Source: a virus. From it: DNA of 58,819 nt. The notes under the pieces were generated by a model. That model made no database searches, was not told the origin of the DNA, and saw only the letters and a list, made by a program, of their open reading frames with translations. Where the stretch lies: positions 1 through 58,819 of the IMG/VR virus record IMGVR_UViG_3300031507_000002. The stretch is one strand, 5' to 3'. Below are positions 1 through 58,819 of this stretch, piece by piece. The translations under genes and the position numbers were made by a program. Numbering within the stretch: position 1 is the stretch's first letter; each line of letters opens with the position of its first letter.

Positions 1-14
1 CCGCCGCTGGCACC
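1..14. repeat. Terminal direct repeat, left copy (cos or circular-assembly overlap)
   Basis: The first 14 bases (CCGCCGCTGGCACC) are identical to the last 14 bases of the window. When the ends are joined, the 14-mer is flanked by GTGCG on one side and CGCAC on the other, a short dyad. The join lies about 45 bases upstream of the terminase small-subunit start, where lambda-like phages keep cos. It is either a filled-in cohesive end or the overlap of a circular assembly. Confidence 0.75.
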
Positions 15-81
15 CGCACACCCCCGGCCTTGGAAGTACCTTGGAAAAATCCATAGGCCGCAATGCCGCACGCTCCGCCCA

Positions 82-684
82 TCAGCCCAGCCCCGACAGC
101 GTCGCGCCCACATCAACACCCGTGCGTGTGATCAACACGCCACGCAGTGCGGCAGCGAACTCAATGGGCCAGCGTTGAAGCGCCGTCTGTTCCATCGCGC
201 TAGTGACAGGCTTCGTGACGAAGTACTGCGGCACGCTCGGTCCATACACCTTCTTGATGCGGCCTTTCTGTCTACCGGGCGGATCATCCTCAGTGCGCAC
301 GAACACGTGCCCACCTTTGCGATTAAGAATGAAGCCCTTGCGTCCTTGACGCTGGTACGTCCTTCTCGCTCCCTTTCGTGCCACACGAAATGAGACACCC
401 TTCCTCGAAAGGCGGCGTGCATCATAGTCACGCAGGGGAATGGGCTTTCCGCTCGCAATGATCCATAGCGTCATGCCATTGCCGATCCGCCGCACCTTGA
501 GTGCACCCTTGGCGATGGCCGCCTTGATGGCTAACCGCGCTCGAATCGTGGTGGCAGCGGCATTGCGCGCCGAATTGCCGACACGCTTGAGCGCAATGCC
601 GGCCGCCGCAGGGACGTACTTCTTCTGCACATCCGACGAGTATTTTTTGACCTGCGTCAGATCCAGTTCGACGCTGTATCGCAC
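82..684 (-). CDS. Minor tail protein Z-like (tail completion)
   Basis: This 200-residue basic protein resembles lambda gpZ (prophage minor tail protein Z family). The N-terminal helix contains VPAAAGIALKRVGNSARN, like the family's PGAAAMAINRV segment. A long Arg/Lys-rich middle follows, and the end has the VTKPVTSAMEQ type of helix. gpZ acts at the head-proximal end of the tail so that it can join the head. It is the last gene of the left late block: beyond it transcription crosses the end join into terminase. In lambda Z lies after the head genes, so the position here is shuffled. Identification is by sequence pattern only. Confidence 0.7.
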   Translation of the reverse strand: MRYSVELDLTQVKKYSSDVQKKYVPAAAGIALKRVGNSARNAAATTIRARLAIKAAIAKGALKVRRIGNGMTLWIIASGKPIPLRDYDARRLSRKGVSFRVARKGARRTYQRQGRKGFILNRKGGHVFVRTEDDPPGRQKGRIKKVYGPSVPQYFVTKPVTSAMEQTALQRWPIEFAAALRGVLITRTGVDVGATLSGLG

Positions 685-1191
685 CTACGCACAAACCATC
701 ACCGGCACGCGCACCGGCAGGATTGCAACCTTCACCATCAGCAGCCCGTCCGATCCGATCGCTGCCACGGTGACCGAGTAGTCCCTGCCATCTGTGCCGC
801 CGGCAATCTTGGCGATGGCCTTCTGATCAGACACGGTCTCGCTCGACACTGTGACGCCGCTATCCGCTATCCAGGTTGGCGTTCCTACGATCGTGCGCAC
901 CAGGCTTGCGCTTGAGATGGCGCGCGGCGTCCACGTGACAGAGCCATCGGTCAGCGTGCCGGCTGTCGGGAATACAGGATTGCGCCCACCGGTTCGACCG
1001 CCGGTCGTCGCTTCGAATTCGTAACCTGACGCTTGCCCGGGCCTGAAGACGCGGATCCGTGTGCCAGTTGCGAAGTCCTGCCACTTATCCCACGGCCGCG
1101 AGCATTCCTCCTCGAAGTCGATCGCATAGTCGAGTGTTGCATCAGGGTGTTTAGCGGGCCACGCCTCGGCCGCTTCGATGTCACACGTCAC
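685..1191 (-). CDS. Fibre/tail adaptor-like structural protein
   Basis: This 168-residue protein begins with an Asp-rich segment containing WPAKHPDATLDYAIDF. It continues as beta-rich sequence with GTLTDGSVTWTPRAIS, a pattern common in small phage fibre-tail adaptor proteins. The C-terminal half looks like an immunoglobulin-like strand set (SSETVSDQKAIAKIAGG). It has no signal peptide or membrane segment. Its start overlaps the stop of the upstream repeat protein, and gpZ follows immediately, so it is probably co-translated virion material. The function is inferred from context; the family is only tentatively recognised. Confidence 0.55.
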   Translation of the reverse strand: MTCDIEAAEAWPAKHPDATLDYAIDFEEECSRPWDKWQDFATGTRIRVFRPGQASGYEFEATTGGRTGGRNPVFPTAGTLTDGSVTWTPRAISSASLVRTIVGTPTWIADSGVTVSSETVSDQKAIAKIAGGTDGRDYSVTVAAIGSDGLLMVKVAILPVRVPVMVCA

Positions 1192-2303
1192 GGTCGACCT
1201 CGTCTCACACGGATCGTTCTTGAAGGCGGCGGCTCATCAATCTGCACCGATACCTCAACAACCTGGATCGCCCAATGTGGCTGTTCTGGAATCGGGTAGT
1301 TGTTCCGATCCTCCCACCATCCCATCACTGTCTCGAAGTTCCTCATCGACACCGGCGGTGGTGCATCCGGCACAACGACCTGCTCGATGAGCGGCGCGAA
1401 CTTACTACCTTGTCGCAGCCGTAAGTCAGGCGCGCGCCACTGCTCGATGATGAGCGCGAGGTTGACGTCCGTCGGCGCGGGCGCTGCGTCGGGGGCAGGC
1501 GCAATCTGTGCGGGGCTATGTGGTAGCGGCCACCATGCGCGCGGCTCCCACTGCTGTAGCAACACATTGAGCCGTGCCGTCGACATGACAGGCGGGCTGT
1601 CCGGCGCAACTGGCGCTGGCAGCAGCGCGGCGATCGGCTTACTGACCTGCGGCCTGTAAGGCAGCGGCTGATTCAGCCCGATGATCATATTCAGAAGCGC
1701 ATACGTTCTGATCGGCGGCGCATCGGACACGGCCGCAGGTGACAACAATGGCGCCAGGCCTTTCGGCAAGGGCGGCAAGTACTCCTGCGGCTCCCACTGG
1801 CCGAGAATCGAATCAATCGTCACCCGCCCTTTGAGCGGTGGCGCATCAGGCGTCGCTGGCGCCTCGGCGAACGGTGCAACGCTAGTGAGTGAAATGACCG
1901 TCCACGGATCCGACTGCTGATGCGCAGCATGGATGACCTTGAACTGATCGCGATTGAACGGCGGGTTCGCCGTGGTGACCATCGCAATCAGCGGTGCGAT
2001 ATCGGCCCTGGATTGCTGAGGCGCGTATTGCGGCTGCCACTGCGCCAGGATGACGTTTAGATTTGTCGTTAACAGGCGAGGCGGCGCATCAGGTACTGCA
2101 GCCAGTGGAACCAGCGGCGCAATGCGTACCTGATTCGGAAGTGCCGGCGCGGCTTGTGACCAACTCGCAAGAATGATCCCGAACGTTGCGAGCGCACGCG
2201 TGGGCTGGCTGGGCGGTCCGCTCTGGGCAATACCCAGTTTCGGCGCATACGGCTGCCGCCCACCAATGAAGGTAGGCGGCAGCGGATAGAAATGGCCAGC
2301 CAT
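1188..2303 (-). CDS. Proline-rich protein with about eight 41-residue repeats
   Basis: This 371-residue protein is built from an imperfect repeat of about 40-42 residues. Each unit carries a Trp-containing helix-like piece (for example NVILAQWQPQ), a Pro-rich link, an IAPLI-type hydrophobic strand and a PDAPP turn. Trp or its equivalent recurs near residues 48, 89, 170, 252, 289 and 330, and DAPP-like turns near 72, 153, 194, 234, 272 and 312. There is no signal peptide. It lies among late tail-type genes and overlaps the adaptor-like gene by four bases. I do not recognise the family. A virion fibre, spacer or decoration role is inferred from repeats and neighbours. Confidence 0.6.
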   Translation of the reverse strand: MAGHFYPLPPTFIGGRQPYAPKLGIAQSGPPSQPTRALATFGIILASWSQAAPALPNQVRIAPLVPLAAVPDAPPRLLTTNLNVILAQWQPQYAPQQSRADIAPLIAMVTTANPPFNRDQFKVIHAAHQQSDPWTVISLTSVAPFAEAPATPDAPPLKGRVTIDSILGQWEPQEYLPPLPKGLAPLLSPAAVSDAPPIRTYALLNMIIGLNQPLPYRPQVSKPIAALLPAPVAPDSPPVMSTARLNVLLQQWEPRAWWPLPHSPAQIAPAPDAAPAPTDVNLALIIEQWRAPDLRLRQGSKFAPLIEQVVVPDAPPPVSMRNFETVMGWWEDRNNYPIPEQPHWAIQVVEVSVQIDEPPPSRTIRVRRGRP

Positions 2304-2319
2304 CGAACTTAGTTACCGA

Positions 2320-2805
2320 TTAACCAAGCTCTTCATAATTGCAGCCGAACTGCCAGTTCGTGAGAGAACCAGGTGCGACCGGCAGGTGATAGCCGAATCC
2401 GGACGATGCGCCAGCGCCGAGTCGGATGACCTCACGAGGCGTCGGCACCCACAGATGACCATTCAGGTTGTTGAACGTGTCAGGGATGATGTTCGATTTC
2501 GCGCCAGCGCCTTCCGCACTCGCGTTGATGCCGCAGGTACCCGCCGCGCCGGCTGTGCCGCCTGTAATGGCGGAAGTGGGATCGCTCAACACCAGCTTGC
2601 TCGGCGTCGCACTGGTTAGCGTGGGGAACGCGGTGACCTGCGTATTCGTTTGCACGCGCTGCTGTGCGGATGTCGCCGTGCCACTCTGGCCGGCCCAGCA
2701 CCGCAGAATCTCAATGCCCATGGTCGCGCTCGGATTGATGAAGACCATCGTGACCGCCGCGTTCGCGAGGGTCAGACCAGCCCCGCCTACAGAATATGCT
2801 CGCAT
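2320..2805 (-). CDS. Late structural protein, unknown
   Basis: A 161-residue Ala/Gly/Thr-rich protein with few charges, typical of small beta-structured virion proteins. It has short hydrophobic strands (AAVTMVFIN) and a C-terminal segment with GYHLPVAPGSLTNWQF. The start is set by a GAGG-type Shine-Dalgarno directly after a hairpin and U-tract. That arrangement recurs before the capsid, tail-tube and secreted-protein genes and suggests high or separately controlled expression. I do not recognise a named family; a role in tail or fibre structure is inferred from its neighbours. Confidence 0.55.
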   Translation of the reverse strand: MRAYSVGGAGLTLANAAVTMVFINPSATMGIEILRCWAGQSGTATSAQQRVQTNTQVTAFPTLTSATPSKLVLSDPTSAITGGTAGAAGTCGINASAEGAGAKSNIIPDTFNNLNGHLWVPTPREVIRLGAGASSGFGYHLPVAPGSLTNWQFGCNYEELG

Positions 2806-2826
2806 GATCGTGACTCCTCAGAAATG

Positions 2827-2849
2827 AAAAAACCCGCTCAGAGGCGGGT
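2827..2849 (-). terminator. Hairpin plus U-tract before the 2805 start
   Basis: Read leftward, a 6-bp stem (2832-2837 paired with 2844-2849, loop of six) is followed by a run of six T. The Shine-Dalgarno and start of the next gene come directly after. It looks like a Rho-independent terminator placed in a leader. An antiterminating Q protein could read through it, or it may act as a 5' stabilising hairpin. Confidence 0.6.
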
Positions 2850-2879
2850 CGTGGTTCGAACAAATTGAGAACGAAGCGG

Positions 2880-3170
2880 CTAGAAGAACGAACGCCCCGT
2901 CCACTGTTTCCAGCCGGTCGTCGTGAAGATGCGAATCTTTCCACCGCGTCGCTCTATGCGGCTGGCAATCTCGCCGGTGGGCTGCGCATTTCGAAGAACT
3001 GGGAACGAGTACTCGCCGCGCGGCGTGTTGAAGCGCTCCATCTGCATGCCGAGCGTCCACACCGCGCCCGTCTCATCGACGATCAGTAGTGCCGGCGGGC
3101 TCGAAACGTACTCTTCAGTTATGTGCGTCTGCTCACGCGGCGGCAGCATGTAGGAAAGATTTTGTTTCAC
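2880..3170 (-). CDS. Small late structural protein
   Basis: The likely start is a GTG whose bases overlap the stop of the upstream gene (GTGA), giving 96 residues. A longer reading exists but its first part overlaps the upstream gene and has the look of non-coding sequence. The product contains SSPPALLIVDETGAVWTLGMQMERF and ends IFTTTGWKQWTGRSFF, a WD-like or beta-propeller-like flavour. It contains no membrane segment. Translational coupling to the 3865-3167 gene puts it in the same structural set. The family is not recognised. Confidence 0.5.
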   Translation of the reverse strand: MKQNLSYMLPPREQTHITEEYVSSPPALLIVDETGAVWTLGMQMERFNTPRGEYSFPVLRNAQPTGEIASRIERRGGKIRIFTTTGWKQWTGRSFF

Positions 3171-3865
3171 ATCGACACCATGACGCCTTGAGCGCCCTTC
3201 TGTTGCCACGGTTGCCCAAGCAATGCGCCACTTCCGAGGTACTGAAACGAAATTGATGACAGCGGCGTGTTGCCATTCGAGCACTGCAGCGCAATCAGCG
3301 GCCCGCCGTTGCCGTTGCTCGTATCGGTCGTTGCGAATGTGAATCCAACGCCAGAACCATCCGCTGCAGCAGCCCATGCGGCGCCAGTTGCGTAGAGAGT
3401 CCCATTGATGTCGTAGACCTGATCGGATGTCAGCGCAGTAAGGCCAGCGCGACTGATCAGCGCGCCGTTCGCATCACTGAGCACCCAACTCAACGTGCCG
3501 CCAGTTCCGTTTCCTTGGTCGCAAAACGCGGCCCAGAATCGATACAGGCCAGCAGCGACTCCGAGTTGCACGTTCAGGACGCTCGAACCGCTGTTGTAGC
3601 CCTGTCGGCCTGCCAAGCGATGGTCACTGACGGACGGGACGTTCGCGTTTCGATCACGCGCGCCATCCAGCCCGCTGTTGTCCCAACCGATCGCGAATGC
3701 GTCGCCGTCGAGCGTGAGCGGAGAATTCGAGTGTGCGCCGGCGGTGTAGATTGGATTGTCGCCACTCGCGGCAGGATCGTCCTCTAAGCAAATCTCGCCC
3801 GCGTTCGGCGTAGCGAAGGATGCTGTCTGCAGCAGGATGACGGTTTTCTTTGTGGTCCACGCCAT
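3167..3865 (-). CDS. Late structural protein (beta-sandwich-like)
   Basis: A 232-residue protein rich in Gly, Ala, Ser, Thr and Asn. It begins MAWTTKKTVILLQ and carries alternating strand-like segments (LYRFWAAFCDQ, SVLNVQLGVAAG). It follows the tailspike-like gene with a one-base stop/start overlap, so the two are translated together. Such pairs often consist of a host-binding spike and an accessory or trunk protein. I see no catalytic motif or known domain; a virion location is inferred from position. Confidence 0.5.
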   Translation of the reverse strand: MAWTTKKTVILLQTASFATPNAGEICLEDDPAASGDNPIYTAGAHSNSPLTLDGDAFAIGWDNSGLDGARDRNANVPSVSDHRLAGRQGYNSGSSVLNVQLGVAAGLYRFWAAFCDQGNGTGGTLSWVLSDANGALISRAGLTALTSDQVYDINGTLYATGAAWAAAADGSGVGFTFATTDTSNGNGGPLIALQCSNGNTPLSSISFQYLGSGALLGQPWQQKGAQGVMVSM

Positions 3866-5280
3866 TACCAGTCCGTCCCTGGCAACTCTGTCTGCCCCAG
3901 CGATTCAAAGACGCCCATGTTGCACACCTCGCCAGCATCGATGCCGCCAACGCGTCCTTCCTGATACCCGCGCGAGCTTGGATTGAGCTTGTACGCCTCG
4001 ACCCCAGAGCCACCGGCGAAGGTGGCATCGGCGTTTATCGAGTTCGTCTCTCTAGCGGTCGCGCCGTTGCTTGCCATGAGGGCGAGCCATTGCGCCCATG
4101 TGCGCAGCGTTCCGTTCGGCGACGTGAACTGCGACGCGGATCCGTAGAGGTTGCGATCAAGGATGCTGAACGCAGCGGCCGAGCCGTTCATGTCGCGGTA
4201 GCTGTCGGTGCCGAGCACCGAGCCGGTCGTGCGCATGCAGAGATTGTTGTAACTCTTCACAACGGCGCCGGTCGTCGCGCGGTAGAGCACGCCACCACGA
4301 ATGTCGACGTCGAAGATGTACGTGTTGTTGTACTGCTCGCCGTAGGCGACTTCGACGTTGTTGCTTTCGCCGTTGTAGATCATCCCAACGATGCCGCGGA
4401 CAAGGTTGTGATGAAACTTGTACGCGAAGGTGTTGTTGGTGGCGAAGCGGAACGCCTCGTAGGCGGTTCCGTGCAGATTGTTGAGGAAAATGTCGCAATC
4501 GTCAGCGTCGTCCTTCGCGTAGATGAGCGTCGCGGCATCCGATACGTCGTTGTGCTGAACGACGGCGTTTGGCGCGTTGTACAGCTCGATCGCCGATTCA
4601 TTCGGGGTGCGCGTGCCGCCGCTTACCGCGCCGGTGCCATTTCTGATCGCGTAGACCTTGTTGTTGAGGATCGCCGCGCGATCGGATCCGGTGTCGGTGC
4701 GAACGCCGCTGACGTTGTCGCCGTTGCCATGACTTTCCGCGAAGAGCACGGAGTTGATGTCGTAGATCTCGTTGCTTTGGACGATTGCGTCCGAAGCAAG
4801 GATCTGCACGCCCTTCAATCCGCCGTCGCGCACCTTGAACCCATCGAAGGTTACATAGGGTGCGGCGACTTCAACCACGACCTCGGCCGCGCTATTGGCC
4901 CCCTGCCCGCCACCGGTACCCAGGATTACTGCACCGCGCGGCGTCACCGACTGGATGACGGTGCGCGCGACTCCCGTGCCAGCCGCTGCCGACGGAATCA
5001 GCAGCGCCACATCGTTCGTCAATGCGTCGATGGTGCCGTTGTAGGGCGAGTAGATGCCCGGAAGCACGCCCAGGCGCTTCGTCTTGTACTCCGCTGCCTT
5101 GGTCCAGATGGCGCTGATTGCCCACGGACTACCGAAAGAGCCGTCGTTGCTATCACTGCCTGTCGTGCTGATGTAGCGGTCAAACCCCGCTGCTGCAGTT
5201 GCGATTGCTGCGGATGATCGGCGGAAGACGATGATCACGCACTTCAGCCAGCACGCATGTGCGCCACTTGCCGGCTGCAA
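3865..5280 (-). CDS. Tailspike-like right-handed parallel beta-helix protein
   Basis: A protein of up to 471 residues. From about residue 35 it has the pattern of pectate-lyase-like beta-helix proteins: RYISTTGSDSNDGSFGSPWA (the DG...G.PW entry), then repeated rungs with IV.N.I.D turns such as IVQSNEIYDINSV, ILNNKVYAIRNG, VVQHNDVSD and FLNNLHG. Such proteins bind or cleave surface polysaccharide at the tail tip. I cannot assign catalytic residues, so depolymerase activity is inferred. The start may be the ATG at 5280 or a GTG at 5238 next to the upstream stop. Confidence 0.7.
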   Translation of the reverse strand: MQPASGAHACWLKCVIIVFRRSSAAIATAAAGFDRYISTTGSDSNDGSFGSPWAISAIWTKAAEYKTKRLGVLPGIYSPYNGTIDALTNDVALLIPSAAAGTGVARTVIQSVTPRGAVILGTGGGQGANSAAEVVVEVAAPYVTFDGFKVRDGGLKGVQILASDAIVQSNEIYDINSVLFAESHGNGDNVSGVRTDTGSDRAAILNNKVYAIRNGTGAVSGGTRTPNESAIELYNAPNAVVQHNDVSDAATLIYAKDDADDCDIFLNNLHGTAYEAFRFATNNTFAYKFHHNLVRGIVGMIYNGESNNVEVAYGEQYNNTYIFDVDIRGGVLYRATTGAVVKSYNNLCMRTTGSVLGTDSYRDMNGSAAAFSILDRNLYGSASQFTSPNGTLRTWAQWLALMASNGATARETNSINADATFAGGSGVEAYKLNPSSRGYQEGRVGGIDAGEVCNMGVFESLGQTELPGTDW

Positions 5281-5453
5281 CGGATGCGGTCCAGGGTCGC
5301 GTTTAGCTGCTGCTCGCGTTCCTTTGCGGCTTTGCGCGCTGTCACGGGCCGCTTCACTCGCGTCTGAGGCGAATGCACTGCAGGGTGCACGAACGGATGT
5401 CGAATCGCCTCCCAGATCGCACGCCGGGCGAGCTCGGCAACCTCATCGGTCAT
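5244..5453 (-). CDS. Small basic helical protein, unknown
   Basis: A 69-residue protein (MTDEVAELARRAIWEAIRHPFV...) with an amphipathic N-terminal helix and an Arg/Lys-rich C-terminal half. Its ATG overlaps the stop of the secreted Ig/FN3 protein and its end overlaps the tailspike-like gene, consistent with coupled translation. The family is not recognised. It could be a small assembly factor for the spike, but nothing in the sequence proves this. Confidence 0.45.
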   Translation of the reverse strand: MTDEVAELARRAIWEAIRHPFVHPAVHSPQTRVKRPVTARKAAKEREQQLNATLDRIRCSRQVAHMRAG

Positions 5454-6718
5454 GGGATCGTCTTGCTCACGATGTTTGAATTCGCGCTCTCGATCCCGCT
5501 GGTCGTGTATGCGCGGACGGCGAAGTAGTACGTCGCAGGGGCGAGGCTCTCAACCAGGTACGTCGTCACTCCTGGATTGCTCACTTGCACCGACTGGGTC
5601 AGCGCAGAAGACGAAGTGCCGTAGTAGATGAGGTAGCCGGCGAGGTTCGTCAGCGCGGTGCTGTCCACGTTCTGAGTCGGCGCGGTCCAAGACAGCGTCG
5701 CAGCACCCATCGACACCTGATTTACCGCGACCGAGAAGCTCGGCAGCGACGTCTTCGCCTTCCCATCGCTCACCGCGATCACGATGTTCGAATATGCTCC
5801 GACATTCGCCGCCGTCGGCACGCCCGCCAGTTGCCCGGTGGACGTGGAGAATGTCGCCCACGATGGCTTGTTCGCAACCTCAAACGTAAGCGTGTCACCG
5901 TCGACGTCGCTGCCGGTAGGGCGAAACGAGTAGCTGCTGCCTGCCTGGACCGATGATGCGGGGGTGCCGGAGATTGTCGGTGCACGATTCGGCACGCCCG
6001 CCCAGGTGATCGCCGACGGCGCGAGCCATTCCCCGACCTCGCCTGTCTTGGCCCAAACCTTTTCGGTTGTGACCTTGGATGCGAGCTTCCATACCAGCGG
6101 CGGCGTGCCGCTGTTCGTCGCAACGATCAGCGCCTTGCTCGGATCCTTGTAAGCGGCGCCAGCACAGTTCGGCCAGTTGATGCTCGCGCTTTCGACGAGG
6201 CGGCCATCGGCGCCGGCATCGCTGCAGGCGTAGACCAGGGTCGCGGCCGGCGCAGGGACGGCGCAGATGCCAGGTGCAGGCGCCGCTGGAGTCCACTCCC
6301 CCACGCTCCAGCACGTCGGGTACGCCATCGCAACCGCGTCCATCGTCTGATGCCAAGTGCCGGTGGTGCCGGCCGGACAAGCGAGGTCGCGAGACTGCTG
6401 TGCCGGTCGCGGCGCGGTGCACGTCGGCGCGCCGACCTTGAACGACACCGCCCAGCGAATCGTGTCCGCGCAGGTGTAAACGCTGCTGCCGGAGGTCTTC
6501 GTGACTGCGTCGGCTGCGATCAGCGCCGCGGCCTGCGCTTCGCACTGCTGCAGGGTGTCTGTGGTCGCAACGATTGTGCTGCCGCGTTTGAGTTGGACGG
6601 TGCGCGTCTCTTTCGAGGTGTTCACGGCCGCATCGGCGCCGGGCAGCGAAACTAGCATGCATGCCAGCCAGGCGCCGACGGTCAGTGACCGCGTCGCGAA
6701 GGTGCGCAGTGCGTGCAT
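5450..6718 (-). CDS. Secreted protein with Ig-like (He_PIG) and fibronectin type III domains
   Basis: This 422-residue protein starts with a classical signal peptide: basic MHALRTFATR, a hydrophobic core, then an ADAAV-type cleavage site near residue 30. The Cys-rich middle is followed by a cadherin/He_PIG-like domain around 250-330 (NRAPTISGTP, DVDGDTLTFEV, GQLAGVPT) and a fibronectin type III domain around 335-420 (LSWTAPTQN, LAGYLIYYGTS, YYFAVRAYT). Export to the periplasm or surface is unusual for a late phage gene. It is the first late gene after the Q-like gene and is preceded by a hairpin/U-tract leader. Adhesion or surface modification is inferred. Confidence 0.65.
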   Translation of the reverse strand: MHALRTFATRSLTVGAWLACMLVSLPGADAAVNTSKETRTVQLKRGSTIVATTDTLQQCEAQAAALIAADAVTKTSGSSVYTCADTIRWAVSFKVGAPTCTAPRPAQQSRDLACPAGTTGTWHQTMDAVAMAYPTCWSVGEWTPAAPAPGICAVPAPAATLVYACSDAGADGRLVESASINWPNCAGAAYKDPSKALIVATNSGTPPLVWKLASKVTTEKVWAKTGEVGEWLAPSAITWAGVPNRAPTISGTPASSVQAGSSYSFRPTGSDVDGDTLTFEVANKPSWATFSTSTGQLAGVPTAANVGAYSNIVIAVSDGKAKTSLPSFSVAVNQVSMGAATLSWTAPTQNVDSTALTNLAGYLIYYGTSSSALTQSVQVSNPGVTTYLVESLAPATYYFAVRAYTTSGIESANSNIVSKTIP

Positions 6719-6733
6719 GGGGTCTCCAGGAAT

Positions 6734-6756
6734 AAAAATGCCCGCTCAAGGCGGGC
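6734..6756 (-). terminator. Hairpin plus U-tract in the leader of the secreted protein
   Basis: Read leftward, GCCCGC and GCGGGC (6740-6745 and 6751-6756) form a perfect 6-bp stem with a 5-base loop, followed by ATTTTTATT. It lies directly before the Shine-Dalgarno of the gene starting at 6718 and belongs to the same family of leader hairpins as those near 2840, 50500 and 54155. Confidence 0.6.
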
Positions 6757-6890
6757 TGAACTCGACTGGCCTATGGCCGGGCGAAGGGGGTAGAGCGGCC
6801 GTCGCATCACGACCTTGACGTCAAGACTTTGAGCGAATGGATGGACGGTGCGAACGGCCGGGGAACGGGGAAACGTGGGTCCAGAAACGA

Positions 6891-6918
6891 AAAAGCCCCG
6901 CTTGTTGGCAGGGCTTTT
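6891..6918. terminator. Bidirectional terminator downstream of the Q-like gene
   Basis: AAAAGCCC at 6891-6898 pairs with GGGCTTTT at 6911-6918, an 8-bp stem with a 12-base loop and T runs on both strands. It lies about 50 bases after the Q-like gene. In lambda the late promoter pR' and its terminator occupy the corresponding place, so this is a good candidate for the Q-overcome terminator. I could not identify a convincing promoter next to it. Confidence 0.7.
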
Positions 6919-6969
6919 GGAAGTGAAAACGTTTGTGTCGGCAATCGAATCCGACTCTTAGTCGAGAAA

Positions 6970-7578
6970 CTACGCCATTTTCACGGGTTGTTGCAAGTCC
7001 CAGTGATTTACGGTGTCTTCGTAAACGCCCTCCAGCGCTCTGCGCAAGTGCGTCTTGGCGTCCGAATGCCACGACTGCACGGTCGCGTGCACATCCTCGT
7101 AGCGCGCCGCCCAGCCCTCCGTCCAGCTCGTTGGAGGGATACCAGCGAGCTGCGCGCGCATCCGTGGTTCGATCTTTTGCCCGCCGGTGTTGGCGCACGC
7201 CCGGCATTCAATCCCCTGGGACTCGTGCGTGATCCATCCCCGTCCGTGGCACTCCGGACAAACTTCCGGGCGTGGCATGACGAACTCGAGCACGGCAAGG
7301 CCGGCGAGCCGGCGGCAGTACGCCTGGCCATGTGCGTTCGGCCAGCCGAGTTGCTCGGAACGCCACATCGTTTTCACCCATAGCCAGCGCTCAAGCGGCC
7401 CCAAGCAGGAGATATCGCCGCTCTCGCGCACCATGCCGGCGAGGAACGGACCGCGGTCCAAGCCGCGCAGCATTCGCGCGACGTCGGCCGCGGTGAGGCT
7501 CGGGATGCCGCCGTGAACGCCGCCCATGCCGGCGCCGCGCGCGGTCAGCATCGCCCAGGCTTTTGATGGATCGCTCAT
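6970..7578 (-). CDS. Late gene antiterminator, Q-like zinc protein
   Basis: A 202-residue protein ending the early-left operon. It has a helical N-terminal half (WLWVKTMWRSEQLGWPNAHG) and a zinc-ribbon-like knuckle, with CPEC at 107-110 and CRAC at 125-128. This organisation resembles the Q antiterminators of 82/Qin type, which load on RNA polymerase at a paused late promoter and let it read through terminators. The position fits exactly: it is the last early gene, followed by a terminator (6891-6918) and then all late genes on the same strand. The start overlaps the upstream stop. Confidence 0.7.
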   Translation of the reverse strand: MSDPSKAWAMLTARGAGMGGVHGGIPSLTAADVARMLRGLDRGPFLAGMVRESGDISCLGPLERWLWVKTMWRSEQLGWPNAHGQAYCRRLAGLAVLEFVMPRPEVCPECHGRGWITHESQGIECRACANTGGQKIEPRMRAQLAGIPPTSWTEGWAARYEDVHATVQSWHSDAKTHLRRALEGVYEDTVNHWDLQQPVKMA

Positions 7579-7949
7579 TCGTCGTCCTCCAGATCACCGG
7601 GCCGTAGTTCGCGGTCGGCTTGTATGTAGCGCGCGTAGGCCGGCGTGCGCGGGATATCGCCGATGGTCGAGAGCCGCTCTTCGAAGTCACTCAGGATGCG
7701 CCAGATTTCCACGAGCAAGATCCTCCGAATCATCCAGTCCTCTTCGTGCTCGAGCGCATGCGACACGCGATGCGGGAGATTCAGCAACTCGCCCTGCAAG
7801 CGGATGATCGCCGATTCCGGATCGTTGCCGAGCGACTTGACCTCCCGCAGTGCGAGAAATGCCGCGAGCAGCCGGCGCCGCTGGTCCTTCAGGCGTCGCA
7901 CGTCGCGCTCCAATTCCGACGTCAATGGTTTTAGTTTCAGCAGTGCCAT
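7575..7949 (-). CDS. Helical phage protein, unknown
   Basis: A 124-residue charged, mostly helical protein (MALLKLKPLTSELERDVRRLKDQRRRLLAAFLALREV...) likely to form a coiled coil in its first 45 residues. Its end overlaps the Q-like gene start by four bases (ATGA). It has no membrane segment or known motif. It sits between a winged-helix/zinc protein and the antiterminator, so it is probably an early accessory protein, but no function can be stated. Confidence 0.55.
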   Translation of the reverse strand: MALLKLKPLTSELERDVRRLKDQRRRLLAAFLALREVKSLGNDPESAIIRLQGELLNLPHRVSHALEHEEDWMIRRILLVEIWRILSDFEERLSTIGDIPRTPAYARYIQADRELRPGDLEDDE

Positions 7950-7952
7950 GTT

Positions 7953-8630
7953 CTATCCGAGGTGCTCGCAAAGGAATCGACCAAGCGCGAGCCCTCGCTC
8001 ACGGTTCAGGTGCATTTCCAAGTGATCGTTGCCGCGCTGCTGACTCAGGTACACGCGCTCGCCTTCAACTCTCGCGTACACGCCTTCGATGGTGGGAATC
8101 AGCAGCACCAGCGGCGCAGGCGCAGTGCTCGTTTCGTGCGCAACCGGCGCCACGGGTTCGTCAACGGGGTCATGCTCGGCCGGCGTCTTCACCTCCACTG
8201 CGGGACGCCGGCACTCGCTGCAGTCGCTCGTACGTCCATCGGGGCTGCGGTTTGCGCGATCGAATTTGTCGAGCGGCTTTGGGTGCTTGCAGGCGCCGCA
8301 GCGCTTCAGTGGCTCGCGCGCCGGCAACGCCTCAGCGACCGCCTTCGGCGCCGCGGCTGTCGGTGAGGCCGTTCCCGGATCAACTTCGATCGCAGCGAAT
8401 CCCACTTCGGTCAGCTCGCAAATGTCGGCGGCGTTGATGGTCAGATAGCCATCTCGCACCAGCGCCTTGATCGCGACGTCGACCGTCGAATCGGTGGAGA
8501 TGCGCGTCCGGTAGATCATCGACACGGAAGCGGAGCGGCCGAGTTTGTGCACCGCCATCAGCACGCGCTCCTTCACGCTGCCCACGGCGAACGCGCTGCC
8601 GACTGCGAGCGATAAGGCTGACGCGTTCAT
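7953..8630 (-). CDS. Winged-helix protein with a zinc-knuckle motif
   Basis: A 225-residue protein. Residues 18-85 look like a winged helix (VKERVLMAVHKLGRSASVSMIYRTR, then IKALVRDGYLTIN as the wing). A CGACKHPKPLDKF...CSECRR four-cysteine knuckle follows near 110-140. A Pro/Ala-rich linker leads to a short C-terminal beta segment. The layout suggests a nucleic-acid-binding regulator of the early-left operon. The start overlaps the upstream stop. The family is not recognised by name. Confidence 0.55.
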   Translation of the reverse strand: MNASALSLAVGSAFAVGSVKERVLMAVHKLGRSASVSMIYRTRISTDSTVDVAIKALVRDGYLTINAADICELTEVGFAAIEVDPGTASPTAAAPKAVAEALPAREPLKRCGACKHPKPLDKFDRANRSPDGRTSDCSECRRPAVEVKTPAEHDPVDEPVAPVAHETSTAPAPLVLLIPTIEGVYARVEGERVYLSQQRGNDHLEMHLNRERGLALGRFLCEHLG

Positions 8631-8905
8631 TCGGAAACCCCCCGATGCTTATCACGCCTCGTTTGCCGCTCCACATCCATCTCATCCGCGATCAATCGAA
8701 CGGTCGCGCTCGCAATCGCCTCGTTCGATGTGTAACTGATCGCAGCCGCGCCGTTTTTGAACGACCATGCCCGAGGCTGCGTCGGTACGACGAACGACTT
8801 TTCGACCAAGCCGTTGTCCGTCATCACCTCGCGCATTTCGATCTGCGTCGGTTGGTAGCGCGTGACGAAGGGCTTGCGTCCGGCGACGATTCTTGCGAGC
8901 CACAT
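8627..8905 (-). CDS. Small phage protein, unknown
   Basis: I chose the ATG at 8905, which overlaps the stop of the upstream HTH gene in the ATGA style used throughout this operon, giving 92 residues. A start at 8941 is possible but would overlap that gene by 37 bases. The protein begins MWLARIVAGRKPFVTRYQ and ends in a charged tail (DEMDVERQTRRDKHRG). No motif is recognised. Confidence 0.5.
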   Translation of the reverse strand: MWLARIVAGRKPFVTRYQPTQIEMREVMTDNGLVEKSFVVPTQPRAWSFKNGAAAISYTSNEAIASATVRLIADEMDVERQTRRDKHRGVSE

Positions 8906-9345
8906 CAACGGCGCACTCCGTAGGATGAATCCAAAGTCCAAAATCTTTGCTTGCCGATGACGTTCGCGCGAATCGCTTCACGCTCGCGCTTCGACAGCAA
9001 GTCCGCTGCAATCAGTGGCTGCGCGAAAGCCTCCGCGTGTTGACGCTTCGCATCAGCCAAGCGCTCCGCTCGCATCCTGTTTCGTTCATTGCGCGCCGCC
9101 TGTTCTTGGCGCTGCCGTTCGCGCTTGGAGTGCTCGGCGCACCGCTGCGCCTGCAGATCAGCGCGCTGGCTGAACGTGTCGACGGCGTTGCTGTGGCTGC
9201 GCATCCGCTCCAGCGGGCGCCACAGATGCGCGTCTCGATCGCCTTCCTCGTACCGACGTTGCAGTGTCGCGCGCTTGATGCCGGTGGCGCTGGCGAGTTC
9301 CCCGAGGGTCAAGGACTTGCCGTGGTAGTCGGCTATGAATCTCAT
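8905..9345 (-). CDS. HTH protein with a long basic coiled coil
   Basis: A 146-residue protein. Residues 10-35 form a helix-turn-helix of sigma/MerR-like type (SLTLGELASATGIKRATLQRRYEEGD). A strongly charged Arg/Glu/Gln-rich coiled coil follows (about 65-115, HSKRERQRQEQAARNERNRM). It probably binds DNA. Its start overlaps the rusA-like stop and its stop overlaps the next start, so it is part of one translationally coupled operon. Exact role unknown. Confidence 0.55.
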   Translation of the reverse strand: MRFIADYHGKSLTLGELASATGIKRATLQRRYEEGDRDAHLWRPLERMRSHSNAVDTFSQRADLQAQRCAEHSKRERQRQEQAARNERNRMRAERLADAKRQHAEAFAQPLIAADLLSKREREAIRANVIGKQRFWTLDSSYGVRR

Positions 9346-9776
9346 TGCGCCGCCTGTTCGCCCGATCCGAACAACTCGCCACTGTCAATCGCGCCGCCCG
9401 CAATCTCAGTGATGACAAGGTCGACTTGCCCGTCGTTCTTTCGTAGCGTACCGCGCACCATGTGCAGGTCATCGATGTCGGCGTCGTCGCGAATTACCTC
9501 CGCATGCTTCAGCGCGTCGAGCAATCCCTTCCACAGATTGTCCAAGTCGCGCGCGCGACGGTCCGGCGGATAGACCGTTGCGAAGACTGCGAGTTTTCCG
9601 CTGACAGCATGCCGCGGAATGATTCCCGCGCGTGCGAACCGGATGATGGTCTCGCGATACTCCCGCCCGTCAGCGGAAATGAGCATGCGTGCGCCGACTT
9701 TCGGAATCGTCACCATGCGCCAGTAGGTGTTGACCGTCGGCGGTAGTGGGACGCGAATGGAGATGCTGCCGTTCAC
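9342..9776 (-). CDS. RusA-like Holliday junction resolvase
   Basis: A 144-residue protein of the RusA family, which cleaves branched DNA before packaging. It shows the typical start (RVPLPPTVNTYWRM), the acidic active-site region RARDLDNLWKGLLDAL near residues 76-90, and DDADIDDLH near 97-106, matching the family's D.DN..K...D and DD..V pattern. It lies late in the early-left operon, close to the Q-like gene, as rusA does in lambdoid prophages. The start overlaps the upstream stop. Confidence 0.85.
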   Translation of the reverse strand: MNGSISIRVPLPPTVNTYWRMVTIPKVGARMLISADGREYRETIIRFARAGIIPRHAVSGKLAVFATVYPPDRRARDLDNLWKGLLDALKHAEVIRDDADIDDLHMVRGTLRKNDGQVDLVITEIAGGAIDSGELFGSGEQAAQ

Positions 9777-10036
9777 GCCTCACGCTCCCGATCCGGCTGC
9801 CAAATATCCTTGATGTCGTTCCAGTCGCCGCACTCGAAGTACTTGCCCAAACAGCGCGGATGCGCGTTGACCTGCTTGCCGCCCGGCAACTCAACGACGT
9901 AGCAGTGCAGTCGCCCGCCGCCGGTGATGGGACGTTCACGCAGCGGCGCGGTGATCGTGACCTGCTTGCCGATCAACTTCGGTTGGCCGGTCGCAGCGGT
10001 GATGACGGCGGTCTCGCCAAGTTTGAAGTGATACAT
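9773..10036 (-). CDS. Small KOW/SH3-like protein
   Basis: The start chosen is ATG 10036, which gives 87 residues (MYHFKLGETAVITAAT...) and overlaps the previous stop in TGATG style. A longer reading runs into the upstream gene. The sequence is beta-rich with KLGETAVI and GKQVTITAP, as in small SH3/KOW-like barrels, and has an HPRCLGKYFECGDW end with two cysteines. An early accessory role is likely; no specific function can be claimed. Confidence 0.5.
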   Translation of the reverse strand: MYHFKLGETAVITAATGQPKLIGKQVTITAPLRERPITGGGRLHCYVVELPGGKQVNAHPRCLGKYFECGDWNDIKDIWQPDREREA

Positions 10037-10263
10037 CACTCGCCTGCCTTGGCCGCAGCGGGTGCGACCTTCAGCACGGCTTCGTTCCACCGATCCATCG
10101 CAACGCAGCGCCCGCATACAGAGATCACCTTCCGCTCTACCTTGCAGTCGAAATACGGCACGTTGTAGGTGCAACGGTGCGGCAGGCTATTCAACGCAGC
10201 CTGTTGCGCGTTGCCGGCGGCGATGAGATCGGCAAGGTCGGTGGCGTCGATCATGGTTATCAA
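10036..10263 (-). CDS. Small cysteine-containing early protein
   Basis: A 75-residue protein with an N-terminal helix (IDATDLADLIAAGNAQQAALN) and four cysteines, including CTYNVPYFDCK and CGRC, suggestive of a small zinc-bound fold. Two in-frame ATGs (10263 and 10254) are possible starts. It lies between a KOW/SH3-like protein and a larger unknown protein. The family is not recognised. Confidence 0.5.
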   Translation of the reverse strand: MITMIDATDLADLIAAGNAQQAALNSLPHRCTYNVPYFDCKVERKVISVCGRCVAMDRWNEAVLKVAPAAAKAGE

Positions 10264-10320
10264 CTCGTTCGTGACGGCCGCGCCGAGCCCATGCTCGAAG
10301 CGCGGCCACTTCGTTTGGCG

Positions 10321-10947
10321 TCAGTTCACGCGGGCGCTGTCGCCGGCCGGCTTGCGCGAGGCCGAAGCAACTGCGTCGGCTTCTGCCTTGTCGGCTGCAG
10401 CCTTGACCAAGTCCTGCTGCGCGGATGCTTCGTCGTCCTCTTCGTCCGCATCGCCCAGGCGCATCGACATGCGAACTTCCTTGCCGGCGTAGCCTTCCAT
10501 TTCGAGCGTCGCAGTCGAGCGCGGGAAGATCGCTTGCACCGTGCCTTGCAGTTCGCCACATGCGCGCTCGTTGCAGACTTTCGGGAACGTGATGGACAGA
10601 TTCTTGAACGTCGCGCCGTTGACTTCGATCTCTTTCGTGTTCGTCTGCCCAAGCATGAACTTCGCGAAGCAGTTGCGATATTTTCCATCGAGCTTGAGTT
10701 TCTTGAAGCTTGAGAACGCCGGCTCCAGCGGACCGCTCTTCGGCTGATTGAAAAACGAATTGAAGGCGCCATCGCCCACCAATTCCTCGAACTGCTTCTT
10801 CGTCAGTGTCATGCCGGTAAACGTGACGTCGCGGCCAGGCTCAGGCTCGCCCGCATCGCCGTCGTTGTCACCGGCTTCCGCATACGGGCGCATGCTGTGG
10901 ACGTTGATCTTGTCGCCCAAGATCACAGGCTTGTTGTCGGCTCTCAT
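10321..10947 (-). CDS. Unknown early protein, possible ssDNA-binding role
   Basis: A 208-residue acidic protein. Residues 45-170 appear beta-rich (VTFTGMTLTKKQFEELVG, ATFKNLSITFPKV, TATLEMEGYAGKEVRMSM). The C-terminus is a charged, Ala/Asp/Glu-rich helix. Many phage single-strand-binding proteins combine a beta-barrel with an acidic tail and sit beside replication genes, as here, three genes downstream of the helicase. That parallel is only suggestive and I cannot name the family. Confidence 0.55.
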   Translation of the reverse strand: MRADNKPVILGDKINVHSMRPYAEAGDNDGDAGEPEPGRDVTFTGMTLTKKQFEELVGDGAFNSFFNQPKSGPLEPAFSSFKKLKLDGKYRNCFAKFMLGQTNTKEIEVNGATFKNLSITFPKVCNERACGELQGTVQAIFPRSTATLEMEGYAGKEVRMSMRLGDADEEDDEASAQQDLVKAAADKAEADAVASASRKPAGDSARVN

Positions 10948-10953
10948 CGAGAA

Positions 10954-11226
10954 TTACCCCTTCGTGGTTGACGCAGCGGATTGCTGCAGTTGTTCGAAAT
11001 CGATCTGACATGCGGCCTTTGCGAGCTTCGAGTCGCTGAACGTGCGGCCGGTGTCGCTGAAGATTCGCCTGCCGTCCGCAATGCACTTCGCGTGGTAGTC
11101 GAAGTCGAGTCGCGGATGGCGGTCGTAGTTCGGCGTGCGCGTGATCTGGTAGCGGCCGCAGATGCTGACCAGCGTGAAGTCGTTGGCCTGGCGCCATTCG
11201 AGTTGCTGGAGTTCTTGCTGCGTCAT
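10954..11226 (-). CDS. Small early protein, unknown
   Basis: A 90-residue protein starting MTQQELQQLEWRQANDFTL with a short beta hairpin (VSICGRYQITRTP) and a C-terminal helix (DSKLAKAACQIDFEQLQQ). Phage proteins that begin with a SICGRY-type strand and follow replication genes are common but functionally unassigned. Start overlaps the upstream stop. Confidence 0.5.
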   Translation of the reverse strand: MTQQELQQLEWRQANDFTLVSICGRYQITRTPNYDRHPRLDFDYHAKCIADGRRIFSDTGRTFSDSKLAKAACQIDFEQLQQSAASTTKG

Positions 11227-11405
11227 CGGTGATCCCTCCGCGCCCGCTCGGGCAGCACGAGCTCGTGACCGACGTCGAAGCGCGAGGCCTCGCCGAGAAC
11301 GTCGCGCAGCTTCGGCTTGCGCACCTCGCGCGGCTGAGGCAGCGCAATGCGGCTCGTCATGGCGTCATCGAGCGGGAGGCCGACGAGGTCGAACTGTTGG
11401 CTCAT
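11223..11405 (-). CDS. Small early protein, unknown
   Basis: The start at ATG 11405 (MSQQFDLVGLPLDDAMTS...) overlaps the stop of a tiny upstream frame, giving 60 residues. It is hydrophilic and Arg-rich toward the end (VLPERARRDHR). A longer reading upstream overlaps the helicase 3' end and is not preferred. Function unknown. Confidence 0.45.
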   Translation of the reverse strand: MSQQFDLVGLPLDDAMTSRIALPQPREVRKPKLRDVLGEASRFDVGHELVLPERARRDHR

Positions 11406-11476
11406 GGCGTGCCTTTCGAAACCGGCTGCAAACTCGGGGTTTCTCGGATGGACTGCCGGTCGAGTTGGCGGGTCAT
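11402..11476 (-). CDS. Possible 24-residue coupled mini-ORF
   Basis: ATG 11476 overlaps the helicase stop (ATGA) and its own TGA overlaps the next ATG, so it bridges the helicase gene and the 11405 gene exactly. It would encode MTRQLDRQSIRETPSL and eight further residues. The perfect fit to the operon's overlap style is the only support. It may simply be a translational relay. Confidence 0.3.
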   Translation of the reverse strand: MTRQLDRQSIRETPSLQPVSKGTP

Positions 11477-12429
11477 AGCGCAAACTCTTCATCGATCTGC
11501 TGGTACGCAAGCGCCGGCAAGTACGCGGAACGTGTCGCATCGAACTGATCCGACTTGAACTGCTTTCGTGTCCGGTTGAACCAACCGAGCACTTCCCCGC
11601 ATGCGCCGCTACCGTGTCGCTGCTTCAAGATCGCAATGCGCATCGGCGTCGCGTTGCCGTGTGGGCTGACGGTCTCGTTCTTCGCGCGCCGAACGAAGAC
11701 GACGTTGTCCGCAAGTCGGCCAATGTCTGCGGCGCCGGCGACGTCGTTGATGTCCGGGTCTTGATCCGACGAGACGATCTTGCGCGGATGTGCGACCAGG
11801 TGGATGTGCACACCGGACAACTTCACGGTGCGCAGCAGCGCGTTGGAAAACAGCCGTTGACCTTCCCAGTCTCCCGTCGACACATCCAGGCACATCAGCG
11901 AGTCGATGATCGCGTGCCGCACGCCTTGCCCAGCGAGTACGCGAATTGCCGCGAGCAAGTGCTGATGCGGCGCCGGTAGATCCTCCGAACTCCACAGGCG
12001 CAGGCGCTCTGCCCAGTGATGCACGCACCACTCCAGCCCGGACTGCGTTGGATCTTCCGTGCCGAGCGCAGTGCACGCGTGGCGATAGAACACGTCAACC
12101 GGATATTCCTCCAGCGACGCGATGAACACGCTGCGCTCGCGGTGCATCAGGTGGCAGGCGAGTTGCCGCAGCAGCGTGGTCTTGCCAGCGCCTGGGAATC
12201 CAGACCACACCGTGTAGCCGCCGGGAAACAATCTCAACACACGGCCATCCGGATCGAACGGCGTGGTGTCGAAGTTCTTCTGCCGCGCGATGTGCTGCGC
12301 GCGAATCTCCGTGACGTTGAGCGACTCCAGGTCGAGCAACTCGCGGTCCGGCACAACGTGCTTCTCCAGAAACTTCGGATCGTCTGCCTTGACGAAGATG
12401 CCGCGGAATTTGTTGTTGCCGATTTTCAC
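11473..12429 (-). CDS. Replicative helicase-like RecA-fold ATPase
   Basis: A 318-residue protein with a DnaB/T7 gp4-type RecA core. Walker A is GFPGAGKTT at 77-85, followed by LLRQLACHLM. Walker B lies in HAIIDSLMCLD, and an HIHLVAHPRKI strand corresponds to the conserved helicase H3/H4 region. The downstream GAADIGRLADNVVFVRR is also typical of DnaB C-terminal domains. There is no separate primase domain. It lies two genes after the O-like initiator, where lambdoid phages keep a P loader or a helicase, so it likely unwinds DNA at the phage origin. Confidence 0.75.
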   Translation of the reverse strand: MKIGNNKFRGIFVKADDPKFLEKHVVPDRELLDLESLNVTEIRAQHIARQKNFDTTPFDPDGRVLRLFPGGYTVWSGFPGAGKTTLLRQLACHLMHRERSVFIASLEEYPVDVFYRHACTALGTEDPTQSGLEWCVHHWAERLRLWSSEDLPAPHQHLLAAIRVLAGQGVRHAIIDSLMCLDVSTGDWEGQRLFSNALLRTVKLSGVHIHLVAHPRKIVSSDQDPDINDVAGAADIGRLADNVVFVRRAKNETVSPHGNATPMRIAILKQRHGSGACGEVLGWFNRTRKQFKSDQFDATRSAYLPALAYQQIDEEFAL

Positions 12430-12869
12430 AGGCTCACCGATGCACGCGCGTGAAAGACGACGGTGTCAGCGCGCTCTGGCAGCGGGATAGCCGCAGGTTT
12501 TTCTGCGCCATCTCGCGTCCATGCGTCCATCCAGTTCGCGTGGAAGTGCTTCTCGCCGCACGGCATGACGAACTTCGTCAACTCGCCATAGCACTTGCAC
12601 CAGCATGCGTAACGCGCCGGCTTCACGTCGCGAGCGCACAGCATTCGCACCACGGCCATCGACTTCGCGCAGTCGTCGAAGTGAAAAATCACGTCGAGCC
12701 CATCGAGCAACTCGATCGGCATCGGCTCGCCCGGTGTGTGCACGATCGCCATCACGCCGATCTCATCGAAGCCGTAGGCGAAGCGCCAGGAGGTCGTCAC
12801 GATCAGTCGCATCGCGGGTTGCTGGCCACGTTGCCGTAAGGCACGCAGTTGATCCCATGATGCGTTCAC
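12426..12869 (-). CDS. Early protein between initiator and helicase, unknown
   Basis: A 147-residue protein with several beta strands (MRLIVTTSWRFAYGFDEIGVMAIVHT, LDVIFHFDD) and a cysteine cluster (CARDVKPARYACWCKCYGEL). It overlaps both neighbours by four bases, so it is translated with them. The location suggests a helper in replication, such as a loader or adaptor. I do not recognise the family. Confidence 0.5.
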   Translation of the reverse strand: MNASWDQLRALRQRGQQPAMRLIVTTSWRFAYGFDEIGVMAIVHTPGEPMPIELLDGLDVIFHFDDCAKSMAVVRMLCARDVKPARYACWCKCYGELTKFVMPCGEKHFHANWMDAWTRDGAEKPAAIPLPERADTVVFHARASVSL

Positions 12870-13675
12870 CAGCGCACCGGCCGGCCGTCGCCGTAGGCCA
12901 TCGACGTCTGAGGTGTTGGATCTCGTGGTTTATCGCCCGGCTTGCGTGCGTACTGGCCGCTCGACCAGTGCCCGCTGTCCGGTGCCCATTGCCGCACCAG
13001 GGTCTGCCAGTGCTGGTCCCAATCGACGTACTGCCAGCCTTTCGCCTTCGAGGTGCTCCGGAAGGTTTCCATCAGCGCGATGGGGTCCACTTGCGGTAGG
13101 TGCTTCTCGGCGTAGGCCTGTCGTTCGGGGGTCAGGACGAAGTCTTCAGGGATCGGAATCGTCGTCGCTTTTCGGGGGGTGCGTTGACGCGTGCCTGACG
13201 CGTCCTTCCCCTTCCCTTCCTTCCTTCCTTCCCCTAGTGCATGCACTTCACGCGTGGCGCACGCGTCGTCGTCGCGTGGTTCACGCGTGGCGCACGCGTC
13301 CAAGTCCGTGCCACGGTTATCAATAATCTCCTCTGCCTGTTCAATACCGGGCAGGTCTGACGGAGATTCGCGATTGTTGATAACTTGGTGCTTGGTGAAG
13401 GTCGGAATCCACCCAAACCACTCACTTTTGACGCGATACTTCACAATGAAAGCACGCGTGACCCACGCGTCGAGCACGCGTGAAAAATCGATCTCGTCAT
13501 GAGGGAGGATCTGTGCTTTTAGGGTGCGAGGTCGCCATGCAAATCGACCCTCCCGGTCGGCTACCGTGAACAACATGCACCACGCAAATCGAATCGGAAG
13601 CCCGGTCTGCAACTCAAGGTCAAAGAGATCCTCGTGCGCGGCAAGCTCCGGTTTGATCGTGCGAATGCGTGCCAT
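12866..13675 (-). CDS. Replication initiator, O-like, carrying the origin
   Basis: A 269-residue protein. The N-terminal 115 residues (MARIRTIKPELAAHEDLFDLE, then FAWCMLFTVADREGRF) match the winged-helix N-terminus of phage replisome organiser/O proteins. A low-complexity linker (about 125-175) is encoded by iterons and a polypurine tract. The C-terminal part (PEDFVLTPERQAYAEKHLP, KGWQYVDWDQHWQTLVRQW) is the usual initiator tail that recruits helicase. As in lambda O, the origin sits inside the gene. Helicase and RusA-type genes follow in the same operon. Confidence 0.8.
   Translation of the reverse strand: MARIRTIKPELAAHEDLFDLELQTGLPIRFAWCMLFTVADREGRFAWRPRTLKAQILPHDEIDFSRVLDAWVTRAFIVKYRVKSEWFGWIPTFTKHQVINNRESPSDLPGIEQAEEIIDNRGTDLDACATREPRDDDACATREVHALGEGRKEGKGKDASGTRQRTPRKATTIPIPEDFVLTPERQAYAEKHLPQVDPIALMETFRSTSKAKGWQYVDWDQHWQTLVRQWAPDSGHWSSGQYARKPGDKPRDPTPQTSMAYGDGRPVRW
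13187..13481. repeat. Iteron array, likely phage replication origin
   Basis: Nine exact ACGCGT hexamers start at 13187, 13198, 13250, 13261, 13283, 13294, 13454, 13465 and 13476. A degenerate TCGCGT starts at 13272. Within each cluster the spacing is exactly 11 bases, so five units run in phase from 13250 to 13294. Between the clusters, 13310-13450 is more A/T-rich and holds an imperfect 12-base inverted repeat (13316-13327 and 13373-13384, one mismatch). A pyrimidine tract (13203-13234) abuts the array. Its position inside the O-like gene matches a lambdoid origin. Confidence 0.75.
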
Positions 13676-14076
13676 TACGCCAGCCCCCTATCTCGCTCCA
13701 TTCGCCGCACCTGCTCGTGCGAGCGATCCGCAACAAGCGAGTTCATTGCGGCGATAATTTGGCGACGCTCGTCCTGATCTATCGCGGATAGCAGTCCATC
13801 ACGTAGCTTCTCGATCGTCTTCTCCCGCTGCGCGTCGTCTTCGGTAGGCGCCGGCAGATGCTGTAGTTCGTGGCAGTCGTCGCAAAGCACGACGAGCTCG
13901 ACGTCCGAGTACTCCCACGGCATTCGGCCGCGCACGTACCGGCGGTGATGTACCTGTAGATTCTTGTCGCCGTGGTGACACCGGCTACACCTGAAATCGG
14001 CGCATGCCAGCACTTCCAGCCGACGCTTCTGCCAGCGCGGATCAAGCAACAACTCCCGATACGTCGCGCTGCTCAT
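13675..14076 (-). CDS. HNH endonuclease
   Basis: A 133-residue protein with a compact HNH fold: CSRCHHGDKNLQVHHRRYVRG near 30-50 (zinc cysteines and HH), then DVELVVLCDDCHELQH near 60-75 (the second cysteine pair and catalytic-site His). The N-terminal YRELLLDPRWQKRRLEVL is typical of HNH proteins encoded beside phage replication genes. A helical C-terminal tail follows. It may help packaging or DNA processing. It is coupled to the initiator by a one-base overlap. Confidence 0.8.
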   Translation of the reverse strand: MSSATYRELLLDPRWQKRRLEVLACADFRCSRCHHGDKNLQVHHRRYVRGRMPWEYSDVELVVLCDDCHELQHLPAPTEDDAQREKTIEKLRDGLLSAIDQDERRQIIAAMNSLVADRSHEQVRRMERDRGLA

Positions 14077-14306
14077 TGCGCGCCTTTCGTATCAGTGGTG
14101 CGATACGAATTGATCCGGTTGTACAGCGTCTTGATCGCGATCCCCATCGAGCGCGCCACCGCCGCCTTGTTACCGTTGAACAGTTCCAGCCGGCCTTCGA
14201 TGATTTCGCGCTCGACTTCCTTGAGCGTCTGCAACGAAGCCGGGCGCGCGGAACTTTCGCTGCCGCGACTCGTTTTCTTCTCGCTGACGGTTGCACCCGT
14301 GAGCAT
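14073..14306 (-). CDS. Fis-type (HTH_8) DNA-binding protein
   Basis: A 77-residue protein whose residues 25-68 carry the Fis/NtrC C-terminal helix-turn-helix: LKEVEREIIEGRLELFNGNKAAVARSMGI, then KTLYNRINSY. This domain normally closes sigma-54 activators; here it is free-standing, as in Fis itself. It lies in the early-left operon upstream of the HNH and initiator genes and overlaps HNH by four bases. It may act as an architectural or regulatory DNA binder at the origin or at early promoters; that role is inferred. Confidence 0.65.
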   Translation of the reverse strand: MLTGATVSEKKTSRGSESSARPASLQTLKEVEREIIEGRLELFNGNKAAVARSMGIAIKTLYNRINSYRTTDTKGAQ

Positions 14307-14383
14307 GCTGGAAACCTCACGCCGTCCTAGTCAGGGCGGCTTCTTTTTATGTTCAAGTGTCGGCGCGGCTGCCGTCGTTTGCT

Positions 14384-14638
14384 TCAAGCCGTCTGAGTGG
14401 CCTCGGTGCTCTTCGCCGCCCGCCGCAGTGCTTGCGTCACGCGCCGCTGGACTTCCTTGTTGCCTTGATGTGGAAAATATTTACTCGTCGGCACTTCCGC
14501 GAGACTGCGAAAGACGAGGCCCTGCTTTTCCAGTAGTTCGCGCCGCCGCTGTGCCGCGCCGTCTTTCACTTCCTGCTCAGTGAATAACTCGCGAAGCAGT
14601 GCGCCGTTTGGATATTGCATCTCTTGCATGTGGATCAC
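14384..14638 (-). CDS. Small early protein, unknown
   Basis: An 84-residue basic protein. The GTG at 14638 overlaps the previous stop; an ATG three codons in is the alternative start. Helical segments such as GALLRELFTEQEVKDGAAQRRREL precede a basic tail (RRVTQALRRAAK). An early accessory role is likely; the family is not recognised. Confidence 0.45.
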   Translation of the reverse strand: MIHMQEMQYPNGALLRELFTEQEVKDGAAQRRRELLEKQGLVFRSLAEVPTSKYFPHQGNKEVQRRVTQALRRAAKSTEATQTA

Positions 14639-14910
14639 CCGTGCCCTGATCGTTCGTGTTCCGGGGCTGTTCGCGGCCCGCCCCAGGTCGGCCGATGACC
14701 CGTCTTTTCCTCAATGATGTCGGAGACGATGTCGCGCATCATCAACATGAACGCTTCCTTACGTTCGGGATTGTTCGCGACCGCGCCCATGCGAATTGAG
14801 CCGAGGAAGATAGAGTCCGCGATGCTGTCAGGCAGCGCGTAGTAGGCGCTCCAGTTGTCACCCTCGACGCGCATGGCGAGGCGGCCGACTTGTACGATGG
14901 ACGTATTCAT
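14635..14910 (-). CDS. Small early protein, unknown
   Basis: The ATG at 14910 (MNTSIVQVGRLAMRVEGDNWSAYYAL...) overlaps the stop of the upstream 52-residue gene in ATGA fashion, giving 91 residues. It contains a beta-rich first half and a helix (KEAFMLMMRDIVSDIIEE). Such short proteins of the NWSAYYA type occur in phage early operons without known function. Confidence 0.5.
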   Translation of the reverse strand: MNTSIVQVGRLAMRVEGDNWSAYYALPDSIADSIFLGSIRMGAVANNPERKEAFMLMMRDIVSDIIEEKTGHRPTWGGPRTAPEHERSGHG

Positions 14911-15065
14911 AGCTGCGCCTCCCGCGCAAAAATCTGCTGCAGCTCGCCCATCGACGCCAGTTCCTTGATGCGCGCTAAGAACTCTTGCTCGCGACGATCG
15001 CAGTAGGCGCGGATCGCTTCGCGCTGATCGACGGTGAGGCCGCTGTTGGTTAGTTCGTCGGTCAT
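14907..15065 (-). CDS. 52-residue helical protein
   Basis: ATG 15065 overlaps the stop of the PAPS-reductase-like gene and its TGA overlaps the next ATG. The product (MTDELTNSGLTVDQREAIRA...) reads as two amphipathic helices with REQEFLARIKELASMGELQQ. The four-base overlaps on both sides make it very likely real. Function unknown. Confidence 0.5.
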   Translation of the reverse strand: MTDELTNSGLTVDQREAIRAYCDRREQEFLARIKELASMGELQQIFAREAQL

Positions 15066-16003
15066 TCGCACAACCCATAAAGCGAACTACACGCCGGTTG
15101 TGGCGCCGTGCGGATAAAGTCAGCCTGCCGTCCACCGCGAGCCGTCTGCGCCCACTTCACACGCTGATCGATGCGAAGCCGGTCAAATATCTCCGCGTCT
15201 GTCTCCGCGTCTTGCAGAGCGTCACAAAAGAATGTCGTCCACTGTCGCTTGCTCGCAAGCGACACTAGCCGTTCCCATTCGCGAATTTTGTCGATGTGCT
15301 CAGGGAAGCGGCGGCTGATCTCCAGCAACTCGTCCTTGCCGCAGTTGATGCACGGCATGCAACCGACGCGCTTCATCCCTAAGCTGTACAGCGGATTGAG
15401 CTTCAGGCCGCGCGCATGGTGTTCGGCGATCACCTGGCCGGCAGTCATGTCGACGATGGGATGAACGATGGTCCAGCCCTCGGCGGCGCGCTCCCGCGGC
15501 ACAGCGTCACGGCGGTTCTGGCTCTCATCACGCCGAATGCCGCGCCAGCTTTCCAAGTCGAACCCCTGCGCGAGCAGCTCCATCATGTAGGCGTCCAGCG
15601 GCCCGCGCTTCAACTCCTGGGTGCAGAACTGGGCCATCCGCGAAGGAAAGCGCCCTTTCCATAAGCAAAGGTCGAGAAACGGCACACCGGTTGGATGTAG
15701 GACGCCCAGTGCGCGCTGCACGATGTCATCGGGCACGCCCTTTGATGGCCACACGGTTTCGACATAGATGCGTTTGCGCGCTATGTGCTGGGCGAAGTCG
15801 GCCTTGACCGTAGCGATTTCACCGAAAAACGTGCGCAGGTATGCAAGGTGCTGGTAGACGAGTTCGTGCTCGTTGCCGGTATCAGCGAACACGAAGCGGC
15901 AGTTGTCGATGCCGAGTGCGTCCACGGCTCGTGCGGCCGTGATGCCGCTGTCCTTGCCGGTGGACATTGAGACGACAGCGAGAGTTTTACGCGCCGTCGT
16001 CAT
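15062..16003 (-). CDS. PAPS reductase / PP-loop family protein
   Basis: A 313-residue protein with the PP-loop SMSTGKDSG at 12-20. A Rossmann-like core follows (CRFVFADTGNEHELVYQHL, VETVWPSKG), and a four-cysteine stretch contains VGCMPCINCGKDEL. Phage members of the phosphoadenylyl-sulfate reductase family activate a substrate with ATP. Roles proposed for the family include sulphur metabolism, DNA phosphorothioation (DndC-type) and nucleobase modification. No Dnd neighbour is visible here, so the substrate cannot be stated. It is early, next to the CII-like gene, which suggests a function soon after infection. Confidence 0.7.
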   Translation of the reverse strand: MTTARKTLAVVSMSTGKDSGITAARAVDALGIDNCRFVFADTGNEHELVYQHLAYLRTFFGEIATVKADFAQHIARKRIYVETVWPSKGVPDDIVQRALGVLHPTGVPFLDLCLWKGRFPSRMAQFCTQELKRGPLDAYMMELLAQGFDLESWRGIRRDESQNRRDAVPRERAAEGWTIVHPIVDMTAGQVIAEHHARGLKLNPLYSLGMKRVGCMPCINCGKDELLEISRRFPEHIDKIREWERLVSLASKRQWTTFFCDALQDAETDAEIFDRLRIDQRVKWAQTARGGRQADFIRTAPQPACSSLYGLCE

Positions 16004-16419
16004 CGCGCCCTCCCCTCGCCCAACTCAAACTCCTTCAGGTCTTCAAGCGCATCACGCAGATCGCGCGCTGTCTGCTGCTGCTGATTCAGATGGGCCTCAG
16101 CACGTTCGAGCAATCGCTCAACCTTTGTGCGCGGCTCAACGCGAACGAACTGACCTTTGGCGGTGCGCGCGGCAAGTTGCACGACGTTGAAGGCGCCGAC
16201 GCGTGCGGCGTGACCAATCAGCGCGAACAGTTCGTCCGCGCCGAGCTCCTGGTCGTGCGATGCACTCATGCACGCGCGAAGTCTGGATTGCGCCGTGTCA
16301 GCCGGTTTGTTCGGCCACAGCAGCGCCGCGACCTTCTTCACTCCACCCAACGCCTGCACGTCCGCGCCGATCGCGTCGTACTCGTTGTCGGGAATAAGTA
16401 AAGAATCCTGGGTGTTCAT
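16000..16419 (-). CDS. CII-like phage regulatory protein
   Basis: The start at ATG 16419 gives 139 residues. Residues 20-85 (ADVQALGGVKKVAALLWPNK, then DELFALIGHAARVGAFNVV) resemble the HTH and following helices of CII-type phage regulators. The C-terminal part is a glutamine-rich coiled coil (LLERAEAHLNQQQQTARDL). CII-like proteins activate repressor and integrase promoters in the lysis-lysogeny decision. The location, first after the Cro-like gene, agrees. Sequence support alone is moderate. Confidence 0.55.
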   Translation of the reverse strand: MNTQDSLLIPDNEYDAIGADVQALGGVKKVAALLWPNKPADTAQSRLRACMSASHDQELGADELFALIGHAARVGAFNVVQLAARTAKGQFVRVEPRTKVERLLERAEAHLNQQQQTARDLRDALEDLKEFELGEGRAR

Positions 16420-16846
16420 GGGCGCGTTCACACTCGTTCTAATCTGCGAATGCGTGTGAATGGGCGCCGCAGCACACTGCCTGCACCCCGAAATACCCTG
16501 GAAAACAAGCCAAATGCGCGCATCGCCCGCGTCACCGACGAAAGACCCAATCCCGTGCCCGAACCCGCTGATGCACTGCGCCAAAAAGTCGGTAGCTCCA
16601 GCGCCTGAATACGCACACGACGCAGCGTCGACGAATATTGTGAGACGTGCGTCACAGTTCTGGCACGCACGTGAGGGACTTGCGCGCGCGTTGTCGCTTC
16701 TGCGGACTGAGCGGTGGACGTCGGGAAAGTCGTCAAGGTTTTCGACTCCCATTGCCCGGCGCGCGGTGCATTGCAATTGCAGTGCGTGTGTGCAGACTGC
16801 CGGCGCACGAAGAACAACAGCGGGAGGGGTTTGTCATGAAACCACG
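16420..16846. other. 427-base region between Cro-like and CII-like genes, no secure gene
   Basis: Open frames exist on both strands but none has a convincing start, composition or overlap with its neighbours. In lambda the equivalent interval is short and holds nutR, tR1 and the CII-activated promoter pRE. A 10-base palindrome TGCAATTGCA and short inverted repeats near 16770-16785 were noted. I could not identify a boxA/boxB pair or a U-tract terminator. Confidence 0.4.
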
Positions 16847-17086
16847 TCAGGCGCGTTTGAGACTTGCCGCCCTCAATGGCGCCACGCTATCCAAGGGGTA
16901 CAGATCGGGGCGCAACTCGGACCGAGATACGCCGGACAATTCTTCCAGTGGAATCACGCGCTCCGCCGGCACTCCGCCGCGCCGCCACTTATCAACAGCC
17001 TGTGGAGAAATGCCCAGCGACTTCGCGACGGCGCCAAGGCCACCGGAAGCCTTGATGGCTCGATCAACTGCGGGATTAAGGTCCAT
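16847..17086 (-). CDS. Cro/YdaS-like antirepressor
   Basis: A 79-residue protein of the YdaS/Cro type: MDLNPAVDRAIKASGGLGAV, then AKSLGISPQAVDKWRRGGVP as the helix-turn-helix (19-40), and VIPLEELSGVSRSEL as the typical dimer strand. It is divergent from the CI-like gene across three operator copies, the lambda cro/cI arrangement. It would repress the early promoters and start the lytic path. No Shine-Dalgarno is evident, and the best -10 element lies only seven bases before the ATG, so a leaderless message is possible. Confidence 0.75.
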   Translation of the reverse strand: MDLNPAVDRAIKASGGLGAVAKSLGISPQAVDKWRRGGVPAERVIPLEELSGVSRSELRPDLYPLDSVAPLRAASLKRA

Positions 17087-17095
17087 GCAATGTAG

Positions 17096-17157
17096 TCAAC
17101 CACAGGTTGAGAGAACGGTCAACCTACGGTTAGTGGCGGGTCTCAACCTAGGGTTTC
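17096..17157. promoter_or_regulatory. OR-like operator cluster (three sites) between cro and cI
   Basis: Three 15-base sites of the form TCAACC-N3-GGTTGA: 17096-17110 (perfect palindrome), 17119-17133 (ends GGTTAG) and 17143-17157 (ends GGTTTC). Their starts are 23 and 24 bases apart, about two helical turns. On the minus strand a TTGACC hexamer within the middle site can serve as the -35 of the Cro promoter. The sites lie exactly between divergent Cro-like and CI-like genes, so they are almost certainly the repressor operators. Confidence 0.8.
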
Positions 17158-17168
17158 ATCCTTCGCAG

Positions 17169-17501
17169 ATGAGCCCACTCGGAAAAATCATCCTTCGGGA
17201 ACTCAAGCGCCTGGGTCAGCCACAGTCGTGGCTAGCAGAGCAAACCGGCGTAAGCGAAAACGCCGTGTCCAAATGGATTGCGACCGGAAAGATAAGCCGC
17301 ATCAACGCCATGAAGGCATCTCCGCTTATTGGCGTCAGTCTCGATCAATTACTCAATCCGTCTGCAATCGAAGATCCGGACGAGGAATGGGAAAAGCTTT
17401 CGCCGCTGCTAAAGACCAAGCTCATCTCCATTGTCCGCGACATACAAAGCGCGTATGCCGTGGGGTCGCCTTCGAGGCAGCCGAAGGGCAAGTCCCGGTA
17501 G
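17169..17501 (+). CDS. CI-like repressor (XRE HTH, short form)
   Basis: A 110-residue protein with an N-terminal XRE/lambda-repressor helix-turn-helix: RELKRLGQPQSWLAEQTGVS, then ENAVSKWIATG (10-45). The rest is a short helical tail (EWEKLSPLLKTKLISIVRDI). It has no peptidase S24 domain, so it would not be cleaved by RecA as classical CI is. Induction would need another route, such as an antirepressor. It is the only rightward gene at the operator cluster and the prime candidate for the maintenance repressor acting at both operator groups. Confidence 0.7.
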   Translation: MSPLGKIILRELKRLGQPQSWLAEQTGVSENAVSKWIATGKISRINAMKASPLIGVSLDQLLNPSAIEDPDEEWEKLSPLLKTKLISIVRDIQSAYAVGSPSRQPKGKSR

Positions 17502-17537
17502 AGGTCGGTCACGTAGCGCACAGCGAGCAATCAGCCA

Positions 17538-18053
17538 ATGAAGTCCGTACTCAAGTGGATCGGCATCATGGCCGGCGCGATGGTTGTGGCCGCCGCTAGT
17601 GCTTTCGATTTCAAGGGGATTGAAGTCGGGGGAATCGCAAGCTTCGATGAGATATCGGAAAAGCTCGGCACTCGATGCAGCCGCAGCATCCCCAATCGTT
17701 GCATGGCATCGATCACGCTCGCGGATATCCCTGGATTCCTGATGCTCGATCGGTCCGATGACGGCATCGTCGAAATGATAACGATCAGCTTCGATGCGGA
17801 GCACTTTACGGAGATCGAGTCCGTCTCTCTCAAGAAGTTCGGCGATCCGCAGAAAAAGACCAGTCATCCCGTACAGAACAGGATGGGCGCAGTCTTCACG
17901 AACGTGAGTTACACATGGGAAGATCGCAAGGGAAATTCCGTGCTGCTGCAGAAATATGGCAACACGATAGATAAATCGTACTTGGGCTATATAAGCAGCC
18001 GTGCGGTTGATCGCCGTATCGAAGAGCAGAAAAAGAAGCCAGCCGATTTCTAG
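17538..18053 (+). CDS. Exported protein, possible lysogenic conversion gene
   Basis: A 171-residue protein with a signal peptide (MKSVLKWIGIMAGAMVVAAASAF, cleavage after ASA). The mature part has SFDEISEKLGTRCSRS, a second cysteine in IPNRCMAS, and regular strands (VEMITISFDAEHFTEIESVSL). The layout recalls small periplasmic proteins of unknown function. It lies directly behind the repressor gene between the two operator clusters, the zone expressed in lysogens (rex-like position), so it may change the host envelope or exclude other phages. Confidence 0.55.
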   Translation: MKSVLKWIGIMAGAMVVAAASAFDFKGIEVGGIASFDEISEKLGTRCSRSIPNRCMASITLADIPGFLMLDRSDDGIVEMITISFDAEHFTEIESVSLKKFGDPQKKTSHPVQNRMGAVFTNVSYTWEDRKGNSVLLQKYGNTIDKSYLGYISSRAVDRRIEEQKKKPADF

Positions 18054-18079
18054 GCGTCGGTCGCTGCCCTTCTCCCCAG

Positions 18080-18442
18080 ATGAAATCAAGCCTCTTCTGT
18101 TTCAACATCCTGGCGGCGCCAGCGCCCAAGACGGAGGTGGCGAAAACCATTGCTGGCGCTTACGTCAATGTCTGGGTCGTCGCAAAGACTATGGACGATG
18201 CGGAGATACTGGCGCGGGATCACCTTCTATCCCAGTCATGGCTCGTAACTCAGGTGGAAATTCGCTTCGAGCCAAATCCCGCGCAGCTTGCTGTGTTGGG
18301 GCCCATCGAAACGGCGAGCTACCGCAAAGCACAGCGCCAGGGCATCTCCGCAATATTTCAAGCGTGGCCTCATCGACCTGAGGATGTTGATGGGATCGAG
18401 ATTTGCGCGTTGCCACCTGTCACTCCAACGTCACAGCACTGA
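18080..18442 (+). CDS. Unknown protein in the immunity interval
   Basis: A 120-residue protein (MKSSLFCFNILAAPAPKTEV...). It contains YVNVWVVAKTMDDAEILARDHLLSQSW, suggesting a small alpha/beta fold, and an acidic/proline-rich C-terminus. No clear signal peptide or transmembrane helix is seen. It follows the exported-protein gene and precedes the second operator group. Co-expression with the repressor is inferred; function unknown. Confidence 0.5.
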   Translation: MKSSLFCFNILAAPAPKTEVAKTIAGAYVNVWVVAKTMDDAEILARDHLLSQSWLVTQVEIRFEPNPAQLAVLGPIETASYRKAQRQGISAIFQAWPHRPEDVDGIEICALPPVTPTSQH

Positions 18443-18543
18443 CGAGTTGATTCTCCTGACTGCCTGAATACGAGCGGGCAGTCCCCGCGCCGTTGCGCTC
18501 CTGATCTCCCATGCCCCTTCCCCGGCTGACCCCAGCCCCTAAC

Positions 18544-18561
18544 GCGGCCAATCGGGGCCGC
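18544..18561 (+). terminator. Possible hairpin after the repressor transcript
   Basis: GCGGCC and GGCCGC form a perfect 6-bp stem with a 6-base loop just after the immunity genes and just before the second operator group. No U-tract follows, so it is at best a weak or Rho-assisted stop. Confidence 0.35.
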
Positions 18562-18593
18562 GGGGTGCAAATTACGCTTCTGTGAATAAAGTC

Positions 18594-18634
18594 TCAACCT
18601 GGGGTTGACTGCTGAATTCAACCTGTGGTTTACT
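18594..18634 (+). promoter_or_regulatory. OL-like operators with rightward early promoter
   Basis: Two further operator copies lie at 18594-18608 (perfect TCAACC-TGG-GGTTGA) and 18618-18632 (TCAACC-TGT-GGTTTA), 24 bases apart. They overlap a rightward promoter: -35 TTGACT at 18605-18610, an 18-base spacer, and -10 TTTACT at 18629-18634. Repressor bound here would block both hexamers. This promoter would drive the long rightward early operon, up to integrase, as lambda pL does on its own side. Confidence 0.75.
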
Positions 18635-18730
18635 TTCTCATCGACGCACAGATGGGAGACGGACATGACCCTCGGGAGGCAGGCAACCAGCAACCAGCAA
18701 CGCGCCACAGGCGCGCGCTGCTGGCCGGCG

Positions 18731-19204
18731 TCAGGCGACCGCTCGCATGAAGCGCTCCATGCGGTTCTCCGGTCGCACCCAATCCTCGTGTCCGTTCGAC
18801 CGCACGTTGTCGTTGAACGCGACGAGGCTCAACGACGTGATGAGGTTATCCGAACGCCCCTGAATACCGAGTCGGATTGCATCGAAGTCCGCAAGGTTCA
18901 TGGCGTCCAAGCGCGCGAGCAGGTCGACGTATTCCTTTCGCAGCAGCTCATGCTTCACGGCTTTCTCGGTGAAGTTGCAAACGACGTCGAGCGTCCCGCA
19001 CAGCGCCACAAGAATCGCCGCTGCGGTCACGCCGCCGGGCACCTGCTGCAAGGCACTGGTCACTGCCGCGGTGCCGGCCGCAACGGTCACAAGAGCCAGG
19101 AGCGTGCGGACGCGCCGATAGATGCAGCGGTGAAGCAAGTGCAGTTGCGCCGCGTAGCTGGCATCGAGACACGCCTCGTGCTTTGTTCGTGGAATATCGT
19201 CCAT
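18731..19204 (-). CDS. Two-helix membrane protein (SLATT-like), opposite to the early operon
   Basis: The start at ATG 19204 has a strong AGGAG seven bases upstream and gives 157 residues. After a basic N-terminus, two hydrophobic stretches occur (LLALVTVAAGTAAVTSAL and AAILVALCGTLDVVC), then a helical, charged tail with LRKEYVDLLARLDAMN. This resembles SLATT-type or superinfection-exclusion-type proteins. It is read leftward, against the rightward early transcript from 18.6 kb, so it may be silenced during lytic growth and expressed in the lysogen. Exclusion function is inferred. Confidence 0.6.
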   Translation of the reverse strand: MDDIPRTKHEACLDASYAAQLHLLHRCIYRRVRTLLALVTVAAGTAAVTSALQQVPGGVTAAAILVALCGTLDVVCNFTEKAVKHELLRKEYVDLLARLDAMNLADFDAIRLGIQGRSDNLITSLSLVAFNDNVRSNGHEDWVRPENRMERFMRAVA

Positions 19205-19214
19205 ACGGTAACTC

Positions 19215-19319
19215 CTATTTCGGTTTCGGCTTCTGGTCCGGTGGCACGTGTCGGAAGGGTGGCACGTCGCTCTTGCGCTCACCTTGATCGCCGGGCTTCG
19301 GACGTGGTTTCTCGCTCAT
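19215..19319 (-). CDS. Possible 34-residue proline/lysine-rich peptide
   Basis: ATG 19319 to TAG 19215 encodes MSEKPRPKPGDQGERK and a further Pro-rich half ending DQKPKPK. It lies 10 bases before the membrane-protein start, on the same strand. Composition and position make it plausible, but such a short basic frame can arise by chance. Confidence 0.3.
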   Translation of the reverse strand: MSEKPRPKPGDQGERKSDVPPFRHVPPDQKPKPK

Positions 19320-19330
19320 GGGCGGCTCCT

Positions 19331-19759
19331 GTGTTTGGGTTTTTCGCTGGAAACTCGCAAGGCCAGCTTATCACCGGGGCCGCCCGCCCTCTCCGCGCCC
19401 GGCTGCTGCTCGCCACCGCCCTCGCTCTGTCCCTCTCCGGTTGCGCGCTCACCCCGGAGTCGCACCGCACCGAACTCGCCTGGCAGTCCGCCAACCTGGT
19501 TGACGGCTTCCAGACATCGCAGTACGCGCACAACGACTGCCAGGAAGTCGGCACGTGGAAGGCCATCACCGGGCCCGAGCCGACCGTCGAACGCACCGCC
19601 CTCGCCGCCGGTATCAACGCGGTGCTGCACTACTCGATCACGTATGCACTGGATCGCTACGACGCGCCGCGCGGACTGAAGCGTGCGTGGGCGTGGACGA
19701 CGATTGGGCTGACGGCCGGTCAGGTTGTGCATAACGCACGGCTCGGGTGCGCACGATGA
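19331..19759 (+). CDS. Small lipoprotein, first gene of the early-right operon
   Basis: I prefer the GTG at 19331; the upstream part of the frame lies opposite the membrane-protein gene and is not credible. The product has an Arg-rich start, a hydrophobic LLLATALALSLSG and a lipobox LSGC near residue 38. The mature part (about 105 residues) contains WQSANLVDGFQTSQ and AAGINAVLHYSITYALDR. Phages use such lipoproteins for superinfection exclusion or spanin roles; the early position favours the former. Start and role are uncertain. Confidence 0.55.
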   Translation: MFGFFAGNSQGQLITGAARPLRARLLLATALALSLSGCALTPESHRTELAWQSANLVDGFQTSQYAHNDCQEVGTWKAITGPEPTVERTALAAGINAVLHYSITYALDRYDAPRGLKRAWAWTTIGLTAGQVVHNARLGCAR

Positions 19760-20082
19760 GCGCACACACGCCAGGAGAGTGGGAAGCGGAGCATCACCGC
19801 TCTGAGCCGCTGCCAGACCCCGGTTACTGGGTAATCATCGGCCTCGTGATGCCGGACACCCTCGGCGCGGTCGGGGACACGCTGAATCGTCATCACTGCA
19901 TTACGCCCGAGGAAGACGAGGCCAACGCCCGCCTGTTCGCCGCTGCGCCCAAGTTGCTCGCCGTGGTGCGGAAGTGCGAAGCGATGTTGACGCGACAGAA
20001 GTGGCGCGCGGACGGAGATGATCCGGAGGCGGTACTTCTGCGCGAGGCCCGCGCCGTCATCGCTCAGGCGGTGCCAGCATGA
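19756..20082 (+). CDS. Common phage early protein, unknown
   Basis: A 108-residue protein that begins MSAHTPGEWEAEHHRS and contains DEANARLFAAAPKLLAVVRK, a signature shared by many short phage proteins of unknown function. The ATG overlaps the lipoprotein stop. Acidic, soluble, no membrane segment. It is the first of a chain of tightly overlapped small genes. Confidence 0.6.
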   Translation: MSAHTPGEWEAEHHRSEPLPDPGYWVIIGLVMPDTLGAVGDTLNRHHCITPEEDEANARLFAAAPKLLAVVRKCEAMLTRQKWRADGDDPEAVLLREARAVIAQAVPA

Positions 20083-20312
20083 GCGCACCAACATGCCAAG
20101 CCTTCTTGTCCGCGAGGCGCGCCGTTGCACGAAAGAACAACGAGCCGACCGATCGGGGTTGCGCCGTGCTGGATCAGGGCCTCGGCTGCTACGCCGTCGA
20201 ATCCTACGAAGGCAAGATCGTTTGGGAGGGTAAAGCGCACTGCAAGTACTGCGCTCGCGCCGAAGCGATCGGCGGCATGGCCGATGAGACGGCCACAACG
20301 GTGCCGGCATGA
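20079..20312 (+). CDS. Small cysteine-containing protein, unknown
   Basis: A 77-residue protein with five cysteines, including GCAVLDQGLGCY and HCKYCARAEA, which could hold a metal ion. Start and stop both overlap neighbours by four bases. The family is not recognised. Confidence 0.5.
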   Translation: MSAPTCQAFLSARRAVARKNNEPTDRGCAVLDQGLGCYAVESYEGKIVWEGKAHCKYCARAEAIGGMADETATTVPA

Positions 20313-20449
20313 TCCGCATCGACTACGCCCGCCGCTCCACCGACCGCCGCCCGGTATCCGTGCTTCGCCGCGCGATCGTCGGCGCTCTTTTCACGGTCGC
20401 GATCATCGCACTCGAATGGCAATGGATCGTCGCAGGCGGCGCGCAATGA
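20309..20449 (+). CDS. 46-residue single-pass membrane protein
   Basis: ATG 20309 overlaps the previous stop. After an Arg-rich start (MIRIDYARRSTDRRPV), one hydrophobic helix AIVGALFTVAIIALEW spans the membrane. The stop overlaps the next ATG. It is too small for known domains and is supported by the overlaps and helix. Confidence 0.5.
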   Translation: MIRIDYARRSTDRRPVSVLRRAIVGALFTVAIIALEWQWIVAGGAQ

Positions 20450-20532
20450 AAACCGTGCTGTCCATCGCCGTCATCCTGCTCATCGTCGGCATCGTGCTGG
20501 CGTTCGCCGACGCGCTCGGGTGGCTGTCATGA
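20446..20532 (+). CDS. 28-residue membrane peptide
   Basis: The frame MKTVLSIAVILLIVGIVLAF plus eight residues is almost entirely one membrane helix. Start and stop overlap the flanking genes by four bases each. It could be a holin-like or membrane-stress peptide, but this is speculative. Confidence 0.45.
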   Translation: MKTVLSIAVILLIVGIVLAFADALGWLS

Positions 20533-20669
20533 GCGCACGCCTCATCAATCGACGTGGCCGATTCATGTTCGTGTTCCTCGACTCGAAGGGACACGGCTTG
20601 CCGATTATCCCGACGCCGCGCGCCTGGCGCCGCTACACGTTTCGCCCGCCGCAGGTGGCCAAGTCATGA
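20529..20669 (+). CDS. 46-residue basic protein, unknown
   Basis: MSARLINRRGRFMFVFLDSK is followed by a Pro/Arg-rich end (AWRRYTFRPPQVAKS). Four-base overlaps on both sides support translation. A small, basic, possibly nucleic-acid-associated protein; function unknown. Confidence 0.45.
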   Translation: MSARLINRRGRFMFVFLDSKGHGLPIIPTPRAWRRYTFRPPQVAKS

Positions 20670-20767
20670 AGCATTTTCTGCATTGCTTGCACGTCCACTA
20701 TCGCCTGTTCCGCCTGCGCGCCTGGCAGTGGGATCGCGACTATGGCCTTGAGGATCGCGCGTGGTGA
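20666..20767 (+). CDS. 33-residue protein, unknown
   Basis: MKHFLHCLHVHYRLFRLRAW and 13 further residues, rich in His, Arg and aromatic residues. It overlaps both neighbours and bridges them in the coupled series. Support comes only from this fit. Confidence 0.4.
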   Translation: MKHFLHCLHVHYRLFRLRAWQWDRDYGLEDRAW

Positions 20768-21090
20768 ACACCAACACCGACGACCTCTACGCCCGCCGCG
20801 CCGAGCGCTACTTCGACCTGCAGCGCGTCGATGACGATGAGCAGACGAGCCGATTGTTCGGCGATCTGTCGCCGGTCGAGCAGACGCTCGCCGTTGCAGA
20901 GTTCGTGCGCAAGTTCGGCCTGCAACATCTGACCGACGCGCTGACCGATCTCACCGAGGAATCGCTGCTGCAGGGCTACGAGCTCGGCGATGGTGCGATG
21001 GGTTCGCTGGTGCGTCGCTGCATCACGCAGGCGTTGGAGCCGGCGATTGATCGGGCAGTTGGCGACGGCCGGTTCGAATTGGAAGGCTGA
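20764..21090 (+). CDS. Acidic early protein, unknown
   Basis: A GTG at 20764 (or 20761) begins this 108-residue acidic protein, MNTNTDDLYARRAERYFDLQ. Helical segments include VEQTLAVAEFVRKFGLQHLTDAL. It lies in the series of small early genes. A host-takeover role is a general possibility; nothing specific can be shown. Confidence 0.5.
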   Translation: MNTNTDDLYARRAERYFDLQRVDDDEQTSRLFGDLSPVEQTLAVAEFVRKFGLQHLTDALTDLTEESLLQGYELGDGAMGSLVRRCITQALEPAIDRAVGDGRFELEG

Positions 21091-21102
21091 CAGGAGAAGA
21101 CA

Positions 21103-21390
21103 TTGGCACGCTCACACACGAAGAAGGGCCCAGGCCGCACGCACGGTCAATGCACGCTGATCGTCGATCCGACGGATGGCAAGCACCTGGGCGTGCGTGC
21201 TCCGGTTCGGCGGCATGCGATGGCTGCCTTCGGTGGGAATTGGCAGGGGCAAGAATACTTGAGCTACCGCGAGCACGACATGCTTACGAGACTCACCGAT
21301 TCGCGATGGATGGAAGGACCGAACCGCGTGACGGATGGCCCGATGAATCGGCGCGCGGCAATGGCGCACATCAAGAGCCTGCGCCGCTAG
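21103..21390 (+). CDS. Early protein with TTG start, unknown
   Basis: TTG at 21103 is preceded by AGGAG with an optimal spacer and gives 95 residues (MARSHTKKGPGRTHGQCTLI...). The protein is basic with a short core (HAMAAFGGNWQGQEYLSY). The rare start codon is credible because of the strong Shine-Dalgarno. Function unknown. Confidence 0.5.
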   Translation: MARSHTKKGPGRTHGQCTLIVDPTDGKHLGVRAPVRRHAMAAFGGNWQGQEYLSYREHDMLTRLTDSRWMEGPNRVTDGPMNRRAAMAHIKSLRR

Positions 21391-21419
21391 TCCAGTTCAC
21401 TGATAGTCAGAAAGCCCAC

Positions 21420-21671
21420 ATGCAAACGATCTTCAAGTATCCGATGGAGCTACACGACCGCTCTCTGGCTCTGCCTCGCGGCGCAGTTATCCGGCGATTC
21501 GCGATGCAACACGGTCTGCCGACTGTGTGGGCAGAGGTGGACTCGAATGCGCCAACCACCACGCGCCGCATGCATATATTCGGCACCGGACATTCGCTAC
21601 CCGAAGGTGCGATCTACATCGACTCCTGTGAGGACGGTGCGTTCGTGTGGCACTTGTTCGAGACGTTCTGA
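21420..21671 (+). CDS. Small beta-rich phage protein (DUF7352-like)
   Basis: An 83-residue protein: MQTIFKYPMELHDRSLALPRG, AMQHGLPTVWAEVD, RRMHIFGTGHSLP and a closing FVWHLFETF. The F.W.L-type pattern is shared by many short phage proteins of a DUF family (I believe DUF7352) whose function is unknown. It is soluble and compact. Confidence 0.6.
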   Translation: MQTIFKYPMELHDRSLALPRGAVIRRFAMQHGLPTVWAEVDSNAPTTTRRMHIFGTGHSLPEGAIYIDSCEDGAFVWHLFETF

Positions 21672-21682
21672 CCGCATAGCCC

Positions 21683-21883
21683 GTGAACACCATCCAATCC
21701 GCCATCGACCAAGCCCTCGCGCAGCACGGCGCCATGCGCGAGGTCTTGCGCGAGCAGATCGACCCGGTCGCCATCGCGATGTCGTGCGCCGACCGCGCTG
21801 CCGTGTGTTCGCAGGAACAGGCCGGCATTGCCGCCTGCCTGCTGCTCGCTGCTGAATCCATTCGGAGGTTGACCGAGTCATGA
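21683..21883 (+). CDS. Small helical protein, unknown
   Basis: A GTG start yields 66 residues, MNTIQSAIDQALAQHGAMRE, then a helical segment with GIAACLLLAAESIRRL. No membrane span or motif is clear. The stop overlaps the next ATG. Confidence 0.45.
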   Translation: MNTIQSAIDQALAQHGAMREVLREQIDPVAIAMSCADRAAVCSQEQAGIAACLLLAAESIRRLTES

Positions 21884-22077
21884 GCTACACGACCAACGGC
21901 CCACTGCTCGCCACGTTCATCGAGCGCCGCACACCGAAGAGCCCTTTCTTGGAAGACCTCGAAGCGCGTCAGAAGGACGAGCGCGAGCGCCGCGAGGCGG
22001 AACTCATCCGGCGGGCGATCGCAGATCGCAAGGGTTCAGTGCTGCAGTTCGGGAAGGCCGCGGGGGGAGCGCGATGA
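21880..22077 (+). CDS. Small charged protein preceding the recombination module
   Basis: A 65-residue charged protein (MSYTTNGPLLATFIERRTPK...) with a helix FLEDLEARQKDERERREAEL. It overlaps the nuclease gene by four bases. It may be an accessory of the recombination proteins by position; no motif is recognised. Confidence 0.45.
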   Translation: MSYTTNGPLLATFIERRTPKSPFLEDLEARQKDERERREAELIRRAIADRKGSVLQFGKAAGGAR

Positions 22078-22961
22078 GTGCTGCACTGAAAGTCGAGCCG
22101 TTTGCGCGCATTCTCGATGTCAGCGAGAAGCAATATTTCGCTGATCCATGCGAGGTGCCATCGCTGAGTCAGAGCATTGCACACAAGATGGTGGCGGGCT
22201 CGCCGCTGCATGCCTGGACAGTGCATCCGAAGCTCGGCAAGCAGGACGATGCCGAAGAGGACGACACGAAGGCGAAAGTTGACGGGAAGATCCTGCACCG
22301 ACTGCTGCTCGGCAAGGGCGCCGACATCGTTGTTTGTCCGTTCAACGACTTCAGGACGAGCGTTGCCAAGGCGATGCGCGACGAAGCGATCTTGAATGGC
22401 AAGGTGCCGATCATCGAACACAAGATGGCCGAGGCCGCTGCGGCGGCGGAATTCCTGCGCGAGAAGCTTGCGGCCCGCGGGTTCGTGCTCGACGGGCAGT
22501 CCGAAGTCGCATTTGAATGGCATGAGGCCGGCGAACACGGGCCCGTGGTATGCCGCGGCCGGATGGATCACATCCGCCTCGATGACACGTTCGCGCAGAT
22601 CCTCGACCCTAAGAAAATCAGATCGGCGGACCCGCGCACCTGCAGCCGCCACTTCTATGAGTTCGGCCACGACATCCAGCACGCCGCTTACAGAAGCGCG
22701 ATGCAGAAGTTTCGGCCGGATCTGGGTGAGCACCAGATCGACATGGTGTTCCTGTTCATGGAGTTCGAGCCACCGTATGCCGTCACGCCCGTGCGGCCGA
22801 GCCCGGCGTTTCAGGAGATCGGCCGGCAGCGCTGGGACCGCGCCGTTCTCTTGTGGGAGCGCTGCCTGCGAACCAACTCCTGGCCGGAATACTGCACCGA
22901 TTCGATCGACCTTGAGCCGCAGCCATGGGTGATGAACCAGGAGATCGGCAGTGAGTGGTAG
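22074..22961 (+). CDS. PD-(D/E)XK nuclease, RecE/DUF3799-like
   Basis: A 295-residue protein of the Cas4/RecE-type nuclease group. It starts with a segment seen in DUF3799 proteins (EVPSLSQSIAHKMVAGSPLHA), then VDGKILHRLLLG. The catalytic region is VCRGRMDHIRLDDTF...QILDPKKIRSADP near 160-190, giving the D...D-K triad, followed by HDIQHAAYRSAM, the family's Q...Y motif. It likely resects double-stranded ends for phage recombination, together with the two ATPases that follow. Start and stop overlap neighbours. Confidence 0.8.
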   Translation: MSAALKVEPFARILDVSEKQYFADPCEVPSLSQSIAHKMVAGSPLHAWTVHPKLGKQDDAEEDDTKAKVDGKILHRLLLGKGADIVVCPFNDFRTSVAKAMRDEAILNGKVPIIEHKMAEAAAAAEFLREKLAARGFVLDGQSEVAFEWHEAGEHGPVVCRGRMDHIRLDDTFAQILDPKKIRSADPRTCSRHFYEFGHDIQHAAYRSAMQKFRPDLGEHQIDMVFLFMEFEPPYAVTPVRPSPAFQEIGRQRWDRAVLLWERCLRTNSWPEYCTDSIDLEPQPWVMNQEIGSEW

Positions 22962-24165
22962 AACCGCGCGCTTGTTCGAGGTCTCGCGGCGCGATGTCCC
23001 GTATCGCCAAGCGATCATCGTCGGTATCACAGGCCCGTCGTTCTCGGGCAAGACGTATTCGGCGATGCGGATGGGCGCTGGGTTCGTGAGAATACTTGGC
23101 GGGAAGATGCACGTCATCGACACCGAGGCAGATCGCGCTCGCCACTACGAGGACTACTTCGACTTCGAGCACGTGCCGTTCCCGGCGCCTCACGGGCCAC
23201 TCGACTATATCGACGCAATCGATAGTTGCGTCGCGCGCGGCGCCAGCGTCATCGTCATCGACAACATGACGCATGAGCACGACGGCGAGGGCGGCGTGCT
23301 CGATCAGATCGAACGATTTATGGAGATAAAGGAGAAGGAGTACGTCGAGAAGGGATGGTCGTTCAACCGCGAAATATTCAACTTCAGCGCTCAGATCGTG
23401 CCGAAGCGCCAGCGCAAGAAACTGAACCAGCGCATCGTCCAGCTCGGCAAGCAAGTCGTGTTCATCCTGCTTTATCAGGCTCAGGAGAAGATCCGGCCCC
23501 GCAAGAAGGGAGAGACGGACAAGGACGGCAAAGCTATTCGCGAGCCGGAAGACATGGGCTGGCAGCCGGTCACCACGTCGATCCTGCCTCGTGACATGAC
23601 CGTGCGTTTTCTGCTCACGCCAGCCTGCGACGGTGTACCGCTCCTGTTGCCGCCGAATCCCCAGGAAAAGAAGCTCATCAAGCAGCCGGAAATGTTCAAG
23701 GGCTGGTTTCGAGAAGGCGACCAGATCAACGAGGTGATGGGCGAGCGCTTGGCGAACTGGGCGATCGGCAAGTCAAAAATGAAAGTACCCGCCACGTCGA
23801 CATCATCTGCACCCGCTGCGCCAACTGCCGCTGAGTACAACGCATGCACTGACCGCGCAGTGCTCGACATTCTCGAAAAGCGTCGCGCCGACATCTGGAA
23901 AAAGATGCCACCCGGCGCGGAGAAGGAAGCGCTCAAGCTGGCAAGCGAAGCAGCGAAGGCGCGCTTGGCCGCCAAGACCGCAACCGCGAAGCCGAACTAC
24001 GACGCTGCCTCCGCCATCGCCGCCTTACGCGTCTGCGAAGACGACCTGACGCGCGGTGCCGTGTGGAAGGAAATCACCGACTACTACAACGCCGCGATGC
24101 TCGACCTGCCGATCGACGTCGAGGCCGTCAATGTGGAGATGCGAGAGAAGTTCGCGCAACTCTAA
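22951..24165 (+). CDS. RecA-like AAA ATPase (AAA_24-type) of the recombination module
   Basis: A 404-residue protein that starts with GTG inside the nuclease gene's end. Walker A is GPSFSGKT at 28-35, with Walker B VIVIDNM near 100-106. A VDLxY-like region follows (VIDTEADRARHYEDYFDFEH). The middle has QIVPKRQRKKLNQRIVQLGKQVVFILLYQ, typical of phage AAA_24 proteins related to RecA/Sak4. The C-terminal 130 residues are helical and linker-like. These proteins often promote single-strand annealing or repair, which suits a place between a nuclease and an SbcC-like ATPase. Confidence 0.75.
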   Translation: MSGRTARLFEVSRRDVPYRQAIIVGITGPSFSGKTYSAMRMGAGFVRILGGKMHVIDTEADRARHYEDYFDFEHVPFPAPHGPLDYIDAIDSCVARGASVIVIDNMTHEHDGEGGVLDQIERFMEIKEKEYVEKGWSFNREIFNFSAQIVPKRQRKKLNQRIVQLGKQVVFILLYQAQEKIRPRKKGETDKDGKAIREPEDMGWQPVTTSILPRDMTVRFLLTPACDGVPLLLPPNPQEKKLIKQPEMFKGWFREGDQINEVMGERLANWAIGKSKMKVPATSTSSAPAAPTAAEYNACTDRAVLDILEKRRADIWKKMPPGAEKEALKLASEAAKARLAAKTATAKPNYDAASAIAALRVCEDDLTRGAVWKEITDYYNAAMLDLPIDVEAVNVEMREKFAQL

Positions 24166-24266
24166 CCATCAATGGCCCGAGGCTGCGCGGTTTTCCCGCT
24201 GCGCATGACCATCCTCCCGATGCGCAACCGTGCAGCCGAGGGCCGCCACTCAACCGGAAAACGACA

Positions 24267-25781
24267 ATGACAATTCGTGTGACACGCCTGGAATGCGAGA
24301 ACTTCATGAAGCTCGTCGCCGTCGACATCAAGTTCGACGGACGAGTGACCGAGTTCGCCGGCAAGAATGGCGCTGGCAAATCCACGTTGTTCCTTGCGAT
24401 CAAGTGCTCGCTCGAAGGCAAGGACGCAATGCCGACGGACCCAATCCGTCACGGCACCGAGCAAAGCTTCATTCGCACGCATTTGGCCGGCGACGACGAA
24501 AGCGGCCTGGTCATCACGTGCCGTCTGCGCGAAGGCGGCGAAGGCCAGGTCATCAGGGACTTAGTGCTTGAGACCCCGGAAGGCGCACGGTTCCCCTCGC
24601 CGCAAGCGCACTTGAAAAAGCTCATCAGCGATCATCTGCTTGATCCGCTGGAGTTCATCGAGAAGCTGACCGCCAAGGAGCAATACGACGCGCTTCGCGG
24701 GTTCGTGCCCGGTTTCGATTTCGAAACCAACGAGCGCATGCGCAAGGGCGCGTTCGAAAAGCGCACCGAGATTGGCCGCGACCAGAAGAAGGCACAAGCC
24801 GCCGCCGATGCGGTTGACGTGCTGGACAAGGCACCGGGCGAGCGCATTGATGAGGCTGCGCTGACGGCCGAATTGCAGTCGGCCGGCGAAAAGAACACCG
24901 ACACCGAGCGGCGTCGATCGAATCGCGAGAAGGCCACCGGCCGCGTGGTTGAATTGCGCACGGCCGCGACGAAGCGCGCGACTGATTCGGATCTGGTCAT
25001 CGCGGCGATGAATCGCCAGATCGAGGAGTTGAAGTCGCGCATTTTGGCCGAGGTAGACGGAAGACAGGCCGACATAAATCGATTGAACGTGGAAGCGAAT
25101 GAACTGCAGGCCAAGCTTGACGCCGCCGATCCGCTTCCAGAGATGGTCGATGCTGCCGTGATCTCCACGAAGCTCGGCGAAGCTCGGCGATGCAATCGCG
25201 CGATCGAGGATTGGGAAACGCAGCGCGCTCGAAAGCAGCAGCAGCAACGCGACGCCGATAACCTGTCCGCGCAGTACGACGCATTGACCATCAAGATCGA
25301 CGCATACGATCAATCGAAAAAGGATGCAATCCAGCAAGCGAAGCTGCCCGTCAAGGGGCTTGGCTTCGGCGACGGCGCCATCACGTTCAACGATGCGCCT
25401 TTCAAACAGGCCAGCAAGGGCGAGCAGATGCGCACGGCATTCGCCTTATCGGTCGCGAAACGCCCCGAGTTGCGATTCTGCTGGATCCGCGACGCATCGT
25501 TGCTCGATGACGAAGGTCTCGCGCTCGTTCATCAGATGGCCGAGGAATTCGACTGCCAGGTGCTTCTGGAATTTGTCCGGCCGAACTCGTCGAACTCGAT
25601 AGTGATCGAAGACGGTCGTGTTCAGGGCGTTGAATTGCCGCCGTCCAAGTTCGCCGCGCCAACTGGCGAACTGGAGTTGACCGGACAAGATCCGTCAAAA
25701 CCTGACGGCGCCATGAAGAACAAAACGAAGTCCGCCAAGAAACCCTGGCGCGGCCCGAACGCGCCGACAGACGCAGCATGA
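24267..25781 (+). CDS. SMC/RecF/SbcC-like ATPase
   Basis: The ATG at 24267 (MTIRVTRLECENFMKLV) gives 504 residues; the preceding part of the frame overlaps the ATPase gene. Walker A is GKNGAGKST at 32-40. A long coiled coil occupies about 180-370. The C-terminal lobe has an SKGEQMRTAFALSVAK signature and a Walker B-like RFCWIRDASLLDDEGL. This is the layout of RecF/SbcC-type proteins that tether and process DNA ends. No SbcD nuclease is adjacent; the PD-(D/E)XK protein may serve that part. Confidence 0.75.
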   Translation: MTIRVTRLECENFMKLVAVDIKFDGRVTEFAGKNGAGKSTLFLAIKCSLEGKDAMPTDPIRHGTEQSFIRTHLAGDDESGLVITCRLREGGEGQVIRDLVLETPEGARFPSPQAHLKKLISDHLLDPLEFIEKLTAKEQYDALRGFVPGFDFETNERMRKGAFEKRTEIGRDQKKAQAAADAVDVLDKAPGERIDEAALTAELQSAGEKNTDTERRRSNREKATGRVVELRTAATKRATDSDLVIAAMNRQIEELKSRILAEVDGRQADINRLNVEANELQAKLDAADPLPEMVDAAVISTKLGEARRCNRAIEDWETQRARKQQQQRDADNLSAQYDALTIKIDAYDQSKKDAIQQAKLPVKGLGFGDGAITFNDAPFKQASKGEQMRTAFALSVAKRPELRFCWIRDASLLDDEGLALVHQMAEEFDCQVLLEFVRPNSSNSIVIEDGRVQGVELPPSKFAAPTGELELTGQDPSKPDGAMKNKTKSAKKPWRGPNAPTDAA

Positions 25782-26011
25782 GCAATCGAACCTACCCATG
25801 CTTCGACAGTTGGCTAAAGCTCCGGCCGAACACCACGAGCATGTGCCGCGCAACCGGCTGCGAATCCAAAGCCACTCGCGAAGTCTGGATACGAGTGAGC
25901 TACATGCGCGGTGAGGATGAGTCAGTGCGCGCATGCGATGCGCACGCGGCCATTGCTCGGCAGACCCCCGCTGAATTCGTGATCCTGTTTCCGAAGGAAG
26001 CATGGAAATGA
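25778..26011 (+). CDS. Small zinc-finger-like protein upstream of the DGR
   Basis: A 77-residue protein with CFDSWLK, CRATGCESKATREVW and CDAHAAIARQ, an arrangement of cysteines and histidine that could bind zinc. It ends with FVILFPKEAWK. It overlaps the SbcC-like stop and precedes the first DGR target by 38 bases. Probably part of the recombination module or simply a small phage protein; function unknown. Confidence 0.5.
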   Translation: MSNRTYPCFDSWLKLRPNTTSMCRATGCESKATREVWIRVSYMRGEDESVRACDAHAAIARQTPAEFVILFPKEAWK

Positions 26012-26049
26012 CGCGCCCAATCTCTACCCATCTCCACAAGGATATTCCT

Positions 26050-26472
26050 ATGGACTCCGCGACTCGCTTCACCAAGATCGGCGCCGACGGCGCCGTGCTC
26101 GACCGCTCGGCGACCGAATGGGACGCCGTGCTCGACAACCGCACTGGCCTCATGTGGCCCGTCAAGGCGACCAAGGTGCCGAACTGGAAGAAGGCCGAAG
26201 CCGCGGCGGCGAAGTGCCGCGCGGCCGGCTTCGATGACTATCGGCTTCCCACGGTCGACGAACTGTTCGCGCTCGCTGATCGCACGCGCTATTCGCCATC
26301 GATCGACACCGACTACTTCCCGGACTGCCCATCCGATTGGTTCTGGTCGAGCACTCCATATGCGCTATCGCCCGGCGGTTACGCGTGGGTCGTCTTCTTC
26401 TACGACGGCTTCGCGTTCTACGCCTACCGCAGCTACGTCGGTTTCGTTCGTGCCGTGCGCGTCGGTCAGTAA
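26050..26472 (+). CDS. DGR target protein 1, DUF1566/Lcl-like (C-type-lectin fold)
   Basis: ATG 26050 follows AAGGA by seven bases; ATG 26008, with AAGGA nine bases upstream, is a second possibility. The 140-residue product is one DUF1566/Lcl-type domain: TEWDAVLDNRTGLMWPV, CRAAGFDDYRLPTVDEL, FWSSTPYA and a closing GFVRAVRVGQ. DGR target proteins use this C-type-lectin-like fold to display a variable ligand-binding surface. Its last 36 residues are the variable repeat. There is no signal peptide and no tail adaptor, so where it acts is open. Confidence 0.8.
   Translation: MDSATRFTKIGADGAVLDRSATEWDAVLDNRTGLMWPVKATKVPNWKKAEAAAAKCRAAGFDDYRLPTVDELFALADRTRYSPSIDTDYFPDCPSDWFWSSTPYALSPGGYAWVVFFYDGFAFYAYRSYVGFVRAVRVGQ
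26359..26466 (+). repeat. DGR variable repeat 1 (VR1)
   Basis: This segment aligns without gaps to the template repeat (27533-27640, offset 1174). Over the last 100 bases there are 15 mismatches, all at template adenines; three more adenine mismatches occur in the eight bases before. The last 28 bases carry no adenine and are identical in all copies. The first base after the repeat is C here and G in the template, the expected IMH versus IMH* difference. Confidence 0.9.
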
Positions 26473-26507
26473 ATCTGTCCTTTGGCTCTTCAACGATGGG
26501 GAATGAC

Positions 26508-27035
26508 ATGCGATCAGTTATCGAGCTGCTTCGGAAAGAGATCATCGCGGACGCGCAGAGCGCTGATGCGCGCACCGTGTTCGGCATGGCGATGGCGCTG
26601 TGCGACGAGCCGAGCCTGGTGCAGCTCGTCGCCGCGGCAAAGCAGCCGCTGATCCAGCCGCGCTTCGAAGTGATTGGCGACATCGTGCGCGATCACAGCA
26701 CGGGACTGGAGTGGACACGCAGCAACGTGCCGGGCGAGCGTATGGAATGGGCCGCAGCAGAGAAGGCCTGCGCCGGCCTGGACCTTGCTGGCCATAAGGA
26801 CTGGCGGCTCCCGACGATCAAGGAATTGCTGTCCATCGTGGACTACGATCGCGCCAGCCCTGCGATCGACACCGACGCCTTCAACTGCGAGTCGGCTTGG
26901 TACTGGAGTTCGACTCCTTACAAGCCTTCGCCCGGCGATTACGCGTGGCTCGTCTACTTCAGCTACGGCGGCGCGAACTACGACTGCCGCGGCTACGGCG
27001 GTTTCGTTCGTGCCGTGCGCGTCGGTCAGTTCTAG
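26508..27035 (+). CDS. DGR target protein 2, DUF1566/Lcl-like with N-terminal helical region
   Basis: ATG 26508 follows GGGGA by five bases and gives 175 residues. The first 55 residues are helical (MRSVIELLRKEIIADAQSAD...) and absent from target 1. A DUF1566-type domain follows: FEVIGDIVRDHSTGLEW, CAGLDLAGHKDWRLPTIKEL, YWSSTPYK, ending GFVRAVRVGQF. It is a paralogue of target 1 and ends in VR2. No export signal is visible. Two tandem targets sharing one template are less usual than a single target and may give two independently variable ligands. Confidence 0.85.
   Translation: MRSVIELLRKEIIADAQSADARTVFGMAMALCDEPSLVQLVAAAKQPLIQPRFEVIGDIVRDHSTGLEWTRSNVPGERMEWAAAEKACAGLDLAGHKDWRLPTIKELLSIVDYDRASPAIDTDAFNCESAWYWSSTPYKPSPGDYAWLVYFSYGGANYDCRGYGGFVRAVRVGQF
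26925..27026 (+). repeat. DGR variable repeat 2 (VR2)
   Basis: Aligned without gaps to template 27539-27640 (offset 614). Within the 100-base core, 13 mismatches occur, all at template adenines, and a different set from VR1. One more adenine mismatch lies just before the core. At the eight AAC codons of the template, VR2 reads L, Y, S, Y, G, N, G, Y where VR1 reads V, F, Y, D, F, F, S, Y. The closing 28 adenine-free bases are unchanged. Confidence 0.9.
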
Positions 27036-27054
27036 GCCCATTGGGATTTAGGAC

Positions 27055-27483
27055 ATGAGCCACGAAGCACCTCCGATAGTAAAACTTGCCGAGCGCGTCC
27101 TCGGGGAGATCGAAGAAGCTGTCCGCAGCTTTCCGCGCTTCCATAAGTACGCGTCCGGCGAGGAGTTGCGCGCCGCCGCCAGAAAGGTAGCGCGGGCTTC
27201 GCATCGGGCGTGGCGAGTTCACGAGCGCCGCGGCGATCTCATCAGCGTGCTGGTGTTCGCCGTGGATGATCTCAAGTTGGAAATGCAAGTATCGAAGCGC
27301 CTCGCGGCTTTCAAGAGCTTCGCGCAATTCGAGGCGCTGATCCGCCTCATCGACGATCTCGGCCGGCAGTGTGGAGGCTGGCAGAACAAGCATCCGAAGG
27401 GCCAGAACTCGCGGACACCATCGTCCGCGGGGCGTGCTCAGATACTGAGTGCCCGGGACGCCTCGCAAGGGGCCAATCCATGA
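27055..27483 (+). CDS. avd: Accessory variability determinant (Avd-like four-helix protein)
   Basis: A 142-residue basic helical protein. Residues 1-110 form four helices of the S23/Avd kind (VKLAERVLGEIEEAVRSFPR, LRAAARKVARASHRAWRVHE, LISVLVFAVDDLKLEMQVSK, FAQFEALIRLIDDLGRQCGG) and end with the NKHPKGQN type of tail. Avd binds the reverse transcriptase and template RNA as a pentameric barrel and is needed for mutagenic homing. It sits between the targets and the template, the Bordetella phage BPP-1 order. Its stop overlaps the RT start, and its last codons supply the RT's AAGGGG Shine-Dalgarno. Confidence 0.85.
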   Translation: MSHEAPPIVKLAERVLGEIEEAVRSFPRFHKYASGEELRAAARKVARASHRAWRVHERRGDLISVLVFAVDDLKLEMQVSKRLAAFKSFAQFEALIRLIDDLGRQCGGWQNKHPKGQNSRTPSSAGRAQILSARDASQGANP

Positions 27484-28880
27484 CGAAGCTGCCCTACCCC
27501 ATGGATGGACAGCCGGGTCGCAAGTTCTCGGGAAAGCGCAATCGCCCGGCGATTACGCGTGGAACGTCAACTTCAACAACGGCAACGCGAACTACGACTA
27601 CCGCAACAACGACGGTTTCGTTCGTGCCGTGCGCGTCGGTGAGTGTCACGGATGTCACCCTGCGAACTCTCTACACTGCCTGGCGCGAGGCCCGCCGCGG
27701 CAAGAAGCCGAGCCAGAATCAACTGCGCTTCGAATCATTCTGGACGGACGGCCTGCTTCGACTGCAAGAGCGGCTCGACGCGGGAATCTGGGCGCCGGCA
27801 CCACCGACTTGCTTTGTGGCGCTCCTACCGAAGGCCCGCGAGATCCACGCGCCGGACTTCGGCGATCGCGTCGTACATCACTGGCTGGTGCCGCAGCTGG
27901 AGCGCATCTACGAGCCGGGCTTCATCCACGACAGCTTCTCGAACCGCGCCGGCAAGGGCACACACGCCGCTGTCGCGCGGCTCCAATCCTTCGTGCGCCA
28001 GGTCGAGCGCGGCCAGGGTGGCGGCTGGTTCCTGCAACTCGACATCCATAACTTCTTCAACTCCATCCACCGGCCGACGCTGTACGCGCTTCTGAAGGAT
28101 CGGATGACGCGGCATGGCGTGGCGCTGCCGGCCCGGCGCGCTGTCCATGCTCTGTTGCGCAACTCGCCGCTGCATGCCGGCGTGCGCTACCGCTGCACCG
28201 ACGCTGAGCGCGCGCGAATCCCGCCGCACAAACAGCTTGCCAACGCGGCGCCGGGCTGCGGCATTGCCATCGGCAACCTGTCGTCGCAGTTCTTCGCCAA
28301 CGTCTACATGAACGAACTGGATCAGTTCGTGAAGCACGTGCTGAAGGTGTCTCGCTACATCCGCTACGTCGACGACTTCGTGCTGATCCATGAGAGCCGC
28401 GAGCAGTTGGCGTCGTGGCGCGGACAGATCGAGCAGTTCCTGCAGCAGCGCCTGCGCCTCAAGCTGAAGGCCGAGCAGCACCTGAAGCCGCTGGCTTCCG
28501 GCATCGACTTCCTGGGCTATATCGTGCGCGCGACGCACTGCATCGTCCGCCGGCGCGTCGTCCATCATGCCCAGATGAAGCTGCGCGCCTGGCAACGCGC
28601 GCATGTGCGCAGCCGCTACCTGCGCGCGACGCCGGCGCAGTACCGACAGATCGCGTCTGTATGGCAGTCGTACCTCGGCCACTTCTCGCACGCCGCAAGC
28701 GGCCGTCTGCATCAGCACTTCCACCGAGACTTCCCCTGGCTGCGCTGCGCGATGGCGCGCCGGCGGTTCGATCATCGATGGGAAGGGCGGGCCCTATCCG
28801 TGCGCCGCGGCCGCTCGGTCAATGGCGCGCTGACAAAGACATACCGCCCCAAGCCCTCACCAGAAGGACTCGCGCGATGA
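27480..28880 (+). CDS. DGR reverse transcriptase, with TR-encoded N-terminus
   Basis: A DGR-class RT. ATG 27480 overlaps the avd stop and follows AAGGGG by seven bases, giving 466 residues. The frame stays open through the template repeat, making residues about 18-54 Thr-rich. A GTG at 27639 would give 413 residues but lacks a Shine-Dalgarno. RT motifs are clear: TLRTLYTAWREARRGK (60-75), FLQLDIHNFFNSI (184-196), the DGR hallmark IGNLSSQ (264-270), catalytic YVDD (296-299) and GIDFLGY (341-347). It copies TR RNA with adenine infidelity and seeds the variable repeats. It overlaps the exonuclease start by four bases. Confidence 0.9.
   Translation: MTKLPYPMDGQPGRKFSGKRNRPAITRGTSTSTTATRTTTTATTTVSFVPCASVSVTDVTLRTLYTAWREARRGKKPSQNQLRFESFWTDGLLRLQERLDAGIWAPAPPTCFVALLPKAREIHAPDFGDRVVHHWLVPQLERIYEPGFIHDSFSNRAGKGTHAAVARLQSFVRQVERGQGGGWFLQLDIHNFFNSIHRPTLYALLKDRMTRHGVALPARRAVHALLRNSPLHAGVRYRCTDAERARIPPHKQLANAAPGCGIAIGNLSSQFFANVYMNELDQFVKHVLKVSRYIRYVDDFVLIHESREQLASWRGQIEQFLQQRLRLKLKAEQHLKPLASGIDFLGYIVRATHCIVRRRVVHHAQMKLRAWQRAHVRSRYLRATPAQYRQIASVWQSYLGHFSHAASGRLHQHFHRDFPWLRCAMARRRFDHRWEGRALSVRRGRSVNGALTKTYRPKPSPEGLAR
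27533..27640 (+). repeat. DGR template repeat (TR)
   Basis: A 108-base template containing 23 adenines in its 100-base core (27541-27640), among them eight AAC codons in the target frame. It ends in a 28-base adenine-free block (27613-27640). Relative to the targets it reads W-N-V-N-F-N-N-G-N-A-N-Y-D-Y-R-N-N-D. It lies between avd and the conserved part of the RT. In the RT frame it has no stop codon and is therefore part of a continuous reading frame from the avd/RT overlap. Confidence 0.95.
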
Positions 28881-29716
28881 CCACCTTGATCTTCGACACC
28901 GAACTCACCGACCGTAAGAACGGCGAAATCATTGAAGCCGCATGGCTTCGCCTGCTGCCGCGCGCGGATCTGGCGGGCACGGCCGACCTGATCGACCTGA
29001 CCATCTTCGACGAGTGGCATTCTTTCTTCCAACCGGCCAGCCCGATCTCGTTCGGTTCGATGGCAGTACACCACATCCTGCCGGAGCAGCTCGTCGGCCA
29101 TCCGCCGTCGTCGACGTTCGAACTGCCGTCGCTCACGAGCTACGTTGTCGGCCACAGCATCGACACAGACTGGCAAGCGGCCGGCTCGCCGGCCCAGGTC
29201 AAGCGCATCGACACGCACGCCATCGCGCAATGGTTGTGGCCGGACGCGACCGGCTACTCGCAGACCGCGCTCATTTACATGCTCGAAGGCGCAACGGCCG
29301 AGACGCGCGCGATGGTGAAGAACGCGCACAGCGCCCTCGCCGACGTCCACCTCAACTACGGACTGCTGCGCCACATTCTGAAGTTGAAGCCGGAGATCAC
29401 GACTTGGTCGGAGCTATGGACGTACTCGGAAGCGTGCCGCATCCCGCGCACCTGTCCGCTCAAGCGATGGGATGGCGTGTTGCTCGCCGACATGGATGAC
29501 GGCGCGATCCGTTGGTGTCTCGATCAGCACTGGCTCGATCCGTATTTTCGGACTGGACTGGAGAACGTCATGCGCGAGCGGTATCCGCAGGGCAAGACGA
29601 TTCGCCATGAATTCGACGATGGCGATGACGACTATCTCGATGAGCCTGACGATGACGATGACCGATGGGACGACGATCAGCGCGAAGGGCCGCAAGACAT
29701 GGAGTCGCAGTCATGA
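28877..29716 (+). CDS. DnaQ/ExoX-like 3'-5' exonuclease
   Basis: A 279-residue protein with DEDD exonuclease motifs: Exo I FDTELTD at 6-12, Exo II VGHSIDTDWQAAG near 94-106, and Exo III HSALADVHLNYGLL near 154-167, of the HxAxxD type. The C-terminal 50 residues are extremely acidic (DDGDDDYLDEPDDDDDRWD), which may be a flexible partner-binding tail. It follows the DGR RT with a four-base overlap. A role in phage recombination, or in trimming DGR cDNA, is possible; only the nuclease fold is supported. Confidence 0.75.
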   Translation: MTTLIFDTELTDRKNGEIIEAAWLRLLPRADLAGTADLIDLTIFDEWHSFFQPASPISFGSMAVHHILPEQLVGHPPSSTFELPSLTSYVVGHSIDTDWQAAGSPAQVKRIDTHAIAQWLWPDATGYSQTALIYMLEGATAETRAMVKNAHSALADVHLNYGLLRHILKLKPEITTWSELWTYSEACRIPRTCPLKRWDGVLLADMDDGAIRWCLDQHWLDPYFRTGLENVMRERYPQGKTIRHEFDDGDDDYLDEPDDDDDRWDDDQREGPQDMESQS

Positions 29717-29898
29717 ACGACAACGCCATCATCGCCGCGCAGACCGAACGGATCGCGAACCTCATGCGCGACAAGGACGCCCTGGTCCGCCGAAACATCG
29801 AACTATCCCTGACGGTGCAGGTGCTTGAACAGGAATTGCTGGCGATCACGGCCGTGCGGCACGGAACGGACGCGGCCAAGCAAGTGAGGGTGCATTGA
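29713..29898 (+). CDS. Small coiled-coil protein
   Basis: A 61-residue protein, MNDNAIIAAQTERIANLMRD, forming a heptad-like helix up to LEQELLAITAV. It overlaps the exonuclease stop and precedes the sigma factor by one base. It might be a small partner of either neighbour; no evidence for a specific role. Confidence 0.5.
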   Translation: MNDNAIIAAQTERIANLMRDKDALVRRNIELSLTVQVLEQELLAITAVRHGTDAAKQVRVH

Positions 29899-29899
29899 T

Positions 29900-30412
29900 A
29901 TGAGCGCCAACGCAGTCATCGCAGCGCGCACCTACGATGCCAAGGTGCATCGTTTCATCGCCCATCGCGTGCATAACCCGGCCGACGTCGACGATCTTGC
30001 GCAGGAGGTCTACCTGCAACTCGTCCGTCAACAGGGAGCCATCGATAACCCAGGCGCATACCTTTTCGGCATTGTCGCGAATGTCGTCTCGGATTTCCGC
30101 AAGGATCGCTATCGCTACTGCGGATTCATCACGACCGACAGCGAACTTGTCGGTGAGGCAGCAGTGCGCTGCGCGAGTGGCGAGGACTTGGAGGCGCGGC
30201 TCCACGTGCAGCAACAGGTGGAAAGAACGCTCGCGCTGTTACCGCCCATGCAAGCGGCTGTGTTGCGGGCACACGAGGGGGATGGACTGTCCTATCTGGA
30301 GACGGCCAAAGAACTCGGACTGAGGCCGCTCACGGTCAAGAAATATCTGATGCTCGCGAAGTCGACGTTGCGGGCGATGCGGATCGAGATGAAAGCGCAG
30401 GGGCTGAAATGA
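29900..30412 (+). CDS. ECF-type RNA polymerase sigma factor
   Basis: A 170-residue protein with both sigma domains of the ECF group (FecI-like). Region 2 is at about 15-75: VHRFIAHRVHNPADVDDLAQ, EVYLQLVRQ, then PGAYLFGIVANVVSDFRKDR. Region 4 is at about 110-165: LALLPPMQAAVLRAHEGDGL, SYLETAKELGLRPLTVKKYL. No anti-sigma gene is adjacent. Encoded in the early-right operon just after the DGR, it could redirect host polymerase to some phage promoters or serve the lysogen. Its target promoters are unknown. Confidence 0.85.
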   Translation: MSANAVIAARTYDAKVHRFIAHRVHNPADVDDLAQEVYLQLVRQQGAIDNPGAYLFGIVANVVSDFRKDRYRYCGFITTDSELVGEAAVRCASGEDLEARLHVQQQVERTLALLPPMQAAVLRAHEGDGLSYLETAKELGLRPLTVKKYLMLAKSTLRAMRIEMKAQGLK

Positions 30413-30504
30413 GCGCCTACGCACGAGGCTACCTCTTCGGCTGCATCACCGGCGGTGGCGTGGTGTTTCTTGTGTTCGTTTTGATCTGGGGAGTGTTGAC
30501 GTGA
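30409..30504 (+). CDS. 31-residue membrane peptide
   Basis: ATG 30409 overlaps the sigma-factor stop; the product MSAYARGYLFGCITGGGVVF plus 11 residues is a single Gly-rich membrane helix. Its stop overlaps the next GTG. Location behind an ECF sigma gene recalls membrane anti-sigma partners, but this peptide is far too short for one. Confidence 0.45.
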   Translation: MSAYARGYLFGCITGGGVVFLVFVLIWGVLT

Positions 30505-30851
30505 AGACCGAAGAAGAAAACAACGAATTGATCTGCGAGAAGTTGCTCGGGTGGCATCGATTCACCAGCGAGGGAGAAACAATTGGCTGGGGCCGTCTTT
30601 CGCAGGACACGCTGGCCACTAGCGTTAGCGCTCCAGCCTTTACGACTTGGGCCACCGCCGGGCTGATCTTGGACGCGCTTCGCGCCAAAGGGATGACGGT
30701 GCATATTTTCAGTGAGCGGTACAAATTTCACGTTGAAATGTTCGATAGCGATTCTGAATCGGCAAAGATGAACTTTTTCGAAGCTGATGCCGACAAGGCC
30801 CCGCTCGCCATTCGCGCCGCAGCTCTCGAATACATCAGGTCGCTGAAATGA
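30501..30851 (+). CDS. Unknown early protein
   Basis: A 116-residue protein with a GTG start, containing CEKLLGWHRFTSEGETIGWG, FTTWATAGLILDALRAKGM and a beta-rich FHVEMFDSD. The ..LGWH... start is common in short phage proteins of unknown function. It overlaps both neighbours by four bases. Confidence 0.5.
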   Translation: MKTEEENNELICEKLLGWHRFTSEGETIGWGRLSQDTLATSVSAPAFTTWATAGLILDALRAKGMTVHIFSERYKFHVEMFDSDSESAKMNFFEADADKAPLAIRAAALEYIRSLK

Positions 30852-31252
30852 AAACGCCTCCGATACTGATGAGCGCGCCGATGGTGAGGTCGCTACTTGC
30901 TGGAGCAAAGACGCAAACGCGGCGGATCATCAAGCCGCAGCCACAGAAGTTGAACGCCGCTGAGTTCCAGTGGAAGAACGGGCTGTGCGCGATGAATTGG
31001 CTTGAGAAACAGTCACCCTTTGGGCTTCGTGGCGAGCGCGTGTGGGTGCGCGAGGCATGGCGCGCGCCGAAATCGCTCGACGATCTCAGCGGCACGAAAA
31101 TTGGTGAGAAGGCAATCGACGCCGGCTACCGCAAGCCGTGGAGTCCGATTCAGTTCGAAGCAGACCAGTCGCAGGTGAACGATTGGGTTGGCTTCGGGGT
31201 TCATCCGAATACCGCCGTGCCTGGCCGCTATCGGCCCGCATCGCCAAGATGA
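30848..31252 (+). pseudogene. Truncated ASCH-like phage protein (C-terminus lost)
   Basis: 134 residues beginning MKTPPILMSAPMVRSLLAGA and KTQTRRIIKPQPQ, the hallmark of a widespread phage protein family related to ASCH domains. Family members normally continue after GERVWVREAWRAP and GRYRP with a WASR-containing beta core. Here the sequence ends PGRYRPASPR at the join with the helicase-like gene, and the expected C-terminal part is missing. An internal deletion that fused it to the next gene is the simplest reading. It may retain partial function, but I treat it as a broken gene. Confidence 0.6.
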
Positions 31253-32928
31253 TGAAACTGCGTACCGAGGATCCAGGCGCACACCGCGTCATCTGGCATG
31301 ACCTTGAATCCGAGCGCGCCGCGATCGAGGCAGCCGTCCCGGGCATCTCCACGGTCTACGGCACCCAGGAACTGGAGGACCGCGAGCAGCGCGTTGCCGA
31401 CTTCAGCATGGGGGTGACACCCGAACTCGCAGCCAAGCCCGTGATGTTGGGCAGCGGCTGCAATCTGCAGCGGCACTGCCATTGGGCGATCTACCTCGGC
31501 ATCGGGTTCAAGTTCAACGACTGGATTCAGAGCCTCCACCGCCTGCAGCGATTCCTGCAGCTCTCCCAGGTCCGCATCGACCTGATCTACACCGAGGCCG
31601 AGCGTGAAGTGCGCCGCAGCCTCGAACGCAAGTGGAAACAACACAATGAGATGGTCGAAAAGATGACCGCAATCATTCGCGAACATGGGCTGGCTCACGC
31701 AGCAATGGCCCAAGTATTGACGCGCGCGATCGGCGTCGAGCGCATGGAAGTCAAGGGCGACAACTACCGGCTTGTGAACAACGACTGCGTGCTGGAGACG
31801 CAGCGGATGGACGAGAGCAGCGTCGACCTGGTGCTCACCTCCATTCCCTTCAGTTCGCAGTACGAGTACTCACCGAACTATGCCGATTTCGGGCACAGCG
31901 ACAACAACGCGCACTTCTTCGAGCAGATGGATTTCCTGACGCCGAACCTGCTGCGAGTGTTGAAGCCCGGCCGCGTTGCTGCCATCCACGTCAAGGATCG
32001 AATCGTGCCCAGCGGGATGACCGGCCTGGGGATGCAGACCGTCTACCCGTTCCACGCGAAGTGCATCGAGCACTACGTCAAGCACGGCTTCGCGTACATG
32101 GGCATGAAGACGATCGTCACCGACGTCGTGCGGGAGAACAACCAGACCTATCGCCTGGGATGGTCGGAGCAATGCAAGGACGGCTCCAAGATGGGAGTCG
32201 GCATGCCCGAGTACTTGTTGCTCTTCCGAAAGCCGCCGACCGACACCGCCAACAGTTACGCCGATCAGCCAGTCCTGAAAGGCAAGCCACTGTGCGTCGA
32301 CGCCAACGGCAACGCGGTCCCCTTCGATCGGAAGCTGCCCATCATTCCGAATACCGGCTACTCACGATCGCGCTGGCAGATCGACGCGCACGGCTTCACC
32401 AGGTCATCGGGCAATCGACCGATCACGGCAAAGGACTTCGACGGCGTCCCGCACAGTACGATCTTCAAGCTGTTCCGCGACTTCGAACTCACGAACGTGT
32501 ACGACTTCGAGCATCACGTCGCGCTCGGTGAATCCCTCGAAGCGCGCGGCGCCCTCCCCGTCACCTTCATGCTGCTGCAGCCGCCGTCATGGCATCCGGA
32601 TGTGTGGAGCGACATCACGCGCATGCTCACGATGAATGGCGCGCAGTCGGCGAAGGGCAAGGAGAAGCACCTTTGTCCGATGCAGTTCGATATCGCGGAT
32701 CGCGTGATCGAACAGTTCTCAATGCCGGGCGATCTGGTGTACGACCCGTTCGCAGGCCTCGGCACCGTCCCGTATCGCGCCGTGCTGAAGGGCCGGCGAG
32801 GCCTGGGATGCGAACTGAGCGTGCCGTACTGGCTCGACAGCGCGGCCTACTGCGCCGCGGCCGAGCGGAAGATGGCGATGCCTGATCTGCTGGCATTCGA
32901 TGAGCGCAATGATGGCGAGGCCGCCTGA
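31249..32928 (+). CDS. Helicase C-terminal remnant fused to a DNA methyltransferase
   Basis: From ATG 31249, 559 residues. Residues 1-130 carry SNF2/SF2 helicase motifs V-VI only: VMLGSGCNLQRHCHWAIYLG, then WIQSLHRLQRFLQ. The Walker A half is absent. The rest is a type II DNA methylase: LTSIPFSSQYEYSPNY near 200-215 (SPPY-like motif IV) and YDPFAGLGTVPYRAVL near 515-530 (motif I). It would modify phage DNA against host restriction, possibly as an adenine or N4-cytosine methylase. The loss of motifs I-IV fits a deletion junction shared with the preceding truncated gene. Confidence 0.7.
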   Translation: MMKLRTEDPGAHRVIWHDLESERAAIEAAVPGISTVYGTQELEDREQRVADFSMGVTPELAAKPVMLGSGCNLQRHCHWAIYLGIGFKFNDWIQSLHRLQRFLQLSQVRIDLIYTEAEREVRRSLERKWKQHNEMVEKMTAIIREHGLAHAAMAQVLTRAIGVERMEVKGDNYRLVNNDCVLETQRMDESSVDLVLTSIPFSSQYEYSPNYADFGHSDNNAHFFEQMDFLTPNLLRVLKPGRVAAIHVKDRIVPSGMTGLGMQTVYPFHAKCIEHYVKHGFAYMGMKTIVTDVVRENNQTYRLGWSEQCKDGSKMGVGMPEYLLLFRKPPTDTANSYADQPVLKGKPLCVDANGNAVPFDRKLPIIPNTGYSRSRWQIDAHGFTRSSGNRPITAKDFDGVPHSTIFKLFRDFELTNVYDFEHHVALGESLEARGALPVTFMLLQPPSWHPDVWSDITRMLTMNGAQSAKGKEKHLCPMQFDIADRVIEQFSMPGDLVYDPFAGLGTVPYRAVLKGRRGLGCELSVPYWLDSAAYCAAAERKMAMPDLLAFDERNDGEAA

Positions 32929-33287
32929 TGCCCATCTCCAAAGAAAACCAGAAGCGTTACCCAGCAAACTGGCGCGAGATCGTCGAGGAAATCCGCGAGC
33001 GCTCCGGCAACTGCTGCGAAGGCTCGCCAGCCTTTCCTGACTGCCGCGCGGCGAACGGTAAGCCGCACCCGGTGACCGGCTCGATCGTCGTGCTCACGAC
33101 TGGCCACCTTGACCATGTGCCGGAAAACGTGGACCGAGCGAACCTGCGTCATTGGTGTCAGCGCTGCCACCTTGTCTACGACCAGCCGCACCACGCGCAG
33201 ACCGCCTACGCGACGCGGCGCGAGGGGAAGGCGGTGGCGGATTTGTTTGGCGAACTGTTTCAGCAACGAGAAAGAGAAAGAGAATGA
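32928..33287 (+). CDS. HNH-type nuclease-like protein
   Basis: A 119-residue protein with an HNH-like zinc site: RERSGNCCEGSPAFPDCRAA, then GHLDHVPENVDRANLRHWCQRCHL and YDQPHHAQT. The H-D-H / N / C-x-x-C-H order matches HNH nucleases. It starts right at the methylase stop; pairing a methylase with an HNH nuclease suggests DNA modification or restriction chemistry, though no full restriction system is proven. Confidence 0.65.
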   Translation: MPISKENQKRYPANWREIVEEIRERSGNCCEGSPAFPDCRAANGKPHPVTGSIVVLTTGHLDHVPENVDRANLRHWCQRCHLVYDQPHHAQTAYATRREGKAVADLFGELFQQRERERE

Positions 33288-33550
33288 GCGAGCCAAACGC
33301 GGAAGCCGTCAACCATCCGGACCACAATGCCGAGCCCAACTCGTTCGCCTTCGCCGAGGTCGCGCTATCAATGCTGCTTGCGGAACTCGACCGCGTATGG
33401 GCGATTCTTGGCGAGGAAATATCCGCATCTCACTGCGTAAATCCAGTTGCGGAGAAGGTGCGCTTTGCGATGAAAGGTATTGGCCTGACTGAGCGCGTGC
33501 TTGCCGCAGAATGCACTGCCGAGCCGATTGCACAACGAGGACAAGAATGA
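33284..33550 (+). CDS. Unknown acidic protein
   Basis: An 88-residue acidic protein: MSEPNAEAVNHPDHNAEPNS, then helices FAEVALSMLLAELDRVWAIL and VRFAMKGIGLTERVLAA. Soluble. Start and stop overlap neighbours. Function unknown. Confidence 0.45.
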   Translation: MSEPNAEAVNHPDHNAEPNSFAFAEVALSMLLAELDRVWAILGEEISASHCVNPVAEKVRFAMKGIGLTERVLAAECTAEPIAQRGQE

Positions 33551-33795
33551 AAATCAGCCAGCGTGAAGCCCGCCGCCTACAGAAGCAGGTCGCGGCACTT
33601 GAGCAACGCGAGGAGCAGCGTTTCGACCGTTGGTCGGCTAGCTATCCGGGTGGCACAAACTTTCACACATTCGCTGTCGACAAAGAGTCCGCTGCGGCGA
33701 TACGAGTCGCGCGACTGCTTGGGCACGCCGTCGTTGTCACCATCGACACGAACGATAAACTTATGTTCTTTGCATTGCCGGCGCCAACACCATGA
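33547..33795 (+). CDS. Small coiled-coil/alpha-beta protein, unknown
   Basis: 82 residues: a basic coiled coil (QREARRLQKQVAALEQREEQ) followed by an alpha/beta part (FHTFAVDKESAAAIRVARLL, VVVTIDTNDKLMFFAL). It is common in appearance among small phage genes; no function is assigned. Confidence 0.45.
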   Translation: MKISQREARRLQKQVAALEQREEQRFDRWSASYPGGTNFHTFAVDKESAAAIRVARLLGHAVVVTIDTNDKLMFFALPAPTP

Positions 33796-34241
33796 GCAAG
33801 CCCACAAGCATCCCGTACGAGCGCGCCGTTGCTGGGCAGGCGGCTATCGCAGAAATGCAGAAGACGCTTGCGGCCTTCGGTTGTTCATCGTTTGGCACGA
33901 TGACTGACAACGACCGCGGCTGCATGATCGTGATGTTCAAATGGCGTGAGCAGCAGGTCCAGCTTGAGGCCAGTTGGACCGGCTACGTCCAGTTGCTGGT
34001 GAAGGCGGGATGGCGCGACCGCGAAAAGGCATTGAAGCAAGCCAAGACTGCCGTCTGCTCCGTACTGCGCGATTGGGTGAAGGGACAGACCACGGCCGTG
34101 GAGTGCGGCGTCATCACCTTCCACGAAGCGTTCATGCCGCATATGGTCTTGCCGAACGGCCAGCGTGTCATTGACGCCGCTCGGTCAGCGAAGATTCTTC
34201 CGCAACCATCCGCGCAGAAGGTAGTCGAGTTGAAGCCATGA
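33792..34241 (+). CDS. Conserved-type phage protein, unknown
   Basis: A 149-residue protein: IPYERAVAGQAAIAEMQKTL, CMIVMFKWREQQVQLEAS, WTGYVQLLVKAG and a helical KALKQAKTAVCSVLRDWVKG, ending FMPHMVLPNGQRV. This organisation is recognisable from many phage early regions, where its role is not known. It overlaps neighbours by four bases. Confidence 0.55.
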   Translation: MSKPTSIPYERAVAGQAAIAEMQKTLAAFGCSSFGTMTDNDRGCMIVMFKWREQQVQLEASWTGYVQLLVKAGWRDREKALKQAKTAVCSVLRDWVKGQTTAVECGVITFHEAFMPHMVLPNGQRVIDAARSAKILPQPSAQKVVELKP

Positions 34242-34540
34242 CCACAACTGACAAACTGAAACTCCTGCTAGCGACCTGCAAGGCCGGCGTGAGCATCGAG
34301 GTCAACAACCATCGCAATGTCTACGATACCGCCAAACAGGCACTTGCCGATGCGGCCGAGCACGATTGCCCACCCGAGATCGAGGACGAAGTTCGCCAGC
34401 GGATGATCGACACGAACACCATTGTGACGATTCACTTCTATCCCACAACGCCGATCGGTTTCTACGAGGTGCGGCACTACGACATCGATGCGGCGCTGGA
34501 TGAAGCGCTGGAGTGTTTGCGAAGTGAGGGATTGCTTTGA
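34238..34540 (+). CDS. Unknown acidic early protein
   Basis: 100 residues: MTTTDKLKLLLATCKAGVSI, then EVNNHRNVYDTAKQALADAA and beta strands TIVTIHFYPTTPIGFYEVRH, with an acidic helix at the end. Soluble. Not recognised. Confidence 0.5.
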   Translation: MTTTDKLKLLLATCKAGVSIEVNNHRNVYDTAKQALADAAEHDCPPEIEDEVRQRMIDTNTIVTIHFYPTTPIGFYEVRHYDIDAALDEALECLRSEGLL

Positions 34541-34761
34541 TGAACTCCCCCACCCTCGTCTGCGCCGGTTGCGCCTCCCCGACATCGATGCATAAACCCG
34601 TGTGCGACGAATGCATGGAATTGTTCGCCGAAGTGGGCCATCCGGTGTGCATGCTGTGCGAGGGCGGACTGCTCGTCGACGCACACGGGATGCACGTCAC
34701 GAAGAGCGGTGGACATGCGGGCCGGTGTGTGGCGGTGAAGGGGGAATCGACTCATGAGTGA
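34540..34761 (+). CDS. Small zinc-knuckle protein
   Basis: 73 residues from ATG 34540 with seven cysteines, CAGCASP, CDECMELF, CMLC and a final C. Histidines in HKP and GGHAGR may add ligands. It is probably a two-zinc ribbon. Position in a run of early accessory genes suggests a nucleic-acid or protein-binding role; nothing more can be said. Confidence 0.5.
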   Translation: MNSPTLVCAGCASPTSMHKPVCDECMELFAEVGHPVCMLCEGGLLVDAHGMHVTKSGGHAGRCVAVKGESTHE

Positions 34762-34993
34762 CACGTTCTATTTTTTCTTTATCTGGGCCGTCGGCCTAGG
34801 GAGCGGCGTAGCTCTGACACTTGCATGGGAAGCGCGGCGCATCACGAATGAGGCAACTCGGCGTTTGGAGAACACAAAAGGAAGTAGCCGCTGCCCGCTC
34901 GGCGCGACGACTCATAGCTTGATGTTACAGAAGCGTGGCAAATGTCCTGGCTGTGAAGCGTCGGTGCGTGTCGGCGCGGGAGAATCCCGGTGA
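34754..34993 (+). CDS. Single-pass membrane protein with a cysteine pair
   Basis: 79 residues: an N-terminal membrane helix (TFYFFFIWAVGLGSGVALTL), a charged stem and a C-terminal CPGCEASVRV knuckle paired with an earlier cysteine (SRCPLG). The C-terminal part would lie on one side of the inner membrane. Function unknown. Confidence 0.5.
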   Translation: MSDTFYFFFIWAVGLGSGVALTLAWEARRITNEATRRLENTKGSSRCPLGATTHSLMLQKRGKCPGCEASVRVGAGESR

Positions 34994-35811
34994 ACTTGCG
35001 AAGGCAGGCTATTGAGTATTTCTCGACTACGCGTCCGAGTCCGCGCTTTGATGCGGTCTTTGCCCATTCGATCAAAGTCGTTGGCACAGGAGTGTCCTTT
35101 CTGTTGCCATATGGCGGATACCTGTTTGAAGCCGACAAGGAGGCGTCTATTTCTTTGGCAGATACGCATCTTCCATTTCAAAGCTGCGTGCTTGAATGGA
35201 CGAAAAGCGAGGGAGACTTCGGGGAGGTCGATGTTGTTTGCATGATCCGGGAATTTGAAGAGCACTTCGAGGTGTCATCGACAGCGCGTTTTAGCGGCAC
35301 TTGGGTACCAGTCGTTCTCATTCTCAAGGTTCCGCGCTCATCTACCATCGATACGTACTGGGGCGATGGCGAATTCAAGAACAGAGTTTGCTTAGAGCCA
35401 ATAGTACTGTCCCCTTTTGCTCCAGCGGATATGCTGGACGGGAAGAATTATCTCCACGAATTAAAGGTTGCAGCGCAGTTCTTGCTGGCAGCTAGTTGCG
35501 GAAACGTAAAGCCAGTGAAGCTTGCAGAGCCGAGTGAACAGCAGCGGAAAGCTGCAGAACGCCGCGGCAATCCGCCATTCGACACGTATTGGACTTTGGA
35601 TTGCAGCCTGGATGGTCCGGCTGATGCGAAAAAGATTACCAATGGCGGACACCACGGCAGCCCCCGCTTGCATGTAAGACGCGGCCACGTTCGGAGGTTG
35701 CCAACTGGCAAGATGACATGGGTCAGACAATCATTGGTGGGCAATCCTGAGCGTGGCATTGCCGACAAGGAATACAGACTACCTCCGACCGTGTCCGAGC
35801 CGCCTCAATGA
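34990..35811 (+). CDS. Phage protein with a C-terminal basic RRGHVRRL motif
   Basis: A GTG start gives 273 residues. The N-terminal two thirds are mixed alpha/beta (SFLLPYGGYLFEADKEASIS, VPVVLILKVPRSS). The C-terminus has SPRLHVRRGHVRRLPTGK, then MTWVRQSLVGNPERG. The PR-H-RRGH-RRL motif is shared by a widespread phage protein group of unknown function, often near early DNA-metabolism genes. Lower G+C in its first 400 bases than in its neighbours hints at recent transfer. Confidence 0.55.
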   Translation: MNLRRQAIEYFSTTRPSPRFDAVFAHSIKVVGTGVSFLLPYGGYLFEADKEASISLADTHLPFQSCVLEWTKSEGDFGEVDVVCMIREFEEHFEVSSTARFSGTWVPVVLILKVPRSSTIDTYWGDGEFKNRVCLEPIVLSPFAPADMLDGKNYLHELKVAAQFLLAASCGNVKPVKLAEPSEQQRKAAERRGNPPFDTYWTLDCSLDGPADAKKITNGGHHGSPRLHVRRGHVRRLPTGKMTWVRQSLVGNPERGIADKEYRLPPTVSEPPQ

Positions 35812-36077
35812 CCCAGCCCTCACCCGCACGTAAGCGTCTCATCGAGTCGACAGCCAACATGCTGGTCGACAAGTACACCGTGCGCATCTGGCGCGAAGAG
35901 CCCGAACTGCGCAACGAGTACGACAACGACGACGTGTGGCAGATCGTTCGGCAGTGCTGGTCGACGTTGAAGCGTGGAGAGTTGGCGGAGTTGATTGCGG
36001 AGATGCCGAGGATCAGGCGGGTTGAGGTGCAGGATCGGGCGTCGCGGGAGGGTGTCGTGCTCGAGGTGGCGCCGTGA
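35808..36077 (+). CDS. Small acidic protein, unknown
   Basis: 89 residues: SPARKRLIESTANMLVDKYT and ELRNEYDNDDVWQIVRQCWS followed by a helix LKRGELAELIAEM. Soluble, charged. Overlaps flanking genes by four bases. Function unknown. Confidence 0.5.
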   Translation: MTQPSPARKRLIESTANMLVDKYTVRIWREEPELRNEYDNDDVWQIVRQCWSTLKRGELAELIAEMPRIRRVEVQDRASREGVVLEVAP

Positions 36078-36517
36078 GCTGGTGGCGATGGGGCCGGCGC
36101 TCGTCGCTACCGGTCGGCAGCAATCCACCGCCACCGGTGGGCGCGAAGCCATCGCCGCCGCCGGGCCCGCCGGAAATCTGCCGGCACGGCACCACTTACG
36201 AGGCTTGCCGGAAGGGCTGCCCGCCGTGGCGTTGCCCGACTGGACCGGATCACAGCAGCGACGCAGATCGGCAGGAGGGCGGCGAACCGGCAGGTGATCC
36301 AGGCCCGGCAACCACGCCCCTGCGCGCCATCCTCAGCCGCGTCAGCATCCTGAAGCGCGGCGAGGTGTCGCTCGTGCTGCGCATTGGGATCGAGCAGCAG
36401 CAACTGGCGCGGACGTTGACGCCGGGCACGGTGCTGGTGATCTCGCATGCCCACCAGCCTGAGTCGATTCCAGCCTCCCCCGCATTCCAGTGTCTTTCCC
36501 CGAGCACGCCATCATGA
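36074..36517 (+). CDS. Proline-rich protein before excisionase, unknown
   Basis: A GTG start gives 147 residues. The first 50 residues are basic and Pro-rich (VGSNPPPPVGAKPSPPPGPP), then a four-cysteine stretch CRHGTTYEACRKGCPPWRC suggests a small zinc site. The second half has strands VSLVLRIGIEQQQ. It overlaps excisionase by four bases. Moderately confident as a gene because of the overlaps; no role known. Confidence 0.45.
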   Translation: MSWWRWGRRSSLPVGSNPPPPVGAKPSPPPGPPEICRHGTTYEACRKGCPPWRCPTGPDHSSDADRQEGGEPAGDPGPATTPLRAILSRVSILKRGEVSLVLRIGIEQQQLARTLTPGTVLVISHAHQPESIPASPAFQCLSPSTPS

Positions 36518-36741
36518 GCAATCGACAGAAGCAAATCACCCTGAAGGCATGGGCCGAGGCGAACTTCGATCCGCCGCCATCCAACCGAACCCTCTGGCGC
36601 TGGGCGCGCGACTGCTGCATATATCCAGAACCGGAGAAGGTCGGACGGGATTGGCGCGTAGACCCCAACGCCCGCTATGTTGGCCGGAACACTGCTCCTA
36701 AACGATTGGCTGAGGTAATCCGTGGCACCAAGGCGGCGTAA
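36514..36741 (+). CDS. Excisionase-like protein (Xis)
   Basis: 75 residues resembling lambda-type Xis: ITLKAWAEANFDPPPSNRTL as the winged-helix start, WRWARDCCIYPEPEKVGRDW as wing and WRVDPNAR at the end. Xis binds attP arms and steers integrase to excision. It directly precedes and overlaps integrase by 20 bases, the usual xis-int order on one transcript. Small size and position make the assignment strong. Confidence 0.8.
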   Translation: MSNRQKQITLKAWAEANFDPPPSNRTLWRWARDCCIYPEPEKVGRDWRVDPNARYVGRNTAPKRLAEVIRGTKAA

Positions 36742-37813
36742 GCCGATCAATCAGCCCCTGCCCGACTACACTCGGAACCGCGCCGGCTACTACTCCTGGA
36801 CCCATCCAAAGACCGGCCGGGAATACGGCCTCGGCCGCGATCGTCAGCAGGCCATCAAGGAAGCCAAGCAGGCCAACGCCTCCCTGGCCGGCCGCAGTAC
36901 GTTGCTGGACCGCATCGTCGGCACCGACGACCACACGTGGGATCGATGGCTGGATGAGTACGAGAAGATCCTCGCCGCCCGGCCGCTGGCGCAAAACACC
37001 CGACGCACCTACCGCAGCATCCTGAAGCGTTGTCGCGCGCTCGTCCCGCCGGACACTCTCGTTGATGACGTGCAGACCCTGCACATCTCCACGGCCTTGA
37101 AGGCGCTCAAGGAAATCGACATGCAACGCACCGCGCAAGCGCTGCGCTCATTTCTGAGCGACTGCTTCCGGTGCGCGATCGCCGAGGGCTGGCGGACCGA
37201 CAGGATCAACCCGGTCGAGGTGACTGACGGCGTCACCGTCGAGGTGAACCGGGCGCGGCTCACCCTGGAGGTCTTCGCACAGGTCTACGCCGCCGAGAAG
37301 ACGCCATGGGCGAAGAACGCCTACGCCCTGGCGCTGGTGGGCGCGCAGCGTCGTGAAGACATCTGCGAGGCCCAGTTCAAGCGCGACATCCGCGAGGGCG
37401 CCTGGTGGGTTGACCAAGGCAAGACCGGCAGTCGCCTGATTATCCCGCTGTCGCTGCGCCTGGAGGCGTTCGGGATGAGCTTGGGCGAAGTGGTGAGCCA
37501 GTGCCGCACCACCGGTGTCGTCAGCCCCTACCTCATTCACCAGACGAAGCCGTGGGGCAACAGTCCAGTCGGGGCGCAGATATGGATCGACACCCTCACC
37601 CGCCACTTCAGCCGCGGTGTGGCTGGTTTGGACATGGACTGGCAGGGCCGCGACCCGCCGACGTTCCACGAGATCCGGTCTTTGTCGGAGCGTTTGTATG
37701 CAGCCCAAGGCGGCGTGAACACACAGGAGCTGCTCGGACATAAGGATGCCAAGTCGACGGCCACTTATCACGATCCAAGAGGCGAATGGATTCGCGTTAG
37801 CGTTCGAAAATAG
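36722..37813 (+). CDS. int: Tyrosine-recombinase integrase
   Basis: A 363-residue integrase starting at GTG 36722. The N-terminal arm-binding domain is followed by a core-binding SAM-like helix set (NTRRTYRSILKRCRALV). The catalytic residues are Arg 210/211 in VGAQRREDICEAQ, His 316 and Arg 319 in HEIRSLSERLY, His 340 in ELLGHKDAKSTATYH, and nucleophile Tyr 349. This is the DUF3596/P2-lambda type of phage integrase. Together with Xis and repressor it shows a temperate life style. The expected attP is just downstream. Confidence 0.92.
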   Translation: MAPRRRKPINQPLPDYTRNRAGYYSWTHPKTGREYGLGRDRQQAIKEAKQANASLAGRSTLLDRIVGTDDHTWDRWLDEYEKILAARPLAQNTRRTYRSILKRCRALVPPDTLVDDVQTLHISTALKALKEIDMQRTAQALRSFLSDCFRCAIAEGWRTDRINPVEVTDGVTVEVNRARLTLEVFAQVYAAEKTPWAKNAYALALVGAQRREDICEAQFKRDIREGAWWVDQGKTGSRLIIPLSLRLEAFGMSLGEVVSQCRTTGVVSPYLIHQTKPWGNSPVGAQIWIDTLTRHFSRGVAGLDMDWQGRDPPTFHEIRSLSERLYAAQGGVNTQELLGHKDAKSTATYHDPRGEWIRVSVRK

Positions 37814-37966
37814 GTACTGTATTTCGGAGAGGAATCGGAGAGATTCCGGAGAAGCCCTGCATTTCACGGGGAAATAGCATACTGACGTTTGTTTCCCATG
37901 CAAACGAACAAGATGCGCATATTTCTTCGAGAAATCAGGAGGTTAATTACTTTCTGAGGCTCAAGA
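37814..37966. other. Intergenic region after integrase, candidate attP
   Basis: About 150 bases, more A/T-rich than most of the genome. It has direct repeats of CGGAGA (three copies between about 37830 and 37855), an inverted repeat CGTTTG/CAAACG with a nine-base loop near 37886-37906, and another, ATTTCT-TCG-AGAAAT, at 37921-37935. Both may be recombinase arm or core sites or terminators. The host half-site is not available, so the core cannot be fixed. Confidence 0.45.
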
Positions 37967-38662
37967 ATGGATACGAATATAGGCACATACAGCCGAATAG
38001 AATCAATTAGTTCCAACTGTATATCGGAGAGACTCTCTGCCCAAGGTTCTGCGCGAAATGCGGCGACCGAATATCGCCACGCACTGCCTGATTACCCGCT
38101 CGCCGGCCTCGATGTCTTGGACGTCGGCTGCAATGACGGCGCCGCGTTCCTTCATCCGAGCTTCGCTGGCGCCACCCGACTGACCGGCATCGACGTCGAT
38201 GCGGCCGCCATTGCCCGCGGCAAACAACTCTATCCGCACTTGGAGCTAGTCGTCGCTCCGGCTGAGGCCATCCCCTTTCCGGACGCGTCGTTCGACGTCG
38301 GCCTATCGCGGGTGGCCCTGCCATACACCCACATCCCGACCGCACTGGGCGAATTCCGCCGCGTGTTGCGGCGGCGCGGCCGGCTATTCCTGTCCATGCA
38401 CGACCTGCGGCTGCAGATGGAGTGGTTCCGCGCGGCGCTCAACGCCCGGGCATGGAAGCGCATCGTCGACCACGCCTACATTTTTCCGGCCAGCGCGCTG
38501 TTCAACACAACGGGCATGTGTCTGCCGCGGCCGTGGAACGCACGGTTCGAGACGATCCAGACGCGATCACGCATGTTCAAAGAGTTGGAGCGCGCCGGCT
38601 TCACGGACGTGACGAGCAGGCGCATCGGCCACCACTGGATCGTTGAAGGGGTGGCGAAATGA
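37967..38662 (+). CDS. Class I SAM-dependent methyltransferase (lysogenic cargo candidate)
   Basis: A 231-residue Rossmann methyltransferase of the Methyltransf_11 kind: LDVLDVGCNDGAAF near 48-60 (motif I), TGIDVDAAAIARGKQLY (motif II), FPDASFDVGLSRVAL (post-II), EFRRVLRRRGRLFLSMHDL (motif IV). It is probably directed at small molecules, lipids or sugars rather than DNA. Its first 100 bases are A/T-rich, unlike its neighbours. It lies beyond integrase on the strand opposite to late genes, the usual place for lysogenic conversion genes. The substrate is unknown. Confidence 0.7.
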   Translation: MDTNIGTYSRIESISSNCISERLSAQGSARNAATEYRHALPDYPLAGLDVLDVGCNDGAAFLHPSFAGATRLTGIDVDAAAIARGKQLYPHLELVVAPAEAIPFPDASFDVGLSRVALPYTHIPTALGEFRRVLRRRGRLFLSMHDLRLQMEWFRAALNARAWKRIVDHAYIFPASALFNTTGMCLPRPWNARFETIQTRSRMFKELERAGFTDVTSRRIGHHWIVEGVAK

Positions 38663-39079
38663 GGCGCCAGATACGACGGGTGGCAGGATTGTCGATTGCT
38701 GGTATGGGCGCGCTGGCTGGGCTCGGACTGTTCGTGCTGCTGCTGCTCGCGACGACGTTCTCGCGAGACAGGTAGATGGACGAAGACGCGTGGCCAGTAG
38801 CGTCGGGGCGACCGGCTGATAATCGATTGACTGCCGGATTGGTGGGAAAAACAGCCTGCTGGCCGCCGAAAGTGGCAGCAAGAGTTGACGGCGAGATATA
38901 GGCGCCTCGCCGCTGACGACGGGCCGGAGGCGCAGCAAGCCGCCGTTGCCATCCGGCAGCTTATGCCACATGATCCGCTGGCCGTTCGCCAACGTCTCAA
39001 TGCAGAACGAACCAGGCGGGCCGTCGTGAACCGCATCGTCGTCGGCTACCCGGATCATGTCGCAGGAGTCGGTGTTCAT
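38567..39079 (-). CDS. Leftward frame at end of late region, doubtful 3' part
   Basis: An open frame of 170 codons. The first 70 residues (MNTDSCDMIRVADDDAVHDG, LANGQRIMWHKLPDGNGG) look protein-like and overlap the upstream gene by four bases. After about residue 85 the composition becomes Arg/Ser/Pro-rich and overlaps two rightward genes. The real gene may be shorter after a frameshift, or decayed. Function unknown. Confidence 0.35.
   Translation of the reverse strand: MNTDSCDMIRVADDDAVHDGPPGSFCIETLANGQRIMWHKLPDGNGGLLRLRPVVSGEAPISRRQLLLPLSAASRLFFPPIRQSIDYQPVAPTLLATRLRPSTCLARTSSRAAAARTVRAQPARPYQQSTILPPVVSGASFRHPFNDPVVADAPARHVREAGALQLFEHA
38659..38775 (+). CDS. 38-residue membrane protein after the methyltransferase
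   Basis: ATG 38659 overlaps the methyltransferase stop. The product is basic (MRRQIRRVAG) with one membrane helix (ALAGLGLFVLLLLATTF) and a short basic end. Coupling to the methyltransferase suggests a small membrane partner. It lies opposite the tail end of a weak leftward frame. Confidence 0.5.
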   Translation: MRRQIRRVAGLSIAGMGALAGLGLFVLLLLATTFSRDR

Positions 39080-39273
39080 CGACCGTCGGCGCGCGCTCTG
39101 GCAATCGCGGCCTCGAGCGCCGATCTGGCCGCATCATCACCGGCGGCAAGCGTATCCAACTCGGCCGGCGTGATATCGCGACCTTCCGCCTGGGCGGTGC
39201 GGATCAGGTTACCGAGCGCGGTCACCTGTCCGAGCAACTGAGTCAGCAGTGTGAGAGCGGTTATCGGATCCAT
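39076..39273 (-). CDS. Small helical protein downstream of lysis genes
   Basis: 65 residues: MDPITALTLLTQLLGQVTAL, GNLIRTAQAEGRDITPAELD and an Ala-rich helix. The first 40 residues are moderately hydrophobic and amphipathic. Short proteins of this type occur at the ends of lysis cassettes in related phages; the function is not known. Confidence 0.5.
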   Translation of the reverse strand: MDPITALTLLTQLLGQVTALGNLIRTAQAEGRDITPAELDTLAAGDDAARSALEAAIARARADGR

Positions 39274-39276
39274 AGG

Positions 39277-39777
39277 TCAAGCCTCCTGTTGGCGTTGATG
39301 CCGTTTGTATTCATTGATGCACGTTCTGTGTGCGCCGACGTTGGTGTTCGGCCATATGTATAGGCCGCCTCTCGATTCATATTGACCACAATATTTACAC
39401 TTCAGCCAGCCAGCATGGCCGCATGCCTCATACGCATCAGTTCTTTGATGGATGAGTTTGTGATATGAACTATTCGGGCAAATCAGAAGATTTTCTGGCC
39501 TGTTGTCTGATTTGTTTTCATTCCAGTGATGAACTACCGCTCCACGCGGAAGTTGCCTGCCCAAGGCCCGCTGGGCGACCTCCACATGCTCGTAGATTCT
39601 CTTATTGTCACGCTGAAATTTCACATACCCATCGGAGGTCAGGCATCCGGAGCCATTTTGCTTTCGACGTGGCGGTGGAGTTGGCGTACCACGCTTCCTC
39701 ATGATTCCGTGGTGACTCTTGCACAACAACTTCGCATGGAATGGCTTGTTGCAGCCCTCCACGGAACAGAGTCTCAT
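39277..39777 (-). CDS. HNH homing endonuclease-like insertion in the lysis block
   Basis: A 166-residue protein of the HNH_3 homing type. An N-terminal zinc knuckle (CSVEGCNKPFHAKLLCKSHH) and a beta hairpin (SDGYVKFQRDNKRIYEHV) precede the HNH core: GAVVHHWNENKSDNRPENLLICPNSSYHKLIH near 100-130. A second cysteine pair follows (CKYCGQYE). Base composition is clearly more A/T-rich than the flanking genes. It separates the lipoprotein gene from the last small late gene, which suggests a mobile free-standing homing endonuclease. Confidence 0.75.
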   Translation of the reverse strand: MRLCSVEGCNKPFHAKLLCKSHHGIMRKRGTPTPPPRRKQNGSGCLTSDGYVKFQRDNKRIYEHVEVAQRALGRQLPRGAVVHHWNENKSDNRPENLLICPNSSYHKLIHQRTDAYEACGHAGWLKCKYCGQYESRGGLYIWPNTNVGAHRTCINEYKRHQRQQEA

Positions 39778-40115
39778 TTTTGGGTTGCCTCTAAATACTC
39801 TTGCAATGCAGTCAATGCCGCCAACGTAGCCAGCAGTTTTTCTGTCGCTCGCGGCTTGTCGGTCGGCTCTATTGTCCGTGCAACATCAAGAGCGACACGC
39901 AAATTATCACACTGCTTCTGGACGTTTTCAGCATCTTTCGATCCGATGACGCCGCCATTCAGTAGCGTTGTCGCAGAGGTGCGCACGCTGGTTGCCGAGA
40001 CATAGCCGGCGGCGAGGCGCTCATTGAAGGTTTGCGCGGTGGGCACGCCGAGCGAGGCGCACGCAGCAAGCAAGATCAGTAACGGGACGATCGAGAGCTT
40101 CAATTTCATGATCAA
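39774..40115 (-). CDS. Lipoprotein of the lysis cassette (spanin-like candidate)
   Basis: 113 residues with a lipoprotein signal (MIMKLKLSIVPLLILLAACA; lipobox AAC near 19). The mature part is helical (FNERLAAGYVSATSVRTSAT, EKLLATLAALTALQEYL). It directly follows holin and endolysin genes with four-base overlaps. Such proteins in this position may act as outer-membrane spanin subunits, but typical Rz1 proteins are shorter and Pro-rich, so the spanin assignment is tentative. Confidence 0.5.
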   Translation of the reverse strand: MIMKLKLSIVPLLILLAACASLGVPTAQTFNERLAAGYVSATSVRTSATTLLNGGVIGSKDAENVQKQCDNLRVALDVARTIEPTDKPRATEKLLATLAALTALQEYLEATQK

Positions 40116-40456
40116 GTTTCCTTCGGTGGCAGGGGAATCTTTGTCGGATCGGCATCGAGCAATGGCGGGTTTTGCACGGTGCGCACCGCGGCGGCGCCAG
40201 CCGTCAGGGTCAGCGGCGCAACCGCCGAATTACCGCGCTTCATGACGGCGAGCGCGCCGAAGATGATGGCCGTGGCTTGAGTGAGATCCGCCACCAGCGC
40301 GTCGACCATCTCGGTCGTGATGTCGAAGTCGGTGTAACGGCCCAGTGCGCGAAACAGGATCGAGATCAATTGCGCACCGAGGGCGATGACGGCGCGTACC
40401 TGCACCTCGCTTGAGTACCAAGGGGCCGGTGGAAGGACGGGTTGCTGGTCGTTCAT
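40112..40456 (-). CDS. Holin-like membrane protein
   Basis: From ATG 40456, 114 residues. Two hydrophobic segments, VRAVIALGAQLISILFRALG and ADLTQATAIIFGALAVM, flank a polar loop with FDITTEMVDAL. The C-terminal tail is polar and Pro-rich. Location next to an M15 endolysin and the two-membrane-helix plan fit a class II holin that makes lesions at the end of infection. A frame starting at 40522 exists but overlaps endolysin more deeply and is not preferred. Confidence 0.6.
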   Translation of the reverse strand: MNDQQPVLPPAPWYSSEVQVRAVIALGAQLISILFRALGRYTDFDITTEMVDALVADLTQATAIIFGALAVMKRGNSAVAPLTLTAGAAAVRTVQNPPLLDADPTKIPLPPKET

Positions 40457-40806
40457 GCGCGGACTCCATCGGAAGAAATTGAGTAGTGATTTCCGTCTGG
40501 TCGCCTGAACCGCCCTCCCCATCGGTAGTCAGTTCCGAGCGATTCCCACCATTCGCCGAGCGGCTTGTGGTCTTCGGACTTCTGCAGCCATTCGCCGTTG
40601 CGATACAGATTGATGTCGATCGCGAGCCGTTCGATGTGCAGGCTGCTGACCGTTCCAGTTCCCTGCGCTGCATTCCATTTGGCCTGCTCCGGCGTTCTCC
40701 ATGCCTCGCCAAGGGTGACTTCGTAGCCGAGGCTATCGGCGTGCTGGATAAGCAACGCGACGCCCAGGGCGAAGCGGGATTGCTTCTGGCGTAGGGTTTC
40801 TGTCAT
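40453..40806 (-). CDS. Endolysin, M15-family peptidase
   Basis: 117 residues from ATG 40806. It has the VanY/M15 fold: YEVTLGEAWRTPEQAKWNAA, then SSLHIERLAIDINLYRNGEW (His and Asp metal ligands) and GGRFRRPDGNHYSISSDGVR (second His). Phage M15 endolysins cut the L-Ala-D-Glu or cross-bridge bonds in peptidoglycan. It has no signal peptide, so release depends on the neighbouring holin. Start overlaps the upstream membrane protein stop by four bases. Confidence 0.85.
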   Translation of the reverse strand: MTETLRQKQSRFALGVALLIQHADSLGYEVTLGEAWRTPEQAKWNAAQGTGTVSSLHIERLAIDINLYRNGEWLQKSEDHKPLGEWWESLGTDYRWGGRFRRPDGNHYSISSDGVRA

Positions 40807-41111
40807 TTCTTCAGTCGCTCCAGAATGTTGACGTACCACTCGCCCAAAGCTCTCGTAACCTTGTCCAATATGTCGTGACGCATGTCCCGCACCTTGCTCA
40901 TCTCGCCTTCCAGCGTTTCGACCTTCGTCTCGACGCGCACGATACGTTCGTGCATCGACGCGTCTTCTCTGCTGTGGTCGTTAAACGCTTTTTCATCGCG
41001 CTCGAATCTCGCGTCCTGCTTGTCGTCGCGACTCTGGCCTGACCAGTAGATAACACCGACCAAGGCGCAGACGATCCCTGCGGCAATACCGATGATCCAC
41101 TCGACGCCCAT
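40803..41111 (-). CDS. Membrane-anchored coiled-coil protein of the lysis region
   Basis: 102 residues: an N-terminal membrane helix (MGVEWIIGIAAGIVCALVGV), then a long charged coiled coil (DDKQDARFERDEKAFNDHSR... VETKVETLEGEMSKV). This architecture resembles inner-membrane spanins (Rz) or small holin-associated proteins. Together with the downstream lipoprotein it could make an Rz/Rz1-like pair, although they are not adjacent. Tentative. Confidence 0.5.
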   Translation of the reverse strand: MGVEWIIGIAAGIVCALVGVIYWSGQSRDDKQDARFERDEKAFNDHSREDASMHERIVRVETKVETLEGEMSKVRDMRHDILDKVTRALGEWYVNILERLKK

Positions 41112-41294
41112 CTAATCCTCGATGCAATACGCCTTATTCAGCCGCCGCGTGAGATACCGGAAGTCCTCATCGCACGGATCGTCATTCGCACAGATCTGGT
41201 CGACCTTCGCGAGCTGATTCGCGGTGAGTTCGGCGCGCACGTCGGTATCCTGGAGTGCGGCCTTGACGGCGCTGGCAATGATGATGCGGTGCAT
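41112..41294 (-). CDS. Small protein of the lysis region
   Basis: 60 residues: MHRIIIASAVKAALQDTDVR, LTANQLAKVDQICANDDPCD and a C-terminal FRYLTRRLNKAYCIED. Two to three cysteines. No membrane helix. Placed between a membrane protein and the coiled-coil membrane protein; function unknown. Confidence 0.45.
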   Translation of the reverse strand: MHRIIIASAVKAALQDTDVRAELTANQLAKVDQICANDDPCDEDFRYLTRRLNKAYCIED

Positions 41295-41296
41295 GT

Positions 41297-41599
41297 CTAT
41301 TTCTCCTCTGCTTCTTCATGATTGGCCGGAACGGCGATACCGCGTGCGCTCAGGTACGCGCGCACAAACTTCAAATCGTCCTGCATGATGCGTGTCTCGC
41401 GCTCGATCAGCCGCGCTTGGTCCATTGCACGCTCCGAACGTTGGTCCGCCTGGAATGCAACCGCAATGGCGACCAATGAGGCAACCGCGAGCACGACGCT
41501 GACGACCATGCCGCTGCTGATCGTCACCGAGCCGCCTGTTGCCCGAGGACTGAAGCTACTGCTCTCGTGCGAGTCGGTCGTGTCCTGCGAATCGCTCAT
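41297..41599 (-). CDS. Single-pass membrane protein
   Basis: From ATG 41599, 100 residues. A polar Ser/Thr/Asp-rich N-terminus precedes one membrane helix (MVVSVVLAVASLVAIAVAF) and a helical tail (ERAMDQARLIERETRIMQDD). It overlaps the upstream membrane gene by four bases. It may belong to the lysis or tail-associated membrane proteins; no family recognised. Confidence 0.5.
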   Translation of the reverse strand: MSDSQDTTDSHESSSFSPRATGGSVTISSGMVVSVVLAVASLVAIAVAFQADQRSERAMDQARLIERETRIMQDDLKFVRAYLSARGIAVPANHEEAEEK

Positions 41600-41928
41600 C
41601 GCGCACGCTCCGGGATCTTGCGATCGATCCGGTCTACCGAGGATTTGATGCTTTCGAGTTGCGCGGTGATGACAGCGATTTGCGTGGTCTGCATGCCATC
41701 GATGATCGCCTTTGCGTCCTCGCGCTGCTGTGCCCGCGCTTCGACCGCCGCCAATCGCTGATCGTGCGCCTCGACCCGTTGATCCAGTCGGCCGCCCCAC
41801 CAGATGTAGATACCGAACTGCGTGAGGATGCTGAGTACGGCAACGGCAATGGCCCACGGGTCGCGGCGTTTTATCATGGTGCGGCGGTCGCCTCGAAGCT
41901 CGGTGGCGTAGTCATCGCTTTCAGGCAT
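41596..41928 (-). CDS. Membrane protein with coiled coil
   Basis: ATG 41928 (or TTG 41937, which overlaps the previous stop) gives about 110 residues. A basic start, one membrane helix (PWAIAVAVLSILTQFGIYIW), then a coiled coil (RVEAHDQRLAAVEARAQQRE, ITAQLESIKSSVDRIDRKI). Same plan as the next two membrane genes, suggesting a small membrane complex. Function unknown. Confidence 0.5.
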   Translation of the reverse strand: MPESDDYATELRGDRRTMIKRRDPWAIAVAVLSILTQFGIYIWWGGRLDQRVEAHDQRLAAVEARAQQREDAKAIIDGMQTTQIAVITAQLESIKSSVDRIDRKIPERAR

Positions 41929-41933
41929 GCGGT

Positions 41934-42515
41934 TCAATCTCCGGTCTTCTGTAGAGTTGGTGCGGACGGATTGCTTTTTCCAGTCGTTGGATCGCTTGAC
42001 GCCGGCGCATTCAGTTCCGCCCGCAACGAAACCGCTTGCTCTTCCAGCGCCATCATCTGTGGGTCGGAGGCAGCCAGTAGTTCGCGAACGCGGCGATGTT
42101 GCTTGCGTTCAATTTCGTCGAGGCGTGTCAACGTTTGCCGGCGCGCATTCTCTCTCTGCTGTATCTCCGGTCGCTTTATCCAGCGCTTGGTATCGGCGCT
42201 CCAATCATGATCGTCATCCGGTGCAGGCGGCTGGTAGTCCACGATAAGTTGCGCGCGCAGGCGATCTACGTGCGCATCAATGTCAGAAATCTCTGCCGCC
42301 TTCTCATCTCCGGATATCTGTCTGCGCTGTGTAACGAGGCCATCGATCTGCTGCCACACCTCGACATCCACACGTTGTGCGTACAGATCCAATTCGCCAA
42401 GGCAGGCGCCCTGCCCCCGCTGCAATTGGCTATTGATGCGATCCGGCGCGCACTTCGAATGACCGCGCAGCAATCCTGATGATAAATCGAACACGGTGTA
42501 GATCTCCGTGTTCAT
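41934..42515 (-). CDS. Helical protein after the tip protein J, possible fibre assembly factor
   Basis: From ATG 42515, 193 residues. It begins MNTEIYTVFDLSSGLLRGHS, followed by long charged helices (IDAHVDRLRAQLIVDYQPP, QQRENARRQTLTRLDEIERK, EEQAVSLRAELNAP). Proteins placed directly after J are often fibre chaperones or fibre proteins. The start overlaps the J stop. A chaperone role is only an inference. Confidence 0.5.
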   Translation of the reverse strand: MNTEIYTVFDLSSGLLRGHSKCAPDRINSQLQRGQGACLGELDLYAQRVDVEVWQQIDGLVTQRRQISGDEKAAEISDIDAHVDRLRAQLIVDYQPPAPDDDHDWSADTKRWIKRPEIQQRENARRQTLTRLDEIERKQHRRVRELLAASDPQMMALEEQAVSLRAELNAPASSDPTTGKSNPSAPTLQKTGD

Positions 42516-44773
42516 CGTTTTGCCGGCACAAGGTTCAAGATTGCTGACCGCCAATACATCGTTTGCGCGGGCGATGCACCGCTCGTCGTAAAGTTTCGGT
42601 ACGTCAGGATGTATGCATCAAGCGTCTGACCTGCCGGAACATTGAACGAATGCGCGCCGCTGAATGCCCCCCAGTCACCCGCCGCCGTGTACGGCTCAAG
42701 AATGAAATTACGATTGAATATTTCAACGCTGTTGACGAATACAGTGATTCCAATAACTGCCTCGCCGACTGCGGCGCCGCTGGTGGTATTGCTTATCCGG
42801 GCTTGGCCACTCCATGCAACATCGACTTGCGTGGCGACAGCGGCGGGTGATGCGTAGGAAGCGAGCCCAGTCAATCCGGTGACCTCAACGGCCGGCTGCG
42901 TCGTGGCTGAATATGCCTGATTGCCATCGGCCGGCAATGTCGTCACTGCAGTATCGGTTGCGAAGCTGGCGGCGCCGGCTGTGCCTGTCGTTGCCGGAAA
43001 TGTAGTGCTTACATTGCCAGCGACCGTGCGAATGCGAGCCCAGTAGTAGCGCGTGGTCTGATCGTGCTTTGGAGCCAAGATAACGTTCGAGCGCGACTCC
43101 GCTATTTTTGTCGCGCTGCTGAATGGCGTCGAAGCCGTGTGCTCCCACAGTTCCACAACGGCACCACGCGGGAAGAACGCCGGAAGCACGACAGTCGCGC
43201 GCAGCACAGAGACGAACGTATCGACTGTCAGCCCGGTGGGCGCGTCAGGACCATCAATGTCGAAAACATCCGTCGCACTCGTCCCCGTTGTGTAGTCCGC
43301 TGTGAGCATGTCCGCGTAGACGCCGGCGTCGTCCCTGCGCGCGGTGATCATCACCCGCCCGGCTTCCTCGGCGAACTCGAACTCCCGCTCGACGCAACGA
43401 AACACGCGACTCGTCCATCCGTATCGGGTGTGCGATAGCGTGAACGTTTCGTTCGGCGCGACCTTCAAAAGGTTGAGCGAACCACGCATCTTGATTGTGC
43501 GCATCATCCGCGACTTTCGCAGTTCGATCTCGCACAACCGTTGCGCCTGGTACTGGTTAGTCACTGCACGCAGATCGCTTTCCTTCGGGATCGCCTCGCC
43601 GCCATCCTGGGTCTCGTAGGCCGAATCGGTGCGAAACGAACCCGTGGTCTCCTGATACTGGGCAGTGTCGTCAATAAAAACAGGGGCGACCTGGTTGTAG
43701 CGTTCGCCGTGCGACGAGGTGTCCTCGGTTTCAAGGTCACCGTATAGGTCGTCTTGAGTGAAGGAATGCAACGGCGAATCGTAGGCGCCGGCGTGGCAAC
43801 GCCATTGACCGTGTACGTAGGTTAGCGTGCCGGCCATGCTCGCCAGAATCGACTCCAGGATGGTCCGGCGGTCTTCTCCTGTGGAAGCTTCCAGATTACA
43901 GGCGTAGCGCACTTGCGCACCGGAAGGCGGCGCGTTTGCGCCAGCGATGCTTTCGTCACAGATCGCCGCTGCGGCGCGGAAAAATGTATCGTTGATCCGA
44001 CTCTCGGCTTCCCTGAGCCCATACATGATCAATCGCGTCGACAGATCGTTGTGCACGGAGCCGCCCGTCAGATACCACCTGACCGCGAGCGCCGGATTGG
44101 CAGAGTAGGTCCACGTCGATGGATTCGTGGCGCGGTGACTGCCTGAGCCCCCGTTGGTTGAATCGAGACGCGGATCGTATAGCGGAGCGCCATCGATCAA
44201 TGCAGTGACGCTTTGGGGGGCGCCGTTCGGGAACGCCGAATCCGAGCGCTGAAGCTTGACGACTATATAAGCGCAACCGCGCAATCGATGATTGCTGGTC
44301 CATTCAGTGAACGCAGTGTCGAGATCCGATTGCACTGTCTGCGCACTGGTGCCGCTGTAGCGCCAGATGTTCAGTTTCCCGGCGAATTTCGAAGTACTGA
44401 CCGCGCCAGTCGTCGGATTGATATCCGCGTCTGGAATTCGCTCTGTGTCGAGCCATATATCCGTGAGGGCGCTTACTTGATGGCCCGAATAGACGACCAC
44501 GTACCAAAGCAAATCGCGTGTTGAGCCACCTGTGCTGGTCACCCCGTAAAACACGAACGTGCCGCCAGCGCGGCGGCGGCCAAACACGAAACGTCGATTC
44601 TCGATGGTGTTCTTTACGGTGACATTGATCGGCGGCGCTGAGTACTTCGGCCTCTTGATGAGAGACTTGGATAGCGCGCCCAATGCGACATTGATCAGGA
44701 TGATGCGCGCGAGCACGACGTACCACGTCGTCGACGCGAAGAAAGCGACCAGTGCGGGAACTGCCTGCGGCAT
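42512..44773 (-). CDS. Tail tip/host specificity protein J-like
   Basis: 753 residues. It has an N-terminal hydrophobic segment (ALVAFFASTTWYVVLARIIL), then the J/gp53-like base region with ENRRFVFGRRRAGGTFVFYG and LLWYVVVYSGHQVSALTDIW. The middle carries NQYQAQRLCEIELRKSRMMR, as in gpJ-type hub proteins. FN3-like sections occur at about 505-640 (PDAPTGLTVDTFVS, PRGAVVELWEHT), and the end is a beta-rich tip. It recognises the host receptor or forms the tail-tip hub. It comes after the distal tail genes and before lysis, as in lambda. Confidence 0.75.
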   Translation of the reverse strand: MPQAVPALVAFFASTTWYVVLARIILINVALGALSKSLIKRPKYSAPPINVTVKNTIENRRFVFGRRRAGGTFVFYGVTSTGGSTRDLLWYVVVYSGHQVSALTDIWLDTERIPDADINPTTGAVSTSKFAGKLNIWRYSGTSAQTVQSDLDTAFTEWTSNHRLRGCAYIVVKLQRSDSAFPNGAPQSVTALIDGAPLYDPRLDSTNGGSGSHRATNPSTWTYSANPALAVRWYLTGGSVHNDLSTRLIMYGLREAESRINDTFFRAAAAICDESIAGANAPPSGAQVRYACNLEASTGEDRRTILESILASMAGTLTYVHGQWRCHAGAYDSPLHSFTQDDLYGDLETEDTSSHGERYNQVAPVFIDDTAQYQETTGSFRTDSAYETQDGGEAIPKESDLRAVTNQYQAQRLCEIELRKSRMMRTIKMRGSLNLLKVAPNETFTLSHTRYGWTSRVFRCVEREFEFAEEAGRVMITARRDDAGVYADMLTADYTTGTSATDVFDIDGPDAPTGLTVDTFVSVLRATVVLPAFFPRGAVVELWEHTASTPFSSATKIAESRSNVILAPKHDQTTRYYWARIRTVAGNVSTTFPATTGTAGAASFATDTAVTTLPADGNQAYSATTQPAVEVTGLTGLASYASPAAVATQVDVAWSGQARISNTTSGAAVGEAVIGITVFVNSVEIFNRNFILEPYTAAGDWGAFSGAHSFNVPAGQTLDAYILTYRNFTTSGASPAQTMYWRSAILNLVPAKR

Positions 44774-45172
44774 CTAAACCGTCCACGCAGCGACTGCATC
44801 GTTCATCGATCGCTTCTCCAATCCAAGCGCGCCCGGCGCGACGCACCACGCCCCAATACACACGGCCGGCTGAAGCCCGCGACCAAAATCACAGAGTACG
44901 ATGTCACCGCGCATCGCATGCCCGGCTGGCTTCTGATTACCCAGTGCCGCACTGATCAATCCCTCGATACCACCGTACTGCGCGATGACGCGTATCGCCT
45001 CACGTTCCGAGGTGTACGCGGGGAAGATGCTTCTCGGGTCGCTCCCTCTGAGCGCAGCCACGACCCTAGCTCCGAATTGGCAGCAATCCCATTCCGCCCA
45101 GGCAAACGCCCTCCCCTGTGCCTCGCTGATCTCCTGGGCAAGGACGATGGGCCAGTTCGATACGCGCATCAA
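44774..45172 (-). CDS. NlpC/DUF6950-like tail assembly protein
   Basis: 132 residues: FAWAEWDCCQFGARVVAALR near 23-42 (DCCQF resembles the catalytic DC.. of NlpC/P60-related DUF6950), then AGHAMRGDIVLCDFG, with His and Asp in the expected places. Such proteins are lambda gpK-like tail-tip components that trim peptidoglycan or help assembly. It lies directly before J, as gpK-like genes do. Confidence 0.65.
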   Translation of the reverse strand: MMRVSNWPIVLAQEISEAQGRAFAWAEWDCCQFGARVVAALRGSDPRSIFPAYTSEREAIRVIAQYGGIEGLISAALGNQKPAGHAMRGDIVLCDFGRGLQPAVCIGAWCVAPGALGLEKRSMNDAVAAWTV

Positions 45173-45789
45173 TCACCGTAGACCGGCTGACTGTATCTGC
45201 CCATGTTGTTGGTTCGTCCGATGACTGCGCGCTGACTTCCCCAGATGATTTCTTTCAGTTGGATTTCCTTCACGAGATTGAAACCGAGATCTCCGGAATA
45301 GAATTGCTGCTGGTGTTCGTGCGTGTACCGCCAGCCGTCTGGAAGATCTAGCAGGATCATCCGATGCTCGACGTTTACTTCTATCGTAGGCTCGGCGCCA
45401 TCGACGCGACGCACGTTGTCCATGCGCCCCTCCCAATTGATCTCCGGATCTGCGATAAGCGATCGCGAATCAACGTTCAGGAATCCAAAGTACTCAACGA
45501 CCGAGCGGCCGAAGCAGCCGTCTATTTCTGCCTCCGGCACCACAGTAGGATCCACGCCTGATAGTCGATAGGTCTTGCGAGGCGCATCAAGTCCATTGCG
45601 TTCCGGCGCCACAGAGATGCGACCAAGCTCACCGGATCCGGTGAATGTATTCCCCAGGATCGAAAGATCGCCGACGCCACTCCAGAAGCGAGCATGTCCG
45701 GACGGGAAGTCGAAGTCGACCGCAAGGAACATCAAGCAGTGATTCTTCGCGGCCTCCGATTCATTCGTTGACGATGCAAACCATGTCAT
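45169..45789 (-). CDS. Tail tip protein, DUF2163/BR0599-like
   Basis: 206 residues: HCLMFLAVDFDFPSGHARFW, GDLSILGNTFTGSGELGRIS, VAPERNGLDAPRKTYRLSG, then DNVRRVDGAEPTIEVNVEHR, ending LKEIIWGSQRA. This pattern is that of phage tail-tip (BR0599/DUF2163) hub proteins similar in role to lambda gpL. It sits between small and NlpC-type genes in the usual M-L-K-J order. Confidence 0.65.
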   Translation of the reverse strand: MTWFASSTNESEAAKNHCLMFLAVDFDFPSGHARFWSGVGDLSILGNTFTGSGELGRISVAPERNGLDAPRKTYRLSGVDPTVVPEAEIDGCFGRSVVEYFGFLNVDSRSLIADPEINWEGRMDNVRRVDGAEPTIEVNVEHRMILLDLPDGWRYTHEHQQQFYSGDLGFNLVKEIQLKEIIWGSQRAVIGRTNNMGRYSQPVYGD

Positions 45790-45995
45790 GACGGTATCCG
45801 CTCTTCGAGAACAGCTTCACCACGAAGAATCAGATAGCCGCAGCGTTCTTGATTGAGCGATTTGCACAGTCCGCGCGCCTGCATTCTCGCAATCCACATG
45901 AAGGGCGCTGGTATTCTCGCAATGACGTCGTCATCCACGACCTTGCCAGACCATTGAGTGCGCGGCCCGTTGTAGAACACCACTACTTCGAGCAT
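45786..45995 (-). CDS. Small tail protein, unknown
   Basis: 69 residues: MLEVVVFYNGPRTQWSGKVV, DDDVIARIPAPFMWIARMQA, CKSLNQERCGYLILRGEAV. Compact, soluble. It overlaps the neighbouring tail genes by one and four bases. Possibly a small tip assembly factor; not recognised. Confidence 0.5.
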   Translation of the reverse strand: MLEVVVFYNGPRTQWSGKVVDDDVIARIPAPFMWIARMQARGLCKSLNQERCGYLILRGEAVLEERIPS

Positions 45996-47575
45996 CAGGC
46001 TTCTTCGAAGTCAGCCGATGCTGTTGTGAACACACCGGGCTCGTTCGACCACTCTGGCGCCTCGCCGGCAAAAATGAATCGGCCCATCGGCTCGTGAACG
46101 ATGACCGGCGCGTTGTCCGCGGCCGCGCCGCGCAACGGTGGCTCGAATTGCAGATATCCGAGGCCTGCGGCGTCGGAGTTCAGGGCGGTCGTGACGATCT
46201 TAAGTTCACTGCCTCGGGACGTGATGACCTCGAACTGATCGGCCGGCAACAGTAGTTGATTCGTGCTCGCCGGCAGGCCTTTGATGCAGAGCCCTGACCC
46301 GCTTTGCGACGATCCAGACGCCAGCGCGGTGCCCGTCGTCTGGGCGCCGCGCGTCGGAACTCCAGACCGAGCGCCGCCTACGCGCCACGCGCTCAGGAGA
46401 CTGGTTCCGTCACCCGTATACGACACAGCGCCGGCACCATTTACCATGGCGACCTCCACTGACGCCGTCGTGCTACTGGTCAACTGCGCCACCAGGGCAC
46501 AGAAGTACCAGCCATTCCCAGCCGCGCAAATGAAGGCGCGCCCCCTGGTGATCGTACCGCCGTTCGTTACGGTGCCGGCAGTTCCATTCGTCAGATCAAA
46601 AATACACGAGGCAACGTTAGAACCGCCGTGGCCGACGAACAAGCACACGTTCCGACCACCATTGCGCTTAAAGAAGCCATAGCCACACCAGTCTTCCGCA
46701 ACAGCAACTTTCGTGGCCGTTTGCCCGATGAAGTGCGTGCCGGCAGTATTGTCTTCAACCAGAACATCGGCAGTGAGCGCCTGATCTGGCGATGTCGTTC
46801 CGTTCGAACTAACCGATACCTTCGTGGTCGCCCAAGTTGTTGCGAGCGTGTCGGACTGCAGAAACGCATTGCCGCCGTTATCGACTAGCGCGCAACGGGA
46901 AAGCGACGCGTATGGCACGTTGAAAAAGCTACTGGCCGTCTCACCGCTGCCGCTGTTAAAAGCGCCTACGCTGGTCAACGTCGCGGTTGGTGACACGAGT
47001 GCGATTGATGCAAGCCCGCCAAGTGATGTCAGCGCGGTGGAATCCCGTTCAGCAATTGAGTCATGGATGTATGCGCTCAAAGAGGTCGCCATGAGACGAC
47101 CATCGCCAAACATGACCCTCATAACGTATGGCGAATATTGAGTAACGGCAACGGACGATCTGGTAAACCCGAAAACGTTGCTTGCCCCGTTCGCTGTCGC
47201 GCGCAGAGCTCGATCGGCGACCGTCAGCACCGAGGCGTCAACACTCCATCCAGTGGTGCTGTCGGAGAACGTGTTGTTACTGAGCAGCTCGGTGGCGGGG
47301 AACGACCCGCGGATTCGATTCGCGCTATCGAACAGATACGCACGATTTTGTCGTCCGCGAAGTCGCGCGAGAAATGCGATCAGCGCGGCGCGCTCCATCC
47401 GCGTCGTCTTGCCGCCCTGAGTGGTGAACTCGATTGATGCGGCCAGCCGGTCGCCGCCGAACGACGCAGTCCTTGTGTCCCCGTTGTACTGGCTACGTGA
47501 GACCCCGGTGTTATCCGCATACCGGACCCGCGTGCGCGCCTGCTTTAGCCACGGCGGCATGAGTATGTCCGACAC
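45995..47575 (-). CDS. Distal tail protein with carbohydrate-binding-like insert
   Basis: 526 residues. The first 110 residues (RTRVRYADNTGVSRSQYNGD, RMERAALIAFLARLRGRQNR, AYLFDSA) resemble phage distal-tail proteins (gpM/Dit-like). The remainder has jelly-roll-like repeats typical of carbohydrate-binding inserts (NNTFSDSTTGWSVDASVLT, AVAEDWCGYGFFKRNGG, GNGWYFCALVAQLTSS), and it ends with FEPPLRGAA and FIFAGEAPEW. It may bind host glycans at the tail tip. Placed right after tape measure. Confidence 0.6.
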   Translation of the reverse strand: MSDILMPPWLKQARTRVRYADNTGVSRSQYNGDTRTASFGGDRLAASIEFTTQGGKTTRMERAALIAFLARLRGRQNRAYLFDSANRIRGSFPATELLSNNTFSDSTTGWSVDASVLTVADRALRATANGASNVFGFTRSSVAVTQYSPYVMRVMFGDGRLMATSLSAYIHDSIAERDSTALTSLGGLASIALVSPTATLTSVGAFNSGSGETASSFFNVPYASLSRCALVDNGGNAFLQSDTLATTWATTKVSVSSNGTTSPDQALTADVLVEDNTAGTHFIGQTATKVAVAEDWCGYGFFKRNGGRNVCLFVGHGGSNVASCIFDLTNGTAGTVTNGGTITRGRAFICAAGNGWYFCALVAQLTSSTTASVEVAMVNGAGAVSYTGDGTSLLSAWRVGGARSGVPTRGAQTTGTALASGSSQSGSGLCIKGLPASTNQLLLPADQFEVITSRGSELKIVTTALNSDAAGLGYLQFEPPLRGAAADNAPVIVHEPMGRFIFAGEAPEWSNEPGVFTTASADFEEA

Positions 47576-47581
47576 TACGCG

Positions 47582-49309
47582 TCACCCAAGGTTGTACTGC
47601 CTGCGCTTGAGCTTCTGGACGATGGTGGTTTCGATTTGTTCCGCGAGCCTCCTGTCGTGCTCCGGAAGACGGCGCATCAAGTCCACAGACGCGCCGCGGT
47701 TGTCGTTGTTGATCACGACGCTGAAGCTCATCTCGCCGCCACCTCCGCCCGATGGATAGCCTGCCGCGAACGCGCCGGCTCCGCCGCCCCAAATTGGCTC
47801 CGGCCCCTTCTCGCCGGCGACGTACCACTTGCCGGACTGGAGTGGGCCGCCTGCCGCCTTACCCCCACCAAAACTTCCGAACATCGCGCCGAGGAACGTA
47901 CCGAATAGGTCGCCTGCGCCGCCGCCGCCAGATCCGCCCTTCTTGCCGAACAATGTCTCAAAGATCTTTGCTGCGGCGGCTTCGGCCAGCATGCGGCGAA
48001 TCACATCAGCGAATCCCCTCGCCATTCCCTTGATCCCGCCCTCGAACGGATCGAAGAGAAAATCCGCGAATGCGCCCTGCATGTTGCGGGCGGCTTCATC
48101 GGCGAAGGTCGACCACTCGCTTTTCGTTTCAACGAGGCGATCGCTGAGTTCCTGGAGAGAACGATCGGTGTCACGCAGGGTGTCGCCAATGCCTTCATTG
48201 ATGCCCTGATCAACGGCAGTCATCAGATCCTGCCGAGACTTGATCGCAGTGGCGATATCCTCCTGCAGGCGTGCGTCGATTTCTTCAAAATACTTGATGT
48301 TTGCCGCGAACTCGCTCATCACATTGAGACGTCGGTCGGTCGCTGAGAGATCAACGGGCGATGCACCGTAGCCGGGCGCCGCGTTGTCTGATCCGCGCCG
48401 ACTGCCGCCGCCGCGCGCGTATGTCTGCTGCGCATTCGCAATCAGGCGCTCGAATTTCTGAGCCTCCATTGCCAGTTGCGCGTACAGCTTCGGATCGAAG
48501 ACGCCTCCATCCGCGGGCATAGTGGCTTCGCGCATATCGCGTCTGACGCTCGCAAGCTGGTCCTGCCACTCGCCAATCTGATCCTTATTGATCAGGTCGA
48601 GAACTTGCCCTAGTTCAACCGTGCTGACAGCAAGTGAACGCCCGAACGCCCCCCAGCTTGCCGCGAGCCTCTTAATTGCCGCGTCTCCCTCTTGAAGAGA
48701 TTTCACCGCCTCATCCGACAATGTGTGTCCGAACCTCGCCGCTTCTTCGCGCGCCTTGCGGATTCCGCGCGCGCCATCCTCGAATGCGGGCAGCAGATCT
48801 GCACCGGCCTTACCAAACAACTCAGTAGCGGCGCGCGCTCGATCCGCCGGGTCGCGCAGTTTTGAGATTGCATCAGCCAGTTCCTCGAACTGTCGATCTG
48901 GGGACAGTGCGAATAGGGCAGTGAGGTCAATGCCAAGTGCACGAAACGTATCGCCATACTTCTTGTTGTCTTCGCGCGCCTTCGAGATGTTCACTTGCAT
49001 GAATTTCAATGCAGTCGACACGCTCGGCATCTCGACATCACCAATCTGCTTAAGCGCAGCCGCCAGTTCCGAGAATGTACCGGCTCCGGTGCCAGCCTTC
49101 ACCGCGGCCTTGCCGATCTCATCGCCGAACTTGATTGCATCGCCCACGATGCTTTGGAACGCGTTCACGCTGACGAACCCGGCAAAGGAGGACGCCATGA
49201 ACGATTTTAAGCGCTTGCTATTCTTGTCGGCCGTTCTTAATGCAGAGCGCCAGCCCGCTTCGGAATCATCCTCAGCTCGGATCTTGTATCGCGCGGTAGG
49301 GTCACTCAT
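47582..49309 (-). CDS. Tape measure protein
   Basis: 575 residues. The N-terminus is helical (YKIRAEDDSEAGWRSALRTA, FAGFVSVNAFQSIVGDAIKF). A long helical body follows, with TELFGKAGADLLPAFEDGAR, a motif conserved in tape measure proteins. The C-terminal Gly/Ala-rich membrane-active segment is IKGMARGFADVIRRMLAEAA, then GDLFGTFLGAMFGSFGGG, ending VVINNDNRG. Length of the helix sets tail length; 575 residues implies a rather short tail. It is preceded by the G/GT chaperone gene, the diagnostic order. Confidence 0.85.
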   Translation of the reverse strand: MSDPTARYKIRAEDDSEAGWRSALRTADKNSKRLKSFMASSFAGFVSVNAFQSIVGDAIKFGDEIGKAAVKAGTGAGTFSELAAALKQIGDVEMPSVSTALKFMQVNISKAREDNKKYGDTFRALGIDLTALFALSPDRQFEELADAISKLRDPADRARAATELFGKAGADLLPAFEDGARGIRKAREEAARFGHTLSDEAVKSLQEGDAAIKRLAASWGAFGRSLAVSTVELGQVLDLINKDQIGEWQDQLASVRRDMREATMPADGGVFDPKLYAQLAMEAQKFERLIANAQQTYARGGGSRRGSDNAAPGYGASPVDLSATDRRLNVMSEFAANIKYFEEIDARLQEDIATAIKSRQDLMTAVDQGINEGIGDTLRDTDRSLQELSDRLVETKSEWSTFADEAARNMQGAFADFLFDPFEGGIKGMARGFADVIRRMLAEAAAAKIFETLFGKKGGSGGGGAGDLFGTFLGAMFGSFGGGKAAGGPLQSGKWYVAGEKGPEPIWGGGAGAFAAGYPSGGGGGEMSFSVVINNDNRGASVDLMRRLPEHDRRLAEQIETTIVQKLKRRQYNLG

Positions 49310-49846
49310 TGGTTCTTGGCTTCAGCACTCGCTTCAGTTTTTCTTCCACGGCGGCATCATCGATATGGGGTTCGGTGCGATCTTCGATCTGCAATGCGAA
49401 GTACGCCTGCCAATCCACAAGGACCGGGGTCGGCCAGGATTGGACTTCGGAAAGTGATTTGCCCAACCGCTCCGCTAGGGAGAAGCAGAATCGCCGGAAC
49501 GGTCGGGCTCGGAGTTTCCCTTGGCGGTCTCCATGTCCGCCTCAGCGGCCTTGTTCAAGCGGCGCCACACATCCGTGATGCGCGACATTGCCCTGCCAGA
49601 CTTCTGGCCGAGAGCGGCGGCGTCGTCATCCTTGAAGATACGGTTGCCGTCTTCGGCGACAATGCAGTGAATGACAGTGATTGCACGTGCATTCATGCGG
49701 TCGTTCACAACGGCCAGTTCCCACTCGTCCGTCTCCACGCCGGACATCTCTTTCACGAAGACGTCCCCGCCCCACTCTGGAACCGACACGCGCTCGCGGA
49801 TCAACTCGGTTGCGAGAATTTCCTCGCGGGTGATCAGGCGAACCAT
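49302..49846 (-). CDS. Tail assembly chaperone GT (frameshift product)
   Basis: Translating the G gene to the slippery site 49514-49520 and stepping back one base continues in the T frame to TGA at 49302, giving about 181 residues. The T part has no start of its own and reads FSLAERLGKSLSEVQSWPTP, then VLVDWQAYFALQIEDRTEPH, closely matching gpT-type (DUF4035-like) domains with L...LG.S..E. In lambda gpGT binds the tape measure and the tube protein. The T stop overlaps the tape measure start, as expected. Confidence 0.8.
49475..49846 (-). CDS. Tail assembly chaperone G
   Basis: From ATG 49846, 123 residues: MVRLITREEILATELIRERV, then SVPEWGGDVFVKEMSGVETD, a start typical of gpG-like chaperones, and a helical second half (TDVWRRLNKAAEADMETAKG). 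It is the abundant zero-frame product. Ribosomes that slip at GGGAAAC make GT instead. The gene lies between the tail-tube and tape measure genes. A reading that starts 36 bases upstream is not preferred. Confidence 0.75.
   Translation of the reverse strand: MVRLITREEILATELIRERVSVPEWGGDVFVKEMSGVETDEWELAVVNDRMNARAITVIHCIVAEDGNRIFKDDDAAALGQKSGRAMSRITDVWRRLNKAAEADMETAKGNSEPDRSGDSASP
49514..49520 (-). promoter_or_regulatory. Programmed -1 frameshift site GGGAAAC
   Basis: Read on the minus strand, codons ..AAG GGA AAC form G-GGA-AAC, a canonical X-XXY-YYZ heptamer differing by one base from lambda's GGGAAAG in the same gene pair. A -1 shift leads into the open T frame; the zero frame stops 39 bases later. 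No obvious downstream stem was checked. Confidence 0.85.
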
Positions 49847-50469
49847 GATGGCTCGTACTCGAAGCTCATCGCCGAGCTGCAACGGACGATGTTGTTTCCC
49901 TGGAGGTTTGCAGAGAACTGCTTGACGAAGCCCTTGAAGGTGGAGACTTTGCCGTCGGTGAGCGTGACGCCGAACGTCCCCGCGAGCTGCGCGGCCTTAA
50001 GCGAACGCATCTTCGCTTGGCCGGTGTCGGTGTTGTCGCACAGGAGCGTGAACGAGCCGCCGCCGGGATCTGGCAGACCTTGTTGTTTCTCCTTTGCGGT
50101 CGAGCGCATGTGCGTTCCGTCGATGTCGTCGGCGGTTCCATCAAAGAGGTCGGAGTCCGTGACCTTGCCGACATCTGTCATGGTCTGCGGCGTGGCTGTA
50201 CCGCCGGACGCATACGCGGTGTAACCGGTGGCATCAATGCCACCGAGCTCGAAGGTGTTGGTCGTCTGATTGCGGATCACGAACGAGCGACCGTTCAGTT
50301 CCGTCATGCCGACAATTCCGGCAAGGACGACAATGGTGCCGTTTGCCAGAGTATGCGTCGCGGACGTGACGACTGGCGGATTGGCTGCCGTGATCGCGGT
50401 GATTACCTTTGCAGACCCGGCCGCGGTCGCTACCTGGAAGATTGTGCCCTGGGTCTTTGTACCTGACAT
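49834..50469 (-). CDS. Major tail (tube) protein
   Basis: 211 residues: an N-terminal TKTQGTIFQVATAAGSAKVI, then a repeated beta-like FCCH-type insert (NPPVVTSATHTLANGTIVVL, VIRNQTTNTFELGGIDATGY). The core is of tail tube type, with TPQTMTDVGKVTDSDLFDGT, GGGSFTLLCDNTDTGQAKMR and TFKGFVKQFSANLQGNNIVR. It polymerises around the tape measure. It is preceded by a hairpin/U-tract leader and lies between the tail terminator and the G chaperone, the lambda U-V-G order. Confidence 0.8.
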   Translation of the reverse strand: MSGTKTQGTIFQVATAAGSAKVITAITAANPPVVTSATHTLANGTIVVLAGIVGMTELNGRSFVIRNQTTNTFELGGIDATGYTAYASGGTATPQTMTDVGKVTDSDLFDGTADDIDGTHMRSTAKEKQQGLPDPGGGSFTLLCDNTDTGQAKMRSLKAAQLAGTFGVTLTDGKVSTFKGFVKQFSANLQGNNIVRCSSAMSFEYEPSWFA

Positions 50470-50482
50470 CTCGGTTACCTCT

Positions 50483-50511
50483 AAAAATGAAAAACCCCGC
50501 TCAAGGCGGGG
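50483..50511 (-). terminator. Hairpin plus U-tract in the tail-tube leader
   Basis: CCCCGC at 50495-50500 pairs with GCGGGG at 50506-50511 (5-base loop) and is followed on the minus strand by five T and more T-rich sequence, just before the tail-tube start. Same design as the leaders of the capsid, 2805 and 6718 genes. Confidence 0.65.
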
Positions 50512-50535
50512 CTGGGAATTGGCCGAATGATCCGA

Positions 50536-50997
50536 TCAACTCGGATCGGATGGATTCATGTGATAGGTGACTAGCCAACTCGATTGCTGGGAGCCGACCG
50601 CACGTTCGCCTGCGGAATCGATCTCGGGCCCCTCGGCACCGCCGTACTCGACCTTGAGAACGAAGCTGAGATCGAGTGTTTCGTTAAGGTCGATCGCCTT
50701 GTGCACTTCCGTGCGTGCGGCATACAAGGCCCGTTTCACGGCCGGCTCATCGTCGCCGACCAGGAGAACGACGGTAAATATTTCCAGCGTGCTGCCTATC
50801 TCGCCGGCCATCTCGTCATAGTCATGGGCAGGCGAATCGTTCCCGCTGTTCACCGTGATCGCCGGCAACTCGTCCTGATTTTCCGCAAGGGATAGCGTGC
50901 GATGGGCGAATACGTTCTGAGAGTTGATGCCGAGAGTCATCGAGGCCTGCAGCCGGGTGACGATGGCGTCGAGGACTTGTTCGGCGCGGTGGGTCAT
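50536..50997 (-). CDS. Tail terminator protein, gpU-like
   Basis: 153 residues: MTHRAEQVLDAIVTRLQASM as the N-terminal helix, then FAHRTLSLAENQDELPAITV, STLEIFTVVLLVG, AVKRALYAARTEVHKAID and a closing YHMNPSDP. This matches gpU/tail terminator proteins that cap the tail and connect it to the head. Position between head-tail joiner and tube genes is right for U. Confidence 0.7.
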   Translation of the reverse strand: MTHRAEQVLDAIVTRLQASMTLGINSQNVFAHRTLSLAENQDELPAITVNSGNDSPAHDYDEMAGEIGSTLEIFTVVLLVGDDEPAVKRALYAARTEVHKAIDLNETLDLSFVLKVEYGGAEGPEIDSAGERAVGSQQSSWLVTYHMNPSDPS

Positions 50998-51284
50998 TTC
51001 TTCAGCAGCACGCGGGACATGCCGGTGCCGTCGTCCTCGATCTTCTTCACGCGATAGGTTTCCCTGCCAAGTTCAACTGCATCGTCCTTCGTGAGCACCA
51101 GGCGCTCGACGTCCGACGTTCTGCAAGATGACAATTCCGGCTGCCGAGACTCCACGGCCGGGTCGGCGAACACGTCCGCTGTCTGCTTGTCGAAGATCGC
51201 CCAAAACTCTCCGTTCGGGACACGCACGAGCTGACCGTCTGACTCCTTAATCATGACCAGACGGTCAGCGTCGGACTGCATCAT
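50994..51284 (-). CDS. Head-tail joining protein-like
   Basis: 96 residues: RLVMIKESDGQLVRVPNGEF, WAIFDKQTADVFADPAVESR, DVERLVLTKDDAVELGRETY, RVKKIEDDGTGMSRVLLKK. The short beta-barrel pattern and the place directly before gpU suit a gpFII-like (PF05354-type) head-tail joining protein. Start overlaps the upstream gene. Confidence 0.6.
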   Translation of the reverse strand: MMQSDADRLVMIKESDGQLVRVPNGEFWAIFDKQTADVFADPAVESRQPELSSCRTSDVERLVLTKDDAVELGRETYRVKKIEDDGTGMSRVLLKK

Positions 51285-51661
51285 CAGAAGTTCTTCGGTC
51301 GGCCCTGAATCGCCACACCGACTAGCGCCGGACCCGTAACGATCGTTCCGATGAACCCAATGAACCCGCGGGTCGCTCCCGCCCGGAAGGTATACTTGCG
51401 CGGCGTGTTGGCAACGAGCGCCGTGAATGCCCCTTCGTTAACCGAGATCGCTGCGGTGCCGGTGCCAGCACTGTCAGTCGCGTCATTGATGGACGGGGTG
51501 ATGGAGCCGGTGATAGCGCCAGGCATGATGACAACCTCTGCGTCGCCTTCGAATCGGCGGACATCGATGTATGTGGTGGTGGTAGCTGCAGCCGTGTTCG
51601 CGGCCGAAACCGTGTTCAGCAAGCTGCTGACTACAGCGGCCTGTGCTTCATTGCCGAGCAT
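51284..51661 (-). CDS. Head protein, unknown (decoration or connector candidate)
   Basis: 125 residues, Ala/Thr-rich with strands (TYIDVRRFEGDAEVVIMPGA, ISVNEGAFTALVANTPRKYT, FIGFIGTIVTGPALVGVAIQ). Low charge and a beta-rich look suggest a virion surface or stabilising role. It lies between the head proteins and head-tail joiner. No family name is offered. Confidence 0.5.
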   Translation of the reverse strand: MLGNEAQAAVVSSLLNTVSAANTAAATTTTYIDVRRFEGDAEVVIMPGAITGSITPSINDATDSAGTGTAAISVNEGAFTALVANTPRKYTFRAGATRGFIGFIGTIVTGPALVGVAIQGRPKNF

Positions 51662-51664
51662 GGT

Positions 51665-52003
51665 TCATTTCTCCTTGGCACTTGGGAGCCTGGTCGCCGC
51701 CTGTGCGGTGACGAGGTTCGCAACGATTTCGCTCAAGCGCTCAATCGAGGCCTGCAGGCGGTCGAGCCGCTCAACGCTGGGGTCGACGACTACCGGGCGG
51801 GCCTTCTGCGCTGTGCGAACGAGGGGCGTGGAATTGTCCACCACCACCGCCTTGTTCGATGACACCATCATCGCGGCAAGCTCGCGGCTCACATCGACGA
51901 TGCTGTCGGGATTGACTTCGCTGTATTGACCGGCGACCGTCGCGAAGAAACCCTTGGTAGCCTTGATTCGAACTTGGCTAGCGGACTGCTGCTGTACGTT
52001 CAT
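51665..52003 (-). CDS. Small head-region protein, unknown
   Basis: 112 residues: SQVRIKATKGFFATVAGQYS, EVNPDSIVDVSRELAAMMVS, followed by a helical tail with DPSVERLDRLQASIERLSEI. The first half is like short phage proteins that follow the capsid gene; the tail forms a coiled coil. Role in head completion is inferred. Confidence 0.5.
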   Translation of the reverse strand: MNVQQQSASQVRIKATKGFFATVAGQYSEVNPDSIVDVSRELAAMMVSSNKAVVVDNSTPLVRTAQKARPVVVDPSVERLDRLQASIERLSEIVANLVTAQAATRLPSAKEK

Positions 52004-52042
52004 TGCAATTCACTCCAGAAAAAAAATAGGGTAATTGGCCAG

Positions 52043-52069
52043 ACAGGCCACCGCTCCATGGCGGCCTGT
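52043..52069 (-). terminator. Hairpin after the capsid gene
   Basis: A ten-base stem with one mismatch or wobble (52043-52052 with 52060-52069, 7-base loop) lies between the capsid gene end and the next start. A run of eight T follows on the minus strand about 20 bases later (52018-52026). It probably lowers transcript flow or protects the capsid message end. Confidence 0.5.
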
Positions 52070-52093
52070 TGAGGCGCTAGGTTGGTGCTTTTC

Positions 52094-54124
52094 TCAGGTC
52101 ACCGTTGCGGCGAGCGAGTAGGCCGTCGGGTAGCGCACAGCCACATCCACCGATGCCATAGCACGAACGCCGACGATGCCAGCCGGGAAGTTCGCGAACG
52201 GGTTCACCTCGATTTCCAGCACACCCCATTCGCCGATGACCGTCTTGGAGAAGTCGCCGAACAGGAGGTTGCCGGTTGCGACTTGGTTGGACGCCATCGC
52301 GCGGTAGCCATTGATGCTGCCATTGTTGAGCTTGCCTTCCCATATCGGCGAGGCGGTGCTCGTGAACTTCACGCGGCCCATGAGCAGCGCGGCGACGACA
52401 GCCGTCGTCACGAAGCCAGAGTTATCGAACAGAGCATTGCCTCCGAACGTGTCGGTCAGGAACTCCAGGATGCCACCCGCATAAGTGATCGAAGTGCCGG
52501 TGACTGAGCCGATGCCGGAGGTGGCAGTGATGCCGGTCGGCTGCCCGCCTGAGCCCGTGCCAGAGAGGCCAGCAAGGTCGATCGCCAGGCCGACTACCTG
52601 CGCGAGATCCCCCATGACCAGGCCTTCGGCTGAAGGGTTGCTCTGCAGGAGAAGTTGGCGGCTGATCTCCGTGTAACCACCGACGTTCTTCGGGCTCATC
52701 GCAACCTGAACGAAGGTCTGCTGGCTTTCGGTGATCGCGGTCGCTTCTGTGGAGAGCCAGTAGGCCGTGCCGGCCGCGCTCTGCTTCGGAATGGTGACGT
52801 TGCCTTGCAGTCCCGTCAAACGCGTGGCGCCCATGGCGTACATCACCGAGCTGTTCCGCAGAAGGTCGATGAAGCCCATGTTCTGCGTCTCTACCAAGTA
52901 GCCGCCGGCGCCGGCCGTGGCCACCGTCAGATCGCGTTTCGCCAGGATGGCGACCAACTGCTCTAGCGAGTTGGCGACGTTGCGCTGCTGGATCTCATAG
53001 GGCACATAGAACTTGTTGGTCTCTGGCACCTTGCCCAAGCGCTTGGCGATTTCTGCCGAACACTCGGCTTCGAAGCCTGCCTGATTCCAGTTCTGCGAGG
53101 CCACCGCGAGGATCGCACTGCGCACGCTGAAGCGCCTTGTCTCCTGCTGCGTGAGACCCAGTAGCGTCTCCGACTTCGGATTGGTCTTCCCGCGCTCCTG
53201 CATGATGCGCAGCATTTCATCAGACACCCGATGCATAGAAGCGCCGGAACTGATCCAGTGATCGCGGATGTTATCGGGGATGTTGTTCGCACGGCAGAGA
53301 TTGTTGATGCCAGCCGAGCGCTCCTGCTCGAGTTCGAACGCGCGCGTACCCGCGACGGCATCGGTCGAACGCTGGCCGCCATCGACGCCGCGTGAGGCCG
53401 TGGTAGAACCGGCTGCGGCTGCGGCTGCGGCATTGTTACGTTCGGCGCTTGAGCCCGCCGCGGCAGTGGACTGTTCGTCCATAGAATTACCTCTGGCGAC
53501 TTGCGCCGTTTTTGGAACAACAGGGGGAACACTGGAAGAAGCCCGCACCATGCGAACTTCGAATTGCTGACCGGCCTCTTGCGAGCGACCAATGCCAACC
53601 GTGGGATCGGCGGGAATGGTGACGACCGAAACCTCGAAGGGCTCCCAATCGATTATGGTGTAGGTCTCTTCGTCTTCATCAGTTTGAGACACATGAATGC
53701 GATACATCAGGGAGACGTTGCGCATCCCGCCATCAATCATTGCTTCGATCTCGGCAGCGCGCGCCGTCTTAAATAGCTTGACGTCCACAACGAGGCGTCT
53801 CTTTTCGATTCGCGCATCAGTTACCACGCCGACCGGGTCGTCCATGTCGTGGTTGAACAGCAGCATCACTGCGCCGCGTTTGACGCGATCGAGACGAACG
53901 GCGCTGGATTCATGGGACAGAATCTCATCGCCATACCAGCGTGGAACACGGGTCTCTGATGAGCAAGAGAAGGTGAGCCGTGTGAACCCGTCATCGCCTT
54001 TGATCAGGCGGAAGTCTTCCGCCGGAAGCGAACGCTCCATCAATGGAAGCGTGCTCGGCATTTCCTTGCGCGCAGCCGATAGGGTTGGCGCCTTTGCCGG
54101 CGCCTGAATTGCGGTCGCTGTCAT
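52094..54124 (-). CDS. Prohead protease fused to HK97-type major capsid protein
   Basis: 676 residues. Residues 25-190 are a U35-type prohead protease: VMLLFNHDMDDPVGVVTDAR (His 92), IDGGMRNVSLMYRI (Ser 138) and FEVSVVTIPADPTVGIG. A low-complexity Ala/Ser linker (190-265) leads to a scaffold-like helical region, then an HK97-fold capsid domain from about 380: SVMYAMGATRLTGLQGNVTI, AYWLSTEATAITESQQTFVQ, GYTEISRQLLLQSNP, ending RAMASVDVAVRYPTAYSLA. One polypeptide thus supplies protease, scaffold and shell, which must be cut apart. Preceded by a hairpin/U-tract leader. Confidence 0.9.
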   Translation of the reverse strand: MTATAIQAPAKAPTLSAARKEMPSTLPLMERSLPAEDFRLIKGDDGFTRLTFSCSSETRVPRWYGDEILSHESSAVRLDRVKRGAVMLLFNHDMDDPVGVVTDARIEKRRLVVDVKLFKTARAAEIEAMIDGGMRNVSLMYRIHVSQTDEDEETYTIIDWEPFEVSVVTIPADPTVGIGRSQEAGQQFEVRMVRASSSVPPVVPKTAQVARGNSMDEQSTAAAGSSAERNNAAAAAAAGSTTASRGVDGGQRSTDAVAGTRAFELEQERSAGINNLCRANNIPDNIRDHWISSGASMHRVSDEMLRIMQERGKTNPKSETLLGLTQQETRRFSVRSAILAVASQNWNQAGFEAECSAEIAKRLGKVPETNKFYVPYEIQQRNVANSLEQLVAILAKRDLTVATAGAGGYLVETQNMGFIDLLRNSSVMYAMGATRLTGLQGNVTIPKQSAAGTAYWLSTEATAITESQQTFVQVAMSPKNVGGYTEISRQLLLQSNPSAEGLVMGDLAQVVGLAIDLAGLSGTGSGGQPTGITATSGIGSVTGTSITYAGGILEFLTDTFGGNALFDNSGFVTTAVVAALLMGRVKFTSTASPIWEGKLNNGSINGYRAMASNQVATGNLLFGDFSKTVIGEWGVLEIEVNPFANFPAGIVGVRAMASVDVAVRYPTAYSLAATVT

Positions 54125-54125
54125 T

Positions 54126-55790
54126 TCAATTCCTCAGAAATGAAAAAACCCGCTTGCGCGCGGGTTCTTTGTTTAGCTCTTGCGGCGCTGTCGGATCGCT
54201 CGGTGGATCGCTCGTCGCGGCCGGCTCTGGTTTGTCATAGACCTCGGGGGATGTGGTGAACACCAGCCCCTTCTCGCGCATCAACTCAAGTTCCTGCTCA
54301 CGTGTCGACAGCACGTCCTCAATGTCCTGGCCGCCGGCCGTCTGCGCTATCACGTCTGTCACCGTCGTGAAGCCGGCCTCAATCGCCAGGATATAAGCCT
54401 CCACTTCCGTAGTCGGATCGACCCACGTCCAACCGCGCGGCTTGTATCGAGTTGCCTCGAACTTACGGGGTGCTGCGGCGTATTGCTCAAGAGTGATCGC
54501 CGTAACGCGCTTCCCAAGCACGGCCTGCTGCAGCCAAACGGGATGCAATCGCTGCCGGAAGTCACGAATCACAAACCATTGGATGAAGCGATACTCATCG
54601 CGATCGTCGATGATGCCCATGCGGGATGACGAATAATTGCTCTGCGAGTAGTCGCGCGAGATGGACTCATAGCTCGGGCCTGCGCCGGCGGACACCTCGC
54701 GCAGCATGGCGCGCATGAAGTCTGGATAGACCGAGTTAGGTGCTGATGGCGCCGGCATCTGGGCCTCTTCGCCCGGATTCAGTTTCTTCCAGACGCCAGG
54801 CTCGGACTCCATCTCAAGCGAACCGTCTTCCTGTTCCTCAGCAAACGATTCGGCGTCTTCCGGCGTCTTGATCCAGCCGGCATTGTTCGCCTGGGCACGC
54901 GCACGAACGATCTCCGCTTCTGCGTATCCGTCCATGTCGTTCAAGCGACGCGCGGCCGCGTGCAGCCATGGCTCACCGCGCGTCTGCGGCCAACGCTCGA
55001 TTAGCGCCAGGTGAATGATGTCTGCCGCCGGCACACGCTCATAGCGCGCGGACGCAGCACCGGGCCACCGGATCTCGCCTGGATGGCTATCGCGAATCCA
55101 ATACGCGACCGGCCGATGGTACTTATCGACCTCGATGCCCATCCGTACTTGATTACCTGCGGCTGCCGGGCCCGGCTGTGCGAAGTCGTCGGCGAGGCGC
55201 TCCGCTTCGATCACTTCCAGCGTCAGCGGAACGCGCGATGCGCCCGCCGTCTGGTAGTGCAGCCGAACGAACACCTCGCCCGCTTCAAACACCTGGGTCA
55301 TCAGCGCGCGCTCAAGCGCCGCGAAGTGAAGCCGGCCTCCGATGTGGCATCGGTCGGCGACGCACCATTCGTCCCACGCGTCCTCAATGTCGTCGTTAAT
55401 GCGCGCTATCAACTTGCCGTCATTCGTCTTCACCTGAGCCTGCATGCCTATGCCGGTCGGTCCGATGACGTTGTTGACGACGAGTCGCTTCGCCCGCTTT
55501 GCATAGCTGAAGTCCCGACAGAGTTGCCGCGATCGCGCGCGCAGGACGCGAAGGCTCGACACGAGCTCGGCATCGGCGCTGCTGTCGCTGCCCTGCCAGT
55601 CAGCGGTCAGACGCGATGCCTTAGCCGCGGCATACATACGAGAGGCCATCTTGAAGCCGACATGCTTTTCGCGCCGCTGCGTGGCCGCTGATGCTGCGCC
55701 GGCTGCCGCCTGGTCGCGCGCATCAGCCTTCGTCTTCAATTCCGCCAGAAGCGCCTGGCCCAGCGGTCTATCGAACCAGAACTCAGCCAC
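54126..55790 (-). CDS. Portal protein (lambda family)
   Basis: 554 residues of the lambda portal family: YAAAKASRLTADWQGSDSSA, LRVLRARSRQLCRDFSYAKR, AKRLVVNNVIGPTGIGMQAQ, EDAWDEWCVADRCHIGGRLH, then VFVRLHYQTAGASRVPLTLE and VIEAERLADDF. Further down are ADIIHLALIERWPQTRGEPW and YEWTRF-like RPRGWTWVDPT. It forms the dodecameric DNA gate. It lies between the gpW-like and protease-capsid genes. The last codons hold a hairpin and U-tract that also form the capsid leader. Confidence 0.85.
   Translation of the reverse strand: MAEFWFDRPLGQALLAELKTKADARDQAAAGAASAATQRREKHVGFKMASRMYAAAKASRLTADWQGSDSSADAELVSSLRVLRARSRQLCRDFSYAKRAKRLVVNNVIGPTGIGMQAQVKTNDGKLIARINDDIEDAWDEWCVADRCHIGGRLHFAALERALMTQVFEAGEVFVRLHYQTAGASRVPLTLEVIEAERLADDFAQPGPAAAGNQVRMGIEVDKYHRPVAYWIRDSHPGEIRWPGAASARYERVPAADIIHLALIERWPQTRGEPWLHAAARRLNDMDGYAEAEIVRARAQANNAGWIKTPEDAESFAEEQEDGSLEMESEPGVWKKLNPGEEAQMPAPSAPNSVYPDFMRAMLREVSAGAGPSYESISRDYSQSNYSSSRMGIIDDRDEYRFIQWFVIRDFRQRLHPVWLQQAVLGKRVTAITLEQYAAAPRKFEATRYKPRGWTWVDPTTEVEAYILAIEAGFTTVTDVIAQTAGGQDIEDVLSTREQELELMREKGLVFTTSPEVYDKPEPAATSDPPSDPTAPQELNKEPARKRVFSFLRN
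54143..54166 (-). terminator. Hairpin plus U-tract overlapping the portal 3' end
   Basis: AACCCGC (54147-54153) pairs with GCGGGTT (54160-54166) around a 6-base loop, followed on the minus strand by six T and CATTTCTGAGGA just before the capsid start. The same 20-odd bases follow the hairpin at 2827-2849. Here the element is coded into the final codons of the portal gene. Confidence 0.65.
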
Positions 55791-56337
55791 GGCTGAACCT
55801 CGTTTTCATGTTGCGACCCAGGCCCGCGTCGTTCCCGCGTTCCTCGGTCTTCACCTCGGCGCGCAACTTGTTACGCAAGTCAATCAACTCCGGAATCGGG
55901 ATGCGCGAGATGGACCGATCCTTGATCGTGTGCGCGAGCTGGCCGTCCGTCGCCCGGCCTTCGAGCGTGGCTTCCACTGCATCCAATGTGCGGCGGGCCC
56001 AAGACCGCGGGTCACGGCCGCCTGAAGCAGCAGGATTGGCGAGGACTTCGACCCATCCCTCCTCAACGGTGTAGGCGTTGGTGCCGTCGGACACGCGGAG
56101 CGACCACTTGTACTTGCCGGCCGCTTTGCTGGCCGTTGTAGCGGCAGTGATCGAGAACGCATGCGCAACATCATCAGCGGTAGCCGTAGCCTCGAAGCTG
56201 CCGGAGCTTTGCGCGAAGTAAACAGTCGCCGTCCAGGTCGGCGCTGGATAGTCGGCAAGCTCACGCGTCCACGACCATGTATCACCGGCGGTCAGCATCG
56301 ACGGGATTTGAGAAGATGTCGTCAACGATTGCTCCAA
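55783..56337 (-). CDS. Head-tail connector gpW-like with N-terminal Ig-like domain
   Basis: 184 residues. The N-terminal 95 residues are beta-sandwich-like (PSMLTAGDTWSWTRELADYP, ATADDVAHAFSITAATTASK, YTVEEGWVEVL). The C-terminal part is gpW-like: SWARRTLDAVEATLEGRATD, GQLAHTIKDRSISRIPIPEL, IDLRNKLRAEV. The Y/HTI-DRS...L..L...V pattern is that of gpW. gpW joins the portal to the tail machinery after packaging. It overlaps the portal gene and follows terminase. Lambda gpW itself is only about 68 residues, so the extra domain is notable. Confidence 0.7.
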   Translation of the reverse strand: MEQSLTTSSQIPSMLTAGDTWSWTRELADYPAPTWTATVYFAQSSGSFEATATADDVAHAFSITAATTASKAAGKYKWSLRVSDGTNAYTVEEGWVEVLANPAASGGRDPRSWARRTLDAVEATLEGRATDGQLAHTIKDRSISRIPIPELIDLRNKLRAEVKTEERGNDAGLGRNMKTRFSRG

Positions 56338-56340
56338 TGA

Positions 56341-58311
56341 TTACCAGTTCTTTACCCAGCCGCGGCGCGGCTTCTGCGACCAGTGCGGCTTCTTCGGTTG
56401 CTGGATCGGCTGCGGCCGCTGTACGGCTACCGGTTCAGGTGATGCGCGCTGCGGTTCGTGCTGCTCTGTCGGTGCCGCCTCGCTAACCGCGAGCGCGGAT
56501 GCTTGCGCCGGCGGCGAAGAAGCGCGAGGCCTGCGCAACATCAATCGCTTGATGATCTCCGGACCGCGACGACCGATGAAAGCCGCATATCCGTAGACCC
56601 AACAGTCCTGAGCCTCCTGGCGAATCCCTTTCGCGCGCGGCTCCCAGGCTGTCGTCGGCCTGCCCCGCACATAGCGCGTGATCGCTTTCTCGCTCGTGAG
56701 TTGCTTGCAGAATTCTGCGTCCACTTCATGCGGCAAATGGATGTACCCGGGACCGGGATCGGTGATCTTGACCAGCCGGCCGTACAGCACGCCCTTCGCG
56801 GCATCGACGCCCAGGTTGAATACCATTGCCCGCGACTTCGCTGCCCGCGACGCCTTCTTCGGCCAGATCAATTTGCCAGGACCGCCGACGCCGCGCGTGG
56901 CCCATACGCGTCTGCGCTTACGTGATACGACGAAGTTGTAGACGTCGTGCGAATGGTGGCCGCCGCTGTCGATCGCCACCGACTCAATCAGCAGCGTGCG
57001 CCCGTCCTCGGTCGTGAATCGCTGCAGCAGGTATGCATCGACCTCTGCCCACAACTCGGGCTTGCCGGGATCACCGCGGAACACCTTCTGCTCAACGATC
57101 CAGCATTCCTCGTCCGCGCCCCAGCCTAGGAGTTGCAGCTCGACGCGATCGTCTTGCGTATCACCGCCGACTGAGAGCATCAGCACATTCGACGGAATGT
57201 TGTCCGGACCGTACTGCTCCTTGCGGTCAAGCAGCGGGCCGGATTCGACTGCCGAACCCGCCTCCTCCCACGTCTCGCCCAGCGAGTTGTTGATGAAGGT
57301 CTGCAGCGTCTCCGGAAGCGTCTTCGATTCCAGAAAATTCGCGACCATCTCCGCCCAACTGACGAACGGGCTATAGGCCTCCCAAATGTGAATGCCTGCC
57401 CTACCATCGAATGGCTTCGTCGCAACCCACCTGCGTCGCTCCAGCATCCACTGCTTGTGGTGATGCTCGATCAGCGTGCCGCAGTGCTTGCACAGATACG
57501 CCGCTGTTCTTGGGTTGTTGTCCACCCACTTGATCTGCGACCACTCCAGGCGCTGATATCCGTCCGGCTCACCGCGGTTCGCGCCAGTGCAATGCGGGCA
57601 AGGCAGGTGCAAGTAGCGCATGTCGGTGGACTCGAATCCGGCCTCGATGCGGCTTCGGCCTTTGACCGTCGGTGTGGATCCGGCGAAGAACTTCCGATTC
57701 CAGAAACTGACCTGGCGCTTGCGCGCGAGGGAGATCGGATCGCCATCCTTGCCGGATGAAACCGGGTAGCCGTCGACTTCATCGCAGAAGAGATCTCGCA
57801 CGCTGCGCATGCGAAGGCCCGCCGGTGAGTTCGCGCCTGCCATCGACAGCCGCCACCCGGGGCCCGTCTTGTGCCGCAGCGTGTTCGCGCCATCCTTCGC
57901 ACGCGGCGCGCTTACCTTGGCTCGCAGCGAAGGCGAGTCGTTGAGCATCGGGGTCAGCCGATCCTTCGACCAAGCCTCGACCATCTCGACGGTCGGCTGC
58001 ATCAAGAGCATCGGCCCGGGCCTGCGGTCGATCGCATACCCGATGATATTGTTCAGCACCTCGGTCCAACCGACCTGTGCGCTTTTCATGACCCACACTT
58101 CCCGGACAGCCGGGTCGTTGTAGAGGTCCATGATGTCCTGCAAGTACGGCGCGCGTGCATTGCGCCACGGCCCAGGCTCGGCCGAACTCTCGCTACTGAG
58201 GAAGCGGCTTTCCTCGGCCCACTCGCTTACGTTCTGCAGGGGTGGGGGTTCGAAGCGCCCCATTGCCCGGCCGACCGCCGCGCTTACGCTCGCCTGTTCC
58301 TCGCGCTCCAT
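56341..58311 (-). CDS. Terminase large subunit (gpA-like)
   Basis: About 656 residues from ATG 58311 (a frame to 58380 is open but overlaps the small subunit more). It begins like lambda gpA (GRFEPPPLQNVSEWAEESRF, LSSESSAEPGPWRNARAPYL). The Walker A-like segment is VWVMKSAQVGWTE near 74-86; Walker B is LFCDEVDG. The nuclease region contains VAIDSGGHHSHDVYNFV with acidic metal ligands. This ATPase cuts cos and pumps DNA into proheads. A Pro/Ala-rich C-terminus ends the protein. Start codon is uncertain. Confidence 0.88.
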   Translation of the reverse strand: MEREEQASVSAAVGRAMGRFEPPPLQNVSEWAEESRFLSSESSAEPGPWRNARAPYLQDIMDLYNDPAVREVWVMKSAQVGWTEVLNNIIGYAIDRRPGPMLLMQPTVEMVEAWSKDRLTPMLNDSPSLRAKVSAPRAKDGANTLRHKTGPGWRLSMAGANSPAGLRMRSVRDLFCDEVDGYPVSSGKDGDPISLARKRQVSFWNRKFFAGSTPTVKGRSRIEAGFESTDMRYLHLPCPHCTGANRGEPDGYQRLEWSQIKWVDNNPRTAAYLCKHCGTLIEHHHKQWMLERRRWVATKPFDGRAGIHIWEAYSPFVSWAEMVANFLESKTLPETLQTFINNSLGETWEEAGSAVESGPLLDRKEQYGPDNIPSNVLMLSVGGDTQDDRVELQLLGWGADEECWIVEQKVFRGDPGKPELWAEVDAYLLQRFTTEDGRTLLIESVAIDSGGHHSHDVYNFVVSRKRRRVWATRGVGGPGKLIWPKKASRAAKSRAMVFNLGVDAAKGVLYGRLVKITDPGPGYIHLPHEVDAEFCKQLTSEKAITRYVRGRPTTAWEPRAKGIRQEAQDCWVYGYAAFIGRRGPEIIKRLMLRRPRASSPPAQASALAVSEAAPTEQHEPQRASPEPVAVQRPQPIQQPKKPHWSQKPRRGWVKNW

Positions 58312-58762
58312 AAGCTGCGAGTTGCTGGAGCGCGTCGTTGATCGCCTGATTGAGTCGGTTCTCGATTGCGTTTGCATCATTGAGCGGTACCAGCATCGGC
58401 GCTTCCTTCGTCGGGATCGCGAGGAGCAATGCCTGCGCTACGGCCACCGCGTCGGCGAATGATTTCTCCAGCACGCTGATACGCGCGAGATCTCCGCGGC
58501 GCTCGGCGTTCTCCAGTGCAAACTTGTCGGCCTGTTCCTGGGCTAGGCGTGAACGTTGGCGATCGAGTTGCAGTCCCTCATGATTCGAGGCGAAATACCA
58601 TCGGATCGCAGGCCGCAACGCGATGCGCGTCTTCTCTCGCTGTCCTCCGCGAGTACCGCGCCGCGTAACTGGCATGCCCTCACCGATCCAGTCACGTACC
58701 GCTTTCTCGGTAACGCCAAGAAGCTCGGCAAATTCGTCAAGGTCGAGCGTTTCGGCGTCCAA
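58193..58762 (-). CDS. Terminase small subunit (Nu1-like)
   Basis: 189 residues with an N-terminal winged HTH of Nu1 type: LDEFAELLGVTEKAVRDWIG, EGMPVTRRGTRGG, as in lambda Nu1 (VNKKQLADIFGASIRTIQNW type). A coiled-coil middle (LDRQRSRLAQEQADKFALEN, ISVLEKSFADAVAVAQALL) mediates assembly. It binds near cos and loads the large subunit. It starts about 45 bases from the end join and overlaps the large-subunit gene. The basic C-terminal 35 residues overlap that gene and are less certain. Confidence 0.8.
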   Translation of the reverse strand: MDAETLDLDEFAELLGVTEKAVRDWIGEGMPVTRRGTRGGQREKTRIALRPAIRWYFASNHEGLQLDRQRSRLAQEQADKFALENAERRGDLARISVLEKSFADAVAVAQALLLAIPTKEAPMLVPLNDANAIENRLNQAINDALQQLAAYGARGTGERKRGGRPGNGALRTPTPAERKRVGRGKPLPQ

Positions 58763-58805
58763 TGAACCGACCTATAGGGTGCGTAAAATCTAGTGAATCT
58801 GTGCG

Positions 58806-58819
58806 CCGCCGCTGGCACC
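58806..58819. repeat. Terminal direct repeat, right copy
   Basis: Identical to bases 1-14. It lies 44-57 bases upstream of the small terminase start. With the ends joined, the flanks GTGCG (58801-58805) and CGCAC (15-19) form a 5-base dyad centred on the 14-mer, which fits a staggered cos cut, though an assembly overlap cannot be excluded. Confidence 0.7.

Follow-up and report, generated by a model that had tools for sequence, protein, structure and literature searches.

In Bordetella phage BPP-1, the diversity-generating retroelement (DGR) is arranged mtd-avd-TR-brt: the template repeat (TR) directly adjoins avd, and 144 nt of spacer separate it from the reverse transcriptase (RT) gene brt. 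That spacer is described as an RNA structure to which the RT-Avd complex is recruited and which provides the adenine used for priming (PMC12875486). A global survey found that most viral DGR targets are annotated as tail proteins (PMC8144416). Cassettes with multiple targets, DUF1566 pairs included, are already known (PMC10743442, PMC11792537, PMC6642488), and overlap of the TR with the RT open reading frame defined structural group 3 of DGRs in 2012 (PMC3521204). We describe here a phage DGR that combines paired DUF1566 targets with a TR lying inside the RT reading frame, and the family to which it belongs.

The DNA analysed was the whole of IMG/VR record IMGVR_UViG_3300031507_000002 (58,819 nt; hereafter the window). 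The phage is a temperate siphophage: its TerL, portal, head, tape measure and tail J genes occupy 42.5-58.3 kb of the minus strand, and the plus strand carries an integrase gene at 36.7 kb. When its DNA was compared with isolate phages, the structural genes had no match and the remainder gave only short matches in the RT gene. The cassette lies within a plus-strand early operon, 3' of genes for an exonuclease VIII-like protein (22074-22961), an AAA ATPase (22951-24165) and an SbcC/RecF-like ATPase (24267-25781). Downstream are a plus-strand gene resembling a DNA polymerase exonuclease subunit (28877..29716; phrog_192, 6.6e-32), whose start overlaps the RT stop codon (ATGA, 28877-28880), and an ECF sigma factor gene. 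The tail genes are thus on the strand opposite the cassette, whose neighbours are early recombination genes. A role for the AAA protein as a RecA-like annealing protein was considered and dropped, as a sequence search gave no solved homologue.

A complete DGR had been predicted here from the bare sequence, and profile matches confirmed its parts: two Lcl_C targets, Avd, TR and RT. The first target, T1 (140 aa; 26050..26472, plus strand), matches Lcl_C (PF07603/DUF1566) at 9.3e-27 and carries variable repeat VR1 at its 3' end; the second, T2 (175 aa; 26508..27035, plus strand), matches the same family at 5.6e-32 and holds VR2. Ribosome-binding sites make 26050 and 26508 the most likely starts, with 26496 an alternative for T2. 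The T2 model (pLDDT 88.6) places a C-type-lectin-like domain after N-terminal helices; its nearest solved fold is the C-terminal domain of Legionella Lcl (8q4e), to which it is linked by fold and weak sequence similarity only, and C-type lectins were also matched. Both targets are accordingly predicted to have a C-type-lectin fold, with the VR at the 3' end of the gene. The accessory protein gene avd (142 aa; 27055..27483, plus strand) matches phrog_3206, ‘Avd protein of DGR’, at 2.6e-12, with weaker support from NCBIfam DivGenRetAVD (2.2e-8) and Pfam bAvd (2e-5), both below cut-off. The RT reading frame (466 aa; 27480..28880, plus strand) matches phrog_1423 at 9.6e-93, with the RT domain starting at about 27654, and the product is homologous to BPP-1 brt (tblastn 7e-30). 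Its translation contains the hallmark motifs that had been pointed out, GNLSSQ and YVDD (DGR-type GxxxSQ and YxDD). The RT family profile found 8ub7 as its best solved match (E 1e-50), whose chain is labelled just ‘Reverse transcriptase’. In a defence-system scan the targets and Avd had no PADLOC match, and the RT matched generic RT models only.

The cores of the TR (27541..27640), VR1 (26367..26466) and VR2 (26927..27026), all on the plus strand, were compared by gap-free alignment over 100 nt. VR1 differs from the TR at 15 positions and VR2 at 13, and all 28 differences fall on the 23 TR adenines, confirming the predicted counts base for base. The chance of this is about 0.23^28, or roughly 1e-18, if mismatches are assumed to be random over the 100 positions. 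Both alignments extend outwards without any non-adenine change, TR 27533-27640 pairing with VR1 26359-26466 and TR 27538-27640 with VR2 26924-27026. The last 28 bases (27613-27640) are adenine-free and identical in the three copies, again as predicted; they open an IMH*-like TR 3' end (27613..27647, plus strand) in which they are followed by GGTGAGT, where every VR has GGTCAGT, and the first change beyond the core is G27641 to C in both VRs. These are the only three copies of the repeat in the record, and an exact IMH search of viral_contigs, a set that may lack near relatives of the window, gave no match. Nine adenines are changed in both VRs, four of them to the same base, which is about the agreement expected by chance from the observed usage of G, T and C and therefore fits the earlier suggestion that VR1 and VR2 were rewritten independently of one another. 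By codon position 1/2/3 in the VR frame, the TR adenines number 8/14/1 (n=23). None of the TR codons can mutate to a stop, and about 5e13 distinct proteins could be made from the template.

Scans with the RT yielded 51 viral and 67 cellular loci. The close RT group shares about 54-69% RT identity, mostly has 2-4 VRs, and has known hosts that include Dokdonella, Rhodanobacter, Rudaea and Stenotrophomonas. The family comprises at least 25 phage or prophage DGRs, with RT clade support of 100/99. Nearly all members have 2-4 Lcl_C targets; the two targets of the window, offered in the original prediction as a contrast to BPP-1, are present, but two or more is the family rule rather than a peculiarity. 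In 57 TR-VR pairs pooled from the clade, changes affected 769 of 1333 TR adenines but just 7 of 4581 other bases, and the distinction between GGTGAGT in TRs and GGTCAGT in VRs was universal among the repeats compared. The prediction had named a lack of VR variation in every relative as a refutation; adenine-restricted VR turnover was found in L019, L020 and L025 (88-89% identical). VR sites lying under TR adenines differ by 33-79% among these three loci while the TR adenines themselves differ by 0-4%, so the VRs have been rewritten on a fixed template; other VR sites differ by 3-10% and the target sequence outside the VR by 9-11%. These comparisons indicate recent DGR activity in the relatives.

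A tree of targets built outside the VR places T1 and T2 in separate lineages, with kin of each in sister phages, and on this phylogenetic evidence they are not recent duplicates in the window phage. Recent target duplicates do occur in some other family members, such as L011. The idea that T1 and T2 represent fixed orthologous positions throughout the family was rejected, as the target tree is not sorted by position.

The surroundings of the cassette recur in the relatives. Wherever a relative gave a strong portal match (8/8) or had tail J (6/6), that gene and the cassette were on opposite strands, roughly 9 kb or more apart. Several relatives have recombination or replication genes upstream and a methyltransferase or integrase downstream, the neighbours including RecE/Bet-type recombination genes, processivity factors, methyltransferases and integrases. 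Judged from gene order, the early, non-tail position of the cassette is a family trait. A hydrophobic N-terminal segment was present in 0/34 targets, the single match falling within the VR region, in a hydropathy test that is a crude substitute for signal-peptide prediction. Because the targets are in an early operon, lack secretion signals and lie away from the tail genes, they could work inside the lysogen or the infected cell instead of serving as tail fibres, a reading to which we give even weight. The original statement that the targets are not tail genes therefore holds for their location, on the opposite strand and away from the tail genes, but they may yet have a virion role.

The most distinctive feature of the family is the placement of the TR. 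The order target, avd, TR, RT had been equated with that of BPP-1 and is indeed found, but the TR is inside the RT frame and the 144-nt spacer is missing. In 25/25 clade members an open RT frame extends from a start at or near the avd stop codon, across the TR, to the RT domain. This start usually overlaps the stop as ATGA, and does so in the window, where the frame begins at 27480, 5' of the TR. A conserved leader runs from the avd stop to the TR (27480..27540, plus strand). In relatives it encodes MTKPxYPxGWxAGSQVxGKA; in the window phage it carries a 1-nt shift. The gap between the TR end and the RT domain is 13-34 nt in the clade (14 nt in the window, 17 nt in its sister L005), compared with about 144-224 or 415-527 nt in other DGR lineages, nearly all of which lack a spanning frame. 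The TR-in-RT trait maps to a single clade (support 100/99), while the short gap is already seen in closer outgroups. Most relatives read the TR in the VR frame, giving an Asn-rich stretch, e.g. VNFNNGNVNNNHRNNN, ahead of the RT domain, and an Lcl_C profile search independently matched this lectin tail in relatives' open frames of 447-625 aa.

We consider that the RT is probably translated through the TR. The spacing from TR to RT domain is 1 mod 3 in 23/25 members; the exceptions are the window and L005, where the TR is read one frame over and indels before and after it, differing in place between the two phages, restore the RT frame. Residues 1-56 of the window RT are predicted to be disordered, and translation of the RT may be passive at this N-terminus. 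A codon-position test for protein-level constraint on the leader was suggestive only (p=0.08). The leader is thus not clearly backed as purely protein-coding, and part of its conservation may be at the RNA or DNA level. For the sequence after the TR, the consensus folding energy was -0.05 kcal/mol with no compensatory pair, and lowered synonymous variation was not found in the 5' part of the RT gene; neither analysis revealed a substitute for the BPP-1 spacer. No description of frame-conserved TR translation was found in the literature covered, which took in few subscription papers.

The main competing explanation is a conventional DGR of the BPP-1 kind: the targets would be virion adhesins with genes apart from the other tail genes, RT synthesis would begin at a GTG close to the end of the TR, and the open TR frame would be a harmless leftover of lectin-gene origin. 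GTG codons at the TR end could indeed start the RT in several members (27639 in the window), but L006, L009 and L056 have no standard start codon, GTG included, between the leader and the RT domain. A leftover frame would also sit poorly with spacing that changes in multiples of three in 23/25 members and with offsetting shifts in the other two. As regards the targets, viral DGRs mostly act on proteins annotated as tail proteins (PMC8144416), and a phage adhesin needs no signal peptide; set against this, wherever cassette and structural genes were both located they are on opposite strands, and T1 has no clear virion-anchoring part, with only about 25 residues outside its lectin domain. We regard this explanation as a serious contender, though one we would sooner bet against. 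A second alternative, that the cassette is a decayed DGR with a fossil TR-VR set and an inactive RT, draws on the fact that the window TR differs from the VRs in its frame within the RT gene, through two small indels. The RT motifs and frame are intact, neither VR has a single non-adenine difference over 100 nt and VRs turn over in close relatives, making decay very improbable. Finally, conservation between tandem paralogues through duplication or gene conversion rather than retrohoming can be dismissed, even though the two targets are paralogous and share a fold and recent target duplicates exist in members such as L011, as drift or conversion would not restrict 28/28 changes in the window, nor 769/776 in the 57 pairs, to template adenines, and T1 and T2 belong to different target-tree lineages outside the VR. 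The window cassette is almost certainly a genuine DGR that uses one template for two lectin-like genes.

On the model of BPP-1, the TR part of the cassette RNA would be reverse-transcribed by the RT-Avd complex, the RT would misincorporate opposite TR adenines, and the cDNA would replace VR1 or VR2 beside the IMH GGTCAGT, so that the C-terminal faces of two C-type-lectin-fold proteins would be varied independently. RT translation would begin at the ATG at the avd stop, cross the short leader and then the TR, and continue into the RT domain, and the RT mRNA would itself be the template RNA, with no non-coding spacer after the TR. More broadly, we tentatively propose a class of spacer-less phage DGRs in which translation begins at a start codon that overlaps the avd stop and turns the coding TR into a disordered N-terminal extension of the RT, the template is the RT mRNA, on which the RT could act in cis, and the proteins varied are small early or lysogeny lectin-fold proteins rather than tail fibres; for this full set of properties the chances fall a little short of even. 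In a spacer-less family with its TR in a translated frame, either the RNA structure supplied by the spacer must lie elsewhere or cDNA synthesis must start differently. Should two or more hypervariable proteins of lectin fold prove to be early and non-virion, phage DGRs would serve more than changes of host receptor.

What this analysis adds to the original prediction is the clade, evidence that the DGR has been active in relatives, an early position away from the tail genes that the family shares, and the TR within the RT frame without the BPP-1 spacer. The window and BPP-1 are alike in the order of target, avd, TR and RT, in adenine-only changes and in an IMH-like tail. The single BPP-1 target is a tail tropism protein, whereas the window has two Lcl_C targets in an early operon. 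BPP-1 also has an 8-bp hairpin 3' of its VR; a hairpin of this type was not found after the window VRs, where the longest perfect stem is 3 bp in both cases, although the BPP-1 control recovered its 8 bp. A candidate GGTC...GGCC stem across the VR end was present in 19/58 VRs, with full pairing in 25/58 VRs and 0/26 TRs; it shows no broad covariation and is absent from VR1 of the window. The group 3 DGRs of PMC3521204 share the overlap of TR and RT frame with the present clade (25/25 members), but as presented in the available part of that paper the group is an annotation-drawn class, in which frame conservation, the leader, ATGA coupling and spacer loss are not described. The multi-target DUF1566 DGRs of PMC6642488, including Stenotrophomonas sp. 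SKA14 and a case with one TR and two VRs, likewise serve several Lcl_C/DUF1566 targets with C-terminal VRs from one cassette; these are bacterial sequences, and the accessible text of that study describes no analysis of TR translation, early regions or phage clades. Faecalibacterium prophages and nd4/nd12-like phages (PMC11792537, PMC10743442) also pair two C-lectin-type targets with one TR, but their targets belong to other families (DUF6273, Mtd-like, tentaclins), some of them tail-like.

A conserved motif, GGTCAGTAATTGGCC(TTTTGG), runs across the end of the variable repeat (VR) and the stop codon in approximately one-third of VRs, as judged from 58 VR 3′ ends drawn from the window and from relatives L004–L063, which were found in the reverse transcriptase (RT)-based scans. 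The motif might fold into a short stem, or it might be a site where a protein acts.

Directly downstream of the diversity-generating retroelement (DGR) and the exonuclease gene that follows it lies a gene for a sigma-70 (ECF-type) factor (29900–30412), part of the early operon of the phage; its product may regulate the cassette or the late genes at the level of expression. Helicase-like (phrog_16) and DNA methyltransferase-like (phrog_67) parts share a single reading frame at 31249–32928, a longer relative of which (860 aa) adjoins the DGR of locus L007.

The first 16 000 nucleotides (1–16000) hold a long series of minus-strand genes, several large members of which (1188–2303, 3865–5238 and 5450–6718) had no match in the PHROG comparison of this region. 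A minus-strand gene at 15062–16003 resembles phosphoadenosine phosphosulfate reductase (phrog_424, 4e-62) and is a predicted auxiliary metabolic or DNA-modification-type gene.

Close spacing between the template repeat (TR) and the RT domain extends beyond the clade of 25 phage and prophage DGRs with the TR inside the RT reading frame. The gammaproteobacterial DGRs L060, L064, L065, L066, L067, L077 and L085, which fall outside this clade, have the TR 14–57 nt from the RT domain, and some targets in this set lie 3′ of the RT. The short TR–RT gap may predate the full TR-in-RT frame.
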